Below are positions 1-42,944 of a stretch of 42,944 bases of DNA, in pieces. The notes beneath the pieces are model-generated. The model was given only the letters and a program-made list of their open reading frames with translations. It did no database searches and had not been told where the DNA came from. Where the stretch lies: positions 1 through 42,944 of IMG/VR virus record IMGVR_UViG_3300028920_000130. The stretch is one strand, 5' to 3'. The translations under genes and the position numbers were made by a program. The first letter of the stretch is position 1. Each line of letters begins with the position of its first letter. This DNA comes from a virus.

Positions 1-148
1 GGAAGTTGCCGCAGTTTGCTTGCTGCTCGCGGATCGCTTGCCACTGGTGGGCGTTATCGTCGCGGACGTCCTTGACCTCGGCGCGCACGCCCTTGATCTC
101 CGCGAGGATCGTTCGCAACGCTGCCGCAATGGATCCGCCGAAAATCTC
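1..148. repeat. Terminal overlap, left copy (repeats 42797-42944)
   Basis: Bases 1-148 are repeated at 42797-42944 with one difference, c127 versus a42923, which changes an Ala codon (GCG) to a Ser codon (TCG) in the gene spanning the joint. This is the signature of an assembly that closes into a circle (unit 42796 bp), as expected for a circularly permuted or concatemeric phage genome. The mismatch indicates population variation or a sequencing error. Confidence 0.9.
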
Positions 149-157
149 TTCGCCCAT
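1..157 (-). CDS. Small coiled-coil/membrane protein, N-terminal part (continues at 42944)
   Basis: This is the start of a 107-residue protein whose remainder lies at the other end of the window. The ATG at 157-155 directly follows the TAG of the upstream tail gene (160-158), so the two are translationally coupled. The 52 codons here give a charged, probably helical or coiled-coil N-terminus. The C-terminal half, read from the 42.6-42.9 kb copy, has one hydrophobic segment. Topology (N-terminal coiled coil, C-terminal anchor) resembles XhlA-type lysis accessory proteins, but I cannot identify it firmly. Confidence 0.75.
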   Translation of the reverse strand, partial: MGEEIFGGSIAAALRTILAEIKGVRAEVKDVRDDNAHQWQAIREQQANCGNF

Positions 158-1996
158 CTACCACTCCAGTCCCGTCACCGTAATCTCGCGCGCGTCGTCA
201 TCCCTGGTAAACGCGATCACGCGGAATCGTTTCGCCGTCCAGTTCTCCTTCGAGTACGTCAAGCCGAAGTCCGAAGTGAGGTCCACAAACGCGCGGTACT
301 CCGTGCGAATCTTCAGTTGCACTTGTATCCGCGGCTGCGTCAGCACGTTGTCAGAATGCGTGCGGCGGATCCAGTTCTCGCCGATCGTCTGGCCTGTCGC
401 CACGTCTTGCACGACCCAGAGCGGATCAGCATCAGCCGCGATGTCCTTTAGCATCATGGGTCCGTTCATCGCGCGCGAAGCTGCGCCGATATTGCCCTGC
501 CCGGCATCGGTCAGAGTGGACGGCGTGGCCGCCTCATAGATGGCGTAGTCGTTGACAAGGCCCTGCGTGCTTCGCAGTCGCTTCGGCTCGTCGAGCAGGT
601 CGTCCTCGTCCAGTATGATCGCAGGCGTTCCAGCTACGGGCGCTTGCCACGCGCGGTAGTAGATTTTGCCGAGGTGTTCGTACGCATCCGCGCATCCGTA
701 GATACAGAGTTTGTTGATCGCCTGCGCGAACGTCGTTGCGTCGCTGTCCAGTAGCGCAACCTGGATGCTCATTCCGGTTTGCAGCGCCTTCGATGCGTTG
801 AGCGCGGCAACATCGTAGTCGGTGAACCCTATCGCCGCGCAGATGTTCTCGAAAGCAGCGGCCGGCGTCTCGGCTCCCGCACTCGTGTAGACCACGCGCG
901 CGTTCTTCCACCTTGACAGCCTCGACCGCGAGACGAGAGTCGTGATCCGTTTCTCGTCGTCTACCTCCGGCCGCGACAGCAGCCCGTCCCAAACTTTCAC
1001 GCCCCACCTGTCGTAGATGATAACCGGCGTGTCCTGCCAGTTCGTCCCGGCGAGGATGCTGCGCGGGTTCTCGAGCGAGAAGAGTCCGCCCACGTTGCGA
1101 CAGCGGACCTTGCAGTCGTCGGGGAAGACCGAGTCCGTCGCGAGGCTGCGCGCCTCGATGATCTCCGGCGTCTCGCGGACGTGATCGGTTACGTCGATGC
1201 CGCCAACCCAGATTTCCGGCAGTCGCCGCACCGCACATTCCGGCGCGCGGATGGTCGGGGTGGGCGCGGGGGTGTAGCCCTCGGCCGCGATGCTGTCGGC
1301 GAAGTCGGTCTTGGCGTAGTTCCACCACTTGGCGTTGTCGATGCGTGCAATTGCGGGTCGGGTCAGGGCGATGGAGAGGTGGCTGTTACCGAGGTATCCA
1401 AGATTCCCATCCGCGAAGATCGGCAAGGTAATTGCGATGTTCTGGCTCGCGACCATCACATTGTCCCAGTAAAGCCGCTGGGTATTCGCGCCGCCGCCGA
1501 TCCCCGTTGAATCCCAGACGGCCGCGAAATGGTGCCAGGTGTTTACAAGTGCGTCCATCAGCGGAGGGTTCGTGACCCAGTCGTTCCACGCACCGCCGCC
1601 GCTCCGCATTCGCCACTTGAACGCGCCGGCATTGAACCGGAAGTCGAACCAGTTGTTGCTCGCCGCGTCCTTTTCGTTGAAGACATAGTGCGTCAGTCCG
1701 TCACTCGCGGCCCCGTTTGTGATCGACCATCCGTTCGGGTAGAAGAAGAACTCGACGGCGCCGGCGTTGCCGTACCGCTCGTTGTAGATGCTCGGGTAGC
1801 TGACCGCCTCGCCGTTGGCGTCGAACAGCGCAGAGTTGCCGAAGTTTGGGTAGTCGTAGCCCTGCGGAAAGGTTGTGCCGCCGACGACGGCCCCGTTCGG
1901 CCCGGCCGCCGGTTGTTCCACCTGCGCGGGGGAGCCGAGGAGCCACCACTCGCTCAACGTATTGGGGTGGTACTGCGGACCCCAACCGAGTGACAT
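158..1996 (-). CDS. Tail protein with LamG-like domain and tail hub-like C-terminus
   Basis: This 612-residue protein sits two genes downstream of the tape measure, where baseplate or tail-tip proteins are encoded. Roughly residues 40-235 look like a LamG/concanavalin A-like jelly roll (a long beta-rich stretch with a WHHFAAVWD motif and a YWDN segment), a fold that often binds carbohydrate. The rest (about 250-612) is beta-rich without a catalytic motif I recognise and resembles hub proteins that follow the tape measure. The ATG overlaps the upstream TGA (TGATG). It probably takes part in host recognition at the tail tip; the exact role is inferred from position. Confidence 0.7.
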   Translation of the reverse strand: MSLGWGPQYHPNTLSEWWLLGSPAQVEQPAAGPNGAVVGGTTFPQGYDYPNFGNSALFDANGEAVSYPSIYNERYGNAGAVEFFFYPNGWSITNGAASDGLTHYVFNEKDAASNNWFDFRFNAGAFKWRMRSGGGAWNDWVTNPPLMDALVNTWHHFAAVWDSTGIGGGANTQRLYWDNVMVASQNIAITLPIFADGNLGYLGNSHLSIALTRPAIARIDNAKWWNYAKTDFADSIAAEGYTPAPTPTIRAPECAVRRLPEIWVGGIDVTDHVRETPEIIEARSLATDSVFPDDCKVRCRNVGGLFSLENPRSILAGTNWQDTPVIIYDRWGVKVWDGLLSRPEVDDEKRITTLVSRSRLSRWKNARVVYTSAGAETPAAAFENICAAIGFTDYDVAALNASKALQTGMSIQVALLDSDATTFAQAINKLCIYGCADAYEHLGKIYYRAWQAPVAGTPAIILDEDDLLDEPKRLRSTQGLVNDYAIYEAATPSTLTDAGQGNIGAASRAMNGPMMLKDIAADADPLWVVQDVATGQTIGENWIRRTHSDNVLTQPRIQVQLKIRTEYRAFVDLTSDFGLTYSKENWTAKRFRVIAFTRDDDAREITVTGLEW

Positions 1997-4900
1997 CAGA
2001 TTTCCTCGAGCCTCAGGTTATCCGGAATCCTGTCGTGCGTGTAGTCGCTGCGGTATGGTAGCTGGCGCCGCACCCCGATCCCGCTCTTGGCCAGCCGCGT
2101 GCGGATGCGATCTACGTAGCAGGTGTAGTCCCCGTCCCGCAGCAGCTCGCCCTCCTCGAGGCACATGTACTGCGCATCGTTGCTCGCGATCTTATGCCAG
2201 CTTACGATTTGGAATCGGAAGTTGGCCGCGACCCCGGTGGACAGGTCGTACGGGTCCGAATAGGTGATCGTGTTGACCGTATTGCTCAAGATCCGAAACC
2301 AGCGGTAGGCGAGCGTGCCGCAAGCATCCTCGATCGCCTGCGGGAACCAGTAGCCCGCCCACTCGTCCACGACCCACGCCGCCCCGGCAACCGCCAGCGT
2401 CTTCGCGACAGCGTTGAGCACGCCGATCGCGCTCTCGTACCACTCGATCGTCACGTCATAGCCCCGGTAGGCGTTGCGGATCCACGCGGCCGTCGGGTCA
2501 TAGACCGTCAGGGCGTCCGCGTCCACCGTGCCGGTGAACTCGCCAAGGATCAACTCTGTCGGCCGCTTGTGCAGCGCGAAGATACACTGCTCCGCAGTCC
2601 ACCCCTGGTGATCGTCCTCGATCATGGTGGAAAACAGCTCCATCATCTCGCGGAACTCGTCGTCGGGCGCTGCCGTTCCAGTCCCCCATGACAACTCGAA
2701 ACGCCGCTTGTGCGTCTTCGCCGACCGCGACGAACTCCCCGCGACTGTCTCGAATCCGCTCTCGCTCTTGCCGACGATCTCTTCCTCGAGGTTTGTGACG
2801 ACGGTCGGGAAGACGTAGGTCTCCAGCGACTCGTCCGTAACGCCCCGGTCGATGAGGTAGCAGCCCATGTCGTAGCCGTCGGAAGCGGCGTTGAGGCAGG
2901 GCGACTGAGCCGGGTATCCGTTTTCGAGTGACCAGAGGTGCAGATCCTTGTCATCGCTCGCCGTGTCCAGGAATAGCGGAGTGGTGGTCAGGTTGGAGGG
3001 GTCGGAAATGTTCACCAGCGCGGAAACCGCACCGTCGATGCAGCAGAACGTCGGGAAGATCCAGGCATCCGAATAGATCGCGTAGGACGATTGCCCGGAG
3101 AAGATGCTGTCAATCAACGCCGCCGACGCTGCGGCGGACAGGTTCAGCCCATACGCCCCGCCGTAGATGGACAGGTGCATCAACGCCTGCCCGGTGTTCG
3201 TGACGTAGATCCCCGCCCAGTCGCAATCCTCGAAGGCGCACTCTTCTACGGTGTTGTCCTGATGCGCGAGCATCGCACCTGTACCGCACTCGTCAAAGAG
3301 GCAGTTCGCGATAGTCCACGTCGTAGCAGCGGCTCCGTAGTTGTCGATTCCCATCGACTGGTGCCGCTTGATCGTGCACCACTTCACAACGCAATTGGTT
3401 CTAGCCGCCGTCGATGGGCTGATCCCGTCGTGGTTCTTTCCGATACCATCGATGATGATCCCATCGATGACCGCCGTATTCCCGTTGAAGTAGACGCAAT
3501 AGCGTTGCGCGCCTACGTTCTCAGCGACCGATCCGGCGTGATAGCAAGGAGAGTCAGGCCGGATTCCCAGTAGCCCATTCGCTGGATCGACAAGCAGCGG
3601 ATCGGGATCTCCTGCCAGGGGAACCTGGTTATTGTTCGTAAGAAAAGCAACACCGGGGCCGCCGAACTGCGTGTCGTTGTTCCCAGTATTGCAGAAGTTG
3701 ATCGTAAGCGTCGTGGCGGCGTTGCCCATCCAGATCCCATTCGTGCAGTCCGTGATGATGCAATCCGTCGGCACGATGTTGACTGCGCCAGCGAAAGAGA
3801 AGTTCATTCCGTTCGCGCAGTTGTAGATCGTATTGAGCACCATGGCCCCGACCGCGACGGTAGAGCTGAAGGCCATTCCGTCAGTCGAGCACTCGTAGAT
3901 TTCATTACCCGCGATATTCGTCGCGGCTCCTAGCGCAGCGGTGGCGGAGATCCCCTGGACGCAATCATGGATCGCGCAATCGATGACCTTTAGGGACCCG
4001 ATGCCAGCTATCGCATTGACTCCGACGACCGCGGAGGCGATCTCGGTCTCGCGTACTGTTGCCGTTCCGTTGTTGCACCGGACGCCGGCACCCTGGCATC
4101 GGCATTGCCTGACGGTCCCGGCGGCTCCATTCATGTTGACCGCGAGAGACGACCCAAGGACGTCGAAACCATACAGGTTTGCTGCCGCCGTCATTGTGAC
4201 ATTGACAGCGAAACCAACCGGCCTCAGTTCCGCGCGGAGATGGTGATCTACCTCCAGCGTCTGCGCAGCATTCAGCGTGATGTTTTCCGTGAAAATCATC
4301 CCCGCTATCGCTCCGTAGCCACCGACTACGACGGAAACAGCACCAGCGGCACCCGCCCACGCTGCTGCGATCGTAGCGTACGGCAACGCCCAGGTCCCCG
4401 GGTTGGCGTCGTTGCCATTCGGATTGACGTAGACCGCCGTCGAGTTGTTCCATTCCGTGAGCGCGTCGCGCTCGTCATACGGTCCGATGACGCGCACAAT
4501 CCTGGGGGTTTGCCCCAGCGCTGCCTGTATGGTAAGCGCGCCATAGGTCACGGTCCCGCCATACGTTTCCGAATCCATGACCTCGACGCACGCATTCGCA
4601 ACAGCAACGCCAGCAATAATCGAAAAGTACGGGTACTTCGCAGAGCCGATCTGTGGCGCGTGCCTTCCACCCCCGTACATGTACTCAGCGTCATAGTACG
4701 TCGAGCCGCTCGAGGAGACATACCAGGTGATCGTCTCGCCGCCGGCAGCCGTGACGGTCTCCGGCGAGAGGATCACGCGGAGCCCGGCCCCGCCGTCGAT
4801 GTCGGTCACAAGATCGAAGTTCGTGTTCGCGATCGTGTAGGCGCCGAGCGTGCAGTCGAGAACAATGTACACATCCGTATTCGCGGCAACGGCGGCACCG

Positions 4901-5196
4901 TCCGCATAGACACTCGCACCATTGTCCGTGACCGTACCCAATAGCGTCCCGTCCATAGCGTAGATCCGAAATCGCCCGATGTTTCCAGCGGCCCCGTCCG
5001 GCACCGTTTTCGCGGTCCCCGCCAGCACATTGATAACCGGATACGGCGTGCCGAACCGCTTGACGTAGGCATCGAGAGCGCCCGGAACGAGGAGACCGGT
5101 CCGCAGCGTCAGCGAGTCAGTCGCGCCGACAGCGTTGAGCGCGGTCTCATAGTAGACCGTCGTGTTGCGGTAGTCGATTGCGATCCTGTCAGCCAC
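1996..5196 (-). CDS. Large tail protein with parallel beta-helix (pectate-lyase-like) domain
   Basis: At 1066 residues this is the largest protein of the genome. A DUF1565-type entry motif (VYVNPNGNDANPGT, near residue 255) begins a long right-handed beta-helix region (about 255-800) with many short Asn/Gly/Cys-rich turns of the NosD/pectate-lyase kind. The N-terminus (1-250) is beta-rich, and the C-terminus (about 830-1066) looks like a separate attachment domain. Such proteins are tail spikes or tail-tip proteins that bind or degrade surface polysaccharide. I see no definite catalytic residues. The start is GTG, overlapping the end of the upstream gene by 8 bases. Confidence 0.75.
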   Translation of the reverse strand: MADRIAIDYRNTTVYYETALNAVGATDSLTLRTGLLVPGALDAYVKRFGTPYPVINVLAGTAKTVPDGAAGNIGRFRIYAMDGTLLGTVTDNGASVYADGAAVAANTDVYIVLDCTLGAYTIANTNFDLVTDIDGGAGLRVILSPETVTAAGGETITWYVSSSGSTYYDAEYMYGGGRHAPQIGSAKYPYFSIIAGVAVANACVEVMDSETYGGTVTYGALTIQAALGQTPRIVRVIGPYDERDALTEWNNSTAVYVNPNGNDANPGTWALPYATIAAAWAGAAGAVSVVVGGYGAIAGMIFTENITLNAAQTLEVDHHLRAELRPVGFAVNVTMTAAANLYGFDVLGSSLAVNMNGAAGTVRQCRCQGAGVRCNNGTATVRETEIASAVVGVNAIAGIGSLKVIDCAIHDCVQGISATAALGAATNIAGNEIYECSTDGMAFSSTVAVGAMVLNTIYNCANGMNFSFAGAVNIVPTDCIITDCTNGIWMGNAATTLTINFCNTGNNDTQFGGPGVAFLTNNNQVPLAGDPDPLLVDPANGLLGIRPDSPCYHAGSVAENVGAQRYCVYFNGNTAVIDGIIIDGIGKNHDGISPSTAARTNCVVKWCTIKRHQSMGIDNYGAAATTWTIANCLFDECGTGAMLAHQDNTVEECAFEDCDWAGIYVTNTGQALMHLSIYGGAYGLNLSAAASAALIDSIFSGQSSYAIYSDAWIFPTFCCIDGAVSALVNISDPSNLTTTPLFLDTASDDKDLHLWSLENGYPAQSPCLNAASDGYDMGCYLIDRGVTDESLETYVFPTVVTNLEEEIVGKSESGFETVAGSSSRSAKTHKRRFELSWGTGTAAPDDEFREMMELFSTMIEDDHQGWTAEQCIFALHKRPTELILGEFTGTVDADALTVYDPTAAWIRNAYRGYDVTIEWYESAIGVLNAVAKTLAVAGAAWVVDEWAGYWFPQAIEDACGTLAYRWFRILSNTVNTITYSDPYDLSTGVAANFRFQIVSWHKIASNDAQYMCLEEGELLRDGDYTCYVDRIRTRLAKSGIGVRRQLPYRSDYTHDRIPDNLRLEEI

Positions 5197-5674
5197 CGCC
5201 GGGCACCTCCCGGAACCCTTCGTAGAGATCGAGGTCCGCTTCGATCTGCGCGGCGCCTGGGCCGTTGTCGATCACGATGCGTCGGCGCCCGTTGACGTCG
5301 AAGTACCGCGCGTGGAACCAGCCCCGTCGGATCACTCGGAAAAACAGCCGCTCGCCCTGCGCCCCCGGCAGCTCGATCGTCTCGCCTTCCTTCACGCGGA
5401 CCCGCTTGTGCAGCGTCTTCGCGCGCCGGTTGACATCGCGCCATTCGTGGCGCATCGCCTTGCGGCTGGACTGGTGGATCGTGTATCGCTTCATTCCGGA
5501 TCGCCGCAGATAGGACGGCAGTTCCTGCTGCACGACGAACTGGCGCTCGCCCGTTTCCTCATCCTTCACGACGACGACATTCGTGCGGTCCACGAACCGC
5601 GGCAGCTTCATCGCCGCAATCTTCTTCGCCTCGGCCGTCGTCGGCTTCAGCGTCTTCGATGCAATCTCACTCAC
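5189..5674 (-). CDS. Small basic tail protein following tape measure
   Basis: This is a 161-residue basic protein with no motif I recognise. I chose the GTG at 5674 because a GGGGGAG ribosome site lies 8 bases upstream and the start overlaps the end of the tape measure gene by 8 bases. An earlier in-frame ATG would extend the gene well into the tape measure. The product is rich in Arg and Lys, with a beta-rich C-terminal half containing an RIVIDNGPG stretch. Its place between the tape measure and the large tail-tip protein suggests a distal-tail or tail-assembly role, by position only. Confidence 0.7.
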   Translation of the reverse strand: MSEIASKTLKPTTAEAKKIAAMKLPRFVDRTNVVVVKDEETGERQFVVQQELPSYLRRSGMKRYTIHQSSRKAMRHEWRDVNRRAKTLHKRVRVKEGETIELPGAQGERLFFRVIRRGWFHARYFDVNGRRRIVIDNGPGAAQIEADLDLYEGFREVPGGG

Positions 5675-7733
5675 GGAAGAAGCTCCCCCTTCCAACATCG
5701 TCGGCAATACCACGCATCGCCATCTCGACCTCGCGGCGCACGGCCCCCGGCGACCCGCCATCGACGTTGATCACGATCGCGCCTGACCCCACGCTGATGC
5801 TGTTCGTGTCGCCGCCTTGCATCATCTCTCGCGTCGGCCCCGCAGGAATGACCAGCTCCGGGCCGGCCTCACCGACCATCGCGAGCTCTGGACCATGTAG
5901 GCCGGCGATGCCGCCTCGCTGGTAAGTCGGGAAGTCAGGTTTTGGCGTCTGGTCAATCATCTGTTCTTGCGCTGCCCATGCAGCCGTCAGGGCTACGGTC
6001 GCTATTGCACCGCCAATCGGACCCAGTTGGCGGAACGCTTTCATGATCGAAACGGCGTAATCCATTCGGGCCTGGGCACGGGCCGCCTTCTTCTCCGCAT
6101 TCCACTGGTCTATTTTAATCTGGGCGATCGCGTTAGCCTTTTCCTTTTCGCTCATGTCAGACTGACGGATACTTGCGATCTGCGCGCTGGTTTCCGCGTC
6201 CAGCTTCATCTGATTCAGGTCGAGCCACATCTGTCCGAGCGTTTCAGTCAGTTTGATCGCCTCCCCGCGGATCGTTTTGTTTGTAGCCTCGACGGCCTTC
6301 GTCCTTGCCTTCTGTGCGTCCTCGAGGGCCTTCGTCCGTTTCTTGTACTCGCCCTCAATCCATGCGGTGAATTCTTGCTCGTTGTACTTTACCTGTTCGA
6401 TCGTCCCAGCGTTCTCTTCGATAAGCGCCTCGGCGTTTTCGGCTCCGGCCTCACGGATCTTGTCGTAGTCACCGAGGATCGAATCGCGCAGCGACTGAAA
6501 CTTCTCCTTCATCGCCGCGACCATGTCTTCCCACGTATCGCCGATGGCTTTTCCTGCGATGTCTGCCGCCTTCTTGAAGTCGCCCTCCATCAGCGCCTTC
6601 CATGCGTCTGCCAGTTCCTTGATCATCTCAATGACGCGGCGGATCGGGACGATGATGAAAGAAAGTTTCTCCGTCAGGATGCGCAGGCCGTTCTTCGCCG
6701 CCTGTCGCATGTTGCCGTCGGCGGCCTGGATGGCGGTCGCCAATTCGGAGGAACTGTCCGCGGCCTTTTTCGTTATAGCCGCTACCGGGAACAGGACGGA
6801 TGTTACCTTTTCCACAAACAGCTTGATGGACCGGAACGCGACGCCGAAAGCGTTGGCGACCTTCCGCACGGTCATTGCCGCCCCTCCGAGTTCTTCGATC
6901 AAGCTCTTGAGCCCGCGCATCGCAGGGAGAAGCGCCTTCATGAGCTCCTGGCCGATCGCGACCTTCATGTCGTCGAACTCCGCGCGCAGCTTCTTCATCG
7001 TGTTCTTGTAGCCATCCGCGGTGCGCGCCATGTCGCCGATCGCATCGCCGGAATCCTTCGCGATGATCGCCATGGTGGCCTGCGCCTTGGCAGCCGTCGT
7101 CAGGGCCTCCCCCTGCTTGACGAGGCCCATGTTGAGCGCCTCGACCGCGATTCGATCCTGCGTGAGGAAGACGCCGTATTTCCGCATGGGCTCGATCTGC
7201 CCGGCAAGCGCAGACTGGATGTCTCGCATCACCTCGTCCATGGACTGCGCGCGCGGGTTGAATGAGAACAGGTCTGCGGACAGCTTCACGATCTCGCCGC
7301 CCAACGCTGCCGCAGCCCCGCGGCCCATTCCCATCGGCACCAGCATGTCCTGAATCGCCGACAGGAAGTTCGTCGCCTCCGTCGTGCTCATCGCGTAGTC
7401 TTTGACGAGCTCCTTGCGCATCGTGTTCGCTTCCCTGCGAACTCCACGGAAGACGACGTTAAACTTGTTGTTGGCCTCCTCGAAATTCGACGCGGCCTTT
7501 ACGGCCTCCTTGCCGAACCGCACCAGCGCAACAACCGTACCGCCGATCGCAGCGGCAACGGCGAGCCAACCCGCCTTTAACTTTTTGAACCACTGCGCGC
7601 TTTTTTTCGTGGTCTTCTCGCCCTCTTTGGCGACTTCGTACTCGGCGCGAGCGATGGCCCCGATCTGTGCGCGGACTTTCTCGTCGCCCTTAAGCAGCGC
7701 CTCGAGGAACACCTTGGCGGTCGTGTCAGCCAT
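5667..7733 (-). CDS. Tape measure protein
   Basis: This 688-residue protein is mostly helical, with alternating Ala/Lys/Glu-rich coiled-coil stretches, a hydrophobic segment near residues 55-72 and another near 590-615, and a Gly-rich C-terminus. The region around residues 80-270 (SNFEEANNKF, then AQATMAIIAKDSGDA and DGYKNTMKKL) is the conserved core of TP901-type phage tail tape measures. Such proteins set tail length; at about 1.5 angstrom per residue this predicts a tail near 100 nm. The ATG overlaps the stops of both chaperone frames (7726 and 7733), the usual siphophage order. Confidence 0.9.
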   Translation of the reverse strand: MADTTAKVFLEALLKGDEKVRAQIGAIARAEYEVAKEGEKTTKKSAQWFKKLKAGWLAVAAAIGGTVVALVRFGKEAVKAASNFEEANNKFNVVFRGVRREANTMRKELVKDYAMSTTEATNFLSAIQDMLVPMGMGRGAAAALGGEIVKLSADLFSFNPRAQSMDEVMRDIQSALAGQIEPMRKYGVFLTQDRIAVEALNMGLVKQGEALTTAAKAQATMAIIAKDSGDAIGDMARTADGYKNTMKKLRAEFDDMKVAIGQELMKALLPAMRGLKSLIEELGGAAMTVRKVANAFGVAFRSIKLFVEKVTSVLFPVAAITKKAADSSSELATAIQAADGNMRQAAKNGLRILTEKLSFIIVPIRRVIEMIKELADAWKALMEGDFKKAADIAGKAIGDTWEDMVAAMKEKFQSLRDSILGDYDKIREAGAENAEALIEENAGTIEQVKYNEQEFTAWIEGEYKKRTKALEDAQKARTKAVEATNKTIRGEAIKLTETLGQMWLDLNQMKLDAETSAQIASIRQSDMSEKEKANAIAQIKIDQWNAEKKAARAQARMDYAVSIMKAFRQLGPIGGAIATVALTAAWAAQEQMIDQTPKPDFPTYQRGGIAGLHGPELAMVGEAGPELVIPAGPTREMMQGGDTNSISVGSGAIVINVDGGSPGAVRREVEMAMRGIADDVGRGSFFRE

Positions 7734-8526
7734 TAGCGTCGCCTCCTCCGATGACTTCGGTTCCGCCCTCGATTCGCGTTCCGTCGGGCCGCATCATGTA
7801 TTTCTCGATTGCGATCACTTTCCCGTTCTCCGAATCGCGTCGCAAGAAGGGCGAGTTGGGAAACCGTGGCGCCCAGGGCTTCGTCGAGGGAGAGCCCGAG
7901 GTCTCGGACGGCGAAGAGGACGAGGCCTCCAATTCCACCTTGAGAAGCGCGGCCAGAGACCGGGCGTTTTTTTTTACGGCAGCGATGTTGTAGAGGTAGA
8001 CGGCCATCCAGATGCGCATGAGCTGGTCGACCGTGACGTGCTTGCGGAAGTACCGGAAGGACATGCCCTGAGGTTTCGGGGGCTCCCACCCGTGCTTGAT
8101 CGCGGCCCTGCGACGGTCGCGGCGCCACCAGGGGATCGGCTCGTTGACGGGGTCGCGGAACAGCGTCCGTTTCACCGCGTACATGATCATGCGGCGGCAG
8201 TCCTCGCGGGTCGCCATGCGCTGCATCATCAGCGACAGGCGCGCGAGCTTTTTGTCGGTCTCGTAGTCCTCCCACTCCGGCCAGTCGTACTCGGACAGCA
8301 TCGCGTAGAACTGCGTGACGAACAGGGCGAAGAACCGCTGGAACTTCTGCCACTGGACGATCGGGAAGCACCGGACGGTCAGCACCTTCTCGTCCGGCCC
8401 GATCACGGTCTGGAACGGAGTCGCGCCGGCAATGCGCGAATCCTCGATCCCCTCGATGAGCCGGTCGAGGTAATCGGATGAAGACGTGCGGCCCCGAAGG
8501 GCCGCATTGTTTGCGGATCGCGCCAT
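7726..8526 (-). CDS. Tail assembly chaperone, frame-0 product
   Basis: This 266-residue protein is encoded between the major tail protein and the tape measure, the invariable position of tail assembly chaperones (lambda G/GT type). It has a helical, Trp- and Arg-rich core up to about residue 190 and then a Ser/Pro-rich linker. Codons 184-187 are GTA AAA AAA AAC, a run of nine A on the coding strand (7975-7967) that makes a slippery site. Frame 0 stays open after the run to a TGA overlapping the tape measure start, so two products of almost equal length are possible. The ATG overlaps the upstream TGA. Confidence 0.8.
   Translation of the reverse strand: MARSANNAALRGRTSSSDYLDRLIEGIEDSRIAGATPFQTVIGPDEKVLTVRCFPIVQWQKFQRFFALFVTQFYAMLSEYDWPEWEDYETDKKLARLSLMMQRMATREDCRRMIMYAVKRTLFRDPVNEPIPWWRRDRRRAAIKHGWEPPKPQGMSFRYFRKHVTVDQLMRIWMAVYLYNIAAVKKNARSLAALLKVELEASSSSPSETSGSPSTKPWAPRFPNSPFLRRDSENGKVIAIEKYMMRPDGTRIEGGTEVIGGGDANG
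7733..8526 (-). CDS. Tail assembly chaperone, predicted -1 frameshift product
   Basis: Slipping back one base at the A-run (7975-7967) joins residues 1-186 to a different 78-residue tail, giving about 264 residues. The -1 frame reads a hydrophobic helical segment (LVLFAVRDLGLSLDEALGAT) and then an Arg-rich end, and its TAA overlaps the ATG of the tape measure (TAATG). The -1 frame stays open all the way from the slip site, and the region encodes plausible protein in both frames. This fits the G/GT mechanism known from lambda and many siphophages. Slip direction and efficiency are inferred, not shown. Confidence 0.6.
7966..7977 (-). promoter_or_regulatory. Slippery site for -1 ribosomal frameshifting
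   Basis: The coding strand reads GTA AAA AAA AAC, containing overlapping A-AAA-AAA and A-AAA-AAC heptamers, both of which allow tandem -1 slippage of Lys tRNAs. It is the longest homopolymer run I noticed inside a gene in this GC-rich genome, and it sits in the tail chaperone gene, where programmed frameshifting is known. Confidence 0.65.
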
Positions 8527-9146
8527 CAGTCGATCTCGCACGGGGTCACAGGTGCCGCGCACGGGTCGATGAACCCGCCGCTCGGCACTGCCAGCTTGCC
8601 GATGCAGACGTAGAGGAGGTCGCCTGTCTTGTCGCAGATGTCCTCCTCCGGCCATGCACTGACCGTGACCGGCATTCCCGTGTACTCCCCGGTTCCCGTG
8701 GTGAGTGTTCCTGGGTTCAGGATCACGCCACGCCGGAAGCACCACTGAATCGGGCGCCCGTCGCGCAGCTCGGAGATCCACCACCACGACATCTCTGCCG
8801 GGGCGTTGGGTTCCGAGCCAAGGGTGACGACATCCGTGTTCGGGTCCGTGCGGTCGATCTCGCCATTGAGCCAGAGGGCCACGTTGACGGGGTCGAACTG
8901 CTTGAACGTGAACTCGAAGGTCGGGGCGATCCCGGAGACGTCGGCGACGTAGGTCGCCGCCGGCACTCCGCGCTTCCACTCCACCATCTCCATGTTGAGT
9001 GTCAGCGTCTTCTCGGCGTCGGTGAGACCGAGAGTTACGATGTCGCCCGTCGGGTCGTCGGCACCGCGCGCGTAGACATCCGCTTCCTTGATGAGCATGT
9101 CGTCTCGGGTCGTACCGTGACGAAATGCCAGTTCGTTTATGTCCAC
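8526..9146 (-). CDS. Major tail (tube) protein
   Basis: This 206-residue acidic, beta-rich protein is encoded directly before the tail chaperone and tape measure, the standard position of the major tail tube subunit. It has the size and composition of that class: alternating short beta strands with Thr, Gly and Asp turns, such as DIVTLGLTDAEKTLTLN near residues 35-51. The start is GTG, with an AAGGAG site 5 bases upstream. The first 10 bases overlap the end of the glycosyltransferase gene before it. Confidence 0.75.
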   Translation of the reverse strand: MDINELAFRHGTTRDDMLIKEADVYARGADDPTGDIVTLGLTDAEKTLTLNMEMVEWKRGVPAATYVADVSGIAPTFEFTFKQFDPVNVALWLNGEIDRTDPNTDVVTLGSEPNAPAEMSWWWISELRDGRPIQWCFRRGVILNPGTLTTGTGEYTGMPVTVSAWPEEDICDKTGDLLYVCIGKLAVPSGGFIDPCAAPVTPCEID

Positions 9147-9916
9147 GCTTGCTCCTTTCTGCCCGTCGCCGCACCAGCCAAGAGCGGCTCCAGACGTTCT
9201 AGCCTATCGAGTCGCGGTTTCCCGCGTTGCTCCGCGAAGACCTTGCGTCGGTGCTCTCGCGTCCATGCCTGGAGCACCGACTCCGGCCGGTTCCGGTTGT
9301 AGTGGTAGATCGTCGCGTCGATCGAGGCAACGCGATCGGGGCCGCAGAGATCGACGACCGGGTAGAAGAGCGAGCCGTCGAATCCGGTCGGATAGAGACC
9401 GCTGCCGTCGTCCCACTCGAAGAACGAGCGAGGAATGTGCGGCCACAATGCGGCCCGGAAGGACTGCGGCGCCGTGGTAAACCAGCCCAGCTCCCGGATG
9501 CGTTCGAACCGCTCCGGCGTCCACGGCTTGAACTCGGTCGAGACCATGCCCGTCTGGTTGCGCCAGTTTCCGTAGGTTGCCCAGGCACCGAGACGGTGGG
9601 CGTCGTGGATGATCTGGAGGGCGTTGCTGTCGAGGGCGTCGTCGAGGTCGAGCCCGACGAGGATCTCGCAGCCGTCTTCGATCAGCTTCTCGATCGCGGC
9701 CACCTTGAGGGCAACCGAATGCTGGCGGGACTCACACAGGAAAATGGTGCCGTCGATGTCCGATGTCTGCCCTATGGCGTTGAAGGTTTCGACGTCCGCG
9801 CCATCGACCCAGACGATCGCTTTCCAATCCTTGAACGTCTGGGCAGAAAGCGACCGCATGCACTCTTGCGCCATCTTCGGGCACTTCCACCCCGCGATGT
9901 AGACGCCGATCTTCAC
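9137..9916 (-). CDS. Glycosyltransferase, GT-A/GT2-like
   Basis: This 259-residue protein begins with a Rossmann-like strand (KIGVYIAGWKCPKMAQ) and has IVWVDGAD near residue 40 and GLDLDDALDSNAL near residue 90. The DxDD motif is the metal and nucleotide-sugar binding site of GT-A glycosyltransferases. A conserved-looking acceptor region (FEWDDGSG) follows. It is the last gene of the sugar/methyl island and overlaps the major tail protein start by 10 bases. The start is GTG, with GGAGG 5 bases upstream. Donor and acceptor are unknown; a virion protein is a plausible acceptor from context. Confidence 0.75.
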   Translation of the reverse strand: MKIGVYIAGWKCPKMAQECMRSLSAQTFKDWKAIVWVDGADVETFNAIGQTSDIDGTIFLCESRQHSVALKVAAIEKLIEDGCEILVGLDLDDALDSNALQIIHDAHRLGAWATYGNWRNQTGMVSTEFKPWTPERFERIRELGWFTTAPQSFRAALWPHIPRSFFEWDDGSGLYPTGFDGSLFYPVVDLCGPDRVASIDATIYHYNRNRPESVLQAWTREHRRKVFAEQRGKPRLDRLERLEPLLAGAATGRKEQAWT

Positions 9917-11415
9917 GGCGTCCTCCGGTATGCTGCCAGCTCCGCGCGTCTTGGCTGCGCGAGGATCCGCGCGCGGATGGCGTCTCGCGTCGACTGCGAG
10001 AATACATGGCTCACCTGCCGCGACGTGTCGATCTGTAGCCTGAAAAATCGGTTGCGGATCGCCAGGATGCGATCTCGGCCGGCCATCTCGGCCATCGGGC
10101 AGTATGTCGCGACGTCGTATTTGCACGGCGGCCAGTCACCGCCGAACCGGACGTCATTCTCCGAGAGCTCCCAGTAGAGCCCCGCGCGGAACGATCGCAG
10201 GCCGGTCATAAACAACGGCTCCCTCCGCGCGGTCGGCAGCCTGTCCTTGCTCTCCGGCCCGTGCGTCTTCCCGTTCTGGTCGATCACGCCGCCATAGGTC
10301 ATCCAGAGATTCGGGTTCTCGCGGTAGCACCGCAGCAGGAACGATAGCGCGCCCGGCTCGAGGGAGTCGTCGAGGTCCACCTGGAGGATTACGTCATCTG
10401 CCTCGACTCCGTCGAATGCGTGCGCGGCCTCCCACGCCGAATAGGGTCCGTACATCCGGCGCTTATGGCGGATCACCTTGATGCGCTCGTCTCCATCGCG
10501 CGCAGACATCACCTGTTCGTATGTGCCATCCGTCGAGCCATCGTCAACGACGACCTGCCGGAAGTCCTCGCCCTGCTCGCGCAACCGCCGCACGTTGACG
10601 GCGGCGAGACCGCCGCAGTTGTAGCCGGCGGAGAAAACGAAAATCGGCCGAGCCGGATAGAGCGGAGCATAGGAATCGTATCGACGCCAGAGCTCCATCG
10701 GCCGGTCCTGCGTGTTGTCCCATCCTCCGCTGTTCGGGCTTGCCTGCGCTTTCGTCTGTCCGAACTTCGCGTTGTAGTGCCAGAACATCGGCGGACCGCC
10801 ACCGTAGCCCCTGGGTGCCCACCGCACGATCCGCGTGTTGTCGTTCGGGATCGTGGCGATAGGGCCGATCTGGTTCCACAGGTTCTGGTCCGTCCCCCAC
10901 CCGTCGTTGACGTCGCGACGATGGTCGAGGGAGAGCAGCTTCTCGTAAAGCCGCTCGCTCGGCGTCACGACGATCACGGCACCGCTCCACTGCGGCATCC
11001 GCGGCTCCCGCAGCATGCAGACTTCGCCAGCGCGATCCAGCAGGACGTCAATCGGTCCGTCACAGACCATGTCCGCGTCGAGGAAGCAGGCTCGCCTCGC
11101 TCGCATTGCGTCCGGGTTCGCGATCTCCAGCGAGTAGAACCCGGGATGTGTCCGTGGCGAGATCTCCTTGATGCCCAGCTCCTCATGCTTCGTCCCGCGA
11201 AATGTCCTGTAGCGCGACGGGTCCGCCTTCCAGAACTCGACCCCATGATACTCCGCTCGAATCTCGGCCTGCTGCGCCGGCGTCAGGTTGTCGTGGATGA
11301 CGACGAACGCGCAGGACAGGCCACGGTTGCGGTGGAGGAGCGATCGCATCAGGACTTTCCAGTGTCGCAAGTACAGCTCGCCCTTGACGACGGACGCTAG
11401 AACCAGCGGTCTCAC
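9913..11415 (-). CDS. Two-domain glycosyltransferase (GT8-like plus GT2)
   Basis: This 500-residue protein has two catalytic-looking domains. The N-terminal half resembles GT8-type transferases, with FLDADMVCDG (DxD) near residue 111 and a later GTDQNLWNQ motif. The C-terminal half is a classical GT2 domain, with VVVDDGSTDG near residue 290 and QVDLDDSLEPG near residue 345. Two domains in one chain suggest sequential addition of two sugars. The GTG start overlaps the preceding stop (GTGA). A longer in-frame opening exists upstream but is the shadow of the previous gene. Confidence 0.75.
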   Translation of the reverse strand: MRPLVLASVVKGELYLRHWKVLMRSLLHRNRGLSCAFVVIHDNLTPAQQAEIRAEYHGVEFWKADPSRYRTFRGTKHEELGIKEISPRTHPGFYSLEIANPDAMRARRACFLDADMVCDGPIDVLLDRAGEVCMLREPRMPQWSGAVIVVTPSERLYEKLLSLDHRRDVNDGWGTDQNLWNQIGPIATIPNDNTRIVRWAPRGYGGGPPMFWHYNAKFGQTKAQASPNSGGWDNTQDRPMELWRRYDSYAPLYPARPIFVFSAGYNCGGLAAVNVRRLREQGEDFRQVVVDDGSTDGTYEQVMSARDGDERIKVIRHKRRMYGPYSAWEAAHAFDGVEADDVILQVDLDDSLEPGALSFLLRCYRENPNLWMTYGGVIDQNGKTHGPESKDRLPTARREPLFMTGLRSFRAGLYWELSENDVRFGGDWPPCKYDVATYCPMAEMAGRDRILAIRNRFFRLQIDTSRQVSHVFSQSTRDAIRARILAQPRRAELAAYRRTP

Positions 11416-12095
11416 AGGAGCCTCCTGCATGCGGCGTCTCGCGTCGGGTAGTGGTCCGGATCGAAGCACAGCCCGGCCTCTTCCTCGCGGGTCTCGTGGA
11501 CGCCGGCCACGATCGCCGGGTGAACGTACCCCTGGATATGCGCGGAGACCCAGATGTCGTCCGCGTATCGCATCTCCTGCTCGTCCTTCAGCGATCGCTC
11601 GCAATGGAGCGCGTTGAGCGGCAGGCGGTTAGCGACGAGGCTCGTAGGGAGGAACGAGTACCCCGTATTGCAGGCCGGCGCCGGACCTTGCTGCACGTTG
11701 TTCCCGCTCTTCGCGTAGCCTCGCGACTCGGTCAGCGTCTTGCCTCCGCGTGTGAGCCAGTAGATCGTCTCGCGGTTCGGCTCCTCACTGTACCAGTCCA
11801 CAAGCTGCCCGAAGAGATCCGGGTCGCGGATCTCCCAGTCATCGTCCTGCGTCCAGATCCAGCGCGAGCGCACGAGGCCCATGATCGGGAACCGCACGGC
11901 AGATCCGAAGTTTCGCGAACACGCAATCACCACGTCGGCCTTCTCCTCGCACGACTTCGGCATGCCCTGGCCCTCGTTGCAGACGACCCAGACCTCGGCC
12001 TCGAGCGACTGCGCGCGGATGCCACGGATCGCCCTGTCGAGGTGCCCGGCCCGGCGGTGATAGACGATAAGCGCGGTTACTGCCGCCACTGGCAC
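11412..12095 (-). CDS. Glycosyltransferase, GT2-like
   Basis: This is a 227-residue single-domain enzyme. It opens with ALIVYHRRAGHLDRAIRGI, the first beta strand and helix of GT2 folds, and has WTQDDDWEIRDPDLF near residue 80, where DDD binds the metal and sugar nucleotide. Several GTG codons compete at the start. I prefer 12095 because a GAGGAGG site lies 8 bases upstream; GTG 12104 would sit directly on that site. The gene overlaps the end of the methyltransferase before it by 19 bases and ends in a GTGA coupling to the double-domain transferase. Confidence 0.7.
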   Translation of the reverse strand: MPVAAVTALIVYHRRAGHLDRAIRGIRAQSLEAEVWVVCNEGQGMPKSCEEKADVVIACSRNFGSAVRFPIMGLVRSRWIWTQDDDWEIRDPDLFGQLVDWYSEEPNRETIYWLTRGGKTLTESRGYAKSGNNVQQGPAPACNTGYSFLPTSLVANRLPLNALHCERSLKDEQEMRYADDIWVSAHIQGYVHPAIVAGVHETREEEAGLCFDPDHYPTRDAACRRLL

Positions 12096-12562
12096 CAGTA
12101 CCACCTCCTCGGGTCGCCAACAGGTAGCCGGATCACCGATGCGCCCGGCATCATTCGCTTTAGGTCGTCGCTATTCCAGAAGTGCTTGTGGCCGGGGTCC
12201 ATCTGCCGCCGCATGATCGGAACCGTCACAAAGACGCACGACCGGCACACGCGCGCCAGCTCGCGGCAGACGGCCGCCGGGTTCTCGCAATGCTCGAGCA
12301 TCTCGAAGCACCCGACGTAATCGAATGCAGAGTCCTCGAACGGCAGCACCGCGGCATCCGACAACGTGTAGTCCGTCCAGTAGACAGGCCGCTCGCGGTA
12401 CTTTTCGACGGCAGCGACAGAGTCGAACTTGCCGGACTCGACGATAAGTTTCGTTAGATACCCATCGCCGATACCGACGTCCAGAAACGTGCCGCCGCGA
12501 GGCAGATGCCTCAACGTCTGCTCGTACCGTGCGAGCGTTAGCTTGTCGGCTGCTACTTCCAC
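12077..12562 (-). CDS. SAM-dependent methyltransferase, class I
   Basis: This 161-residue protein has a clear class I motif I (FLDVGIGDGYLTK, near residue 25), an acidic motif II (VAAVEKYRE) and a motif IV/V-like FDYVGCFEMLEHCENP followed by AAVCRELARV, as in Methyltransf_11 small-molecule and sugar methyltransferases. It is short for the family but complete. The start is GTG at 12562, overlapping the previous stop by 10 bases. Placed among glycosyltransferases, it probably O- or N-methylates a sugar or glycan. Confidence 0.75.
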   Translation of the reverse strand: MEVAADKLTLARYEQTLRHLPRGGTFLDVGIGDGYLTKLIVESGKFDSVAAVEKYRERPVYWTDYTLSDAAVLPFEDSAFDYVGCFEMLEHCENPAAVCRELARVCRSCVFVTVPIMRRQMDPGHKHFWNSDDLKRMMPGASVIRLPVGDPRRWYWCQWRQ

Positions 12563-13200
12563 GCCGCGATCTGGCCTCCCTGTTTTTCCGTTCCCCTGAC
12601 GGGCTCGCCATCAGTCACGACGGTATAGCCCTTCTTCTCGAAGTACCGGGGATTCAGCGGATTCCGGTGCTCCTCGTGCGGGTTGCCGTCGATCGGCCCC
12701 TGCGGGTAGTCGCCCCACGGACAGCCGATGAGGACGTGATCCGCGCAGGCCTCCAGCTTCTCCAGGCACGGGCGCACCTCGTTCGACTCGACGTGCTCCG
12801 GGCCGTGCCACCAGACGGCTAGGTCGTAGTGCTCGGTGATGTCCACCGTGCGGATGTCTGCCAGGTCGATCGCAGCATCGACGCCCATGATCGCCTTGAG
12901 GGCCTCGCAGTTCGGCTTCCAGATCTCGATGATCCGAACCACGCAGCCCTTCAGCTTCTCCCAGAACGCAAACGCCTTCGGGTTCGCGCCCACGTAGAGG
13001 ACGCGCCCCTTGAAGTCGACGGCGCACTTCTTCGCGAGCTTGCGGAGAGCCCGCAGGTATCGCTTGTCAGTCGCCGCGATTACGGCCGACGACGATCTTG
13101 TACTGCGCGGCCTTCGACCTCGCGGTTTCGGGGGTGATGTCGCCCCATCCTGCTCGGGCGAGGAGCTCGGTGAGTTGTACTGCTCTTCGATGTTGGACAT
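12553..13200 (-). CDS. Methyltransferase-like protein, degenerate SAM motif
   Basis: This 215-residue protein has a Rossmann-like core (RVLYVGANPKAFAFWEKL, near residue 67; then IIEIWKPNCEALK and YDLAVWWHGPEHVES), typical of class I methyltransferase folds although the glycine motif is weak. The first 40 residues are Ser/Pro/Arg-rich and lie in a 134-base overlap with the previous gene. I see no other good start before the core, so the ATG at 13200 is kept with reservation. It may be an inactive partner or a divergent methyltransferase of the glycan island. Confidence 0.6.
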   Translation of the reverse strand: MSNIEEQYNSPSSSPEQDGATSPPKPRGRRPRSTRSSSAVIAATDKRYLRALRKLAKKCAVDFKGRVLYVGANPKAFAFWEKLKGCVVRIIEIWKPNCEALKAIMGVDAAIDLADIRTVDITEHYDLAVWWHGPEHVESNEVRPCLEKLEACADHVLIGCPWGDYPQGPIDGNPHEEHRNPLNPRYFEKKGYTVVTDGEPVRGTEKQGGQIAAWK

Positions 13201-13651
13201 ATTCGGGTCCGCCTTTCACGGTGTTATCGATCACCAGCACTTTCTGCGATCGTATTCTCGTCAGGACGCCGATTGCCTCGACGTCCGTCATGTGTTGCAG
13301 CGTCATGGAGAGGAAGAGCCAGTCCGTTACGATCCGCTCGTCGAGATCCTCTACGTGGAGGAACGTCGCCCCGTACCGCTCCGCGTTCGTGTCCATCATG
13401 GCCGGCACGATGTCCGCGCCGACGTACAGGTAGCCGAGCCGCGTCCAGACGTCGAAGAATCGCGCCTCGCCGCACCCGTAGTCGAGAACCGTTTTCGAGC
13501 CCTTTGCGCCTCCGGCGGCCCTCTCGATTTCGATCTCGAGGAACTCGCGCTCGGCCTTGCGCTGCTCGGGCGATAGGTCGCGGTCTTCGGAGAACGCCTT
13601 CCCCGTGTTCACCGACTCCTCCCATCGGCTGGCCCAGTCAAGCCGTCGCAC
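13067..13651 (-). CDS. SAM-dependent methyltransferase, class I
   Basis: This 194-residue protein has VLDYGCGEARFFDVW near residue 54 (motif I), YVGADIVPAMMDTN (motif II) and WLFLSMTLQHMTD (motif IV region), the pattern of small-molecule methyltransferases. The GTG start at 13651 has GGGAG 7 bases upstream and overlaps the end of the heptosyltransferase-like gene by 14 bases. The C-terminal 50 residues overlap the next gene in another frame. Sugar or nucleotide-sugar methylation is inferred from the neighbours. Confidence 0.7.
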   Translation of the reverse strand: MRRLDWASRWEESVNTGKAFSEDRDLSPEQRKAEREFLEIEIERAAGGAKGSKTVLDYGCGEARFFDVWTRLGYLYVGADIVPAMMDTNAERYGATFLHVEDLDERIVTDWLFLSMTLQHMTDVEAIGVLTRIRSQKVLVIDNTVKGGPEYVQHRRAVQLTELLARAGWGDITPETARSKAAQYKIVVGRNRGD

Positions 13652-14741
13652 TGGCCATCTCCCGCACCCCGGCCATCTCTTCGGCCGCGTCCGCGACCTC
13701 GTTAACGGGCCAGTCCATGCACTCGTGATCCCTGTAGCCATGCTCCGCGCACTGCGCGAAGATCCCGCGGTGCCAGCACCCCTTGCACTTCAGGTCTTTC
13801 TGCAAGACCCGCTTCGGCGAGTCCTCGTATCCCCAGTGGTAGACCCCCGGCGGCGTCGGCCCCTCGATTGCCACGACCGGCGTCTTCAGCGTCATGGCGA
13901 TGTGCATCGGGCCGCTGTCCGGGGATACGACCGCAGCGCAACGCTTGATCACCCCGCACAACTGCCCGACCGTCAACACGCCCTGGAGGTCGATGACGTT
14001 CTCGTGTTCCACCTTGCAGACCTTCGCATGGTGAAGCAGGACAACCTTGTGGCCGCGGTTCGCTAGCTCCTCGACCAGTGCGTCCGTGTGCATGTAGTTC
14101 CGATGCTCGCTCGAGGTCTCGACGCAGACGCCGATCGTCCCTTCCGGGATGAGCCGCTCCGCCTTGCGTTCCCATGCCGGGTTAAGATTCAGCAGCGGGT
14201 GCTTGTCGCGGATGGTCACGCCGAGGAGTTGCGAGAACAGCAGCGATCGCGGGGTGCGCCACTGCGCGCCCTTCATGATCTCGACCTTCATGTTGAGGTC
14301 GACCTTCGCAGAAATGTCCACGCCCTCCGGCATCTTGTTTGGCGCGCAGGTCAGAACCCGCTCAAGGTCCGGATGGTAGCGCACGAGGTCGGTAAAATCC
14401 TGCTGCGCACTGACCCGCATGCAGGCGAAATGGACCGCCCAGCCTTCCGCGGCCAGGGCGCGCAGCGACGGCTCCAGCATGAGGATGTCGCCGATCCCCA
14501 TCGACCGCCCGATGAGGATGGGCGGCTTGTAGCCGAACTTCGCCTTGAACTGGTCCGGAAGCATGTACCGGACCTGGCGGAACCGCTTGATCAGCGTGAT
14601 TCCGACATGCCGCGGGACGCGCATCGGCGCGAACGGTCGCAGCTCGATCGCGACGTGGTTGTCGTACCGCCAGCGCGGCCACGCCTCCGGTCGCCCCTTC
14701 GTTATGTTCACCGCTACGGCGTAGTCCGGAGACTGGTTCAT
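13638..14741 (-). CDS. Heptosyltransferase-like glycosyltransferase (GT9/GT-B)
   Basis: This 367-residue protein resembles ADP-heptose:LPS heptosyltransferases. It has GRSMGIGDILMLEPSLRAL near residue 75, TIGVCVETSSEHRNY starting the second Rossmann domain, and VSPDSGPMHIAM near residue 275, the signature of the GT9 donor site. A Cys cluster (KCKGCW, then C residues toward the C-terminus) may bind a metal. ATG 14741 is preferred over GTG 14747 because the AAAGG site is well spaced for it. It is the first gene of the island and follows a tail-completion gene in a 4-base overlap. Such a gene inside a virion morphogenesis cluster is unusual. Confidence 0.75.
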   Translation of the reverse strand: MNQSPDYAVAVNITKGRPEAWPRWRYDNHVAIELRPFAPMRVPRHVGITLIKRFRQVRYMLPDQFKAKFGYKPPILIGRSMGIGDILMLEPSLRALAAEGWAVHFACMRVSAQQDFTDLVRYHPDLERVLTCAPNKMPEGVDISAKVDLNMKVEIMKGAQWRTPRSLLFSQLLGVTIRDKHPLLNLNPAWERKAERLIPEGTIGVCVETSSEHRNYMHTDALVEELANRGHKVVLLHHAKVCKVEHENVIDLQGVLTVGQLCGVIKRCAAVVSPDSGPMHIAMTLKTPVVAIEGPTPPGVYHWGYEDSPKRVLQKDLKCKGCWHRGIFAQCAEHGYRDHECMDWPVNEVADAAEEMAGVREMASATA

Positions 14742-15223
14742 TCCCACGACCTTTGACAGAAGAGTTCGTCATACAGCGCAATGCAGCGACGGTATCGCCA
14801 CGCCGGGTTGTCCGTGCCGAAGAGGTAGCCCGAGTCTACGTCGAAGAGCCGGATGATATCGGCCTGCCTCTCACCGTCCGCCGGCAGGTGCTGGTTCTCG
14901 GGGTCGAAGAGTAGATGCTCGAGCTCCCACCATGCGTCGAGCAGCCGCTGGAGGCTCTCTGCGCTGGTCGTCCACTTCACGCCGATTTCCACGACGATCA
15001 TGTAGCGTTTGAACCGGGTCTGCCCGGTCTTGTTCGGTGCGTCGGTCTCGCCGCCGTCCTCGATCATCGCGTATGTGGTGTCGGATCGAAGCGTCTTCGA
15101 GGCCATGTCGCGATAGCCGTAGTAGACGCGATCGACGTGGCCAGCGTCTACCAGGCCCGTCTGTAAGAGGTCGCGGAACGTCGGCAGAAGGATTTTCATG
15201 CCGAGCTGATTCATGTAGTCCAC
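14738..15223 (-). CDS. Tail terminator / tail-completion protein (putative)
   Basis: This 161-residue protein lies after the HK97 gp10-like gene, where the tail terminator (lambda U-like) or neck protein is usual. It shows an alpha/beta mix with a central strand (RYMIVVEIGVKW) and no enzyme motif. The GTG at 15223 overlaps the upstream TAG by one base, with CGGAGGG 8 bases before it. Assignment rests on order and size rather than on a recognised motif. Confidence 0.55.
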   Translation of the reverse strand: MDYMNQLGMKILLPTFRDLLQTGLVDAGHVDRVYYGYRDMASKTLRSDTTYAMIEDGGETDAPNKTGQTRFKRYMIVVEIGVKWTTSAESLQRLLDAWWELEHLLFDPENQHLPADGERQADIIRLFDVDSGYLFGTDNPAWRYRRCIALYDELFCQRSWE

Positions 15224-15777
15224 TACGTCGGCCCTCCGACCATCGGCTCCGGTAACATGTGCTCGATCAGGAGGCGCTGGAAGTGCGACTTGTCACGGCT
15301 GCTCACGCGGATCACCGGCCGATCCCCTATGATCTCGGCGGCGTTCTTCATCGTGGACCCAACGATGCTGCGCTGCCTGGAGAGAAGGATGTTGCGGAAG
15401 CTGTTGCGGAAGCCGCCGGACGCCTGGAGCAGTTTCGAGCTCGGCGAATAGCGCCGGACGTTCGCGCCCCTTTTACGCCGCGGCGTCTTGCCCTTCATGT
15501 CGGTTCCGTACCGGATGTTCCATGTGTTGATCGCGATCTTCGGCGTCTCGTCGGCGAGGTAGTACACAGGATGCAAGGTGTACGTGGAGAACTCGCGCCA
15601 CGGGCGCATGCCGTCCCGCGCGCCCTGCGTACGGAAGGTCTTGAAGATCTGCTGGAGGTTGAACGTCGCAACCGCAGCCATGAGCGGCCGCGACTGCATC
15701 ACCTGCTGATACCAGTCGCCGAACCACTTCTTGAGCTGCTTCTCGTTTGCTACGCGAAACGTCAGGCCGTCCGGCAT
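15223..15777 (-). CDS. Head-tail joining protein, HK97 gp10 / virion morphogenesis-like
   Basis: This 184-residue basic protein sits between the connector and the terminator-like gene. Its pattern (helical start, then an Arg/Lys-rich beta region with RRYSPSSKLLQASGGFRNSF) resembles HK97 gp10 or Mu virion-morphogenesis proteins, in which an LxxSG element precedes a beta core. The role would be to complete the neck between head and tail. The ATG overlaps the upstream TGA (TGATG). Confidence 0.55.
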   Translation of the reverse strand: MPDGLTFRVANEKQLKKWFGDWYQQVMQSRPLMAAVATFNLQQIFKTFRTQGARDGMRPWREFSTYTLHPVYYLADETPKIAINTWNIRYGTDMKGKTPRRKRGANVRRYSPSSKLLQASGGFRNSFRNILLSRQRSIVGSTMKNAAEIIGDRPVIRVSSRDKSHFQRLLIEHMLPEPMVGGPT

Positions 15778-17327
15778 CAGGGCAGGCCCTCCCGCACCGG
15801 ATAGTAGCCAGCCTGACTATCGGGCTTCGTCATGGACAAGATTCTCTCGGACCACTTGCCGTATCCGAAGACCGGGTATCGGTTGACGCGCGAGGCGTTC
15901 GTCTCGATCGTCTGGGCGGCCGGCCCGGCGGACGCGAGGATCTCGCCCTTGAGGAACTGGGCGAGGAGTTCGTCGCGCTCCTTCTCCCACATCACGCGGT
16001 CGTTGTTCTCCGCGCTTTCGCCCTCCTCGGAGTAGGCCGCCTGGAGGCACCCGGCAACACCGGCCGCTTCCGCGAGCGCCCTCACGAAATCCTCCGTATC
16101 CGGCAGCTCCTCCAGCATCGAGGGCCACTTCGATAGCTTCAGGCCCACCCACCGATCCGTCATGTCGAGGATTCGGGCAACCCACGCATCGGACTTCATC
16201 TCCTGGCTGATGCTCTCCAGCCACCGGCGGACACGCACGAGGCTCGCGTAGCTGGCGGTCGTAAGGCACACGCGCCCGAGGACGGGCGTCGAGATTCCGT
16301 CGTCACTGTGCAGGAAGACCACGAGGCGGAAGGCCTCGTGTGTCAGGGTGTGGCCGGGTAAGCCGGCGATCACCTGGGCTGCGGTGCTGGTCTGCGCGTA
16401 GGTGCCGTCGGAGTGAATCCATTCGGTCCCGGTGTAGTACTCGTCATGGGTGCCGGAGTCCTCGAGGCGCAGGAGATAGCGTACGTCGCCGTCGTCTTCC
16501 TCCATGTGCTCCTCGAAGGAGCGGAACTCCACCTCGGCCATCTGTTCCGTCACGATCGTCGGGTTCGCGACGGAAAAGATCACGGCTTCCAGTGCCGGTG
16601 GCACAAAGTTCGCGTTGTGGATCAGGCCGGGGAAAATCTGGAAGTCATCGAAGGCCGCATCCGGGGTCTGAACCAGCAACCGATCGTTGCCGATAAACAG
16701 GTAGGTGCTGGTCGTCGTCCGGCCGGCTACGCCACCGGGGTTGACGCCGAGAGACACGCCGTTGACGAAGAGATACGTTCCCGCGGCGTCCCAGTCGAGC
16801 TCAATGTCGTACCAGGCGCCCGCAATGGGCACCCACGCACCGGCTGACCAGTTGATGACAACGGCGCCAGCGGCATTCAGAATCCGGACCTCGATATTTC
16901 CGGTGAAGTCATGGTACAGCGTGATGCGATTGTTGTTTGTTGCCGGATCGTTGCCGCACGAAAACATGTGGCGCGCGGCTATCGGCGCGCCGGCGTAGTT
17001 GGGCCGGTAGCCGAAGCGAACGCACCCGGCGTTGCCGAGGTTCGCGACGTTCGGGCCGATGTATCCGACGTACTCACCCGCTACGCCGCCCTGAAGCTGG
17101 AGGCACCCGGCGCCGAACTGTGGGTTGACGTTGTCGATGGCGGGAGCGCCAGCCATCCCCGCCGTGACAGTCCCGAGCGAATAGTCCGCGTTGAACCCGG
17201 CATTCCACCGCGCTAGAAACGCGCAGTCATCCACCGGCCGCAGCTGGGCGACCCCGCTCCCGATAGCGATAAGGTCGCTGTCGTAGGTCAGGCCGGTGTC
17301 GCTATCGAAGTTCCAGCAGTGCTCCAT
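15777..17327 (-). CDS. LamG-domain protein fused to head-tail connector-like domain
   Basis: This 516-residue protein is encoded immediately after the capsid protein. Residues about 1-240 form a LamG/concanavalin A-like jelly roll (CVRFGYRPNY, NNRITLYHDFTG, WYDIELDWDAAGTYLFVNG). Residues about 290-350 are a small beta domain. The C-terminal 150 residues are helical (SDAWVARILDMTDRWVG, then RVNRYPVFGYGKW) and look like a gp6/gp36-type connector. A carbohydrate-binding type domain fused to a neck protein is unusual and suggests decoration around the neck. The ATG has a GAGGG site upstream, and a strong hairpin lies just ahead of the gene. Confidence 0.65.
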   Translation of the reverse strand: MEHCWNFDSDTGLTYDSDLIAIGSGVAQLRPVDDCAFLARWNAGFNADYSLGTVTAGMAGAPAIDNVNPQFGAGCLQLQGGVAGEYVGYIGPNVANLGNAGCVRFGYRPNYAGAPIAARHMFSCGNDPATNNNRITLYHDFTGNIEVRILNAAGAVVINWSAGAWVPIAGAWYDIELDWDAAGTYLFVNGVSLGVNPGGVAGRTTTSTYLFIGNDRLLVQTPDAAFDDFQIFPGLIHNANFVPPALEAVIFSVANPTIVTEQMAEVEFRSFEEHMEEDDGDVRYLLRLEDSGTHDEYYTGTEWIHSDGTYAQTSTAAQVIAGLPGHTLTHEAFRLVVFLHSDDGISTPVLGRVCLTTASYASLVRVRRWLESISQEMKSDAWVARILDMTDRWVGLKLSKWPSMLEELPDTEDFVRALAEAAGVAGCLQAAYSEEGESAENNDRVMWEKERDELLAQFLKGEILASAGPAAQTIETNASRVNRYPVFGYGKWSERILSMTKPDSQAGYYPVREGLP

Positions 17328-17348
17328 TCGTCTTCCCTCACCGCACCG

Positions 17349-17383
17349 GCCGGGGAGGGCGAGATCCGCTCGCCCTCCCCGGC
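17349..17383 (-). terminator. 15-bp perfect hairpin between capsid and connector genes
   Basis: Bases 17349-17363 and 17369-17383 are exact reverse complements around a 5-base loop, in the 69-base gap between the capsid stop (17397) and the next start (17327). There is no T-tract on the minus strand, so it is not a standard terminator. It may be an mRNA processing or stability element, or a partial attenuator that keeps capsid expression above that of downstream genes. Confidence 0.6.
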
Positions 17384-17396
17384 TGGCGTCGGCTGC

Positions 17397-18350
17397 CTAG
17401 CAGTTCGTGATCAAGAACCCGGCATTGGCGTTGACGACCAGCTCGTCGATCGTGGACCGGATGGTCCAGCGCTCGGCGATGTCGGCCTCGTCGTCCCTGC
17501 CGCTCTTGATGGGCTTGAGCTGGTGCAGGCGAGTGTTCGGCTGGAAGCCGAAGCAGTTCGTGTTCTTCGTGGGTGCCGCCACCCGGTGGAACACGCACAC
17601 CGTCCGCCCCCAGATCCCGGACACCACGTTCGGGTCCGAGGGGGTGTTCTCGTCTGTCTCCAGCCCACACACGCCTGCGATCCTCGGCTCGAGCCCCATG
17701 GCCCGGAGCCCCTGGATCGCCTCGAAGATCCGCTCGCGAATCCCGACCTCGGTGAAGCGGTAGGTGTCCCGCCACTGCGTGGTCTTGATCATGTCGAGCA
17801 TGACCTCCATGGGCATGGTGATCGCGTTCGCGGCGAGCTGCGGCGCGTTGCGCCAGACCCGTCGCTTGGCCTCGATGATGTCGTTGATCGGCGTGGCGTT
17901 GACGTTCGTCCACGCGAAGCCCGACCCGTCGATGGCCGCGGCGGTGGCGTTCGGCACGATCGCCGTGTTACCGGCAATCGCTGCGACGCGGTACTCGCGC
18001 GCGAGCATGTGGTCCTTCCCGAGGAACCGCACGTTGTCCTTCCGGAGGTCCGCGAGATCGGACTCCTCGAGGTCAGCGCGGCAGATCGCCGCCCCCAGGC
18101 CGTACTCTTCGCAGCGGTACGTGTCCTGGACGGCTTCGATCTCGATTTCCTTGGGACGTTCGCATTTCCCGATCTTGTCGTTGAGGACGCGGTGAGTCGT
18201 GGCGTTGGTGTACCGGAGGTACAGGCCCGTCCGTTTCTTCACCGTGAACGGGGGGAAGATGAAGTCCCCCACGAACATGTCCTGCGGCGACTCGATCGAG
18301 AGCCTGGTGAGCGGATGCTGGACGCTCAGGGCACCGGGAGTGAGTAGCAT
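17397..18350 (-). CDS. Major capsid protein
   Basis: This 317-residue protein follows the protease-scaffold and decoration genes and has the best ribosome site of the region (AGGAGG 6 bases before the ATG at 18350), as expected for the most abundant virion protein. Its sequence (FIFPPFTVKKRTGLYLRY early, LGKDHMLAREYRVAAIAG mid, and a beta-rich C-terminus) has the look of an HK97-fold capsid protein of the E-like or gp5-like classes. No transmembrane or enzymatic motif is present. Confidence 0.85.
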   Translation of the reverse strand: MLLTPGALSVQHPLTRLSIESPQDMFVGDFIFPPFTVKKRTGLYLRYTNATTHRVLNDKIGKCERPKEIEIEAVQDTYRCEEYGLGAAICRADLEESDLADLRKDNVRFLGKDHMLAREYRVAAIAGNTAIVPNATAAAIDGSGFAWTNVNATPINDIIEAKRRVWRNAPQLAANAITMPMEVMLDMIKTTQWRDTYRFTEVGIRERIFEAIQGLRAMGLEPRIAGVCGLETDENTPSDPNVVSGIWGRTVCVFHRVAAPTKNTNCFGFQPNTRLHQLKPIKSGRDDEADIAERWTIRSTIDELVVNANAGFLITNC

Positions 18351-18360
18351 GCTACACCTC

Positions 18361-18783
18361 CTAGTTCAACTGGTAGAGCCGCACTTCGACGGCTACCCTG
18401 TGCGTTGCCTGCGACGCCGCGGCGCGAGAGACGGCGACGACATAGTCGCCCTGCCCCGCTGCCACGAGCCGCCCGTTGGCATCGCTCGCCAGTTCGTCGC
18501 CGCGGTTGAAGGCCGCTCCGGCCTCCCCGCCGACCTGACCCTCGACCCGCAGCATGACGAGGTCGCCATTGGCGCCCCCCGTCCCGCTGTTGATCGCGAT
18601 CATGCCCCTCTGCCCCGCTCCGCAGAGCGTGACGTGAGGCTTCGACCCGGCGGTCGCGTTCTCAACGAACCTGTAGACCCTGCCCAGGTAGAAGGCGGCG
18701 TCGTCGCAGACGAATCCCTCGTCCTCGTCGTCGTACTTCCACTTGGGCACTTCGACCTTGATGGCTTCGTTGGGGATAGCCAT
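18361..18783 (-). CDS. Capsid decoration protein (DUF2190-like)
   Basis: This 140-residue protein, rich in Gly, Ala and Val, has short beta strands (YLGRVYRFVENATAGSKP, GDYVVAVSRAAASQ) typical of head decoration/stabilisation proteins such as the DUF2190 family. It lies between scaffold and capsid genes, the usual place for decoration proteins in many siphophages. The ATG directly follows the TAG of the protease-scaffold gene. Confidence 0.65.
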   Translation of the reverse strand: MAIPNEAIKVEVPKWKYDDEDEGFVCDDAAFYLGRVYRFVENATAGSKPHVTLCGAGQRGMIAINSGTGGANGDLVMLRVEGQVGGEAGAAFNRGDELASDANGRLVAAGQGDYVVAVSRAAASQATHRVAVEVRLYQLN

Positions 18784-19290
18784 CTAGATCATGTCCTTCG
18801 CCTGAGTCAGCGCCTCGTCGGCGGAGAGCTCCGGATGCTTCTTCATCAGGTCCGTCGCGATCTTCTCGATCTTGTCGGCCTTCTTGGTTTCGTCATCCGT
18901 CGCGCCGTCTTCCGGCGGCGTGGCCTCCGTCGTGGGCACCGTGGCGTCTGTGTGCGCGGCCGGGAGCTTGGTGAGCAGGTCCGTGTACTTGGCCCGATCG
19001 TCTCGGGACAGGGTCAGGATGTGCTCGACCGTCGCTTCCTTGGCCGACGGCTCGATCTGCTTCGCGTCGATCCTCTCGATGACGAACTTCTCGATGTCGG
19101 CTCGGTCGCGCTCGTTGGCTGCCTTGCGCAGCTTCTCCGCTTCGGCCTTGGCCTCGTCGCGCTCGGTCTCTGCCTTCTGGAGAGCCCGCGCGTGCTCGGC
19201 TTTCAGCGATTCCAGATCGTTGCGCGCCTTCATCTTTTCGACTTCCGCCTCGCGCTCGAACTGGACCCGGAGCTTTTCGAGCTCGGTCAT
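18784..19290 (-). CDS. Nested scaffold protein from internal start
   Basis: Inside the protease-scaffold gene, an in-frame ATG at 19290 is preceded by AAGGAG (19302-19297) with a 6-base gap, as good a ribosome site as that of any independent gene here. It would yield a 168-residue protein consisting of the coiled coil (TELEKLRVQFEREAEVEKM onward) and the acidic C-terminus. Lambda C/Nu3 and Mu I/Z use the same arrangement. The start codon and its ribosome site are seen; use of the site is inferred. Confidence 0.55.
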   Translation of the reverse strand: MTELEKLRVQFEREAEVEKMKARNDLESLKAEHARALQKAETERDEAKAEAEKLRKAANERDRADIEKFVIERIDAKQIEPSAKEATVEHILTLSRDDRAKYTDLLTKLPAAHTDATVPTTEATPPEDGATDDETKKADKIEKIATDLMKKHPELSADEALTQAKDMI

Positions 19291-20220
19291 GCTGTACTCC
19301 TTGTCGGTGTTCTGGTTGCCGGTCTTACCCTCCGGCTGCGGGTGGCTGGTATCGTCTTCATCGTCGTCGGTCGCGCCCGCTCTGGCGCCGTCTGCGTCGA
19401 TGTCGATCGTCTCTTTCGCTTCCTTCGCGCTGCGGTCAACGGTGTAATACACCGCTACCGCGTCATCGAGGTCGTGGACCGCGGGGAGCCCGCGGCCGAA
19501 CATGAGGATGGCCTCCAAAGCAGCTCCCCGCTTCTGGCCGTCGGTCGTCGTGAAGTCGGGCCAGACCTCGATGCTCTTCTGCTTGCACGCCCCCGACTCA
19601 ATCAGCTCGGCGAGCCTGGCCGGCACCTGTTTGATCCTCGCCTTCAGGCGGTCGCCGATACGCCAGAGCTTCTCGACCCAACCGTGCGCAAGGGCGGACA
19701 GCATCGGCCGCGAGCCATGGCTGGTAGCGTCGTGCTCGCCGGAGGGCGAGATGTACATGTAGGGCCGGATAACCCCGGCCTCGAAGTTCTGGATCATCGT
19801 ATCCAGATCCTTCGTGGTGTACTTGTGGCCCTTCCACTCGCCGGCGCGGAAGATTTCCATGTCGTCGATCACGGCGGTATCGAGGGCGAAGCGCACCATG
19901 CTCGTCCCGCAGACAGAGCACTCGTACTCGCTGGGGTCGCCCTCGGTGGCGTCCACCTCGGCGCCGCACTGCGGACAGAGTGCGCGCTGCGATTCCTTGG
20001 CCGGCTCTATGCCGGTCTTGTAATCGTGCTCCTTGAGCCATGCCTTCGCCTTGGCGACAGTCCACGAGCTCGGGCTGAACCGGACAGAGATGACAACGGA
20101 CTCGCCGTCTTTCGTGCCAACGATCATGGACACGCCATCCGGCATGTTCTCGGTGAGCGTCTTGACGTCCGTGCAGCCCTCGGCGGAGTTCTGCGGTGCT
20201 GAGTGGTCTTTGTAGGGCAT
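18784..20220 (-). CDS. Prohead protease-scaffold fusion
   Basis: This 478-residue protein has a protease-like N-terminal part and a scaffold-like C-terminal part. After a short start (SPSSWTVAKAKAWLKEHDY) comes a zinc ribbon (CPQCG ... CSVCG, about residues 78-102), then a region with SPSGEHDATSHG and ALAHGWVEKLWR resembling Mu gpI-type prohead proteases. Residues 300-440 are a long Glu/Lys/Ala coiled coil, as in scaffolds, and the end is acidic. ATG 20220 overlaps the TAA of the preceding small gene (TAATG). A nested start at 19290 probably makes free scaffold. Confidence 0.75.
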   Translation of the reverse strand: MPYKDHSAPQNSAEGCTDVKTLTENMPDGVSMIVGTKDGESVVISVRFSPSSWTVAKAKAWLKEHDYKTGIEPAKESQRALCPQCGAEVDATEGDPSEYECSVCGTSMVRFALDTAVIDDMEIFRAGEWKGHKYTTKDLDTMIQNFEAGVIRPYMYISPSGEHDATSHGSRPMLSALAHGWVEKLWRIGDRLKARIKQVPARLAELIESGACKQKSIEVWPDFTTTDGQKRGAALEAILMFGRGLPAVHDLDDAVAVYYTVDRSAKEAKETIDIDADGARAGATDDDEDDTSHPQPEGKTGNQNTDKEYSMTELEKLRVQFEREAEVEKMKARNDLESLKAEHARALQKAETERDEAKAEAEKLRKAANERDRADIEKFVIERIDAKQIEPSAKEATVEHILTLSRDDRAKYTDLLTKLPAAHTDATVPTTEATPPEDGATDDETKKADKIEKIATDLMKKHPELSADEALTQAKDMI

Positions 20221-20321
20221 TACGGCATCCTCCGTTCGCTGCGTTCGATCAGGCTGACGACAACGACCGCGATGGCGATGCAACCCATGGCGATGAGCCA
20301 GCCTACGGTCTCGGTGCTCAA
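20220..20321 (-). CDS. Tiny single-span membrane protein
   Basis: This 33-residue ORF starts with TTG at 20321, overlapping the preceding TGA (TTGA), and ends with a TAA overlapping the next ATG (TAATG). It encodes one hydrophobic helix (VGWLIAMGCIAIAVVVVSLI) followed by an Arg/Glu tail. Tight coupling on both sides makes it likely to be translated. The role is unknown. It lies in the head operon, away from the lysis genes. Confidence 0.5.
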   Translation of the reverse strand: MSTETVGWLIAMGCIAIAVVVVSLIERSERRMP

Positions 20322-20518
20322 TTCATTCTCATTCCCGGTCGGGGAACGACGATCCGCCCCTTCCGCTTGCCGTTCTCGTCGTCGGGGTCTTTGAGCCGCG
20401 AGGCGAGGGCGTCGATCGCCGCAGCTAGGTGGCAGATGGCTTCCTTGACCGTCACGCCGCCCTCGAACTTGAGGCCGCTCTTCCCGTCTTCCTCCCACGC
20501 CAAATGGATCTGCTTCAT
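20318..20518 (-). CDS. Small protein between portal and protease genes, function unknown
   Basis: This 66-residue protein starts at ATG 20518, with GGAGG 6 bases upstream inside the end of the portal fusion gene, and is coupled to it by a 4-base overlap. It is amphipathic and helical in the middle (VKEAICHLAAAIDALASRLK), with a basic C-terminus. I recognise no family. Position suggests a head assembly accessory protein. Confidence 0.55.
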   Translation of the reverse strand: MKQIHLAWEEDGKSGLKFEGGVTVKEAICHLAAAIDALASRLKDPDDENGKRKGRIVVPRPGMRMN

Positions 20519-22800
20519 CGCTTGCCTCCGAACCGCTTCGACGGGACCGTACCCTGTAGCCATTTCTTCTCCGGTGGCGTCTCACCCTTGAGAACGGGCG
20601 AGAGCACCGACCGGCACTTGTCGTGATTGGGCGGGACGATCCGCGAGAACATCGGGTTCCGCGCCTCGATGTAGCGGCCGTCCTGCTCGTGGCAGAACGG
20701 CGTTTCGCGGCCGTCGAGGATCGCGTCGTACATGTAGCCCTGGACGATGTCGCCGGCATCGCGGAACGTTTGCATCCGGCCGTTGTTGAACATCTCGCTG
20801 GAGTTGTTGCGCACGATCGTCTGGGCGGTCGCCTTGGCCTTGCCCGCGATGTCGGCCTCGATGAGGTCTACAATCTCGCGGGTCGTCATCGTTTTGGCGT
20901 TGTTGAAGATGAGGGTGCCGACCTTCGCAACCGTCTCCTGCGATTTCACACCGGACATGTAGAACGAGTACTTGCGGCAGTAGAGGATCGCCTCGCGGTC
21001 GGCCGCGGTGAACTCCAGCCCATGCTCCTTGAGCCACGACTCGACCCACGATCGGTCGAGGAACTGCTCGGTCTCTTCCCACTCGGGCCAGCCGATTTGC
21101 TCGACGTCACGCATGCGGCGGGCTCCGCCTAGCTCCTGCGATGCGGCGAGGCGCCCGTGGAAGTACATGCGGGAGCCAGAGACCTCGTAGACCCGGCGGA
21201 GCTGGCGCACCCACTTGCCGGGCGCCTTGAGGTCGTCGATCTTCGCCCAGTCGCCCGCCAGCGCACCGTTCTTCTGCGCCTGCTCGCTCGCTGCGCGGGC
21301 AGTCTCGGCGAGGGCCTGCTCGGCGATCGGATCGGCAGCACTCTCGATGTCATCGTACCATCGCCGCGCTTGCTTGGCGTCGAACCGCGAGGAGCGCGCC
21401 ATCTTCTGCGTCCCTGGCTTCTCGTCGCCGTCGGCCTGCGGTTTCGGTTCGTCCGGGGTCGGTTGCGGCACCGGCTCGCCTTCGGGCAGCTCCTCGGCAT
21501 CGGGAATCCCGGCCCAGGGGCGCACCCACTTCTCGCTCGTCGAGACCAGACCGCACTCCTTGCCCACCTTGATGGCCTCGGCCTTGGCCTGCGTGTAGCC
21601 CTCCCCATCCCCGGCGGCTACCAGCTTCGGGCAGGCTGCATCGGGGCCGAAATTCCACCGCACCAGCGGCCAGATGATTTGCGCGTTGACGACGTTGCAG
21701 AGCTGGTTGCGCGTGTAGCGGGTGTCAAGAGTCACCACGTTCGCGAACTGGGACTCACCGAGGGCGCGCGAGCCATACTTCGCGTCGGCAAAGCCAGCCA
21801 TATCGGGCACAAGCAACTTGCGGCGCATGGAGTTGTCGAGCGCCTTGATCGTGTCGGTGTACTGCGCTTGCCCGTTCTGCTTTTGCTCGAGGAATGAGAC
21901 CTTGGCCTGCGGGACGTACTCCTCCTTTTCCTGGTGCCAGTCCGCCGGGATGTAGATCACCAGATCGTCCTGCCAGTTGTCGAGGCTGGTCTTCAGCGCC
22001 GAGATCTGATCCTCGCTCATGTCGCTGCGGAACTCGGCAACGACGGTCGGCGAACCGAACTTCTGGCCGTGGATGTTGCGGAATTTGAAGTGGTGGGCCT
22101 TGGCGAAGAACTCGCGATAGATGGCGGAAAGGTCGGAGCGGCCGTACCAGTTCGCGTCTCGCACGTAGGGCCAGACAAACAGGATCACGGAGGACGGGTC
22201 GATCCGCTTGTCCTTGTCGAGCGAGGCTCCTTGCTCGGGCTCGCCGACGTAGATGTAGAGCAACTCGTCCGACTCCTGGTCGACGTAGAACTGGATCTCA
22301 TAGGACGGCTTGCAGATGATGCTGCGGTATATCCATCGGCCGGCGTCGCCGACGACATGCGGCACGGCGAGCTTGAAACCGTAGCTGCGCGCGTCGAGCA
22401 GGTTGTCCAGCATGGACGCGAACGAGGGCCGCGCGGGCTCGCGCTTCTCGCCCATGGGATACTCGAACGACTCCAGATTCTCAGCGACGAAGTCGCGGAT
22501 CTCCAGGTCTTTCGCGTCCTGCGAGGCCTCCTGGATTTGCCAGTTCGCCGAGAGCGCGAGGCGCTTCTTGAGATCCATCGTCCCCGCGATCACGTCGTCC
22601 ATGAGCATGCGGTCGAAGAGCTCCAGCCCCTTGCCCTTCTCGTAGAGCAGCGGGTCGGGGTTGTAGTCGTACTCGCGGTATTCGTGGACCGAGCGCGACG
22701 GGATGGTCGGGGCCTTCGTCGTAGGCGTGGCCGCAAAGAATTCGCGCCCCGCAGCGCGGAATCGCTCGCGGAATGCCTTACGCCGCTGTCGGACCTTCAT
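20515..22800 (-). CDS. Portal protein fused to MuF-type head morphogenesis protein
   Basis: This 761-residue protein joins two normally separate proteins. Residues about 1-420 look like a DUF935/Mu gp29-type portal (KRLALSANWQIQEAS, then NLLDARSYGFKLAVPHVVGD and SVILFVWPYVRDANWYGRSD). Residues about 520-740 are a MuF/SPP1 gp7-type domain (IVRNNSSEMFNNGRMQTF, FCHEQDGRYIE, PPNHDKCRS). A Pro/Glu/Asp-rich linker near 430-470 connects them. The portal forms the dodecameric DNA gate, and MuF-type proteins act inside the head. ATG 22800 has GAGGAAG upstream and overlaps the terminase stop (ATGA). Confidence 0.8.
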   Translation of the reverse strand: MKVRQRRKAFRERFRAAGREFFAATPTTKAPTIPSRSVHEYREYDYNPDPLLYEKGKGLELFDRMLMDDVIAGTMDLKKRLALSANWQIQEASQDAKDLEIRDFVAENLESFEYPMGEKREPARPSFASMLDNLLDARSYGFKLAVPHVVGDAGRWIYRSIICKPSYEIQFYVDQESDELLYIYVGEPEQGASLDKDKRIDPSSVILFVWPYVRDANWYGRSDLSAIYREFFAKAHHFKFRNIHGQKFGSPTVVAEFRSDMSEDQISALKTSLDNWQDDLVIYIPADWHQEKEEYVPQAKVSFLEQKQNGQAQYTDTIKALDNSMRRKLLVPDMAGFADAKYGSRALGESQFANVVTLDTRYTRNQLCNVVNAQIIWPLVRWNFGPDAACPKLVAAGDGEGYTQAKAEAIKVGKECGLVSTSEKWVRPWAGIPDAEELPEGEPVPQPTPDEPKPQADGDEKPGTQKMARSSRFDAKQARRWYDDIESAADPIAEQALAETARAASEQAQKNGALAGDWAKIDDLKAPGKWVRQLRRVYEVSGSRMYFHGRLAASQELGGARRMRDVEQIGWPEWEETEQFLDRSWVESWLKEHGLEFTAADREAILYCRKYSFYMSGVKSQETVAKVGTLIFNNAKTMTTREIVDLIEADIAGKAKATAQTIVRNNSSEMFNNGRMQTFRDAGDIVQGYMYDAILDGRETPFCHEQDGRYIEARNPMFSRIVPPNHDKCRSVLSPVLKGETPPEKKWLQGTVPSKRFGGKR

Positions 22801-24212
22801 CGCTTCCTCTTCGTGGAGAAGGCGACCGCCTTGGAGGGCGGTGGCCGTTTCGGTGCTGCGCAGCACATGACAGCGGAGTCCAGCTCGTCCGGCGACCGGG
22901 CAAACTCTGGACCACGCTCCTCGGACATGCGGCTCTTGTAAGCCGCCTTGCTCTCGAGCTCGTACTGGCCTCGCGGGTTCCGCGAGATGCGGATGCTGTT
23001 GGCCTGGGCGGCGAACCGAATCCACCAGCTCTCGGGTAGCTCGTGGCAATCCGCTTGCCCCTCCACGAACCGCATGCGAAGCCCGTAGGCGTCCTCGGCG
23101 CGCCGCATGTTAAAGCGTTCCGGATCGCGGGCGCGGCCGCCGGCGAAGTACTTCTCGACGTACAGCCCCTTTTCCTTGGCGAGGAGATCGGAGACGCCTT
23201 TCCCCACGCCAGCAGCGTCGACGGTGATGCGATCCAGCTTGTGATCGCGGTGCACGTCCAGAGCTGCACCGTAGGTCTCGGTCGTGTCTTCTCGCTTGAG
23301 AGTCGAGGCGTGGAAGAAGTGCGGGCCGTGACGAGCGCACAGAGAAGACAGGTCACCGCCAGCGCCGACATCGACGCCCATCGCCTTTTCCCCACCAGGC
23401 GTGAGATCATCCCCGCCGCCCTTCCGAGCGAGGTCGAGGGCGTGGGCCGGAACAAGAGTGCGCTCGTCCTCTTCGTAGAACTCGGCCTTGACCTGTGCGC
23501 GGTAGTACGGCGAGTCCTCCCCGAGTTCCTGCTTCATCATGGCGATCCACTCGGGCGAGCAGTCCGGCGACTCCTCGCCGTCCGAATGGACGCCGTTCCA
23601 GCCCTCCGTATGAAATCGATCGTGGAAGAAGCCGATGTTGCGGCCGGCCGCCGACGCGCAGAACATCCGTACTGTCTCGGCGCTCTGCTCGTAGCCGAAC
23701 GTCGCGCGGAAAACCGAGTCCGGCACCACCTTTGCTTCGTCCACGATGACGAGGACGTGTCTCGCGTGGAAGCCCTCGATGTTGCCGGGGTCCTTGCAGG
23801 AGACGCCGATGGCGAAGGCGTCGGGCCGGTGGTTCCACTGGGTTGTCAGCGGCTCCTCGCCGAATATCTTCTTGGCTGCGGGTGGCGCCCGGCGATACCA
23901 CTTTCCGATCTCGCGCCACTGCATCTCCTTGACCTGGCGCCACGTCCCGGAAGTCGTGACGACGACGCTGTCGTGGTAGACCGTCGGGTGCCATAGCGCG
24001 AGGATGGCCTCTGTCGCCGTCTTGCTGCATCCGCGAAATCCGCGCCACGCGGTCTTCCAGGTCTCGCGGTTGCCCTCCCCGAATGCGTCGAGGACTTCCC
24101 GCTGCTTGTCCCGGAACGTAATGCCCCAGATGTCCTGCGCAAAGAGCGCCGGGGATCTCCGCCATCTCCGGAGGACGATCCGCTGGTTGTCGGCGTCGCT
24201 GCGTTTGCTCAC
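22797..24212 (-). CDS. terL: Terminase large subunit
   Basis: This 471-residue packaging motor has an ATPase and a nuclease domain. The Walker A-like motif is GFRGCSKT (residues 58-65), a deviant P-loop common in terminases, and Walker B is HVLVIVDEA near residue 150. The C-terminal nuclease shows GVDVGAGGDLSS, TVDAAGVGKGVSDLL and RSPDELDSAVMC, the three acidic clusters of the RNase H-like fold. The GTG start at 24212 overlaps the small subunit stop (GTGA). Confidence 0.9.
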   Translation of the reverse strand: MSKRSDADNQRIVLRRWRRSPALFAQDIWGITFRDKQREVLDAFGEGNRETWKTAWRGFRGCSKTATEAILALWHPTVYHDSVVVTTSGTWRQVKEMQWREIGKWYRRAPPAAKKIFGEEPLTTQWNHRPDAFAIGVSCKDPGNIEGFHARHVLVIVDEAKVVPDSVFRATFGYEQSAETVRMFCASAAGRNIGFFHDRFHTEGWNGVHSDGEESPDCSPEWIAMMKQELGEDSPYYRAQVKAEFYEEDERTLVPAHALDLARKGGGDDLTPGGEKAMGVDVGAGGDLSSLCARHGPHFFHASTLKREDTTETYGAALDVHRDHKLDRITVDAAGVGKGVSDLLAKEKGLYVEKYFAGGRARDPERFNMRRAEDAYGLRMRFVEGQADCHELPESWWIRFAAQANSIRISRNPRGQYELESKAAYKSRMSEERGPEFARSPDELDSAVMCCAAPKRPPPSKAVAFSTKRKR

Positions 24213-24685
24213 GCACCGTCGGCCTCGGCGACGCGGGCGAAGAACCCTGCGACGGTTTCGTCCGCGCTGATCTTGTGCTCGTGGCGGTCCTTCCACTCAT
24301 GCGAGCGGCGGTTCTTGAGCCAGAATATCTGTGCGGTCGGGTGCGCCGGCATGTGCCTTTTCAGCGTGCAGGGACCGTCCTTCGTGGTGCCCTCCTCAAA
24401 GTAGTCGTAGCCGAGCGCGCGCTCGTAGAGGGAACGCTCGACGCGCTCGTCGGCGATACCCTTGGCAGCCTTTACGGAGTCAAATAACTTCGGGTCTTCG
24501 GCATAGGCCTTGTAGAGCGTGGGGAGGCTAGTTCGGACGGCTTCGGCCATCTCACGGTCGGTCGCACCGGCTTCTGCGAGCTTCAGGAGCTTGGCGCGGT
24601 CTCCGTTGGTGAAAACACGCTTCGGGCGTCCCGGCTTGCGGGTGCGTTTCTTGCCGTTGCCGTTTTTGCGGATGCTCCCAGCCAA
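24209..24685 (-). CDS. terS: Terminase small subunit
   Basis: This 158-residue protein has a basic N-terminal tail (GKKRTRKPGRPKR) followed by a helix-turn-helix (AKLLKLAEAGATDREMAEAV and TSLPTLYKAYAEDPKL), the usual DNA-recognition region of terminase small subunits, and is adjacent to terL. The start is TTG at 24685; an in-frame TAG lies 12 bases upstream, and no better start exists before the HTH. It is the first gene after the terminator at 24771-24801, so it heads the structural operon. Confidence 0.75.
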   Translation of the reverse strand: MAGSIRKNGNGKKRTRKPGRPKRVFTNGDRAKLLKLAEAGATDREMAEAVRTSLPTLYKAYAEDPKLFDSVKAAKGIADERVERSLYERALGYDYFEEGTTKDGPCTLKRHMPAHPTAQIFWLKNRRSHEWKDRHEHKISADETVAGFFARVAEADGA

Positions 24686-24770
24686 TTTGATTCTCTACTA
24701 GCACGAAACGGACCGCTTGTCTAGCAAAAACGGTCCGTTTTGTACCACCGGCGGTCAGGAATGGACCGCA
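24686..24770 (-). promoter_or_regulatory. Promoter/operator region of the structural operon
   Basis: The gap between the terminator and the terminase start is AT-rich relative to the genome. It holds a 15-base palindrome (24727-24741, AAAACGG-N-CCGTTTT), a 10-base copy of its core at 24706-24715 (AAACGGACCG), and further GACCGC/GCGGTC hexamers at 24711-24716, 24751-24756 and 24764-24769. A TAGACA/TAGTAG pair with a 17-base spacer (24718-24723, 24695-24700) could be a promoter, though its start point would lie almost on the TTG. Repeated half-sites suggest binding of a regulator controlling late transcription. The promoter call is weak; the repeats are certain. Confidence 0.45.
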
Positions 24771-24801
24771 AAGAAAAGCCCCCGGCGGAGGGACCGGGGG
24801 C
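24771..24801 (-). terminator. Rho-independent terminator ending the early/lysis block
   Basis: On the minus strand an 8-bp perfect GC stem (GCCCCCGG/CCGGGGGC, 24801-24794 with 24785-24778) with an 8-base loop is followed by TTTTCTT (24777-24771). It lies 26 bases after the stop of the small zinc-ribbon gene at 24828 and before the terminase promoter region. This is the most convincing terminator in the window and separates the early/lysis block from the structural operon. Confidence 0.85.
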
Positions 24802-24827
24802 CGTAAGGGGGAGAAGCTACGATGATG

Positions 24828-25001
24828 TCAGCGAATCCTCTTTCCGCAGCAGCGCCGGCGGCTATGCCGCGAGCGGCCGCGCATCGTCTCAACGTACATG
24901 CAGGACGGCGGACAGTCCGCTGCGCCGGAACAGCGCCAGACCGCACGACGCCCCATGCGCGAGATCGCCATCTCACGACCGCACTTCGGGCAGTGCTTCA
25001 C
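24828..25001 (-). CDS. Small zinc-ribbon protein
   Basis: This 57-residue protein has CPKC near the N-terminus and Cys residues 24, 30 and 34 spaced to close a zinc ribbon, followed by an Arg-rich tail ending in CCGKRIR. The GTG start overlaps the preceding TGA (GTGA). Proteins of this kind in phages are usually small nucleic-acid binders. It is the last gene before the terminator at 24771-24801. Specific function unknown. Confidence 0.6.
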   Translation of the reverse strand: MKHCPKCGREMAISRMGRRAVWRCSGAADCPPSCMYVETMRGRSRHSRRRCCGKRIR

Positions 25002-25363
25002 CCGCGGGACTTGCACTTCTCCATCTCCTCGCGGTCCTTCACCAGCGCCCTCCGGTAGAGCGGGCACGACTCGTTGGCGTAGACGCATGCGGAAAACCAG
25101 CAGGTGCACGGGTCCATGTTCTGCGCGTTCGCGGCCATCATCTGTCTGAGCAGCTCGCGGCGGTCGTCACGCAGTTTCACCAGTAGCTCTGTCTGGCCAT
25201 CGTGATGGTTGGCCGCGCCAGGCTTGCGCTCGAGCGGGACGATGAACGCCCGGCAGGCGAGCATCCTGCCGGTGCGCCCGAAGACGTGGTGGAGCTCCAT
25301 GCCCATGTGCCGCGTCTTGAGCTCGGCCGCGATCTCGTGCCACTGCAACTTGCGCATGTTCAT
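24998..25363 (-). CDS. Small HNH-like / Cys-rich protein (putative)
   Basis: This 121-residue protein contains MELHHVFGRTGRMLACRAF, resembling the His-rich first half of small phage HNH proteins (ELHHxxGR..LL..), and a later Cys cluster (DPCTCWFSACVYANESC). The usual final CxxxH of an HNH zinc site is not obvious, so nuclease activity is uncertain. The ATG at 25363 overlaps the endolysin stop and has GGAGG 8 bases upstream. HNH proteins commonly lie beside terminase genes and aid packaging, which would suit this place. Confidence 0.4.
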   Translation of the reverse strand: MNMRKLQWHEIAAELKTRHMGMELHHVFGRTGRMLACRAFIVPLERKPGAANHHDGQTELLVKLRDDRRELLRQMMAANAQNMDPCTCWFSACVYANESCPLYRRALVKDREEMEKCKSRG

Positions 25364-25980
25364 CGCGCCTTCCTCCAGTTAAATGCGTCGTACTTCCTGC
25401 GATAGTGGTAGTAGCGATCCTTGACCGCCGTCACGTTCTTCAACGAACCCTTGCCGCTCTCGCCTGCGTTGTGGAATTTGTAAGCGTCGAAGATGTCGTG
25501 GACGCTCTTGTGCGTGTCGAGAAGATCGCGATGGTTCGCCGCCGTCAGATCCAGGTTGAGATCCGGTTGGTAAAGAATTTGCGGGCGCGAGCGGATCAAG
25601 TCCGCGAGTTCTTTGTCGTGCCAGATGTTCTCAGCGATCTCGGCTGCCCGGACGGACCACATGCCGCCCATGCCACGATCAGACTCGCCGGCGCCCATGG
25701 CACCCTTCGGTCGGATACCGGATGCGTTAGCCTTGAACTTTGACTCCTGCCAGATGATCGCGGCGAAGGCAAGTGGCGGGATGTCGTAGTCCTTGGCGTG
25801 GCGCAATAGCAACTTCGCCGTCCTCGTTGACCCCGTCTCCGTCCGCAGGAACAGGAGCATCCTGAAATCCTGAAGCGAGGAAATCCAGCGGGTACTCTGG
25901 GTGGCAATTCCTCCGATGAGAACCCCAACGAGCAGCGCGACGCATGGCCATGCCCACGTCCGATTCACGTGCCGCTCCAT
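25360..25980 (-). CDS. Membrane-anchored lytic transglycosylase (endolysin)
   Basis: This 206-residue protein has an N-terminal hydrophobic segment (about residues 8-27, CVALLVGVLIGGIA) after a short basic start, suitable as a signal-anchor. The catalytic part is SLT-like, with a likely catalytic Glu in AAIIWQESKF (E79), then SGIRPKGAMGAG, the Gly-rich stretch following the active site, and a Tyr-rich end. It would cut peptidoglycan from the periplasm; a signal-anchor suggests pinholin or SAR-type release, but the partner holin here is LLH-like. ATG 25980 has its ribosome site inside an 18-codon ORF upstream. Confidence 0.65.
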   Translation of the reverse strand: MERHVNRTWAWPCVALLVGVLIGGIATQSTRWISSLQDFRMLLFLRTETGSTRTAKLLLRHAKDYDIPPLAFAAIIWQESKFKANASGIRPKGAMGAGESDRGMGGMWSVRAAEIAENIWHDKELADLIRSRPQILYQPDLNLDLTAANHRDLLDTHKSVHDIFDAYKFHNAGESGKGSLKNVTAVKDRYYHYRRKYDAFNWRKAR

Positions 25981-26021
25981 TCCGTCGGCTCCTCCCGCGT
26001 GAAGTTCTTCGTCAGTCTCAT
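25965..26021 (-). CDS. 18-codon ORF, possible remnant of an M15 peptidase start
   Basis: The ATG at 26021 overlaps the methyltransferase TGA (TGATG). The short product begins MRLTKNFTREEPTEW, which looks like the opening of phage M15-type peptidoglycan peptidases (typically xLTKNFTLxEF), then stops. The next gene, a transglycosylase, begins inside it. It may be the leftover start of a replaced endolysin, now serving only to deliver ribosomes to the gene behind it. The resemblance covers few residues. Confidence 0.3.
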   Translation of the reverse strand: MRLTKNFTREEPTEWSGT

Positions 26022-26037
26022 CACCCCAGCCTCTCTA
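26021..26037 (-). repeat. 17-base junction repeat (matches 26947-26963)
   Basis: This is an exact copy of 26947-26963. A 15-base part of the second copy's surroundings (26955-26969) also recurs at 27751-27765. All three sites are gene junctions around the methyltransferase, radical SAM and 86-residue genes. Confidence 0.8.
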
Positions 26038-26950
26038 CCCGGCTCAGTATCGCCATCCCTATTGTCTCCGCACACTGCGGGACTACTCCGTTGCCGAGCG
26101 CCATGAGCCGCTGTCGGCGTAGATCCTTGCGCTTCGTCAGGCGCGGGAGTCCGTCCTCCCACGTCCCATCCTGCCAGCGCGTCCGGTAGTCGCGGGCCTC
26201 CGGTTTCGCGCACTCGACATCGGACCAGCCCACGGGGAAGCCCATGAGCGCGTCAACCCAGTCCGGGTTTAGCTGACCCTCTTTCCCGCCATACTCGCAT
26301 GCGTGGGCGTCGAGGTAGCCCTTTCGGAGTCGGTGCTGCTGGACCTTGCTCCCCGGGGGGCCGCATCCTTTGATGTCGCTCGCCCGCGGCGTCGGCCATG
26401 TCTCACCCGGGTCCCGTTTCACCTGATTCCGTAGGCGCATGTCTGCCGTTTTCTCCCACGCCGTCGATCCCTTCCTCCCCGCATCCTCACCCGTTGGGGT
26501 AAGCCACGATGAAGACGCGGTCCCGGCGGTGCGGAGCCCCTTGGGACGCAGCTGAAAGCACCGTCCATTCCGCATCATACCCGAGCTCGGCCAGGTCTCC
26601 GAGAACTCGTCCGATCCCCAGGGAAAGCAACCCTCGGACGTTTTCCACGATGACGAGTCGGGGTCGTACCTCGCGAATGATTCGCCGCATCTCTTCCCAA
26701 AGACCGGAGCGTTCACCTTCAAGCCCGACTCGCTTGCCGGCGACAGAGACGTCCTGGCAGGGGAACCCACCGCAAATAACGTCCGCACATCGCCCCACCG
26801 CTTCACATTCGGCCAGCGAGTCCGTAAGACCTTCAGCGGGTACTCCTCGATCTCTACCTGTAGGCACGTCTCGAATCCTCCTGTCTGTTCGAGTCCGAGG
26901 CTCAAGCCCCCGATACCAGCGAATAGATCTATCGTCTTGAGCTTCCTCAC
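26021..26950 (-). CDS. DNA (cytosine-5) methyltransferase, N- and C-terminal frame
   Basis: The open frame of 309 codons begins with KTIDLFAGIGGLSLGLE (motif I, D8) and ends with a target-recognition/motif IX-X region (LTPTGEDAG, TWPTPRASDIKGCG, LNPDWVDALMGFPVGW, LMALGNGVVPQ). These parts belong to a phage Dcm-type 5-methylcytosine methyltransferase. The middle of this frame, however, does not look like the enzyme. The catalytic motifs lie in the -1 frame (26867-26487). Two compensating frame changes, near 26775-26800 and 26487-26515, would rebuild one enzyme. The start is GTG; the stop overlaps the next ATG. Functional only if both shifts are bypassed or are sequence errors. Confidence 0.6.
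   Translation of the reverse strand: MRKLKTIDLFAGIGGLSLGLEQTGGFETCLQVEIEEYPLKVLRTRWPNVKRWGDVRTLFAVGSPARTSLSPASESGLKVNAPVFGKRCGESFARYDPDSSSWKTSEGCFPWGSDEFSETWPSSGMMRNGRCFQLRPKGLRTAGTASSSWLTPTGEDAGRKGSTAWEKTADMRLRNQVKRDPGETWPTPRASDIKGCGPPGSKVQQHRLRKGYLDAHACEYGGKEGQLNPDWVDALMGFPVGWSDVECAKPEARDYRTRWQDGTWEDGLPRLTKRKDLRRQRLMALGNGVVPQCAETIGMAILSRVERLG
26487..26867 (-). CDS. DNA (cytosine-5) methyltransferase, catalytic core in the -1 frame
   Basis: This 126-codon frame lies wholly inside the methyltransferase gene. It contains DVICGGFPCQDVSVAGKR (motif IV with the catalytic Cys of PCQ), LVIVENVRGLL (motif VI, ENV) and APHRRDRVFIVAYPNG (motif VIII), followed by a stop. These are the essential motifs of a C5 methyltransferase and are missing from the longer frame. 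A GTG start at 26867 exists but would give an enzyme without the SAM-binding motif I. It could be translated after frameshifting, or the gene may be a decayed copy formed by two indels. Confidence 0.55.
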   Translation of the reverse strand: MPTGRDRGVPAEGLTDSLAECEAVGRCADVICGGFPCQDVSVAGKRVGLEGERSGLWEEMRRIIREVRPRLVIVENVRGLLSLGIGRVLGDLAELGYDAEWTVLSAASQGAPHRRDRVFIVAYPNG

Positions 26951-26960
26951 CCCAGCCTCT

Positions 26961-27746
26961 CTATCTGACCGCCATCACGGCCTTCGTCAGGGCCGGACGG
27001 CAGAACTTCCTCTGAAGCTCCCGCCACCCCCGGCTGTAGTCTATCCACTTGTCCGGTGGCTGGTAGAGCATCGCAAACGGCATGAACCCCATATGCCAGC
27101 ACTCCCTCAACCGTGCCTCGTCGTCTTCAAAGCTACCCCGGCCAATCAGGACGTAGCAAGCGAGTTGATCCCGCCGGAAGTCACAAAGTAGACCCATCGC
27201 CTTCTGAAGCGATTTCTTGGCTGAGTGCCTATCGTATGCAAAGTACATCCTCGTCAGGGAGAGCCCGCGCAAGTCCTCGACGTGGTGCCGCCGTAGCCTC
27301 GCGGCCTCAAAGCCACCTACGAACCTTACGTCTCTCTGCGTCTTGAGCATCAAAATCACCTCGTCCCAATGCTCTCGCGGTGCTGCAAGGATATTGTTGT
27401 CGTGGACCAGATGCCCCTCCTTGACCTCAAGACAACGTAGCTTGCCCTCCCGCTTCGGGACGAGACAGAAGTCGCAGTTGTTTGGGCACCCCCTCGTAGT
27501 GATGACGTTCCCCGGGGCCATGTACCTTCCCGGCACGAACTCGCCACCAGGATCGTTGAGCGCAGGACCGCCCATCTCGACCTCGAAACCGAATGCCTCC
27601 CACTCATCACGCAGCATCCGCGCTCGATCCAAGTCCCATGTGAACGTTACAGAGATGTGGACCTTCTCGCGCCGATCAAACAGACCCGGCCATTCCTTGC
27701 CATCTGGCGGCGTAGCCTTGTTACGCCGGGGAAACACTCGGATCAC
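26961..27746 (-). CDS. Radical SAM protein of phage type
   Basis: This 261-residue protein carries a CX3CX2C iron-sulfur motif (RGCPNNCDFC, C87, C91, C94) preceded by GGEFVPGRYMAPGNVITT and followed by LVPKREGKL. The rest forms a TIM-barrel-like pattern ending in CYVLIGRG and MGFMPFAMLYQPP. It resembles radical SAM proteins I know from siphophage accessory regions, whose substrates are uncertain. The GTG start at 27746 overlaps the previous stop (GTGA); the longer upstream opening is a shadow. It lies next to the cytosine methyltransferase, so a nucleic-acid modification role is possible but unproven. Confidence 0.7.
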   Translation of the reverse strand: MIRVFPRRNKATPPDGKEWPGLFDRREKVHISVTFTWDLDRARMLRDEWEAFGFEVEMGGPALNDPGGEFVPGRYMAPGNVITTRGCPNNCDFCLVPKREGKLRCLEVKEGHLVHDNNILAAPREHWDEVILMLKTQRDVRFVGGFEAARLRRHHVEDLRGLSLTRMYFAYDRHSAKKSLQKAMGLLCDFRRDQLACYVLIGRGSFEDDEARLRECWHMGFMPFAMLYQPPDKWIDYSRGWRELQRKFCRPALTKAVMAVR

Positions 27747-28003
27747 TGTAGCCTCTCTATCTGACGGTCGATCTCGGCAAACGTCACAACGGCCTTCGCC
27801 TCTCCGTCGATGGTAGCGGAGACACCATTCGCCTTCGCTTCCTTGAGCACGTCGATGGCAACCGACCGCTCGCGGGTGAGCCATGCCTCGGCGGGGGCAA
27901 TCGCAGCGTCAACGCGATGGGGAACTCCGATGCTAGCCAGTTCTGCCCATGCATCCCTCGCCGCCTCGATCAGCGTCTCGACTGGGTGCTTCTCGTCAGC
28001 CAT
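27743..28003 (-). CDS. Small helical protein, function unknown
   Basis: This 86-residue, Ala/Glu-rich, probably helical protein (VETLIEAARDAWAELASIG, RSVAIDVLKEAKANG) ends in DRQIERLQ. ATG 28003 has GAGG 7 bases upstream. Its last codons (ATAGAGAGGCT) are part of a junction repeat also found at the ends of the next two genes. I recognise no family. Confidence 0.55.
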   Translation of the reverse strand: MADEKHPVETLIEAARDAWAELASIGVPHRVDAAIAPAEAWLTRERSVAIDVLKEAKANGVSATIDGEAKAVVTFAEIDRQIERLQ

Positions 28004-28142
28004 GCTTGCGCCTCGCTCTCTCTTTCGCACTCCACCGATGACCCCACCCGTCCTTGTGCGGCTTCATCGCGCCGCTGCTCTTCCCCTTGTGGACCTTCTT
28101 CGCGTTCACACGATTGGGATGCGAGGTCTTCTCGTCAACCAC
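27996..28142 (-). CDS. Small basic protein, function unknown
   Basis: This 48-residue ORF starts with GTG at 28142, overlapping the preceding gene, and ends in a TGA overlapping the next ATG by 8 bases. The product is Lys/His/Arg-rich (NRVNAKKVHKGKSSGAMKPH, then GHRWSAKERARRKHG), suggesting a nucleic-acid binding peptide. A ribosome site (GGAG) lies a few bases upstream of the GTG. Confidence 0.5.
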   Translation of the reverse strand: MVDEKTSHPNRVNAKKVHKGKSSGAMKPHKDGWGHRWSAKERARRKHG

Positions 28143-28284
28143 GTTTCTCCTCCAGCTTCTTCGCTCGACGGCGGGCTTCGACCATGACCTTGCGGAATGC
28201 CCCCGCAGCAGGGTAGCGCACCCGAACGGAGTTGTCGTACGCCCACCTCGCCAGCTTCCTCAACTCCTTCGCTGCGTCACTCAC
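28135..28284 (-). CDS. Small basic helical protein, paralogue of 28578-28805 product
   Basis: This 49-residue product starts with GTG at 28284. Its sequence (AAKELRKLARWAYD, then EARRRAKKLEE) closely follows the second half of the 75-residue protein encoded at 28578-28805 (AAKELRLLARWLYR, then EANRRAKKLRE). The two are therefore likely duplicates, one truncated at its N-terminus. Function unknown. Confidence 0.55.
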   Translation of the reverse strand: MSDAAKELRKLARWAYDNSVRVRYPAAGAFRKVMVEARRRAKKLEEKRG

Positions 28285-28585
28285 CCTTGGACTCCAGCGC
28301 GTCGATGTCGGCTTTCGCCTTTTCGATCCCCCGCAGAACACGGTCCGCTTCCCGTCCGCCATCGTCCAGCCTCTCGGCTTTCGGCAACTGACGCCGCAGT
28401 TCGTACAGGCGCTTGACGGGTTCCGGCGTCCGCTTCCACCACTCGCTCGCTTCCTTGCGGCGCTGCGCGGAGACAAGCCGCGCCTCGTCGCGAGAGATCA
28501 CCTCGACCTCTCGGCCATACTCGTTGTAGGCGATCCGCTGGACAGGCGGTCGCCTCGGCGGGGAACTTGTCCATGTCCTACCCAT
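28277..28585 (-). CDS. Small charged helical protein, function unknown
   Basis: This 102-residue protein starts at ATG 28585, overlapping the preceding stop by 8 bases. The N-terminus is Pro/Arg-rich. The rest is strongly helical and charged (RDEARLVSAQRRKEASEWW, then ADRVLRGIEKAKADIDALES). It sits between the two paralogous small ORFs, so the duplication flanks it. No family recognised. Confidence 0.5.
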   Translation of the reverse strand: MGRTWTSSPPRRPPVQRIAYNEYGREVEVISRDEARLVSAQRRKEASEWWKRTPEPVKRLYELRRQLPKAERLDDGGREADRVLRGIEKAKADIDALESKGE

Positions 28586-28805
28586 CGGCTCCCTCCCTCA
28601 GCTTCTTCGCCCGACGATTGGCCTCCTGCGCGGCCACTTGCAAGCCGTACCCGAATCCGGGCGACCCAGCATCCTTCGCAGCCTCGCGATAGAGCCACCT
28701 CGCCAGCAGACGTAGCTCCTTCGCCGCTCCCTCACGACACCCCAGCCGGTACGCTGTCTCGTAGGCTCTCTTGATGTCGGCCTCGCTGGGGTCGTAGTCA
28801 ACCAT
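28578..28805 (-). CDS. Small helical protein, paralogue of 28135-28284 product
   Basis: This 75-residue protein has the pattern SEADIKRAYETAYRLGCREG, then AAKELRLLARWLYREA and a final ANRRAKKLRE. The last two segments match the shorter ORF at 28135-28284. ATG 28805 overlaps the preceding stop. The repeated Tyr/Arg/Ala helical composition is also seen in the next ORF upstream, hinting at a larger family of related small proteins. Function unknown. Confidence 0.55.
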   Translation of the reverse strand: MVDYDPSEADIKRAYETAYRLGCREGAAKELRLLARWLYREAAKDAGSPGFGYGLQVAAQEANRRAKKLREGADG

Positions 28806-29019
28806 CTCTGTCTACCTTTCCCTCCCCGTACTCTCTCAGGAGATCCTTGATCTGCGCATCGATTCTGCCCCGCGCCATCTCGCAACACACGCCCTCGTCG
28901 TAGCCGTAGTGCTGCACGATCTCCCTCGCTAGCTTCAACGCCTCGACTGCTCCCCGGCGGTAGGCTCGCTTCCTCGCGTTAACGTGAGCGCGTGGCTCAC
29001 ACATCGGTGTCTCGCCCAT
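28798..29019 (-). CDS. Small helical protein, function unknown
   Basis: This 73-residue protein starts at ATG 29019, with AAGGAG 7 bases upstream. The body (KRAYRRGAVEALKLAREIVQ, then EMARGRIDAQIKDLLREYG) is helical and resembles in style the small paralogues downstream (AYRxGAxxELxxLARxxx). Two Cys near the middle (GVCCEMA) and one near the N-terminus are notable. Its first 23 bases overlap the gene before it. Confidence 0.5.
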   Translation of the reverse strand: MGETPMCEPRAHVNARKRAYRRGAVEALKLAREIVQHYGYDEGVCCEMARGRIDAQIKDLLREYGEGKVDRDG

Positions 29020-29224
29020 CTTCTATCTCCTTGATACGCATCGCCTTGAACGTCTCGTAGAATGCCCCCGCCAGTCCGGGAGTCGTGAAGCTGGAAATGC
29101 AGTACTCTGGCGGAAACATTGGGTCCGCGTTGTTGCGCCGGGTAAACCGCAGGTCGCACCCGGCGAACTCCCAGCCTTCCTCAAGTAGCTTCTCAACCGC
29201 TGCCTTCGTCCTACCTCCCCTCAT
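28997..29224 (-). CDS. Small protein, function unknown
   Basis: This 75-residue protein starts at ATG 29224, with GGAGG 6 bases upstream. It begins with a basic segment and has a mixed alpha/beta pattern (VEKLLEEGWEFAGCDLRFTR, then PEYCISSFTTPGLAGAFYET). No family recognised. It is followed, in overlap, by the next small ORF of the array. Confidence 0.5.
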   Translation of the reverse strand: MRGGRTKAAVEKLLEEGWEFAGCDLRFTRRNNADPMFPPEYCISSFTTPGLAGAFYETFKAMRIKEIEDGRDTDV

Positions 29225-29252
29225 CTGCTCCCTCCTTCTCGGGTCGCTTCGC

Positions 29253-29378
29253 TCAAAAACCGGCCACACGCTTCTCCGCCCACCGCAACATCATCTTCGT
29301 GTAGAAGCGAAGGTCCATCTCGTGCTGATACCAATATGGGTCATATCGCGGGGTGTCCTGCGAAGCAGTTTGTTTCAT
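29253..29378 (-). CDS. Small Tyr/Met-rich protein, function unknown
   Basis: This 41-residue ORF starts at ATG 29378, with AAGGAGG 4 bases upstream, and is coupled to the end of the 148-residue gene before it. The product (RYDPYWYQHEMDLRFYTKMM, then RWAEKRVAGF) has no recognised family. A 28-base gap separates it from the next gene. Confidence 0.45.
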   Translation of the reverse strand: MKQTASQDTPRYDPYWYQHEMDLRFYTKMMLRWAEKRVAGF

Positions 29379-29821
29379 GCTCCCTCCTTGGCGGGGCGCT
29401 CGATCTCGGCCGTCTTCATCAGGATGACGCCAGCGGCATCCTTCGCTCCGGGATCTCCGTTCTCTGCGAGGTTTGCCGCCCACTCCTTCAGCGTAGCCCA
29501 CATACGCTCGGCCTTGTCCTTGGCATCAATAGCATCGTCAGCTTCTTTCTCTGCATCCCCCGCCCGCTTGTACCAGAAGTCAGCCCTCTTCTCGGCCTTC
29601 TCGGCGCGGGACTTCCACTCGTCCAGCTTCTCGTTCGCCTCGCAGTATTCCGCGGAGGAGATGGTGATGGAGTCCTCCCCGCCGTGTTGCTCCCCCTCTT
29701 GGCGCTGGATGGCGGCGACCGCATCCTCTACGCTCTTCGCGCTCTTCTCGTCACCGTACCCGCGCAGCATTCGTGCGGCATAATCAGCCGCCTCGACTAG
29801 TCTCTTCACCGCTGGAGTCAT
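29375..29821 (-). CDS. Coiled-coil protein, function unknown
   Basis: This 148-residue protein starts at ATG 29821 in a 4-base overlap with the preceding small gene. From about residue 60 on it is a Lys/Glu/Ala coiled coil (AEKAEKRADFWYKRAGDAEK, then EADDAIDAKDKAERMW), ending in a segment with ILMKTAEIERPAKEG. No enzyme motif is visible. Such proteins are common in accessory parts of phage genomes. Confidence 0.55.
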   Translation of the reverse strand: MTPAVKRLVEAADYAARMLRGYGDEKSAKSVEDAVAAIQRQEGEQHGGEDSITISSAEYCEANEKLDEWKSRAEKAEKRADFWYKRAGDAEKEADDAIDAKDKAERMWATLKEWAANLAENGDPGAKDAAGVILMKTAEIERPAKEGA

Positions 29822-29994
29822 CGCCTGCTCTCCTTCACGATCAGTTTGCTCTCCCGCGCCGCCTTCTCCGCTTCGTCCAGCATACGCAGGAACCTCGGCA
29901 CGTCGTCGCAATCCCTCCACCGTACCGGCGTCGTGATGATCTTCAAGTGGGGGCACTCCCTACGTATCGCATCCAGCAGTTTCTGGCCCGTCAT
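29818..29994 (-). CDS. Small protein, function unknown
   Basis: This 58-residue ORF begins with ATG 29994 and ends in a TGA coupled to the next ATG. The product (TGQKLLDAIRRECPHLKI, then RDCDDVPRFLRMLDEAEKAA) is amphipathic. Its end and the end of the 28-codon ORF upstream share the 16-base junction repeat (29824-29839 and 29997-30012) that includes the AAGGAGAGCAGG ribosome site. Confidence 0.5.
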   Translation of the reverse strand: MTGQKLLDAIRRECPHLKIITTPVRWRDCDDVPRFLRMLDEAEKAARESKLIVKESRR

Positions 29995-30077
29995 TCCCTG
30001 CTCTCCTTCACGGCGGCGAGGGCGGCCTTCAGTCGCAGTACCTCGCGGGTATCCCCCGAAGGGGTTGAGCTACTCAT
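29991..30077 (-). CDS. 28-codon ORF
   Basis: The ATG at 30077 overlaps the preceding stop (ATGA), and an AGAGGG site lies a few bases upstream. The product is Ser/Thr-rich, then helical (REVLRLKAALAAVKESRE). It may be translated as a leader for the genes that follow. Small size makes the call tentative. Confidence 0.35.
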   Translation of the reverse strand: MSSSTPSGDTREVLRLKAALAAVKESRE

Positions 30078-30634
30078 CTCACCCTCTCGTAAAGTTCCGG
30101 TGCCGACCGGTACAGCCGCGAACCCTCCCACGGGCCAAAGCCGTCCTTGTAGCACCGATTTTCCCGGCCCCACTGCGTCAGGTGCTCCGAGTACTCGCCG
30201 TAGAGATAGCGCGACGCCCACCAGAGGATCTCCGTGCAGACTCCACGCGCCGTCATCCGCATCTTATGCCAGGCGTTCGCGCGCAGCCATGCGTAGCGCG
30301 AGAGCATCCCGAGAACCTGCGAAGCCCGGTACAGCTTGCCGTCCCAGTCGTGCTTGACCAGCGCGAACATCGCCTCGACCTCGGAGTCGGACGCCTTGCG
30401 GAAGCGCCACTCCTCCACGTAGATGTTCGGGTTGTCGTACCGCGACCACGGATGCGACCCGGCACGCAGGAGATGCTCGAAGGACTCGTCCGAGTAGTCC
30501 GTCTTGCGGTGGAGGCCCCCGTGGCTCGGGATCATCTCGTCCGCCGGGATGTCCGGGTGGGCCGCGCGCACGATCTTCTCATGCGTGTCGCCGAACCAGT
30601 ACTCCCTGTCGCGAGAGAGGAAGGCCGTGATCAC
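30074..30634 (-). CDS. Possible papain-like (YiiX/NlpC-type) amidase
   Basis: This 186-residue protein follows the holin directly (GTGA overlap). It starts ITAFLSRDREYWFGD, has an IPSHGGLH segment and a later RGVCTEILWWASRYL. The SH...L and C(T/S)E elements are placed as in permuted NlpC/P60 (YiiX-like) cysteine amidases. If right, it would be a second lysis or cell-wall enzyme, fitting its position behind the holin. The evidence is a few residues only, so function stays open. Confidence 0.4.
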   Translation of the reverse strand: MITAFLSRDREYWFGDTHEKIVRAAHPDIPADEMIPSHGGLHRKTDYSDESFEHLLRAGSHPWSRYDNPNIYVEEWRFRKASDSEVEAMFALVKHDWDGKLYRASQVLGMLSRYAWLRANAWHKMRMTARGVCTEILWWASRYLYGEYSEHLTQWGRENRCYKDGFGPWEGSRLYRSAPELYERVR

Positions 30635-31035
30635 CGCTTCAGCCTCCCGACCGCTTCCTCGATGTAGTCCTCGAGGATCTCGCTACTCACGTCCACGCCC
30701 TCGATCCCCAGCGTGAGCAGGTGCTTGCGCGCCGCGGTGATCGCCTTGGCGAACGCTTCCTTGCGCTCGGCTTCGGTCAGCTTACCGTCCGATGCGGCGT
30801 CCTTGAGCGGCGACACGTAGCCCTGCGCGATCGAGTTGACCGCCGTGACGCACGCGTCTTCGATCCGGCTTTGTCTCTCCGCGCGCTTCTCCTGCTCGAC
30901 CTCGTTCGTGGCCACGTCACGTTTCGCCGCGAGCAACCGCACCAGTCGAGGGACCAGGATGGGCGTCGCCAGCGTCACCGCCAGCAGGACCGCGTTCAGC
31001 AGGACCATCAGGATTTGCAGCAGGATCTCGTTCAT
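30631..31035 (-). CDS. Holin, LLH-type (phage_holin_6-like)
   Basis: This 134-residue protein has one N-terminal transmembrane segment (ILLQILMVLLNAVLLAVTLA), then a charged helical region and a C-terminus (ITAARKHLLTLGIEGVD, then ILEDYIEEAVGRL) that matches the general pattern of LLH-family holins, which end in a short helix with an (I/L)EAAV-type motif. ATG 31035 has GGAGG 6 bases upstream. It is followed by a possible amidase, making a lysis pair; the transglycosylase lies 4.7 kb downstream. Confidence 0.6.
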   Translation of the reverse strand: MNEILLQILMVLLNAVLLAVTLATPILVPRLVRLLAAKRDVATNEVEQEKRAERQSRIEDACVTAVNSIAQGYVSPLKDAASDGKLTEAERKEAFAKAITAARKHLLTLGIEGVDVSSEILEDYIEEAVGRLKR

Positions 31036-31036
31036 C

Positions 31037-32062
31037 TCATGCCTCCAGTTCGGCGAGCGTTTCCCGCGCCGCCGTGCAAACGTATTCAACTTCCTCGTCC
31101 GTCATGGACGAGTAGAGCGGGAGCGACGCAACTTCGCTCGCCGCCTTCTTCGCGTTGGGACAGTCTCGCGTGTCAAGGTGCTTCCACGCAGTCAGGTCCG
31201 AGATCAGCGGGTAGTGGACTTTGCATGACACTCCACGCTCGGCCATCTTCGCGATGAACTCGTCACGCTTCGGCACCCGCAGGACGTGCAGGCCGTGGGC
31301 CTCGTCGCACGCGAAGTACCCACAGCGTCCGATCATCTCGTGATACCGCACCCGGATGTTATTCCGCCGCGTGTGGCGCTCCTCGAATGTCTCCATCTGC
31401 GCCACCGCGACCGCAGCGAGGATGTCCGACAGCAGGAACGCGCCGCCAGGCTGCACGATGTCGTAGCCGTGGCGCTTGCGCGTGTGCGAGTCCGCGTCCA
31501 TGCCGTGACACCGCGCGCGCTTGAGCCACGCCGCGAGCTCGTCGATGTCCGTCGTGATGATCCCGCCCTCGCCGCAGGTGATCTGCTTCGTGGCCTGCAA
31601 CGAGAAGACGTGCGCGTCCGCCTGCGTGCCTATCGGCTTGCCGTCGCGGCCGATGCCGCCGAGAGAGTAGGCGGAGTCGCAGAGGGTAAAACACCCACTC
31701 TTGCCATGTCGCGCTCTGCACGCACGGCCACCGAAATCCATGCTGCTGCCAGTTGTTAGATCGTCCCCGCAATCTAGAAGCAGTGCGACGGAACCCCCGG
31801 AAAACTTCACCGCGTTTGCGTAGAAGTGACCGCCGAAAGCTGGCACGTACCAGAAATCGGCTCCGACAAACCTCATGCAGAGCATCATCCCCGTCGTCGC
31901 CGAGTTCACCGCCACCGCGTGCCGCGCCCCGGTCAACTCGCGCACCATCGACTCCAACCGCTCGGTCATCGGACCCGACGTGATCCACCCGGAATTCAGA
32001 ACGTCCGCGATCAACTGCGTCGCGTGGCCGCCAACAGACGGCCGGTGGAACGGCACTCTCAT
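31037..32062 (-). CDS. DegT/DnrJ/EryC1-type aminotransferase (PLP-dependent)
   Basis: This 341-residue protein has the opening of sugar-nucleotide aminotransferases (VPFHRPSVGGH ... SGWITSGPMTERLE), LCDSAYSLGG with the Asp that contacts the cofactor (D129), and HVFSLQATKQITCGEGGIITT with the PLP lysine (K159). These enzymes aminate 4-keto or 3-keto nucleotide sugars. It is slightly short for the family (usually 360-400). The ATG at 32062 has GGGAGG 7 bases upstream. It lies far from the glycosyltransferase island but could supply an amino-sugar donor for it. Confidence 0.8.
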   Translation of the reverse strand: MRVPFHRPSVGGHATQLIADVLNSGWITSGPMTERLESMVRELTGARHAVAVNSATTGMMLCMRFVGADFWYVPAFGGHFYANAVKFSGGSVALLLDCGDDLTTGSSMDFGGRACRARHGKSGCFTLCDSAYSLGGIGRDGKPIGTQADAHVFSLQATKQITCGEGGIITTDIDELAAWLKRARCHGMDADSHTRKRHGYDIVQPGGAFLLSDILAAVAVAQMETFEERHTRRNNIRVRYHEMIGRCGYFACDEAHGLHVLRVPKRDEFIAKMAERGVSCKVHYPLISDLTAWKHLDTRDCPNAKKAASEVASLPLYSSMTDEEVEYVCTAARETLAELEA

Positions 32063-32271
32063 ATCGCATCCTCCCACTCGCGGCGCACGTAGCCCCTGTC
32101 GCTCCGCAGCCCCGGCGCGAAGCCCGGCAGGTCATTATTGTGCCGCCCACGCCCGCGCCGGTTCACCCGCATGCCCTCGGCCTCGCACCGGCGATGGTAC
32201 TCCTCGAGGCGCTGGCGCACCACGTCCTGGTACTCGTCGTCCGGCAGATGCACGATATCCCACGCCGCCAT
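32059..32271 (-). CDS. Small protein, function unknown
   Basis: This 70-residue protein starts at ATG 32271 in a TGATG overlap. The first half is helical (DDEYQDVVRQRLEEYHRRCE); the second half is Gly/Arg/Asn-rich (RRGRGRHNNDLPGFAPG). No recognised family. Its stop overlaps the aminotransferase start. Confidence 0.45.
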   Translation of the reverse strand: MAAWDIVHLPDDEYQDVVRQRLEEYHRRCEAEGMRVNRRGRGRHNNDLPGFAPGLRSDRGYVRREWEDAI

Positions 32272-32450
32272 CAGTTCGGCCTCACCGTCATCGCGTCCCG
32301 GCAGATGAGAGTCCACCAGTCTCCAGAGACAGGGACGGCGGCCCCGTACCACCGTCGTCCTCCGTCAATGGCGCCATCGAACATCCACTTGCACAGTCTC
32401 TCCCAGTCGAACGGACTGGCGGTATCACGCTCGCCATGTGCTCGATACAT
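32271..32450 (-). CDS. Small Trp-rich protein, function unknown
   Basis: This 59-residue protein starts at ATG 32450, with GGAGGAG 8 bases upstream, and has a globular-looking sequence (SPFDWERLCKWMFDGAIDGG, then VPVSGDWWTLICRDAM). It overlaps by 163 bases the C-terminal part of the ORF at 32288-32584 in another frame. Because this frame looks more like protein, the overlapping ORF probably lost its original end. Confidence 0.45.
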   Translation of the reverse strand: MYRAHGERDTASPFDWERLCKWMFDGAIDGGRRWYGAAVPVSGDWWTLICRDAMTVRPN

Positions 32451-32584
32451 GCGTCTATCTCCTCCTCCGTCCAGTCGTCGCGGATCACCGGCTTGCCGTC
32501 CGTCTGCCGACGAAACCGACGCCGCTTCACGGGCTCGCGCTCCCGCTCCTGCTCGGCCTGCCACTCGCTGAAGCTACGAGGCAT
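32288..32584 (-). CDS. Small charged protein with overlapping C-terminus, function unknown
   Basis: The 98-codon frame starts at ATG 32584, overlapping the MazG-like gene stop by 11 bases. The N-terminal half is Arg/Glu-rich and helical (SFSEWQAEQEREREPVKRRR, then WTEEEIDACIEHMAS). The C-terminal 54 codons overlap the next ORF and look like low-complexity readthrough (Gly/Ser/Thr/Pro). The N-terminal half is probably real; the end may result from a frameshift. Confidence 0.4.
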   Translation of the reverse strand: MPRSFSEWQAEQEREREPVKRRRFRRQTDGKPVIRDDWTEEEIDACIEHMASVIPPVRSTGRDCASGCSMAPLTEDDGGTGPPSLSLETGGLSSAGTR

Positions 32585-32807
32585 CGATGGCGCCCTTTTC
32601 GTCGACGAACCGCATGGCCGTAGCCGCAAGGTGGAGAGCCTCTTCAACCTGTCGTTCATGGCTCTCCCAAAACACGGCCTTCTTGAATTCCTCGTATTCC
32701 TCCGTGATGATGCCGAACGCATCGAACCGCGACAGATACGGGCCGAACTTTTCGCGGCCCTTCGCCATCTCGCGCCTCACGCTTTCGGCCGTCTCTATGG
32801 TGCTCAC
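32574..32807 (-). CDS. MazG-like nucleotide pyrophosphohydrolase (putative)
   Basis: This 77-residue protein has the MazG-like pattern FDAFGIITEEYEEFKKAVFW, where the EExxE cluster would bind metal, then EEALHLAATAMRFVDE as the second helix. It corresponds to the small phage MazG/dUTPase-like all-alpha fold, which hydrolyses (d)NTPs or (p)ppGpp. The GTG start at 32807 overlaps the previous stop (GTGA). Confidence 0.5.
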   Translation of the reverse strand: MSTIETAESVRREMAKGREKFGPYLSRFDAFGIITEEYEEFKKAVFWESHERQVEEALHLAATAMRFVDEKGAIDAS

Positions 32808-33145
32808 TTCTTCCCCCGCTTCTGGCCGGTCCGCCGGAAGAACTCCTCGACGGCCTTGCGGGCGACCTCGACGCTCGCAACTTCCACCTCGGGTGGAACG
32901 TAGGTGGAGTGTGCCCCCAGCCTTCTGGACCCCTCAAGCAGCACGGCCGAAAGGTCGGCTGGCGTGGGCATCTGCTGAGACTTGCACAGTAGCCACTCGC
33001 AAGCCTTCCCGACCTGTTTCGGCGAGTACTGTCTCGCTATCCGCATGTAGACCAGGGATGCGTGCTTACCGAGCTCCCTGCCCCAGATGCTTCCGATCGT
33101 TTCGAGGAAGTGCGCTACGATCTCGTTCGTGTTGCTCATCTCCAT
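32804..33145 (-). CDS. Possible helicase-loader-like replication accessory
   Basis: This 113-residue helical protein has GRELGKHASLVYMRIARQYS, then QVGKACEWLLCKSQQMPTPADL, a pattern reminiscent of phage helicase-loader or DnaC/gp59-like small proteins, where a (M/F)P(T/S)PAD motif follows a helical core. It directly follows and overlaps (80 bases) the replication initiator gene, which supports a replication role. ATG 33145 has GGAGG about 5 bases upstream. Confidence 0.4.
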   Translation of the reverse strand: MEMSNTNEIVAHFLETIGSIWGRELGKHASLVYMRIARQYSPKQVGKACEWLLCKSQQMPTPADLSAVLLEGSRRLGAHSTYVPPEVEVASVEVARKAVEEFFRRTGQKRGKK

Positions 33146-33923
33146 TCGCCTCCTTCAGTGCTGCGAGTATCCCCATCCGTCTGGAAAGGGCCTTGCCAGT
33201 CAATGGTTGCCGCGGCTTGAGCGGCATCTCTCGATACTGTTCAACGTGCTTCGCGTCACGGACGCAAAGTTCCAGCGAGAGGTACGCCTTCCCGTGCTCG
33301 TTCATCCCAAGGTTCCATGGGCTGCGGTGCATGCCCTCGATCGCCTCGATCAGATCCGCCGCATCGTAGCCGTCCCCAAGACGGGCGAGGATGATCTTCC
33401 ACTCCTTGAGCTTCGAGTGGACGCGCGGGAAGGAGTGAGGATGCAGGAGCTTCCAGTGCTGAAATACTGCCCGGACCGCGTCAGCGTGTCCGGGGTCAAT
33501 CTCTTTCTCCTCTCCTCTCCTCTCCTCTCTTCTCCTCTCCTCTCCTCTCGCCGGGACTGTCCCGGGACAGTCCCGGGACGGACTCTCGTTTCTAGCCCTC
33601 TCGCGCTGCCTACGCTTCTTTTCTGCTTCCTTGTACGATCCCTGATATTCAGGCCAATCGTGAATCATTCCAGAATCATCTAAGAGTCGACTCCGAATCA
33701 TTCCGGTTTTAATCCCGACTCCTCTCCGTTTCCATCCGACTTGATTCGCAAGTGATTCGTCATCGTACCCTGATAGATCCCCGTCGGGCTCAAAGTCCAC
33801 GGCGTAGTTGTGGACCGCAACGACGAGTCCGCAGGCCTCAAAACGGTTGACGCCAAGGATCTTCGCCAAGTCCTGGACCTTCCGGTGCCTGCTCAATGTG
33901 GAGTAGTTCTTACTCCAGCCCAC
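33066..33923 (-). CDS. Replication initiator (phage replisome organizer-like)
   Basis: This 285-residue protein has an N-terminal winged-helix domain (GWSKNYSTLSRHRKVQDLAK, ILGVNRFEACGLVVAV, DGDLSGYDDESLANQVGW), typical of phage replisome organisers, a highly charged linker (about residues 105-145), and a C-terminal domain (AVRAVFQHWKLLHPHSFPR, then KLKEWKIILARLGDGYDAAD and IEGMHRSPWNLGMNEHGKAY) like the conserved C-terminal domain of lambda O-type initiators. The linker and N-domain DNA carry origin-like repeats. The start is GTG 33923, with GGGAGG 4 bases upstream. I found no phage DNA polymerase or helicase in the window, so the host replisome is presumably recruited. Confidence 0.7.
   Translation of the reverse strand: MGWSKNYSTLSRHRKVQDLAKILGVNRFEACGLVVAVHNYAVDFEPDGDLSGYDDESLANQVGWKRRGVGIKTGMIRSRLLDDSGMIHDWPEYQGSYKEAEKKRRQRERARNESPSRDCPGTVPARGEERRREERRGEEKEIDPGHADAVRAVFQHWKLLHPHSFPRVHSKLKEWKIILARLGDGYDAADLIEAIEGMHRSPWNLGMNEHGKAYLSLELCVRDAKHVEQYREMPLKPRQPLTGKALSRRMGILAALKEANGDEQHERDRSALPRNDRKHLGQGAR
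33507..33549. repeat. Pentanucleotide tract (CTCCT)8, one variant unit
   Basis: Eight consecutive 5-base units run from 33507 to 33546 (unit five is CTCTT), followed by CTC and then g at 33550. In the coding strand it is an AGGAG repeat encoding Glu/Arg-rich linker. Because the unit is not a multiple of three, copy-number changes would shift the initiator frame. Confidence 0.85.
33551..33576. repeat. Perfect 26-bp palindrome
   Basis: Both 13-base arms (33551-33563 and 33564-33576) are exact reverse complements with no loop, and each arm itself contains a GGGAC/GTCCC inverted pair. It borders the pentanucleotide tract within the linker-coding part of the initiator gene. Confidence 0.85.
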
Positions 33924-33993
33924 GGTCCCTCCCAGTCAGTTCGCCCGGCTATCGCCGGTATGATGCCGCCGGGGCGGTGTCGCCCCGAATTGC
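33924..33993. other. 70-base intergenic gap with GC hairpin
   Basis: Between the HTH regulator and the replication initiator there is a 7-bp perfect hairpin (33970-33976 with 33981-33987, 4-base loop) without a T-tract. The initiator ribosome site lies at the end of the gap. I see nothing else. Confidence 0.4.
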
Positions 33994-34422
33994 CTATCCG
34001 CGTAGGTAGGCAAGAATGTCCGATCCGAGAAACACCGGGGCTTTCGAGCGCGACATCTTCTTGCCACGGATCTTTCCCGCGCGCTCCCAGTTGATGACCG
34101 TAGCTCGAGTGACACCGAACATCGCGGCCACATCATCGCAACTGTAAACCGCGTCGGGTAATATTTCCCTAGCGTTAACCTGTGCCTTGGGTCCGTTGGG
34201 GGGGAGGTTCACTTCCTGAAACGGGCCCCCGTTTTTGCTTTCCGCTTCGCTTAGCGCCGCCTGCCCGATCATGAACAGGTGTTCTTGCGCATGAAGCCCA
34301 AGCGAATTGGACCAGGCTCGAAATCTTCGAACGACGTCCCTCCTTTCGCTTCTCGTCTTTCCGCTTGATCCGCGAAACCAGTTGTCAAAGTTGCGAGGAA
34401 TGGTATCTTTCGCTGCTTCCAT
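33994..34422 (-). CDS. DNA-binding regulator with C-terminal MerR/excisionase-like HTH
   Basis: This 142-residue protein has a basic helical N-terminal half (TRSERRDVVRRFRAWSNSLG) and ends in a clear HTH_17-type motif (YSCDDVAAMFGVTRATVINW, then KIRGKK and FLGSDILAYLRG). The ATG at 34422 has AAAGGAG 5 bases upstream. The frame is open upstream, but the strong ribosome site supports this start. It is the first clear gene after the promoter/operator at 34634-34733 and likely regulates it or the origin region. With no integrase seen, an excisionase role is unlikely. Confidence 0.65.
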   Translation of the reverse strand: MEAAKDTIPRNFDNWFRGSSGKTRSERRDVVRRFRAWSNSLGLHAQEHLFMIGQAALSEAESKNGGPFQEVNLPPNGPKAQVNAREILPDAVYSCDDVAAMFGVTRATVINWERAGKIRGKKMSRSKAPVFLGSDILAYLRG

Positions 34423-34733
34423 TTTCTCTCCTTTCAGGTTTTCGGCCCTTCGCGATCTACACGACGGGGCCACGCCGCACCTCAGCACGCATCGTAGCTT
34501 AAACGTCCCTTCTTCCGATTCTTCGTTGGGCATGGGCCTAGACTTGTCCGTGTCGCATGCCGCTCGCTTTATTGCGTGCACGATCGCTTTGTTCTCTGTG
34601 AGATATCGACCACCGGCCCGACGGGGACGTACGTGTGACGGTAGCGGTCGCGCCGCCGGGCCGGGTGATCTTCGTGTTGCAGTACATGCTACCGTCACAT
34701 CGTCCTCTTACAACGGCCCGCGCCGTGTGTCAA
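34423..34733 (-). promoter_or_regulatory. Promoter/operator region ahead of the replication block
   Basis: The minus strand has a perfect -35 (TTGACA, 34733-34728), a 17-base spacer and TAAGAG (34710-34705) as a possible -10. A 12-base sequence TGTGACGGTAGC lies at 34699-34688 on the minus strand, over the expected start point, and again in inverted orientation at 34634-34645. These look like operator sites. A 49-codon ORF (34687-34538, ATG without a good ribosome site) may or may not be translated. The remainder up to the regulator start at 34422 shows no other gene I can support. Confidence 0.55.
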
Positions 34734-34742
34734 ACAAATCTT

Positions 34743-34807
34743 GCGGGCGGCCGGAGTTGGCGTCTGCGTCCAACCCAGAGGAGGTCACTTCTGGCCCGAC
34801 CGCCCGC
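34743..34807 (-). ncRNA. Candidate structured RNA: three-way junction
   Basis: A closing stem of 8 bp (34743-34750 with 34800-34807) encloses two hairpins set side by side: 34756-34760 with 34770-34774 (5 bp), and 34775-34779 with 34790-34794 (5 bp), joined by 5-base linkers. All pairs are perfect. On the minus strand it lies just upstream of the -35 at 34733 and is followed by ATTTGTTT, so it could also act as a terminator for upstream transcription. No tRNA T-loop is present. Confidence 0.45.
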
Positions 34808-34811
34808 GAGC

Positions 34812-35026
34812 GGCTGCCATTTCAGCGGCGGCAGCCAGACCGCATCGGCGCTATCGCGCCTTGAGAGCGCCCGGACTGCTGGGGTTGTTCCCGCGCTAGG
34901 ACCCGTAGGGTTCAGCAGCAGCGGCGCGGGTTCCCTCCGAACGCTCTCAAGCCCCTCCGGCTGTTTCCCGGTGGAGGGGCGCCCGGGGGTGTCCGGCAGG
35001 TCGGCCTTCCGCTTAGTCAACCGACC
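34812..35026 (-). ncRNA. Candidate structured RNA region with nested stems
   Basis: Perfect inverted repeats follow each other without coding potential: 34812-34818 with 34830-34836; a 9-bp outer stem 34861-34869 with 34942-34950 that encloses 34890-34896 with 34924-34930 and 34899-34904 with 34908-34913; 34951-34958 with 34973-34980; and 34999-35004 with 35021-35026. The region lies between tRNA-Pro and the operator region and would be co-transcribed with the tRNAs. It does not fit a tRNA, and I recognise no known RNA family. Confidence 0.45.
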
Positions 35027-35040
35027 CGGCCCTACAGCCT

Positions 35041-35113
35041 TCGGGGAGACGGGACTTGAACCCGCAACCTCTTGGCCCCAAACCAAGCGAGCAACCAATC
35101 GCTCTCCTCCCCG
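35041..35113 (-). tRNA. tRNA-Pro (anticodon UGG)
   Basis: A full cloverleaf can be drawn on the minus strand: acceptor CGGGGAG/CTCCCCG (7 bp), D-stem GAGC/GCTC, anticodon stem CTTGG/CCAAG with loop TTTGGGG (anticodon TGG, reading CCA), T-arm GCGGG-TTCAAGT-CCCGT, discriminator A. The 3' CCA is not encoded. It may help translate Pro codons rare in the host. Confidence 0.9.
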
Positions 35114-35115
35114 TC

Positions 35116-35208
35116 TGCCCCCGGCAGGACTCGAACCTGCGTTGGTCGCTGCCGCGACTGCCTTACCAGAGATGCCTCTCTCGCGCATTGCGTCTTGGCT
35201 ACGGGGGC
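35116..35208 (-). tRNA. Abnormal tRNA-like element (no usable anticodon loop)
   Basis: The ends are those of a tRNA: acceptor GCCCCCG/CGGGGGC (7 bp), T-arm GCAGG-TTCGAGT-CCTGC (perfect) and a Gln-like D-stem GCC/GGC with TGGTAA. But the D-loop carries about 25 extra bases that fold into a hairpin of their own (AGAGA-GGCA-TCTCT), and the anticodon stem GTCGC/GCGAC closes on only 4 bases (GGCA) instead of 7, so no normal anticodon exists. It may be a decayed tRNA, a tRNA mimic or a tRNA-derived decoy. It lies 2 bases upstream of tRNA-Pro. Confidence 0.55.
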
Positions 35209-35246
35209 GTTGCGGCGCTGTTCCCCAGCACCGCGTGAAAGCCGTT

Positions 35247-35396
35247 CTACTTCTTCCTTCCACCTCCCTTCCCGCGTCCGCCGCCCTTCCCTCCTCCGGG
35301 GCCGCCCTTGCTGCACCCGCCGGGGTTCGCGTTGCGGCGTCCGCCGCCAGGGCGACCTTTGCCCCGACCGCTTCCGTCTCGCTTACCGTAGGCCAT
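35247..35396 (-). CDS. Small Gly/Lys/Arg-rich protein
   Basis: This 49-residue product is made almost wholly of Gly, Lys and Arg with one Cys (NPGGCSKGGPGGGKGGG), probably a disordered nucleic-acid binder. The second of two adjacent ATGs (35396) has AAAGGAGG 5 bases upstream. The start overlaps the preceding gene by 14 bases. It is the last gene before the tRNA region. Confidence 0.5.
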   Translation of the reverse strand: MAYGKRDGSGRGKGRPGGGRRNANPGGCSKGGPGGGKGGGRGKGGGRKK

Positions 35397-35619
35397 CATG
35401 GCCTCCTTTCTCGCGCTCCTGCGCTCTCCCAGTCGTAGCGTAGGAACGGAAATACGGACAGACGTCATCGCCGTCCACGTTCTCGCGAAGCACGGGGCAA
35501 AAGCCCCGCACGAATGCGGCAGCGTAGTAGTTTCGGCAGACGGCGCAGCACTTCGCCGGGTCCGTCGTCTTCTGGCGGCCGGTGAAGAGTAGCCCCTGCG
35601 CATGCCGGTCATACGCCAC
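35383..35619 (-). CDS. Small Cys-rich (zinc-binding) protein, function unknown
   Basis: This 78-residue protein has AKCCAVCRNYY near the middle, then FCPVLRENVDGDDVCPYF, a spacing that could bind zinc. The start is GTG 35619, overlapping the preceding gene. It is one of several short Cys-rich proteins of this region (compare 35609-35785, 35689-35970, 38261-38503). Confidence 0.5.
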   Translation of the reverse strand: MAYDRHAQGLLFTGRQKTTDPAKCCAVCRNYYAAAFVRGFCPVLRENVDGDDVCPYFRSYATTGRAQEREKGGHDGLR

Positions 35620-35785
35620 GCCGCTTGCTCCTGATGTACGCCCTCGCGCAGCGCCAGCAGATCGGCCGGCCGTTCCAGCGGAGCTCGGTCATCGATCGCT
35701 GCCTCCCGCAGATTGGGCAAAGAGGGGTAGCGTCGGCTCCGGAACATGCTCCGGGCAGTAGTGCTTGCCCCTGCCGAGCCGCCAC
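35609..35785 (-). CDS. Small zinc-ribbon protein; start uncertain
   Basis: The frame encodes CPICGRQRSMTELRWNGRPI followed by CWRCARAYIR, a clear two-knuckle zinc ribbon. The ATG at 35692 has a good ribosome site (GGGAGG) but would cut off the first knuckle. GTG 35785 keeps it but lacks a ribosome site and overlaps the previous gene by about 100 bases. I give the longer form because the CPIC motif would otherwise be a coincidence. It is 58 residues long; the role is unknown. Confidence 0.4.
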   Translation of the reverse strand: MAARQGQALLPGACSGADATPLCPICGRQRSMTELRWNGRPICWRCARAYIRSKRRGV

Positions 35786-35970
35786 GCCAGCGGGCCCAGC
35801 AGGTTCTCCGTTCCGGGTACCTCCGGCACGAACGTCCAGCCTTTCGGTAGCTCGTCGCCCCTTCCGTGGTAGAGCGCCACCGTGTTCCAGCAGTCCGCAT
35901 AATCGCACCGCAGGTGTCCCACATGCTGCCCCTTCCTCAGTGGCTCGGGGTAAATGCCGATCACGGTCAT
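35689..35970 (-). CDS. Small zinc-binding protein, function unknown
   Basis: This 93-residue protein starts at ATG 35970 in a 4-base overlap with the SbcC-like gene. It has RCDYADCWNTVALYHGRGDE and later RGKHYCPEHVPEP, where Cys and His pairs could hold zinc. No family recognised. It is translated after SbcC and may be an accessory factor. Confidence 0.5.
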   Translation of the reverse strand: MTVIGIYPEPLRKGQHVGHLRCDYADCWNTVALYHGRGDELPKGWTFVPEVPGTENLLGPLAWRLGRGKHYCPEHVPEPTLPLFAQSAGGSDR

Positions 35971-38111
35971 TTCGCAACGACCTTCCCTCCCTCGACATGC
36001 AGCCGCGCGTCCGCGAGCTCCCAGAGATCGGGAACGTGCGAGACGTAGTAGACCCGGTGGAACCCGCCGAGGTCCAGCGCCTTGCGGAGCATCGCCACGT
36101 ACTGGCGAGCATTGTCGCCGTCCAGCGCCCCGGCGCACTCGTCGCGGAACAGGTCGGCCATAGGGATCGCGGAGCGCCGGGCGTTGTAGATCGCGATGGC
36201 CAGAGACAGCGCCTCGCCGATGATGACGCGCTCACCGCCACTCTTCAGCGCCGCGCTGCCGTCGGTGCCCCGTTCGTTGTCGAGGACGGTGAGGTCGCAG
36301 ACCTCGAGCGTCTGCCCTTTCTTCGCCGCTGCTGCCTGCGTGGTCAGGCGCACCGTGTAGCGCGATCCGTAGCAGGCATGGAGCAGCTCGTTGCAGAGCC
36401 CGCTGATGCCGGGGGCCGCCGCGTCGATCTCGTAAGCCTGCACGCCCTTCGGCCCCGCGGCCTTCTGGAGCGTCGTCCAGTCGTCCAGGTCCGCGGTCAG
36501 GATCTCGATCTCGCCCTGCGTGGCGACGAGCCCGGCCTCGGCCTTCTCTGCCTGTGCTTTTCGCTCTTCGAGGCGGGCGAGCGTTGCCTTTGCGGCGTCG
36601 AGTGCGGCCCGTGCGCGTTCCTTCGGCCCGTTCTTCGGCGGGGACGGCTTGAGGACAGCGTGCGTGGCGCGCTCTTCCTCGGCCGCTTCGACGGCCTTCG
36701 CCGCAGCCCCGCTCCTTACCTCGGCTTTCTGGAGCCGCTCTTCCTCGACCATGATCTCGTTTGCGACGGCGTCGAGCCGCGCCCCGGCCTCCTCCAGACC
36801 GGCGAGCGCGGTCTTCGCCTCGGCGATGGCCTTCTGCGACGCGACGGCGACCTCGAGCGCCTTCTCCAGTCCGGCGAGCTCGTCGAGGCCCGGCTTCGTC
36901 GGCTCCGGCGGCACGCTGATAGCGCGAGCCTCCTCCAACTTGGCAAGGAGTCCGCCAATTTCCTGTGAGGCTTGGGACGCGTCGGCGATGAGCGGGCACC
37001 CACCAGGGCAATCTTCGGGGATGCTCGCCAGTAGAGCCGAGCGACTCTCGCGGTCGCCGATCTCTGCCTGCAACCGCACGATCTCGCGGTCCCTGTCCCG
37101 GATGGCCGCGGTGCGCTCCTGGCATGCGAGGCGGTAGTCCGCCCCGGCCTTGTTGAGCGCGTCGATCTTGCCGCGCAACTCATCGGGGTCGCCGGTCTCC
37201 TGCCCCGTGAGCTCCTTGAGTTTCGCCCGCTTCGCGAGCCTCGCCTCCAGCGTCTCGTGCTCGGCTCGCAGCTTCGTCAGGCGGTCGGCAATCTCCTTCG
37301 CGGCCTTCTCGGCGTTGTCCTTCTCGCCCCTGGCTGCGGCGATCTTCATCTCGATTTCGTTAAGCGTGTGCGTGTACTCGTCCGCGACCTTGCGCTGCTC
37401 CTCGTAGGTTTCCTCGGCTATCTCCAGCCGGTCTTTCGCGTCCTTCACCGCATCGCGAGCCGTCTGCATCTCCTCGGTACTGACGTACTCCGTCGCCTGC
37501 AACGCCGCGAGCTTGCCCTTCAGCGTGTCGAGTTCCGACTTCGCCTCGCGGGCCTTCACCCCCGCGGCGTCCGCGATCTCCTGCCACCGCTCGATGCCGA
37601 TCAGCTTCGCGAGCAGCGTCCGGCGCTCGGCCGGGTCCAAGTCGAGGAAACGCCCGGCGCCGGATTGGGCACCGAAGGCAGAGGCGAGGTAGACGTCCTG
37701 CGGCGGGAAGTAGCGGGCGACGGCCTCGACAAAGTGCTTGATCTTCCCGTCGGGCGGGGAGATTGGCTCGCGCGTCCGCAACCCGTTCACGGGGTCCGTA
37801 TGATCGCCATAGAGGAATGCCTGCGCCTTGCCCTTTACGGCGTCGATCTGGACGTCGGCCGTGATCGTCATCCCGTTCACTGCGAGATCCACCTCAACGC
37901 GGCTCTTCGCGTCGTTGCACACGGCAGACAGCAGCCCGCGCGAGGGCATCGTGCGGTACAAGGCCCCGGGCACGCACTCCAGCATCGTGGACTTGCCCGC
38001 ACCGTTCGGCCCCGTCACCGCAACGAGCGCCGCGTCGCCGAGTTCGTCGATCGGTACCTCGACGTCGCGGAACGGAATGGTGCCGCGGATGGTCAGCTTA
38101 CGGAGTTTCAT
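35967..38111 (-). CDS. SbcC/gp46-like SMC-type ATPase
   Basis: This 714-residue protein has the Rad50/SbcC layout: Walker A GPNGAGKST (residues 34-42), a Q-loop-like ASAFGAQSG, long coiled coils, a central Cys hook (DCPGGC near 369, CX3C rather than the usual CXXC), returning coiled coil, an ABC signature (LKSGGERVIIGEAL near 622) and a Walker B-like LFRDECAGALD. Together with the SbcD-like gene upstream it would form a nuclease complex that processes DNA ends in recombination-dependent replication, as T4 gp46/47. ATG 38111 lies in the 23-base junction repeat. Confidence 0.85.
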   Translation of the reverse strand: MKLRKLTIRGTIPFRDVEVPIDELGDAALVAVTGPNGAGKSTMLECVPGALYRTMPSRGLLSAVCNDAKSRVEVDLAVNGMTITADVQIDAVKGKAQAFLYGDHTDPVNGLRTREPISPPDGKIKHFVEAVARYFPPQDVYLASAFGAQSGAGRFLDLDPAERRTLLAKLIGIERWQEIADAAGVKAREAKSELDTLKGKLAALQATEYVSTEEMQTARDAVKDAKDRLEIAEETYEEQRKVADEYTHTLNEIEMKIAAARGEKDNAEKAAKEIADRLTKLRAEHETLEARLAKRAKLKELTGQETGDPDELRGKIDALNKAGADYRLACQERTAAIRDRDREIVRLQAEIGDRESRSALLASIPEDCPGGCPLIADASQASQEIGGLLAKLEEARAISVPPEPTKPGLDELAGLEKALEVAVASQKAIAEAKTALAGLEEAGARLDAVANEIMVEEERLQKAEVRSGAAAKAVEAAEEERATHAVLKPSPPKNGPKERARAALDAAKATLARLEERKAQAEKAEAGLVATQGEIEILTADLDDWTTLQKAAGPKGVQAYEIDAAAPGISGLCNELLHACYGSRYTVRLTTQAAAAKKGQTLEVCDLTVLDNERGTDGSAALKSGGERVIIGEALSLAIAIYNARRSAIPMADLFRDECAGALDGDNARQYVAMLRKALDLGGFHRVYYVSHVPDLWELADARLHVEGGKVVAK

Positions 38112-38274
38112 CGTCGGCCTCCCTGCTTACGCTTCTCCAGACAAGCAGCACCACGACGATCGGAGCCGCCACCATCCCGATAACGGCCATCGGCATCTCG
38201 CCTTCTGAAATTCGCGCGTTGATTTCTCTCGCGTGCGCTTTCCACGCTGCGCGGAAATGGTCACGGAGTTTCAT
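38098..38274 (-). CDS. Small single-span membrane protein
   Basis: This 58-residue protein has a charged helical N-terminus and one transmembrane segment (AVIGMVAAPIVVVLLVW), and ends EADDETP. The ATG and first four codons (MKLR) are identical in DNA to the start of the SbcC-like gene, and the last codons are identical to those of the preceding gene, because both junctions share the 23-base repeat (38100-38122, 38263-38285). Confidence 0.5.
   Translation of the reverse strand: MKLRDHFRAAWKAHAREINARISEGEMPMAVIGMVAAPIVVVLLVWRSVSREADDETP
38100..38122 (-). repeat. 23-base junction repeat, copy at SbcC start
   Basis: These 23 bases are identical to 38263-38285. In the minus strand the repeat contains a GGAGG ribosome site, the end of one gene (EADDETP) and the ATG plus four codons (MKLR) of the next. 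Confidence 0.85.
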
Positions 38275-38503
38275 CGTCGGCCTCCTTCTCGATTCGCCTT
38301 GCTGCGAACCCGCTCGGCGCGATGATGAGATCGCACCACGGCTCCCACTGGTCGCAGACGCCATCGGATAGAACTCCGTTTCCGTACATGGCCGAGCCGT
38401 CCTCGCACTTCCATCGCTCGCAAAAGACACGCGTCGGATGGATGTCCTGCGTCGAACGGGTCGGCAGCTTCGCCCACTTGCAGTCTCGGCATGCGCGGGT
38501 CAA
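38261..38503 (-). CDS. Small Cys-rich (zinc-binding) protein
   Basis: This 80-residue product begins TRACRDCKWA and has FCERWKCEDGSAMYGNGV, then VCDQWEPWCD, a pattern (CxxC ... CxxxxC ... C) known from small phage zinc-finger proteins of unknown function. The TTG start at 38503 overlaps the preceding stop (TTGA). It ends EADDETP within the 23-base junction repeat. Confidence 0.55.
   Translation of the reverse strand: MTRACRDCKWAKLPTRSTQDIHPTRVFCERWKCEDGSAMYGNGVLSDGVCDQWEPWCDLIIAPSGFAARRIEKEADDETP
38263..38285 (-). repeat. 23-base junction repeat, second copy
   Basis: This is identical to 38100-38122, with 163 bases between copy starts, at the start of the 58-residue membrane-protein gene. 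The insert between the copies is exactly one small gene, as if it had been inserted or could be deleted by recombination at the repeats. Confidence 0.85.
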
Positions 38504-38613
38504 CGGTCACGATCCCCATTGTGTAGCAAGCCCCAGAAGCAACCTAAAAGCGTAATGCCGGTGAGGAACAAGCCAACAAACAAGATCACTCGCAGGACGA
38601 TCTCTTGATTCAT
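38500..38613 (-). CDS. Tiny single-span membrane protein
   Basis: This 37-residue ORF starts at ATG 38613, overlapping the preceding stop (ATGA), with the ribosome site inside the junction repeat. One hydrophobic helix (VILFVGLFLTGITLLGCFWG) makes up most of the product. It may be a membrane accessory protein; no known family. Confidence 0.5.
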   Translation of the reverse strand: MNQEIVLRVILFVGLFLTGITLLGCFWGLLHNGDRDR

Positions 38614-38900
38614 CTGACCGCCTCCATCTTCCGCAGTATCTCGTCCGCCTCGCAAACGCGGCATTCGATTCTCTCGGGTGGGAATTGCTGATCGGCCAAC
38701 GCAAGCCTTGGTTCGTTGCATTCGATCCAGCATACAGCTTCTTGCCACGTTTCGAGTACGCGGCAATGCGCCTGCCCATCGAAATCCTCGTAACGAACGC
38801 AGAAGCCGCCCGTATCGAACGGCGTCACGCTCACGTTTTCGCGGGCGATGATCCCGAGATCACGCCGACCCCGCATCCAGTCCCACCATCGCTTACCCAC
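38610..38900 (-). CDS. Small protein with C-terminal ADEILRKME motif, function unknown
   Basis: This 96-residue protein starts at GTG 38900, with GGAGG 6 bases upstream inside the end of the previous gene. The middle (GGFCVRYEDFDGQAHCRVLE) is beta-rich, and two CxxC-like pairs are present (CWIEC, ECRVCE). Its last 11 codons (ADEILRKMEAVR) match the end of the SbcD-like protein in DNA and protein. Function unknown. Confidence 0.5.
   Translation of the reverse strand: MGKRWWDWMRGRRDLGIIARENVSVTPFDTGGFCVRYEDFDGQAHCRVLETWQEAVCWIECNEPRLALADQQFPPERIECRVCEADEILRKMEAVR
38614..38649 (-). repeat. Junction repeat, copy A (ADEILRKME type)
   Basis: Bases 38614-38634 recur exactly at 38900-38920, and 38621-38649 recur at 39226-39254 with one mismatch. 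The repeat encodes the end of one gene and supplies the GGAGG site for the next. Confidence 0.8.
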
Positions 38901-39033
38901 TGACCGCCTCCATCTTCCGCTTGATCCACCGCCACGCTCTCCGCAAATCGACGAGCAACAGGAGGCAGAACCGACGCTTCGCCTTCGCAAGTTGCTCGCA
39001 CTGGTACGCGAAGGAATCCTCGATACGCTTCAT
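38893..39033 (-). CDS. Small basic protein, function unknown
   Basis: This 46-residue ORF starts at ATG 39033 in an ATGA overlap. The product (CEQLAKAKRRFCLLLLVDLR, then WRWIKRKMEAVSG) has a short hydrophobic patch in a basic helix. Its last codons are part of the 21-base repeat shared with 38614-38634. Confidence 0.45.
   Translation of the reverse strand: MKRIEDSFAYQCEQLAKAKRRFCLLLLVDLRRAWRWIKRKMEAVSG
38900..38920 (-). repeat. Junction repeat, copy B
   Basis: These 21 bases are identical to 38614-38634, at the end of the 46-residue gene. They carry the ribosome site for the GTG at 38900. Confidence 0.8.
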
Positions 39034-39218
39034 CGGAACAGGTTCCTTGCCTCAAGGTCTTGGCCGATAGCGTGCAGTGTTAGGGCGACTTCCCGGCGCA
39101 GCTTGTCGGCCATCTTCTCGCGTGGCGGCATCCACGGCCACCACTTCCGCAACCATGTCCGCATGCGACTCTCGGGAACGTACTCCGGCAAGCGAATCGT
39201 GATTCCGTGATCGGTCAT
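39030..39218 (-). CDS. Small protein, function unknown
   Basis: This 62-residue protein starts at ATG 39218, overlapping the SbcD-like stop (ATGA), with its ribosome site in the junction repeat. It has a Trp-rich basic patch (RMRTWLRKWWPWMPPRE) and a helical C-terminus (DKLRREVALTLHAIGQDLEA). No family recognised. Confidence 0.45.
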   Translation of the reverse strand: MTDHGITIRLPEYVPESRMRTWLRKWWPWMPPREKMADKLRREVALTLHAIGQDLEARNLFR

Positions 39219-40267
39219 CCTAGCCCCTCCATCTTCCGCAGGATCTCGTCCGCCCGCGCCGGGCGCTCGTCGCCCCAGTACGCCTCCAGCTTCTCCCGCT
39301 CGCCCTTCGCCTCCGCGACCTCCGCGCCCCGTGTCCTCGTATCGGCTATCACCTTCGGCTCGATCACGTAGTCCGTCCACCCCGCTTCTTTGGCAACCAC
39401 TTCGGCCGCCCCTCGGGCCACTCCGCGTGCTGGCTCATCCACGCGATAGCGAAATCGCACAAACGAGCGTCCCGTCGGGCTGCTTTGATCGCATCCCTCA
39501 ACACCGACAGGAAGGCTTTCAAGCAAACGTAGGCGATTCGTAGTCGCATCCCACTCTCCTTCAACACAAACGAGTTGCCGCCCATACGGCCCGAACCACT
39601 CCCACTCCTTCGCGTCCGTGTCGTAGATGCCGAAGCCCTTCGCCGCGTCGTCGCCGAAGCGCATCTGCCGAATGCCGCCGACGTACCAGGCGCACTCCCC
39701 CACCTGCTGCCGGCGATGGTAGTGCCCGAGGAACGTCGGCACCGTGAAGTCTGCCGCCGTGAGAACTGAGGAGACCTTGCCCGTCGTCTCCTGACCCCCG
39801 TCGAGTTGCGCGCCAACGAGGTCGCAGTGGGCCAGCAGCACGTCCGGCTTCTCCGCGAGCAGTCCGCGCACAACGTCAGCGTAGAGCGCCGCGCCGTTCT
39901 CGACCTTGACCGTCGGCCACGGGGCGCAGGCTATGTCGAGATCGCAAACATTCGCGACGCCTGGAATCGTGAATGCGTGAACGTGGACAAGGTGGAGCAT
40001 GGCCTCGATGTCCAGCGGGTCGTCGTGATTGCCACGGATCGCAACGACCGGTGGCTCCAGAGACTTGAGGAAGGACCATACCGCCCGCCGCTCCGCGCTC
40101 GTTGACTTCCCATCGTAGAGGTCGCCCGCGATCAAGACGGCGTCCGCGTCTTGGTCGTGGATCTCGCGCGCGATCTCTCGCAGAATCCGCGCCTGCTCCT
40201 CCAGCGGCACGTCCGACCGGCACGGGCGCTCGGTGATGTGAAGGTCAGCGACTACGGCTAGACGCAT
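39215..40267 (-). CDS. SbcD/gp47-like metallophosphoesterase nuclease
   Basis: This 350-residue protein shows the full motif series of the calcineurin-like nuclease family: ADLHITE (D8, H10), IAGDLYDG (D49), IRGNHDDP (N80, H81), LLAHCDL and FLGHYHRRQ. It is the nuclease partner of the SbcC-like ATPase encoded downstream; together they should trim or open DNA ends. Seven small ORFs lie between the two partners, an unusual separation. The C-terminus ADEILRKMEGLG belongs to the junction repeat. ATG 40267 overlaps the preceding gene by 10 bases. Confidence 0.85.
   Translation of the reverse strand: MRLAVVADLHITERPCRSDVPLEEQARILREIAREIHDQDADAVLIAGDLYDGKSTSAERRAVWSFLKSLEPPVVAIRGNHDDPLDIEAMLHLVHVHAFTIPGVANVCDLDIACAPWPTVKVENGAALYADVVRGLLAEKPDVLLAHCDLVGAQLDGGQETTGKVSSVLTAADFTVPTFLGHYHRRQQVGECAWYVGGIRQMRFGDDAAKGFGIYDTDAKEWEWFGPYGRQLVCVEGEWDATTNRLRLLESLPVGVEGCDQSSPTGRSFVRFRYRVDEPARGVARGAAEVVAKEAGWTDYVIEPKVIADTRTRGAEVAEAKGEREKLEAYWGDERPARADEILRKMEGLG
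39226..39254 (-). repeat. Junction repeat, copy C
   Basis: This 29-base copy with one mismatch to 38621-38649 lies at the end of the SbcD-like gene. It carries the ribosome site for the 62-residue gene. Confidence 0.8.
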
Positions 40268-40479
40268 GAGAATGATCCTGGAATCGTCGCCAATAGCCTG
40301 CTACGAATCGCGCTCGTCCCACCCGTGCAAAGAAGCCGGATCTCCAAGTGCGCCGTTCCTACGAGGTAGCCACGGGTATAGGCTTCCGCCGTAGCCAAGT
40401 GGTGATACTTCCGGCCAAAGAGGCCGGCGTCGTAGCCTTCCTGCCATGTCTTCGGTATGTATTCGTTCTCGTCGCTCAT
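40258..40479 (-). CDS. Small protein, function unknown
   Basis: This 73-residue protein starts at ATG 40479, with GGAGG 10 bases upstream. It has an acidic start (SDENEYIPKTWQEGYDAGLF), typical of short phage proteins with a WQEGYDAGxxG motif, and an aliphatic end. No function known. It overlaps the SbcD-like start by 10 bases. Confidence 0.5.
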   Translation of the reverse strand: MSDENEYIPKTWQEGYDAGLFGRKYHHLATAEAYTRGYLVGTAHLEIRLLCTGGTSAIRSRLLATIPGSFSCV

Positions 40480-40628
40480 CGTTTCGTGGCCTCCTTCAGC
40501 CTTCGCAGGTCGCGCTGCTCACGCGGCTTGACGCGCTCGTACTGGCAGACCGGGCAGAGGATCCGCAGCGGCTCGCCGTCGTGCTGCTCCCACTTCGCCC
40601 CGCACTGGTAGCAGAGACGCGCGATCAT
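40476..40628 (-). CDS. Small zinc-ribbon protein
   Basis: This 50-residue ORF encodes LCYQCGAKWEQHDGEPLRIL followed by CPVCQYERV, a classic two-CXXC zinc ribbon, and then a basic helix (REQRDLRRLKEATKR). ATG 40628 has GGGAGG 5 bases upstream. Probably binds nucleic acid or a polymerase; the target is unknown. Confidence 0.6.
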   Translation of the reverse strand: MIARLCYQCGAKWEQHDGEPLRILCPVCQYERVKPREQRDLRRLKEATKR

Positions 40629-40732
40629 CGGTTCCTCCCGTAGCGCCACCGCTCAATCACCATACCGAGCGACTCCCCTCCGATCACGCACGTACACCAC
40701 GCGATGAAGACCAGGAACAGCTTCGGCCCCAT
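40625..40732 (-). CDS. Tiny membrane protein
   Basis: This 35-residue ORF starts at ATG 40732 (TGATG overlap) and ends in ATGA with the next gene. It has one hydrophobic segment (LFLVFIAWCTCVIGG) and a basic end. Translation is likely from the tight coupling; function unknown. Confidence 0.4.
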   Translation of the reverse strand: MGPKLFLVFIAWCTCVIGGESLGMVIERWRYGRNR

Positions 40733-41631
40733 CAGAACGGCACCTCGTCGGGCTGGTCGCCCTCCGCGAGCTCCTTCACACGCAGCGAGACCTTGTCCGC
40801 CAACGCCGTCGCGTCCTTCACCGTGAACTCCGCGCGCTCCTTGCCAGTCTCACGGACCAGGCGCCGGAACTCTTCCGTCGGAAACTTCTGCTCCTTCGCG
40901 TATGTCCACAGGTCTTCCAGCATCGCCTGCGCCTTCTCGCTCGGCTCGTCGTCCGTGGGCTCTTCCTTCGCCTCCTGCACGATGTCCGGCCCGACGCTCC
41001 CACGGTCAGCGGGCGGGTAGAGCTGCGCCTGCGCGTTGCTCATGTTCGACAGCAGCGTCCGCTTCGCGTCGGCATCCTCGCTGTCGAGGATCAGCTTCGC
41101 GATCGCAAACGGCTTCGCCAGTTCCTCGGCCGTGTAGCCCGACCGGATCGCCAGACACGATCGCATCGCTCGGAGCAGCGCCTTCGACGCGCACTCCTCC
41201 GCAGCGTACTTCCGTTTCTGCTGCAACGCCCGGTCCGTCGAACCGCTGGCGTCCTTCGCACCGTCGCGGTAGTCGAGCTCCTTCGTCCCGCTCGCCTCGC
41301 GTGAGAGCCCGTCGGGGTCCACGACGCGGATGCGCGCGCGGAACCCGTAGACGTGCGGGATCGTGCGGTCGTCTGTCCGCGTGACCTCGAGGACCGACAC
41401 GCCAGCCGCCGCGGCCATGCGCTCGATCGCCACCTTCGTCAAGCACACCTTGTCCGCCACGCGGTAGGTGTCGCCGCTCTTTGGTGACGGGTCGACCTTC
41501 ACCACGCGGATGCTCATGCGCGCGCCCTGCGGGATGTCCTGCTGCGCAACGACGGGCGTCAGCACGTTGAACTCGTCGGGCGAGTACTGCGCGAGCTCGC
41601 CCCCGCCTCGGACTGCGATCTCCTTCGTCAT
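40732..41631 (-). CDS. Putative recombination/ssDNA-associated protein with SSB-like C-terminal tip
   Basis: This 299-residue protein has a globular N-terminal half (SIRVVKVDPSPKSGDTYRVA, then KVCLTKVAIERMAAAAGV), a helical central part (QQKRKYAAEECASKALLRAM, then GYTAEELAKPFAIAKLIL) and an acidic end finishing DEVPF, which resembles the DDIPF-type tip by which SSB and phage ssDNA-binding proteins recruit partners. I recognise the general family from siphophage early regions but not its proven function. Location upstream of SbcD/SbcC genes supports a recombination or ssDNA-annealing role. The ATG overlaps the HNH stop. Confidence 0.45.
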   Translation of the reverse strand: MTKEIAVRGGGELAQYSPDEFNVLTPVVAQQDIPQGARMSIRVVKVDPSPKSGDTYRVADKVCLTKVAIERMAAAAGVSVLEVTRTDDRTIPHVYGFRARIRVVDPDGLSREASGTKELDYRDGAKDASGSTDRALQQKRKYAAEECASKALLRAMRSCLAIRSGYTAEELAKPFAIAKLILDSEDADAKRTLLSNMSNAQAQLYPPADRGSVGPDIVQEAKEEPTDDEPSEKAQAMLEDLWTYAKEQKFPTEEFRRLVRETGKERAEFTVKDATALADKVSLRVKELAEGDQPDEVPF

Positions 41632-42317
41632 TTCGCTCTCCTCGCTTTCTTCGGTGCATATTTTTCCAATTGTCGCAGTAGAAATCCAGGCTCAGATAGT
41701 AAGTGCTCGCGAGAACCGAGAAGGCTTGTAATCCGATGCGCCAACCGGTGGCATGTTGGGCACAGAACAATCAGATTCGCCCGCGTGTTAAGTCCGCACC
41801 ACTGTCGAGGCACTATATGGTGGATTTGTAACACGCTGTAAATGCGCCCAAGCGCCATGGCTTGACCTTGAAGCCCTTTCGGGGTGGTGTATCCGCAAGC
41901 GCTGCACATGGGCTGTTCTCGTAGCAAGGCATCGCGCATATCTATTGGAAGTCCACGCACGTCCCGGCCCCGCGCACTTACTGGAACGCGAAAGAACGCA
42001 TGGTGTTCACGATTTTTCCGCGCACCAGAAACACAATCCGGACAGTATCTTTTCTTTCCAACAATAGCGCGGCCACATCTTTTGCATTCGCCCAATTTCC
42101 TTGAGAGGAATCGCCATCCTGCCCCTTGCCCCCGAATACAATCAGGGCATAGTGACGCCCGGTGCCAATCCGCCTCATCCACTTTTCGATCGACAATGAC
42201 AAAAAACTTGCTGGCAGGAAAGGACGCGCCGCAACACTTGCACCTTATCTCTTCGTATTCTTCAGCAAGGCATCGACTCGGCATTGTTATGTAAACTGCC
42301 TCGGCTGTCCTGCTCAT
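41628..42317 (-). CDS. HNH endonuclease with N-terminal zinc knuckles
   Basis: This 229-residue protein begins with two zinc knuckles (RCKCCGASF ... LCPDC and CKRCGRAI ... YCPDC) and has a C-terminal HNH domain (MCSACGYT, LQIHHIVPRQWCGLNTRANL, VLCPTCHRLAH), with the catalytic His in IHH and the zinc Cys pairs around it. It could be a homing-type or phage HNH nuclease acting on DNA. The codon use looks less GC-rich than its neighbours, hinting at separate acquisition. It is second in the early operon after the small regulator, with ATGA coupling. Confidence 0.75.
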   Translation of the reverse strand: MSRTAEAVYITMPSRCLAEEYEEIRCKCCGASFPASKFFVIVDRKVDEADWHRASLCPDCIRGQGAGWRFLSRKLGECKRCGRAIVGKKRYCPDCVSGARKNREHHAFFRVPVSARGRDVRGLPIDMRDALLREQPMCSACGYTTPKGLQGQAMALGRIYSVLQIHHIVPRQWCGLNTRANLIVLCPTCHRLAHRITSLLGSREHLLSEPGFLLRQLEKYAPKKARRAK

Positions 42318-42490
42318 GACTCTCTAGTTCCTCGGCCACGTTCGATCTTCTCTTCGATCGCGTCCTCGAGCCAACTTGTCAGCGTCACTCCACGCAACGC
42401 TGCCTGCGCCTTCGCGAGCCGATACAATCGCTCGTCAAGAATGCGCAATGTCCTGTACTTGAGCCGTGTCGGGATCCGTTTCCTTGCCAT
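42314..42490 (-). CDS. Ribbon-helix-helix regulator (putative)
   Basis: This 58-residue protein has a basic N-terminal strand (RKRIPTRLKYRTLRILDERL), a helix (YRLAKAQAALRGVTLTSWLE) and a second helix (DAIEEKIERG), the Arc/MetJ/CopG fold. It is the first gene after the likely early promoter, and a palindrome and direct repeats overlap that promoter, so autoregulation is likely. ATG 42490 is very close to the possible start point; a GGAGG site is not present, so translation may begin near the 5' end of the transcript. Confidence 0.6.
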   Translation of the reverse strand: MARKRIPTRLKYRTLRILDERLYRLAKAQAALRGVTLTSWLEDAIEEKIERGRGTRES

Positions 42491-42525
42491 GCGCTATATG
42501 TAGCATATAGTGCGCTATTTGTCCA
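42491..42525 (-). promoter_or_regulatory. Early promoter and operator ahead of the RHH gene
   Basis: The minus strand has TGGACA (42525-42520), 17 bases, then TGC-TACATA (-10 at 42502-42497). A palindrome CTATATG-TAG-CATATAG (42494-42510) covers the -10, and a 10-base direct repeat with one mismatch (42491-42500 and 42512-42521) has its copies 21 bases apart, two helical turns. These are typical operator features for a ribbon-helix-helix repressor. The start point would lie close to the ATG. Confidence 0.5.
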
Positions 42526-42541
42526 GCGTTTTTTTTCGCGC

Positions 42542-42574
42542 GGGGCGAACGCCGTTTAGGCGGGAGAACGCCCC
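42542..42574. terminator. Hairpin at the end of the tail operon
   Basis: A 6-bp outer stem (42542-42547 with 42569-42574) encloses a second short stem. It lies 56 bases after the stop of the last tail-side gene (42630) and before the early promoter. A run of eight T/A (42529-42536) follows, but as A on the minus strand, so it is not a standard terminator for that strand. Confidence 0.35.
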
Positions 42575-42629
42575 AAATCACCCGGGAAATATGGCCAATC
42601 CTGACGATTCTAAGGGGTCTGCGAAGCCG
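42575..42629. other. Intergenic stretch without gene
   Basis: Between the hairpin at 42542-42574 and the stop of the junction-spanning gene I see nothing I can support as a gene or signal. Confidence 0.5.
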
Positions 42630-42944
42630 CTAGAGGACGCCCCGGGCCTTGAGCACGAAATACCCCACGCCGGCGATCGTGCCGCCGATCACGAGGCCAG
42701 CGCCGAGGAGGGACAGGGCAATGACCTTCACGCTGATGCCGGTCCCGTTGCTGGCCTTCGTCTTGCCGTTGGAGATCCGCCGCTCGATGTCCACGCGGAA
42801 GTTGCCGCAGTTTGCTTGCTGCTCGCGGATCGCTTGCCACTGGTGGGCGTTATCGTCGCGGACGTCCTTGACCTCGGCGCGCACGCCCTTGATCTCCGCG
42901 AGGATCGTTCGCAACGCTGCCGAAATGGATCCGCCGAAAATCTC
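42630..42944 (-). CDS. Small coiled-coil/membrane protein, C-terminal part (begins at 157)
   Basis: This is the continuation of the gene starting at 157. It holds residues 4-107 and the TAG at 42632-42630. After a charged, helical N-terminal half (KGVRAEVKDVRDDNAHQWQA) and a Lys/Asn-rich linker comes one membrane helix (VIALSLLGAGLVIGGTIAGV) near the end. It ends the tail gene series, so it may be a lysis accessory protein or a virion-associated membrane protein. In this copy residue 11 is Ser (TCG) where the copy at 1-157 has Ala (GCG). Confidence 0.7.
   Translation of the reverse strand, partial: EIFGGSISAALRTILAEIKGVRAEVKDVRDDNAHQWQAIREQQANCGNFRVDIERRISNGKTKASNGTGISVKVIALSLLGAGLVIGGTIAGVGYFVLKARGVL
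42797..42944. repeat. Terminal overlap, right copy (repeats 1-148)
   Basis: This is the second copy of the 148-base overlap, with a42923 in place of c127. It closes the genome to a 42796-bp circle; features within it duplicate those at 1-148. Confidence 0.9.

Follow-up and report, generated by a model that had tools for sequence, protein, structure and literature searches.

A glycosyltransferase and methyltransferase gene island among the late genes of an uncultured tailed phage, and its possible role in virion glycosylation

Introduction

The gtrABC O-antigen conversion modules of temperate phages combine a membrane flippase with a membrane-anchored transferase and lie beside the attachment site. 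Glycosylation of the virion itself has so far been documented mainly in a few mycobacteriophages. Capsid and tail tube glycans of mycobacteriophages are reported in passages of two articles, both citing Freeman 2023 (PMC11600133, PMC12619734), and the enzymes of Cluster O phages are said in one of these passages, on the same authority, to modify capsid and tail tube (PMC11600133). The Cluster O phage Corndog carries an O-methyltransferase and glycosyltransferases (gp35-gp38) between portal and protease, for which its authors propose a modification of the capsid (PMC4351075). Here, we describe an island of sugar- and methyl-transfer genes located among the virion genes of an uncultured phage, and the distribution of one of its proteins across other viruses.

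Results

Gene order of the phage genome

The window, that is, the whole stretch of DNA analysed, comes from an uncultured tailed phage and is a linear virus record of 42,944 bases. Its recognised genes lie on the minus strand, and their order runs from right to left. The head region contains, in this order, genes for the small terminase, the terminase, a portal fused to a head morphogenesis domain, a protease, a scaffold/decoration protein and the major capsid protein (17397-18350; phrog_1005, 6e-29). Downstream of the capsid gene are a LamG protein, a neck-like gene, a probable tail terminator (14738-15223), the island, and a probable major tail (tube) protein (8526-9146), followed by a chaperone-like gene, the tape measure protein (5667-7733), the tail tip and a second LamG protein. 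The tape measure protein was assigned by 28% identity (2.8e-21) to the product of L059:13818-16463, a phrog_1533 tape measure match in another virus.

The portal and head morphogenesis domains share one gene of 844 aa (20515-23049), and are encoded by two separate genes in Bacillus phage Jayan. A radical SAM protein (26961-27884; phrog_9298, 3.6e-21) is 43% identical to L059:704-1531, whose gene is found just upstream of the head genes of that virus. Two adjoining tRNA matches were found with Rfam at 35041-35208, of which ARAGORN reports tRNA-Pro only. An excisionase/MerR-like DNA-binding protein is encoded at 33994-34698, and no integrase was recognised among the window proteins scanned.

LamG-type domains, which the initial annotation had placed on two virion proteins (158-1996 and 15777-17327), were recovered in both (1.8e-9 and 2.7e-7), and nothing ties these proteins to a glycan. 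The domain of 15777-17327 is N-terminal; its gene directly follows the capsid gene, a place occupied in distant phages by small head-tail adaptor genes.

The island encodes four glycosyltransferases and three methyltransferase-fold proteins

Seven tightly packed minus-strand genes (9137-14741) encode a GT9 protein, three methyltransferase-fold proteins (MT1-MT3) and three GT-A glycosyltransferases (GTa-GTc), one of them with two domains. This island had been proposed in the initial annotation, and all seven ORFs were confirmed in position and strand; the enzyme types come from Pfam searches, comparison of GTb with GTc and the structure model of MT2. The frames are intact with coding-like GC at codon positions, and Shine-Dalgarno-like motifs precede most of them. 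Neighbouring genes overlap by 4 to about 20 nt. The exception is the pair MT1 and MT2, which share 134 nt when the ATG at 13200 is taken as the start of MT2; translation of MT2 may begin further in.

GT9 (13638-14741, 367 aa) is a heptosyltransferase-like GT-B glycosyltransferase (PF01075, 2e-17; 63.8 bits against a curated cut-off of 22) that retains the N-terminal GD motif (MGIGDILMLEP) and matches the PDB entries 3tov (1.7e-6) and 1psw (3.3e-5). MT1 (13067-13651, 194 aa), whose start was chosen by its ribosome-binding motif, and MT3 (12077-12562, 161 aa) are predicted SAM-dependent methyltransferases: MT1 matches Methyltransf_23 (2e-5) and Methyltransf_11 (1.4e-4, over the cut-off), and MT3 matches Methyltransf_11 (5.5e-12) and PDB 6uak (8e-6). 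MT2 (12553-13200, 215 aa) falls in no Pfam or PHROG family and was assigned to the methyltransferase fold with AlphaFold and Foldseek. GTa (11412-12095, 227 aa) is a GT-A protein with a weak GT2 match (PF00535, 0.014). The two-domain GTb (9913-11415, 500 aa) shows a GT2 domain at its C-terminus (PF00535, 1.6e-12) and a GT8-like N-terminus whose match is weak and below the cut-off (PF01501, 0.0046); its PDB matches include chondroitin synthase and glycogenin, and it has a weak PHROG match (phrog_841, 0.016). GTc (9137-9916, 259 aa) by itself matches the GT2 family weakly, and it is a paralogue of the C-terminal domain of GTb (24% over 238 aa, 2e-17). The virion structural operon thus contains glycosyltransferase genes, with methyltransferases beside them (MT1 and MT3 by Pfam, MT2 by fold). 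No membrane segment was found in the island proteins, none of which reaches 1.6 in a 19-residue hydropathy window.

Flanks of the island

According to the initial annotation, the island lies between tail terminator and tail tube. The position fits the gene order, and the flank names are the softer part of this description, since they rest on that order: the terminator, which overlaps the GT9 gene, has no family match, and the tube protein, which overlaps GTc, has a weak one (phrog_117, E=0.002). A single-sequence structure model of the tube protein was of no use (pLDDT 33). The distant phages Jayan and CRP-6 show a similar order of flanking genes, with no sugar island at this place. The GC content of the island equals that of its surroundings and so gives no sign of recent acquisition. 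No phage relatives were found in viral contigs with the tail tube, capsid, GTb, GT9 and portal proteins or the GTb/GTc alignment as queries, and tblastn against named phages returned weak partial matches for GT9, one weak match for GTb and none for GTc. As no close relative was found to display an empty site, we only infer that the island was inserted between the tail genes.

MT2 belongs to a methyltransferase-fold family with no Pfam entry

The AlphaFold model of MT2 (pLDDT 81) shows a class I SAM-methyltransferase fold, and TehB and DhpI are among its best Foldseek matches (4e-9 to 7e-8). Fold comparison alone was informative, and an MT2 profile gave nothing meaningful against PDB sequences. 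The family signature comprises YVGA, an invariant glutamate, WWHGPEH and PWGxYPQG..GN..E.H, with 13 positions invariant over 23 divergent aligned sequences, including E92 and E135-H136. The usual glycine-rich motif I is absent and reduced to YVGA. On the basis of this model, MT2 is a methyltransferase-fold protein and a putative enzyme of a family with no Pfam entry.

Homologues of MT2 were searched by sequence alone, ignoring position. The first search gave nine viral loci and the alignment search 80, 81 in total, and 13 loci (L015-L027) were found in genome contigs, mostly archaeal MAGs. Viral and cellular loci together fall into 42 clusters when grouped at 50% identity and into 60 when grouped at 70%. 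The archaeal MAGs include Woesearchaeota, Poseidoniaceae, Nanoarchaeota and Nitrosopumilaceae. Cellular homologues, from archaeal and bacterial MAGs, lie near polysaccharide-type genes: an ABC-type ATPase-like gene and DegT in L015, and GT2 in L027. A distant homologue was found among replication genes in phage Tunturi_4.

MT2 islands recur near glycosyltransferase and virion genes

GT2 genes are present in 49 of the 57 MT2-bearing viral records longer than 10 kb, usually within 3 kb. In the first search, seven of the nine records have them, and the two that lack them are fragments shorter than 7 kb. Of 50 further records, 42 carry GT2 genes, with a median separation from MT2 of 1.85 kb; in 35 of the 42 they lie within 3 kb. 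At least one of the terminase, capsid and tape measure genes was detected in 36 of these 50 records, within 10 kb in 24 and within 15 kb in 29. The nearest marker (TerL, capsid or tape measure) is on the MT2 strand in 49 of 51 cases, an agreement to be expected in part given that late genes share one orientation in any case, and the capsid gene is upstream of MT2 in nine of nine cases. Among the 20 records with a detected tape measure gene, MT2 lies 0-12 kb upstream of it in 16, compared with 4.0 expected, or in 12 of 15 compared with 3.0 when close relatives are collapsed; the expectation assumes uniform random placement on either strand, a simple null since late genes are co-oriented. A common spacing is 4-10 kb before the tape measure gene. 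MT2 of the phage studied here lies about 5.0 kb after the capsid gene and 6.2 kb before the tape measure gene (centre to centre).

Most MT2 islands are located within or adjoining virion operons, on the same strand; exceptions with no clear structural flank are L033, L047 and L081. The initial annotation had named homologous islands outside the structural cluster as evidence against its reading; with the MT2 family as probe, most islands lie inside that cluster or beside it. Further sugar enzymes in the islands include an NAD-dependent epimerase, UDP-GlcNAc 2-epimerase and a hexapeptide-repeat transferase, and sulfotransferase-like proteins were also recognised by eye. Four islands (L075, L059, L062 and L009) open with a conserved gene pair ahead of the glycosyltransferases, one gene for an IIGGGPSL-motif protein and the other for a small cupin-like protein.

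Several slots are used, as assigned largely by eye from ORF lists. The island follows the capsid gene in L056, L012, L011 and L009, follows a head-tail adaptor-like gene in L075, L059 and L062, precedes minor head and connector genes in L006 and L007, and precedes connectors and the tail sheath in L010. Seven others (L091, L093, L030, L028, L031, L080 and L096) share the slot between tail terminator and tail tube. The order in L091 and L093 is tail terminator, MT2, a sulfotransferase-like gene, GT2 and major tail protein, and family matches back both flanks in L091 (terminator phrog_176, 1.5e-13; major tail protein phrog_1407, 3.6e-8), as they do the capsid in L012 (1e-43), the sheath in L010 (9e-44) and the tape measure in L006 and L011.

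The slot between terminator and tube is filled by a single gene that fuses MT2 with a glycosyltransferase in L028, L030, L031, L080 and L096, where the flanks were named from gene order and from the likeness of these loci to one another, helped by one weak terminator match in L080. MT2 follows a glycosyltransferase-like domain in L031, L080 and L096; in L028 and L030 it comes first, with a GT2-like domain after it. It also follows a GT2 domain in the fusions of L041 and L070. Since both orders occur, these sequences suggest that MT2 and the glycosyltransferase may work on one product. The fusion genes L041:2267-7612 and L070:8819-11691 directly precede genes with GPT collagen-like repeats, whose products are plausible glycan acceptors.

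A sugar aminotransferase gene outside the island

The gene at 31037-32062 (minus strand) encodes a DegT/ArnB-like sugar aminotransferase (PF01041, 4.8e-51). It is about 23 residues shorter than ArnB, and its PLP lysine and aspartate align to those of ArnB. It is located about 16 kb from the island, beside a holin-like gene. The initial annotation had suggested that this enzyme supplies an amino sugar: the gene is real, and it was set aside as the source of the island sugar because homologues occur at only 3 of the 81 viral MT2 loci. Some link with the island is possible.

Discussion

We consider the island to be probably a cassette, expressed late, whose enzymes assemble a glycan on a virion protein and methylate it; the carrier is probably the tail tube or the capsid. 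This reading is favoured by the position of the island, its packing with late genes, the lack of membrane proteins and the recurrence of such islands in other viruses. The main idea of the earlier proposal, a virion-directed glycan made along with late genes, is supported by the placement of most MT2 islands inside or beside the structural cluster; the making of a glycan, its nature and its place on the virion are what we infer, and the acceptor is assigned from gene position. The glycosyltransferases would place a sugar on a virion protein and build a short chain from it, probably drawing on host nucleotide sugars as donors, and the methyltransferases would cap or modify sugars of the chain. 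The most likely acceptor would be the product of the next gene downstream, the tail tube protein, or else the major capsid protein; as the islands occupy several different slots, the tube need not be the sole acceptor.

The island could instead serve the host surface: late in infection its enzymes would alter LPS or some other glycan of the envelope, and so stop new virions from binding debris or exclude other phages. GT9 belongs to the LPS core heptosyltransferase family, and the cellular MT2 homologues near surface-polysaccharide-type genes indicate that this type of enzyme also serves cell glycans. Against this, proteins with no membrane segment can provide neither a GtrA-like flippase nor a GtrB-like anchored transferase, and the islands recur inside virion operons, in some cases as single fusion genes between terminator and tube. 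We therefore regard a host-surface target as less likely than a virion glycan, and unlikely overall.

It is still less probable that the genes are metabolic or decaying cargo with no dedicated virion or surface target. The atypical motif I of MT2 and the weak family matches of GTa and GTc would agree with decay, but all seven genes retain open frames with a coding-like composition, 13 positions of the MT2 signature do not vary among the divergent sequences, and islands recur in the same place. Modification of phage DNA bases is very improbable: phage glycosyltransferases able to act on DNA are described (PMC12619734) and the window holds a C5-cytosine DNA methylase-like gene and the radical SAM gene, but the island enzymes belong to GT9, GT2 and GT8-like families, which serve the glycosylation of proteins and polysaccharides, their genes lie in the late structural region and not among replication genes, and neither DNA-glucosyltransferase families nor genes for hydroxymethylated nucleotides were among the matches of the window proteins scanned.

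Returning to the virion glycan, we tentatively raise a broader idea, which we hold as somewhat less likely to be right than wrong: the unrecognised methyltransferase family may mark a widespread system that decorates the tail tube or the head-tail junction with methylated glycans, in phages of uncultured hosts unrelated to mycobacteriophages, with the fusions between terminator and tube as its one-gene versions. If MT2 islands decorate virions, the trait spans many uncultured viral lineages and gains a sequence marker for metagenomes. Comparable islands at the head-tail junction of dozens of uncultured viruses mean that sugar-coated particles may be common. Such coats would matter for recognition by antibodies and for adsorption, and also for phage proteomics, in which modified subunits escape detection, and a fusion gene beside the tail tube gene offers a compact system where enzyme, acceptor and glycan can be tested together.

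The island shares phage-borne GT2-type transferases with gtrABC modules; unlike them, it encodes no GtrA-like membrane flippase or membrane-anchored GtrB, and it lies in the tail operon and not beside an integrase or attachment site. By the curated cut-off its GT9 is a member of the family of ADP-heptose LPS heptosyltransferases (PF01075), with only remote similarity to characterised ones. The MT2 model has the same fold as TehB and DhpI (2xvm, 3ou6; TM about 0.5-0.6, identity 12-17%) but differs from them in its reduced motif I and in the family-specific WWHGPEH and PWGxYPQG motifs. No mycobacteriophage was among the tblastn matches of GT9, GTb, GTc and MT2. Like Corndog gp35-gp38, the island pairs methyltransferase with several glycosyltransferases inside the virion structural operon; the Corndog cassette differs in lying between portal and protease and in having one methyltransferase, and a GT9 or MT2-type protein is not reported for it. 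Virion glycosylation is the most likely function of the island, a cassette whose general kind is known but whose position is new, and whose undescribed methyltransferase family reveals many similar islands in uncultured viruses.
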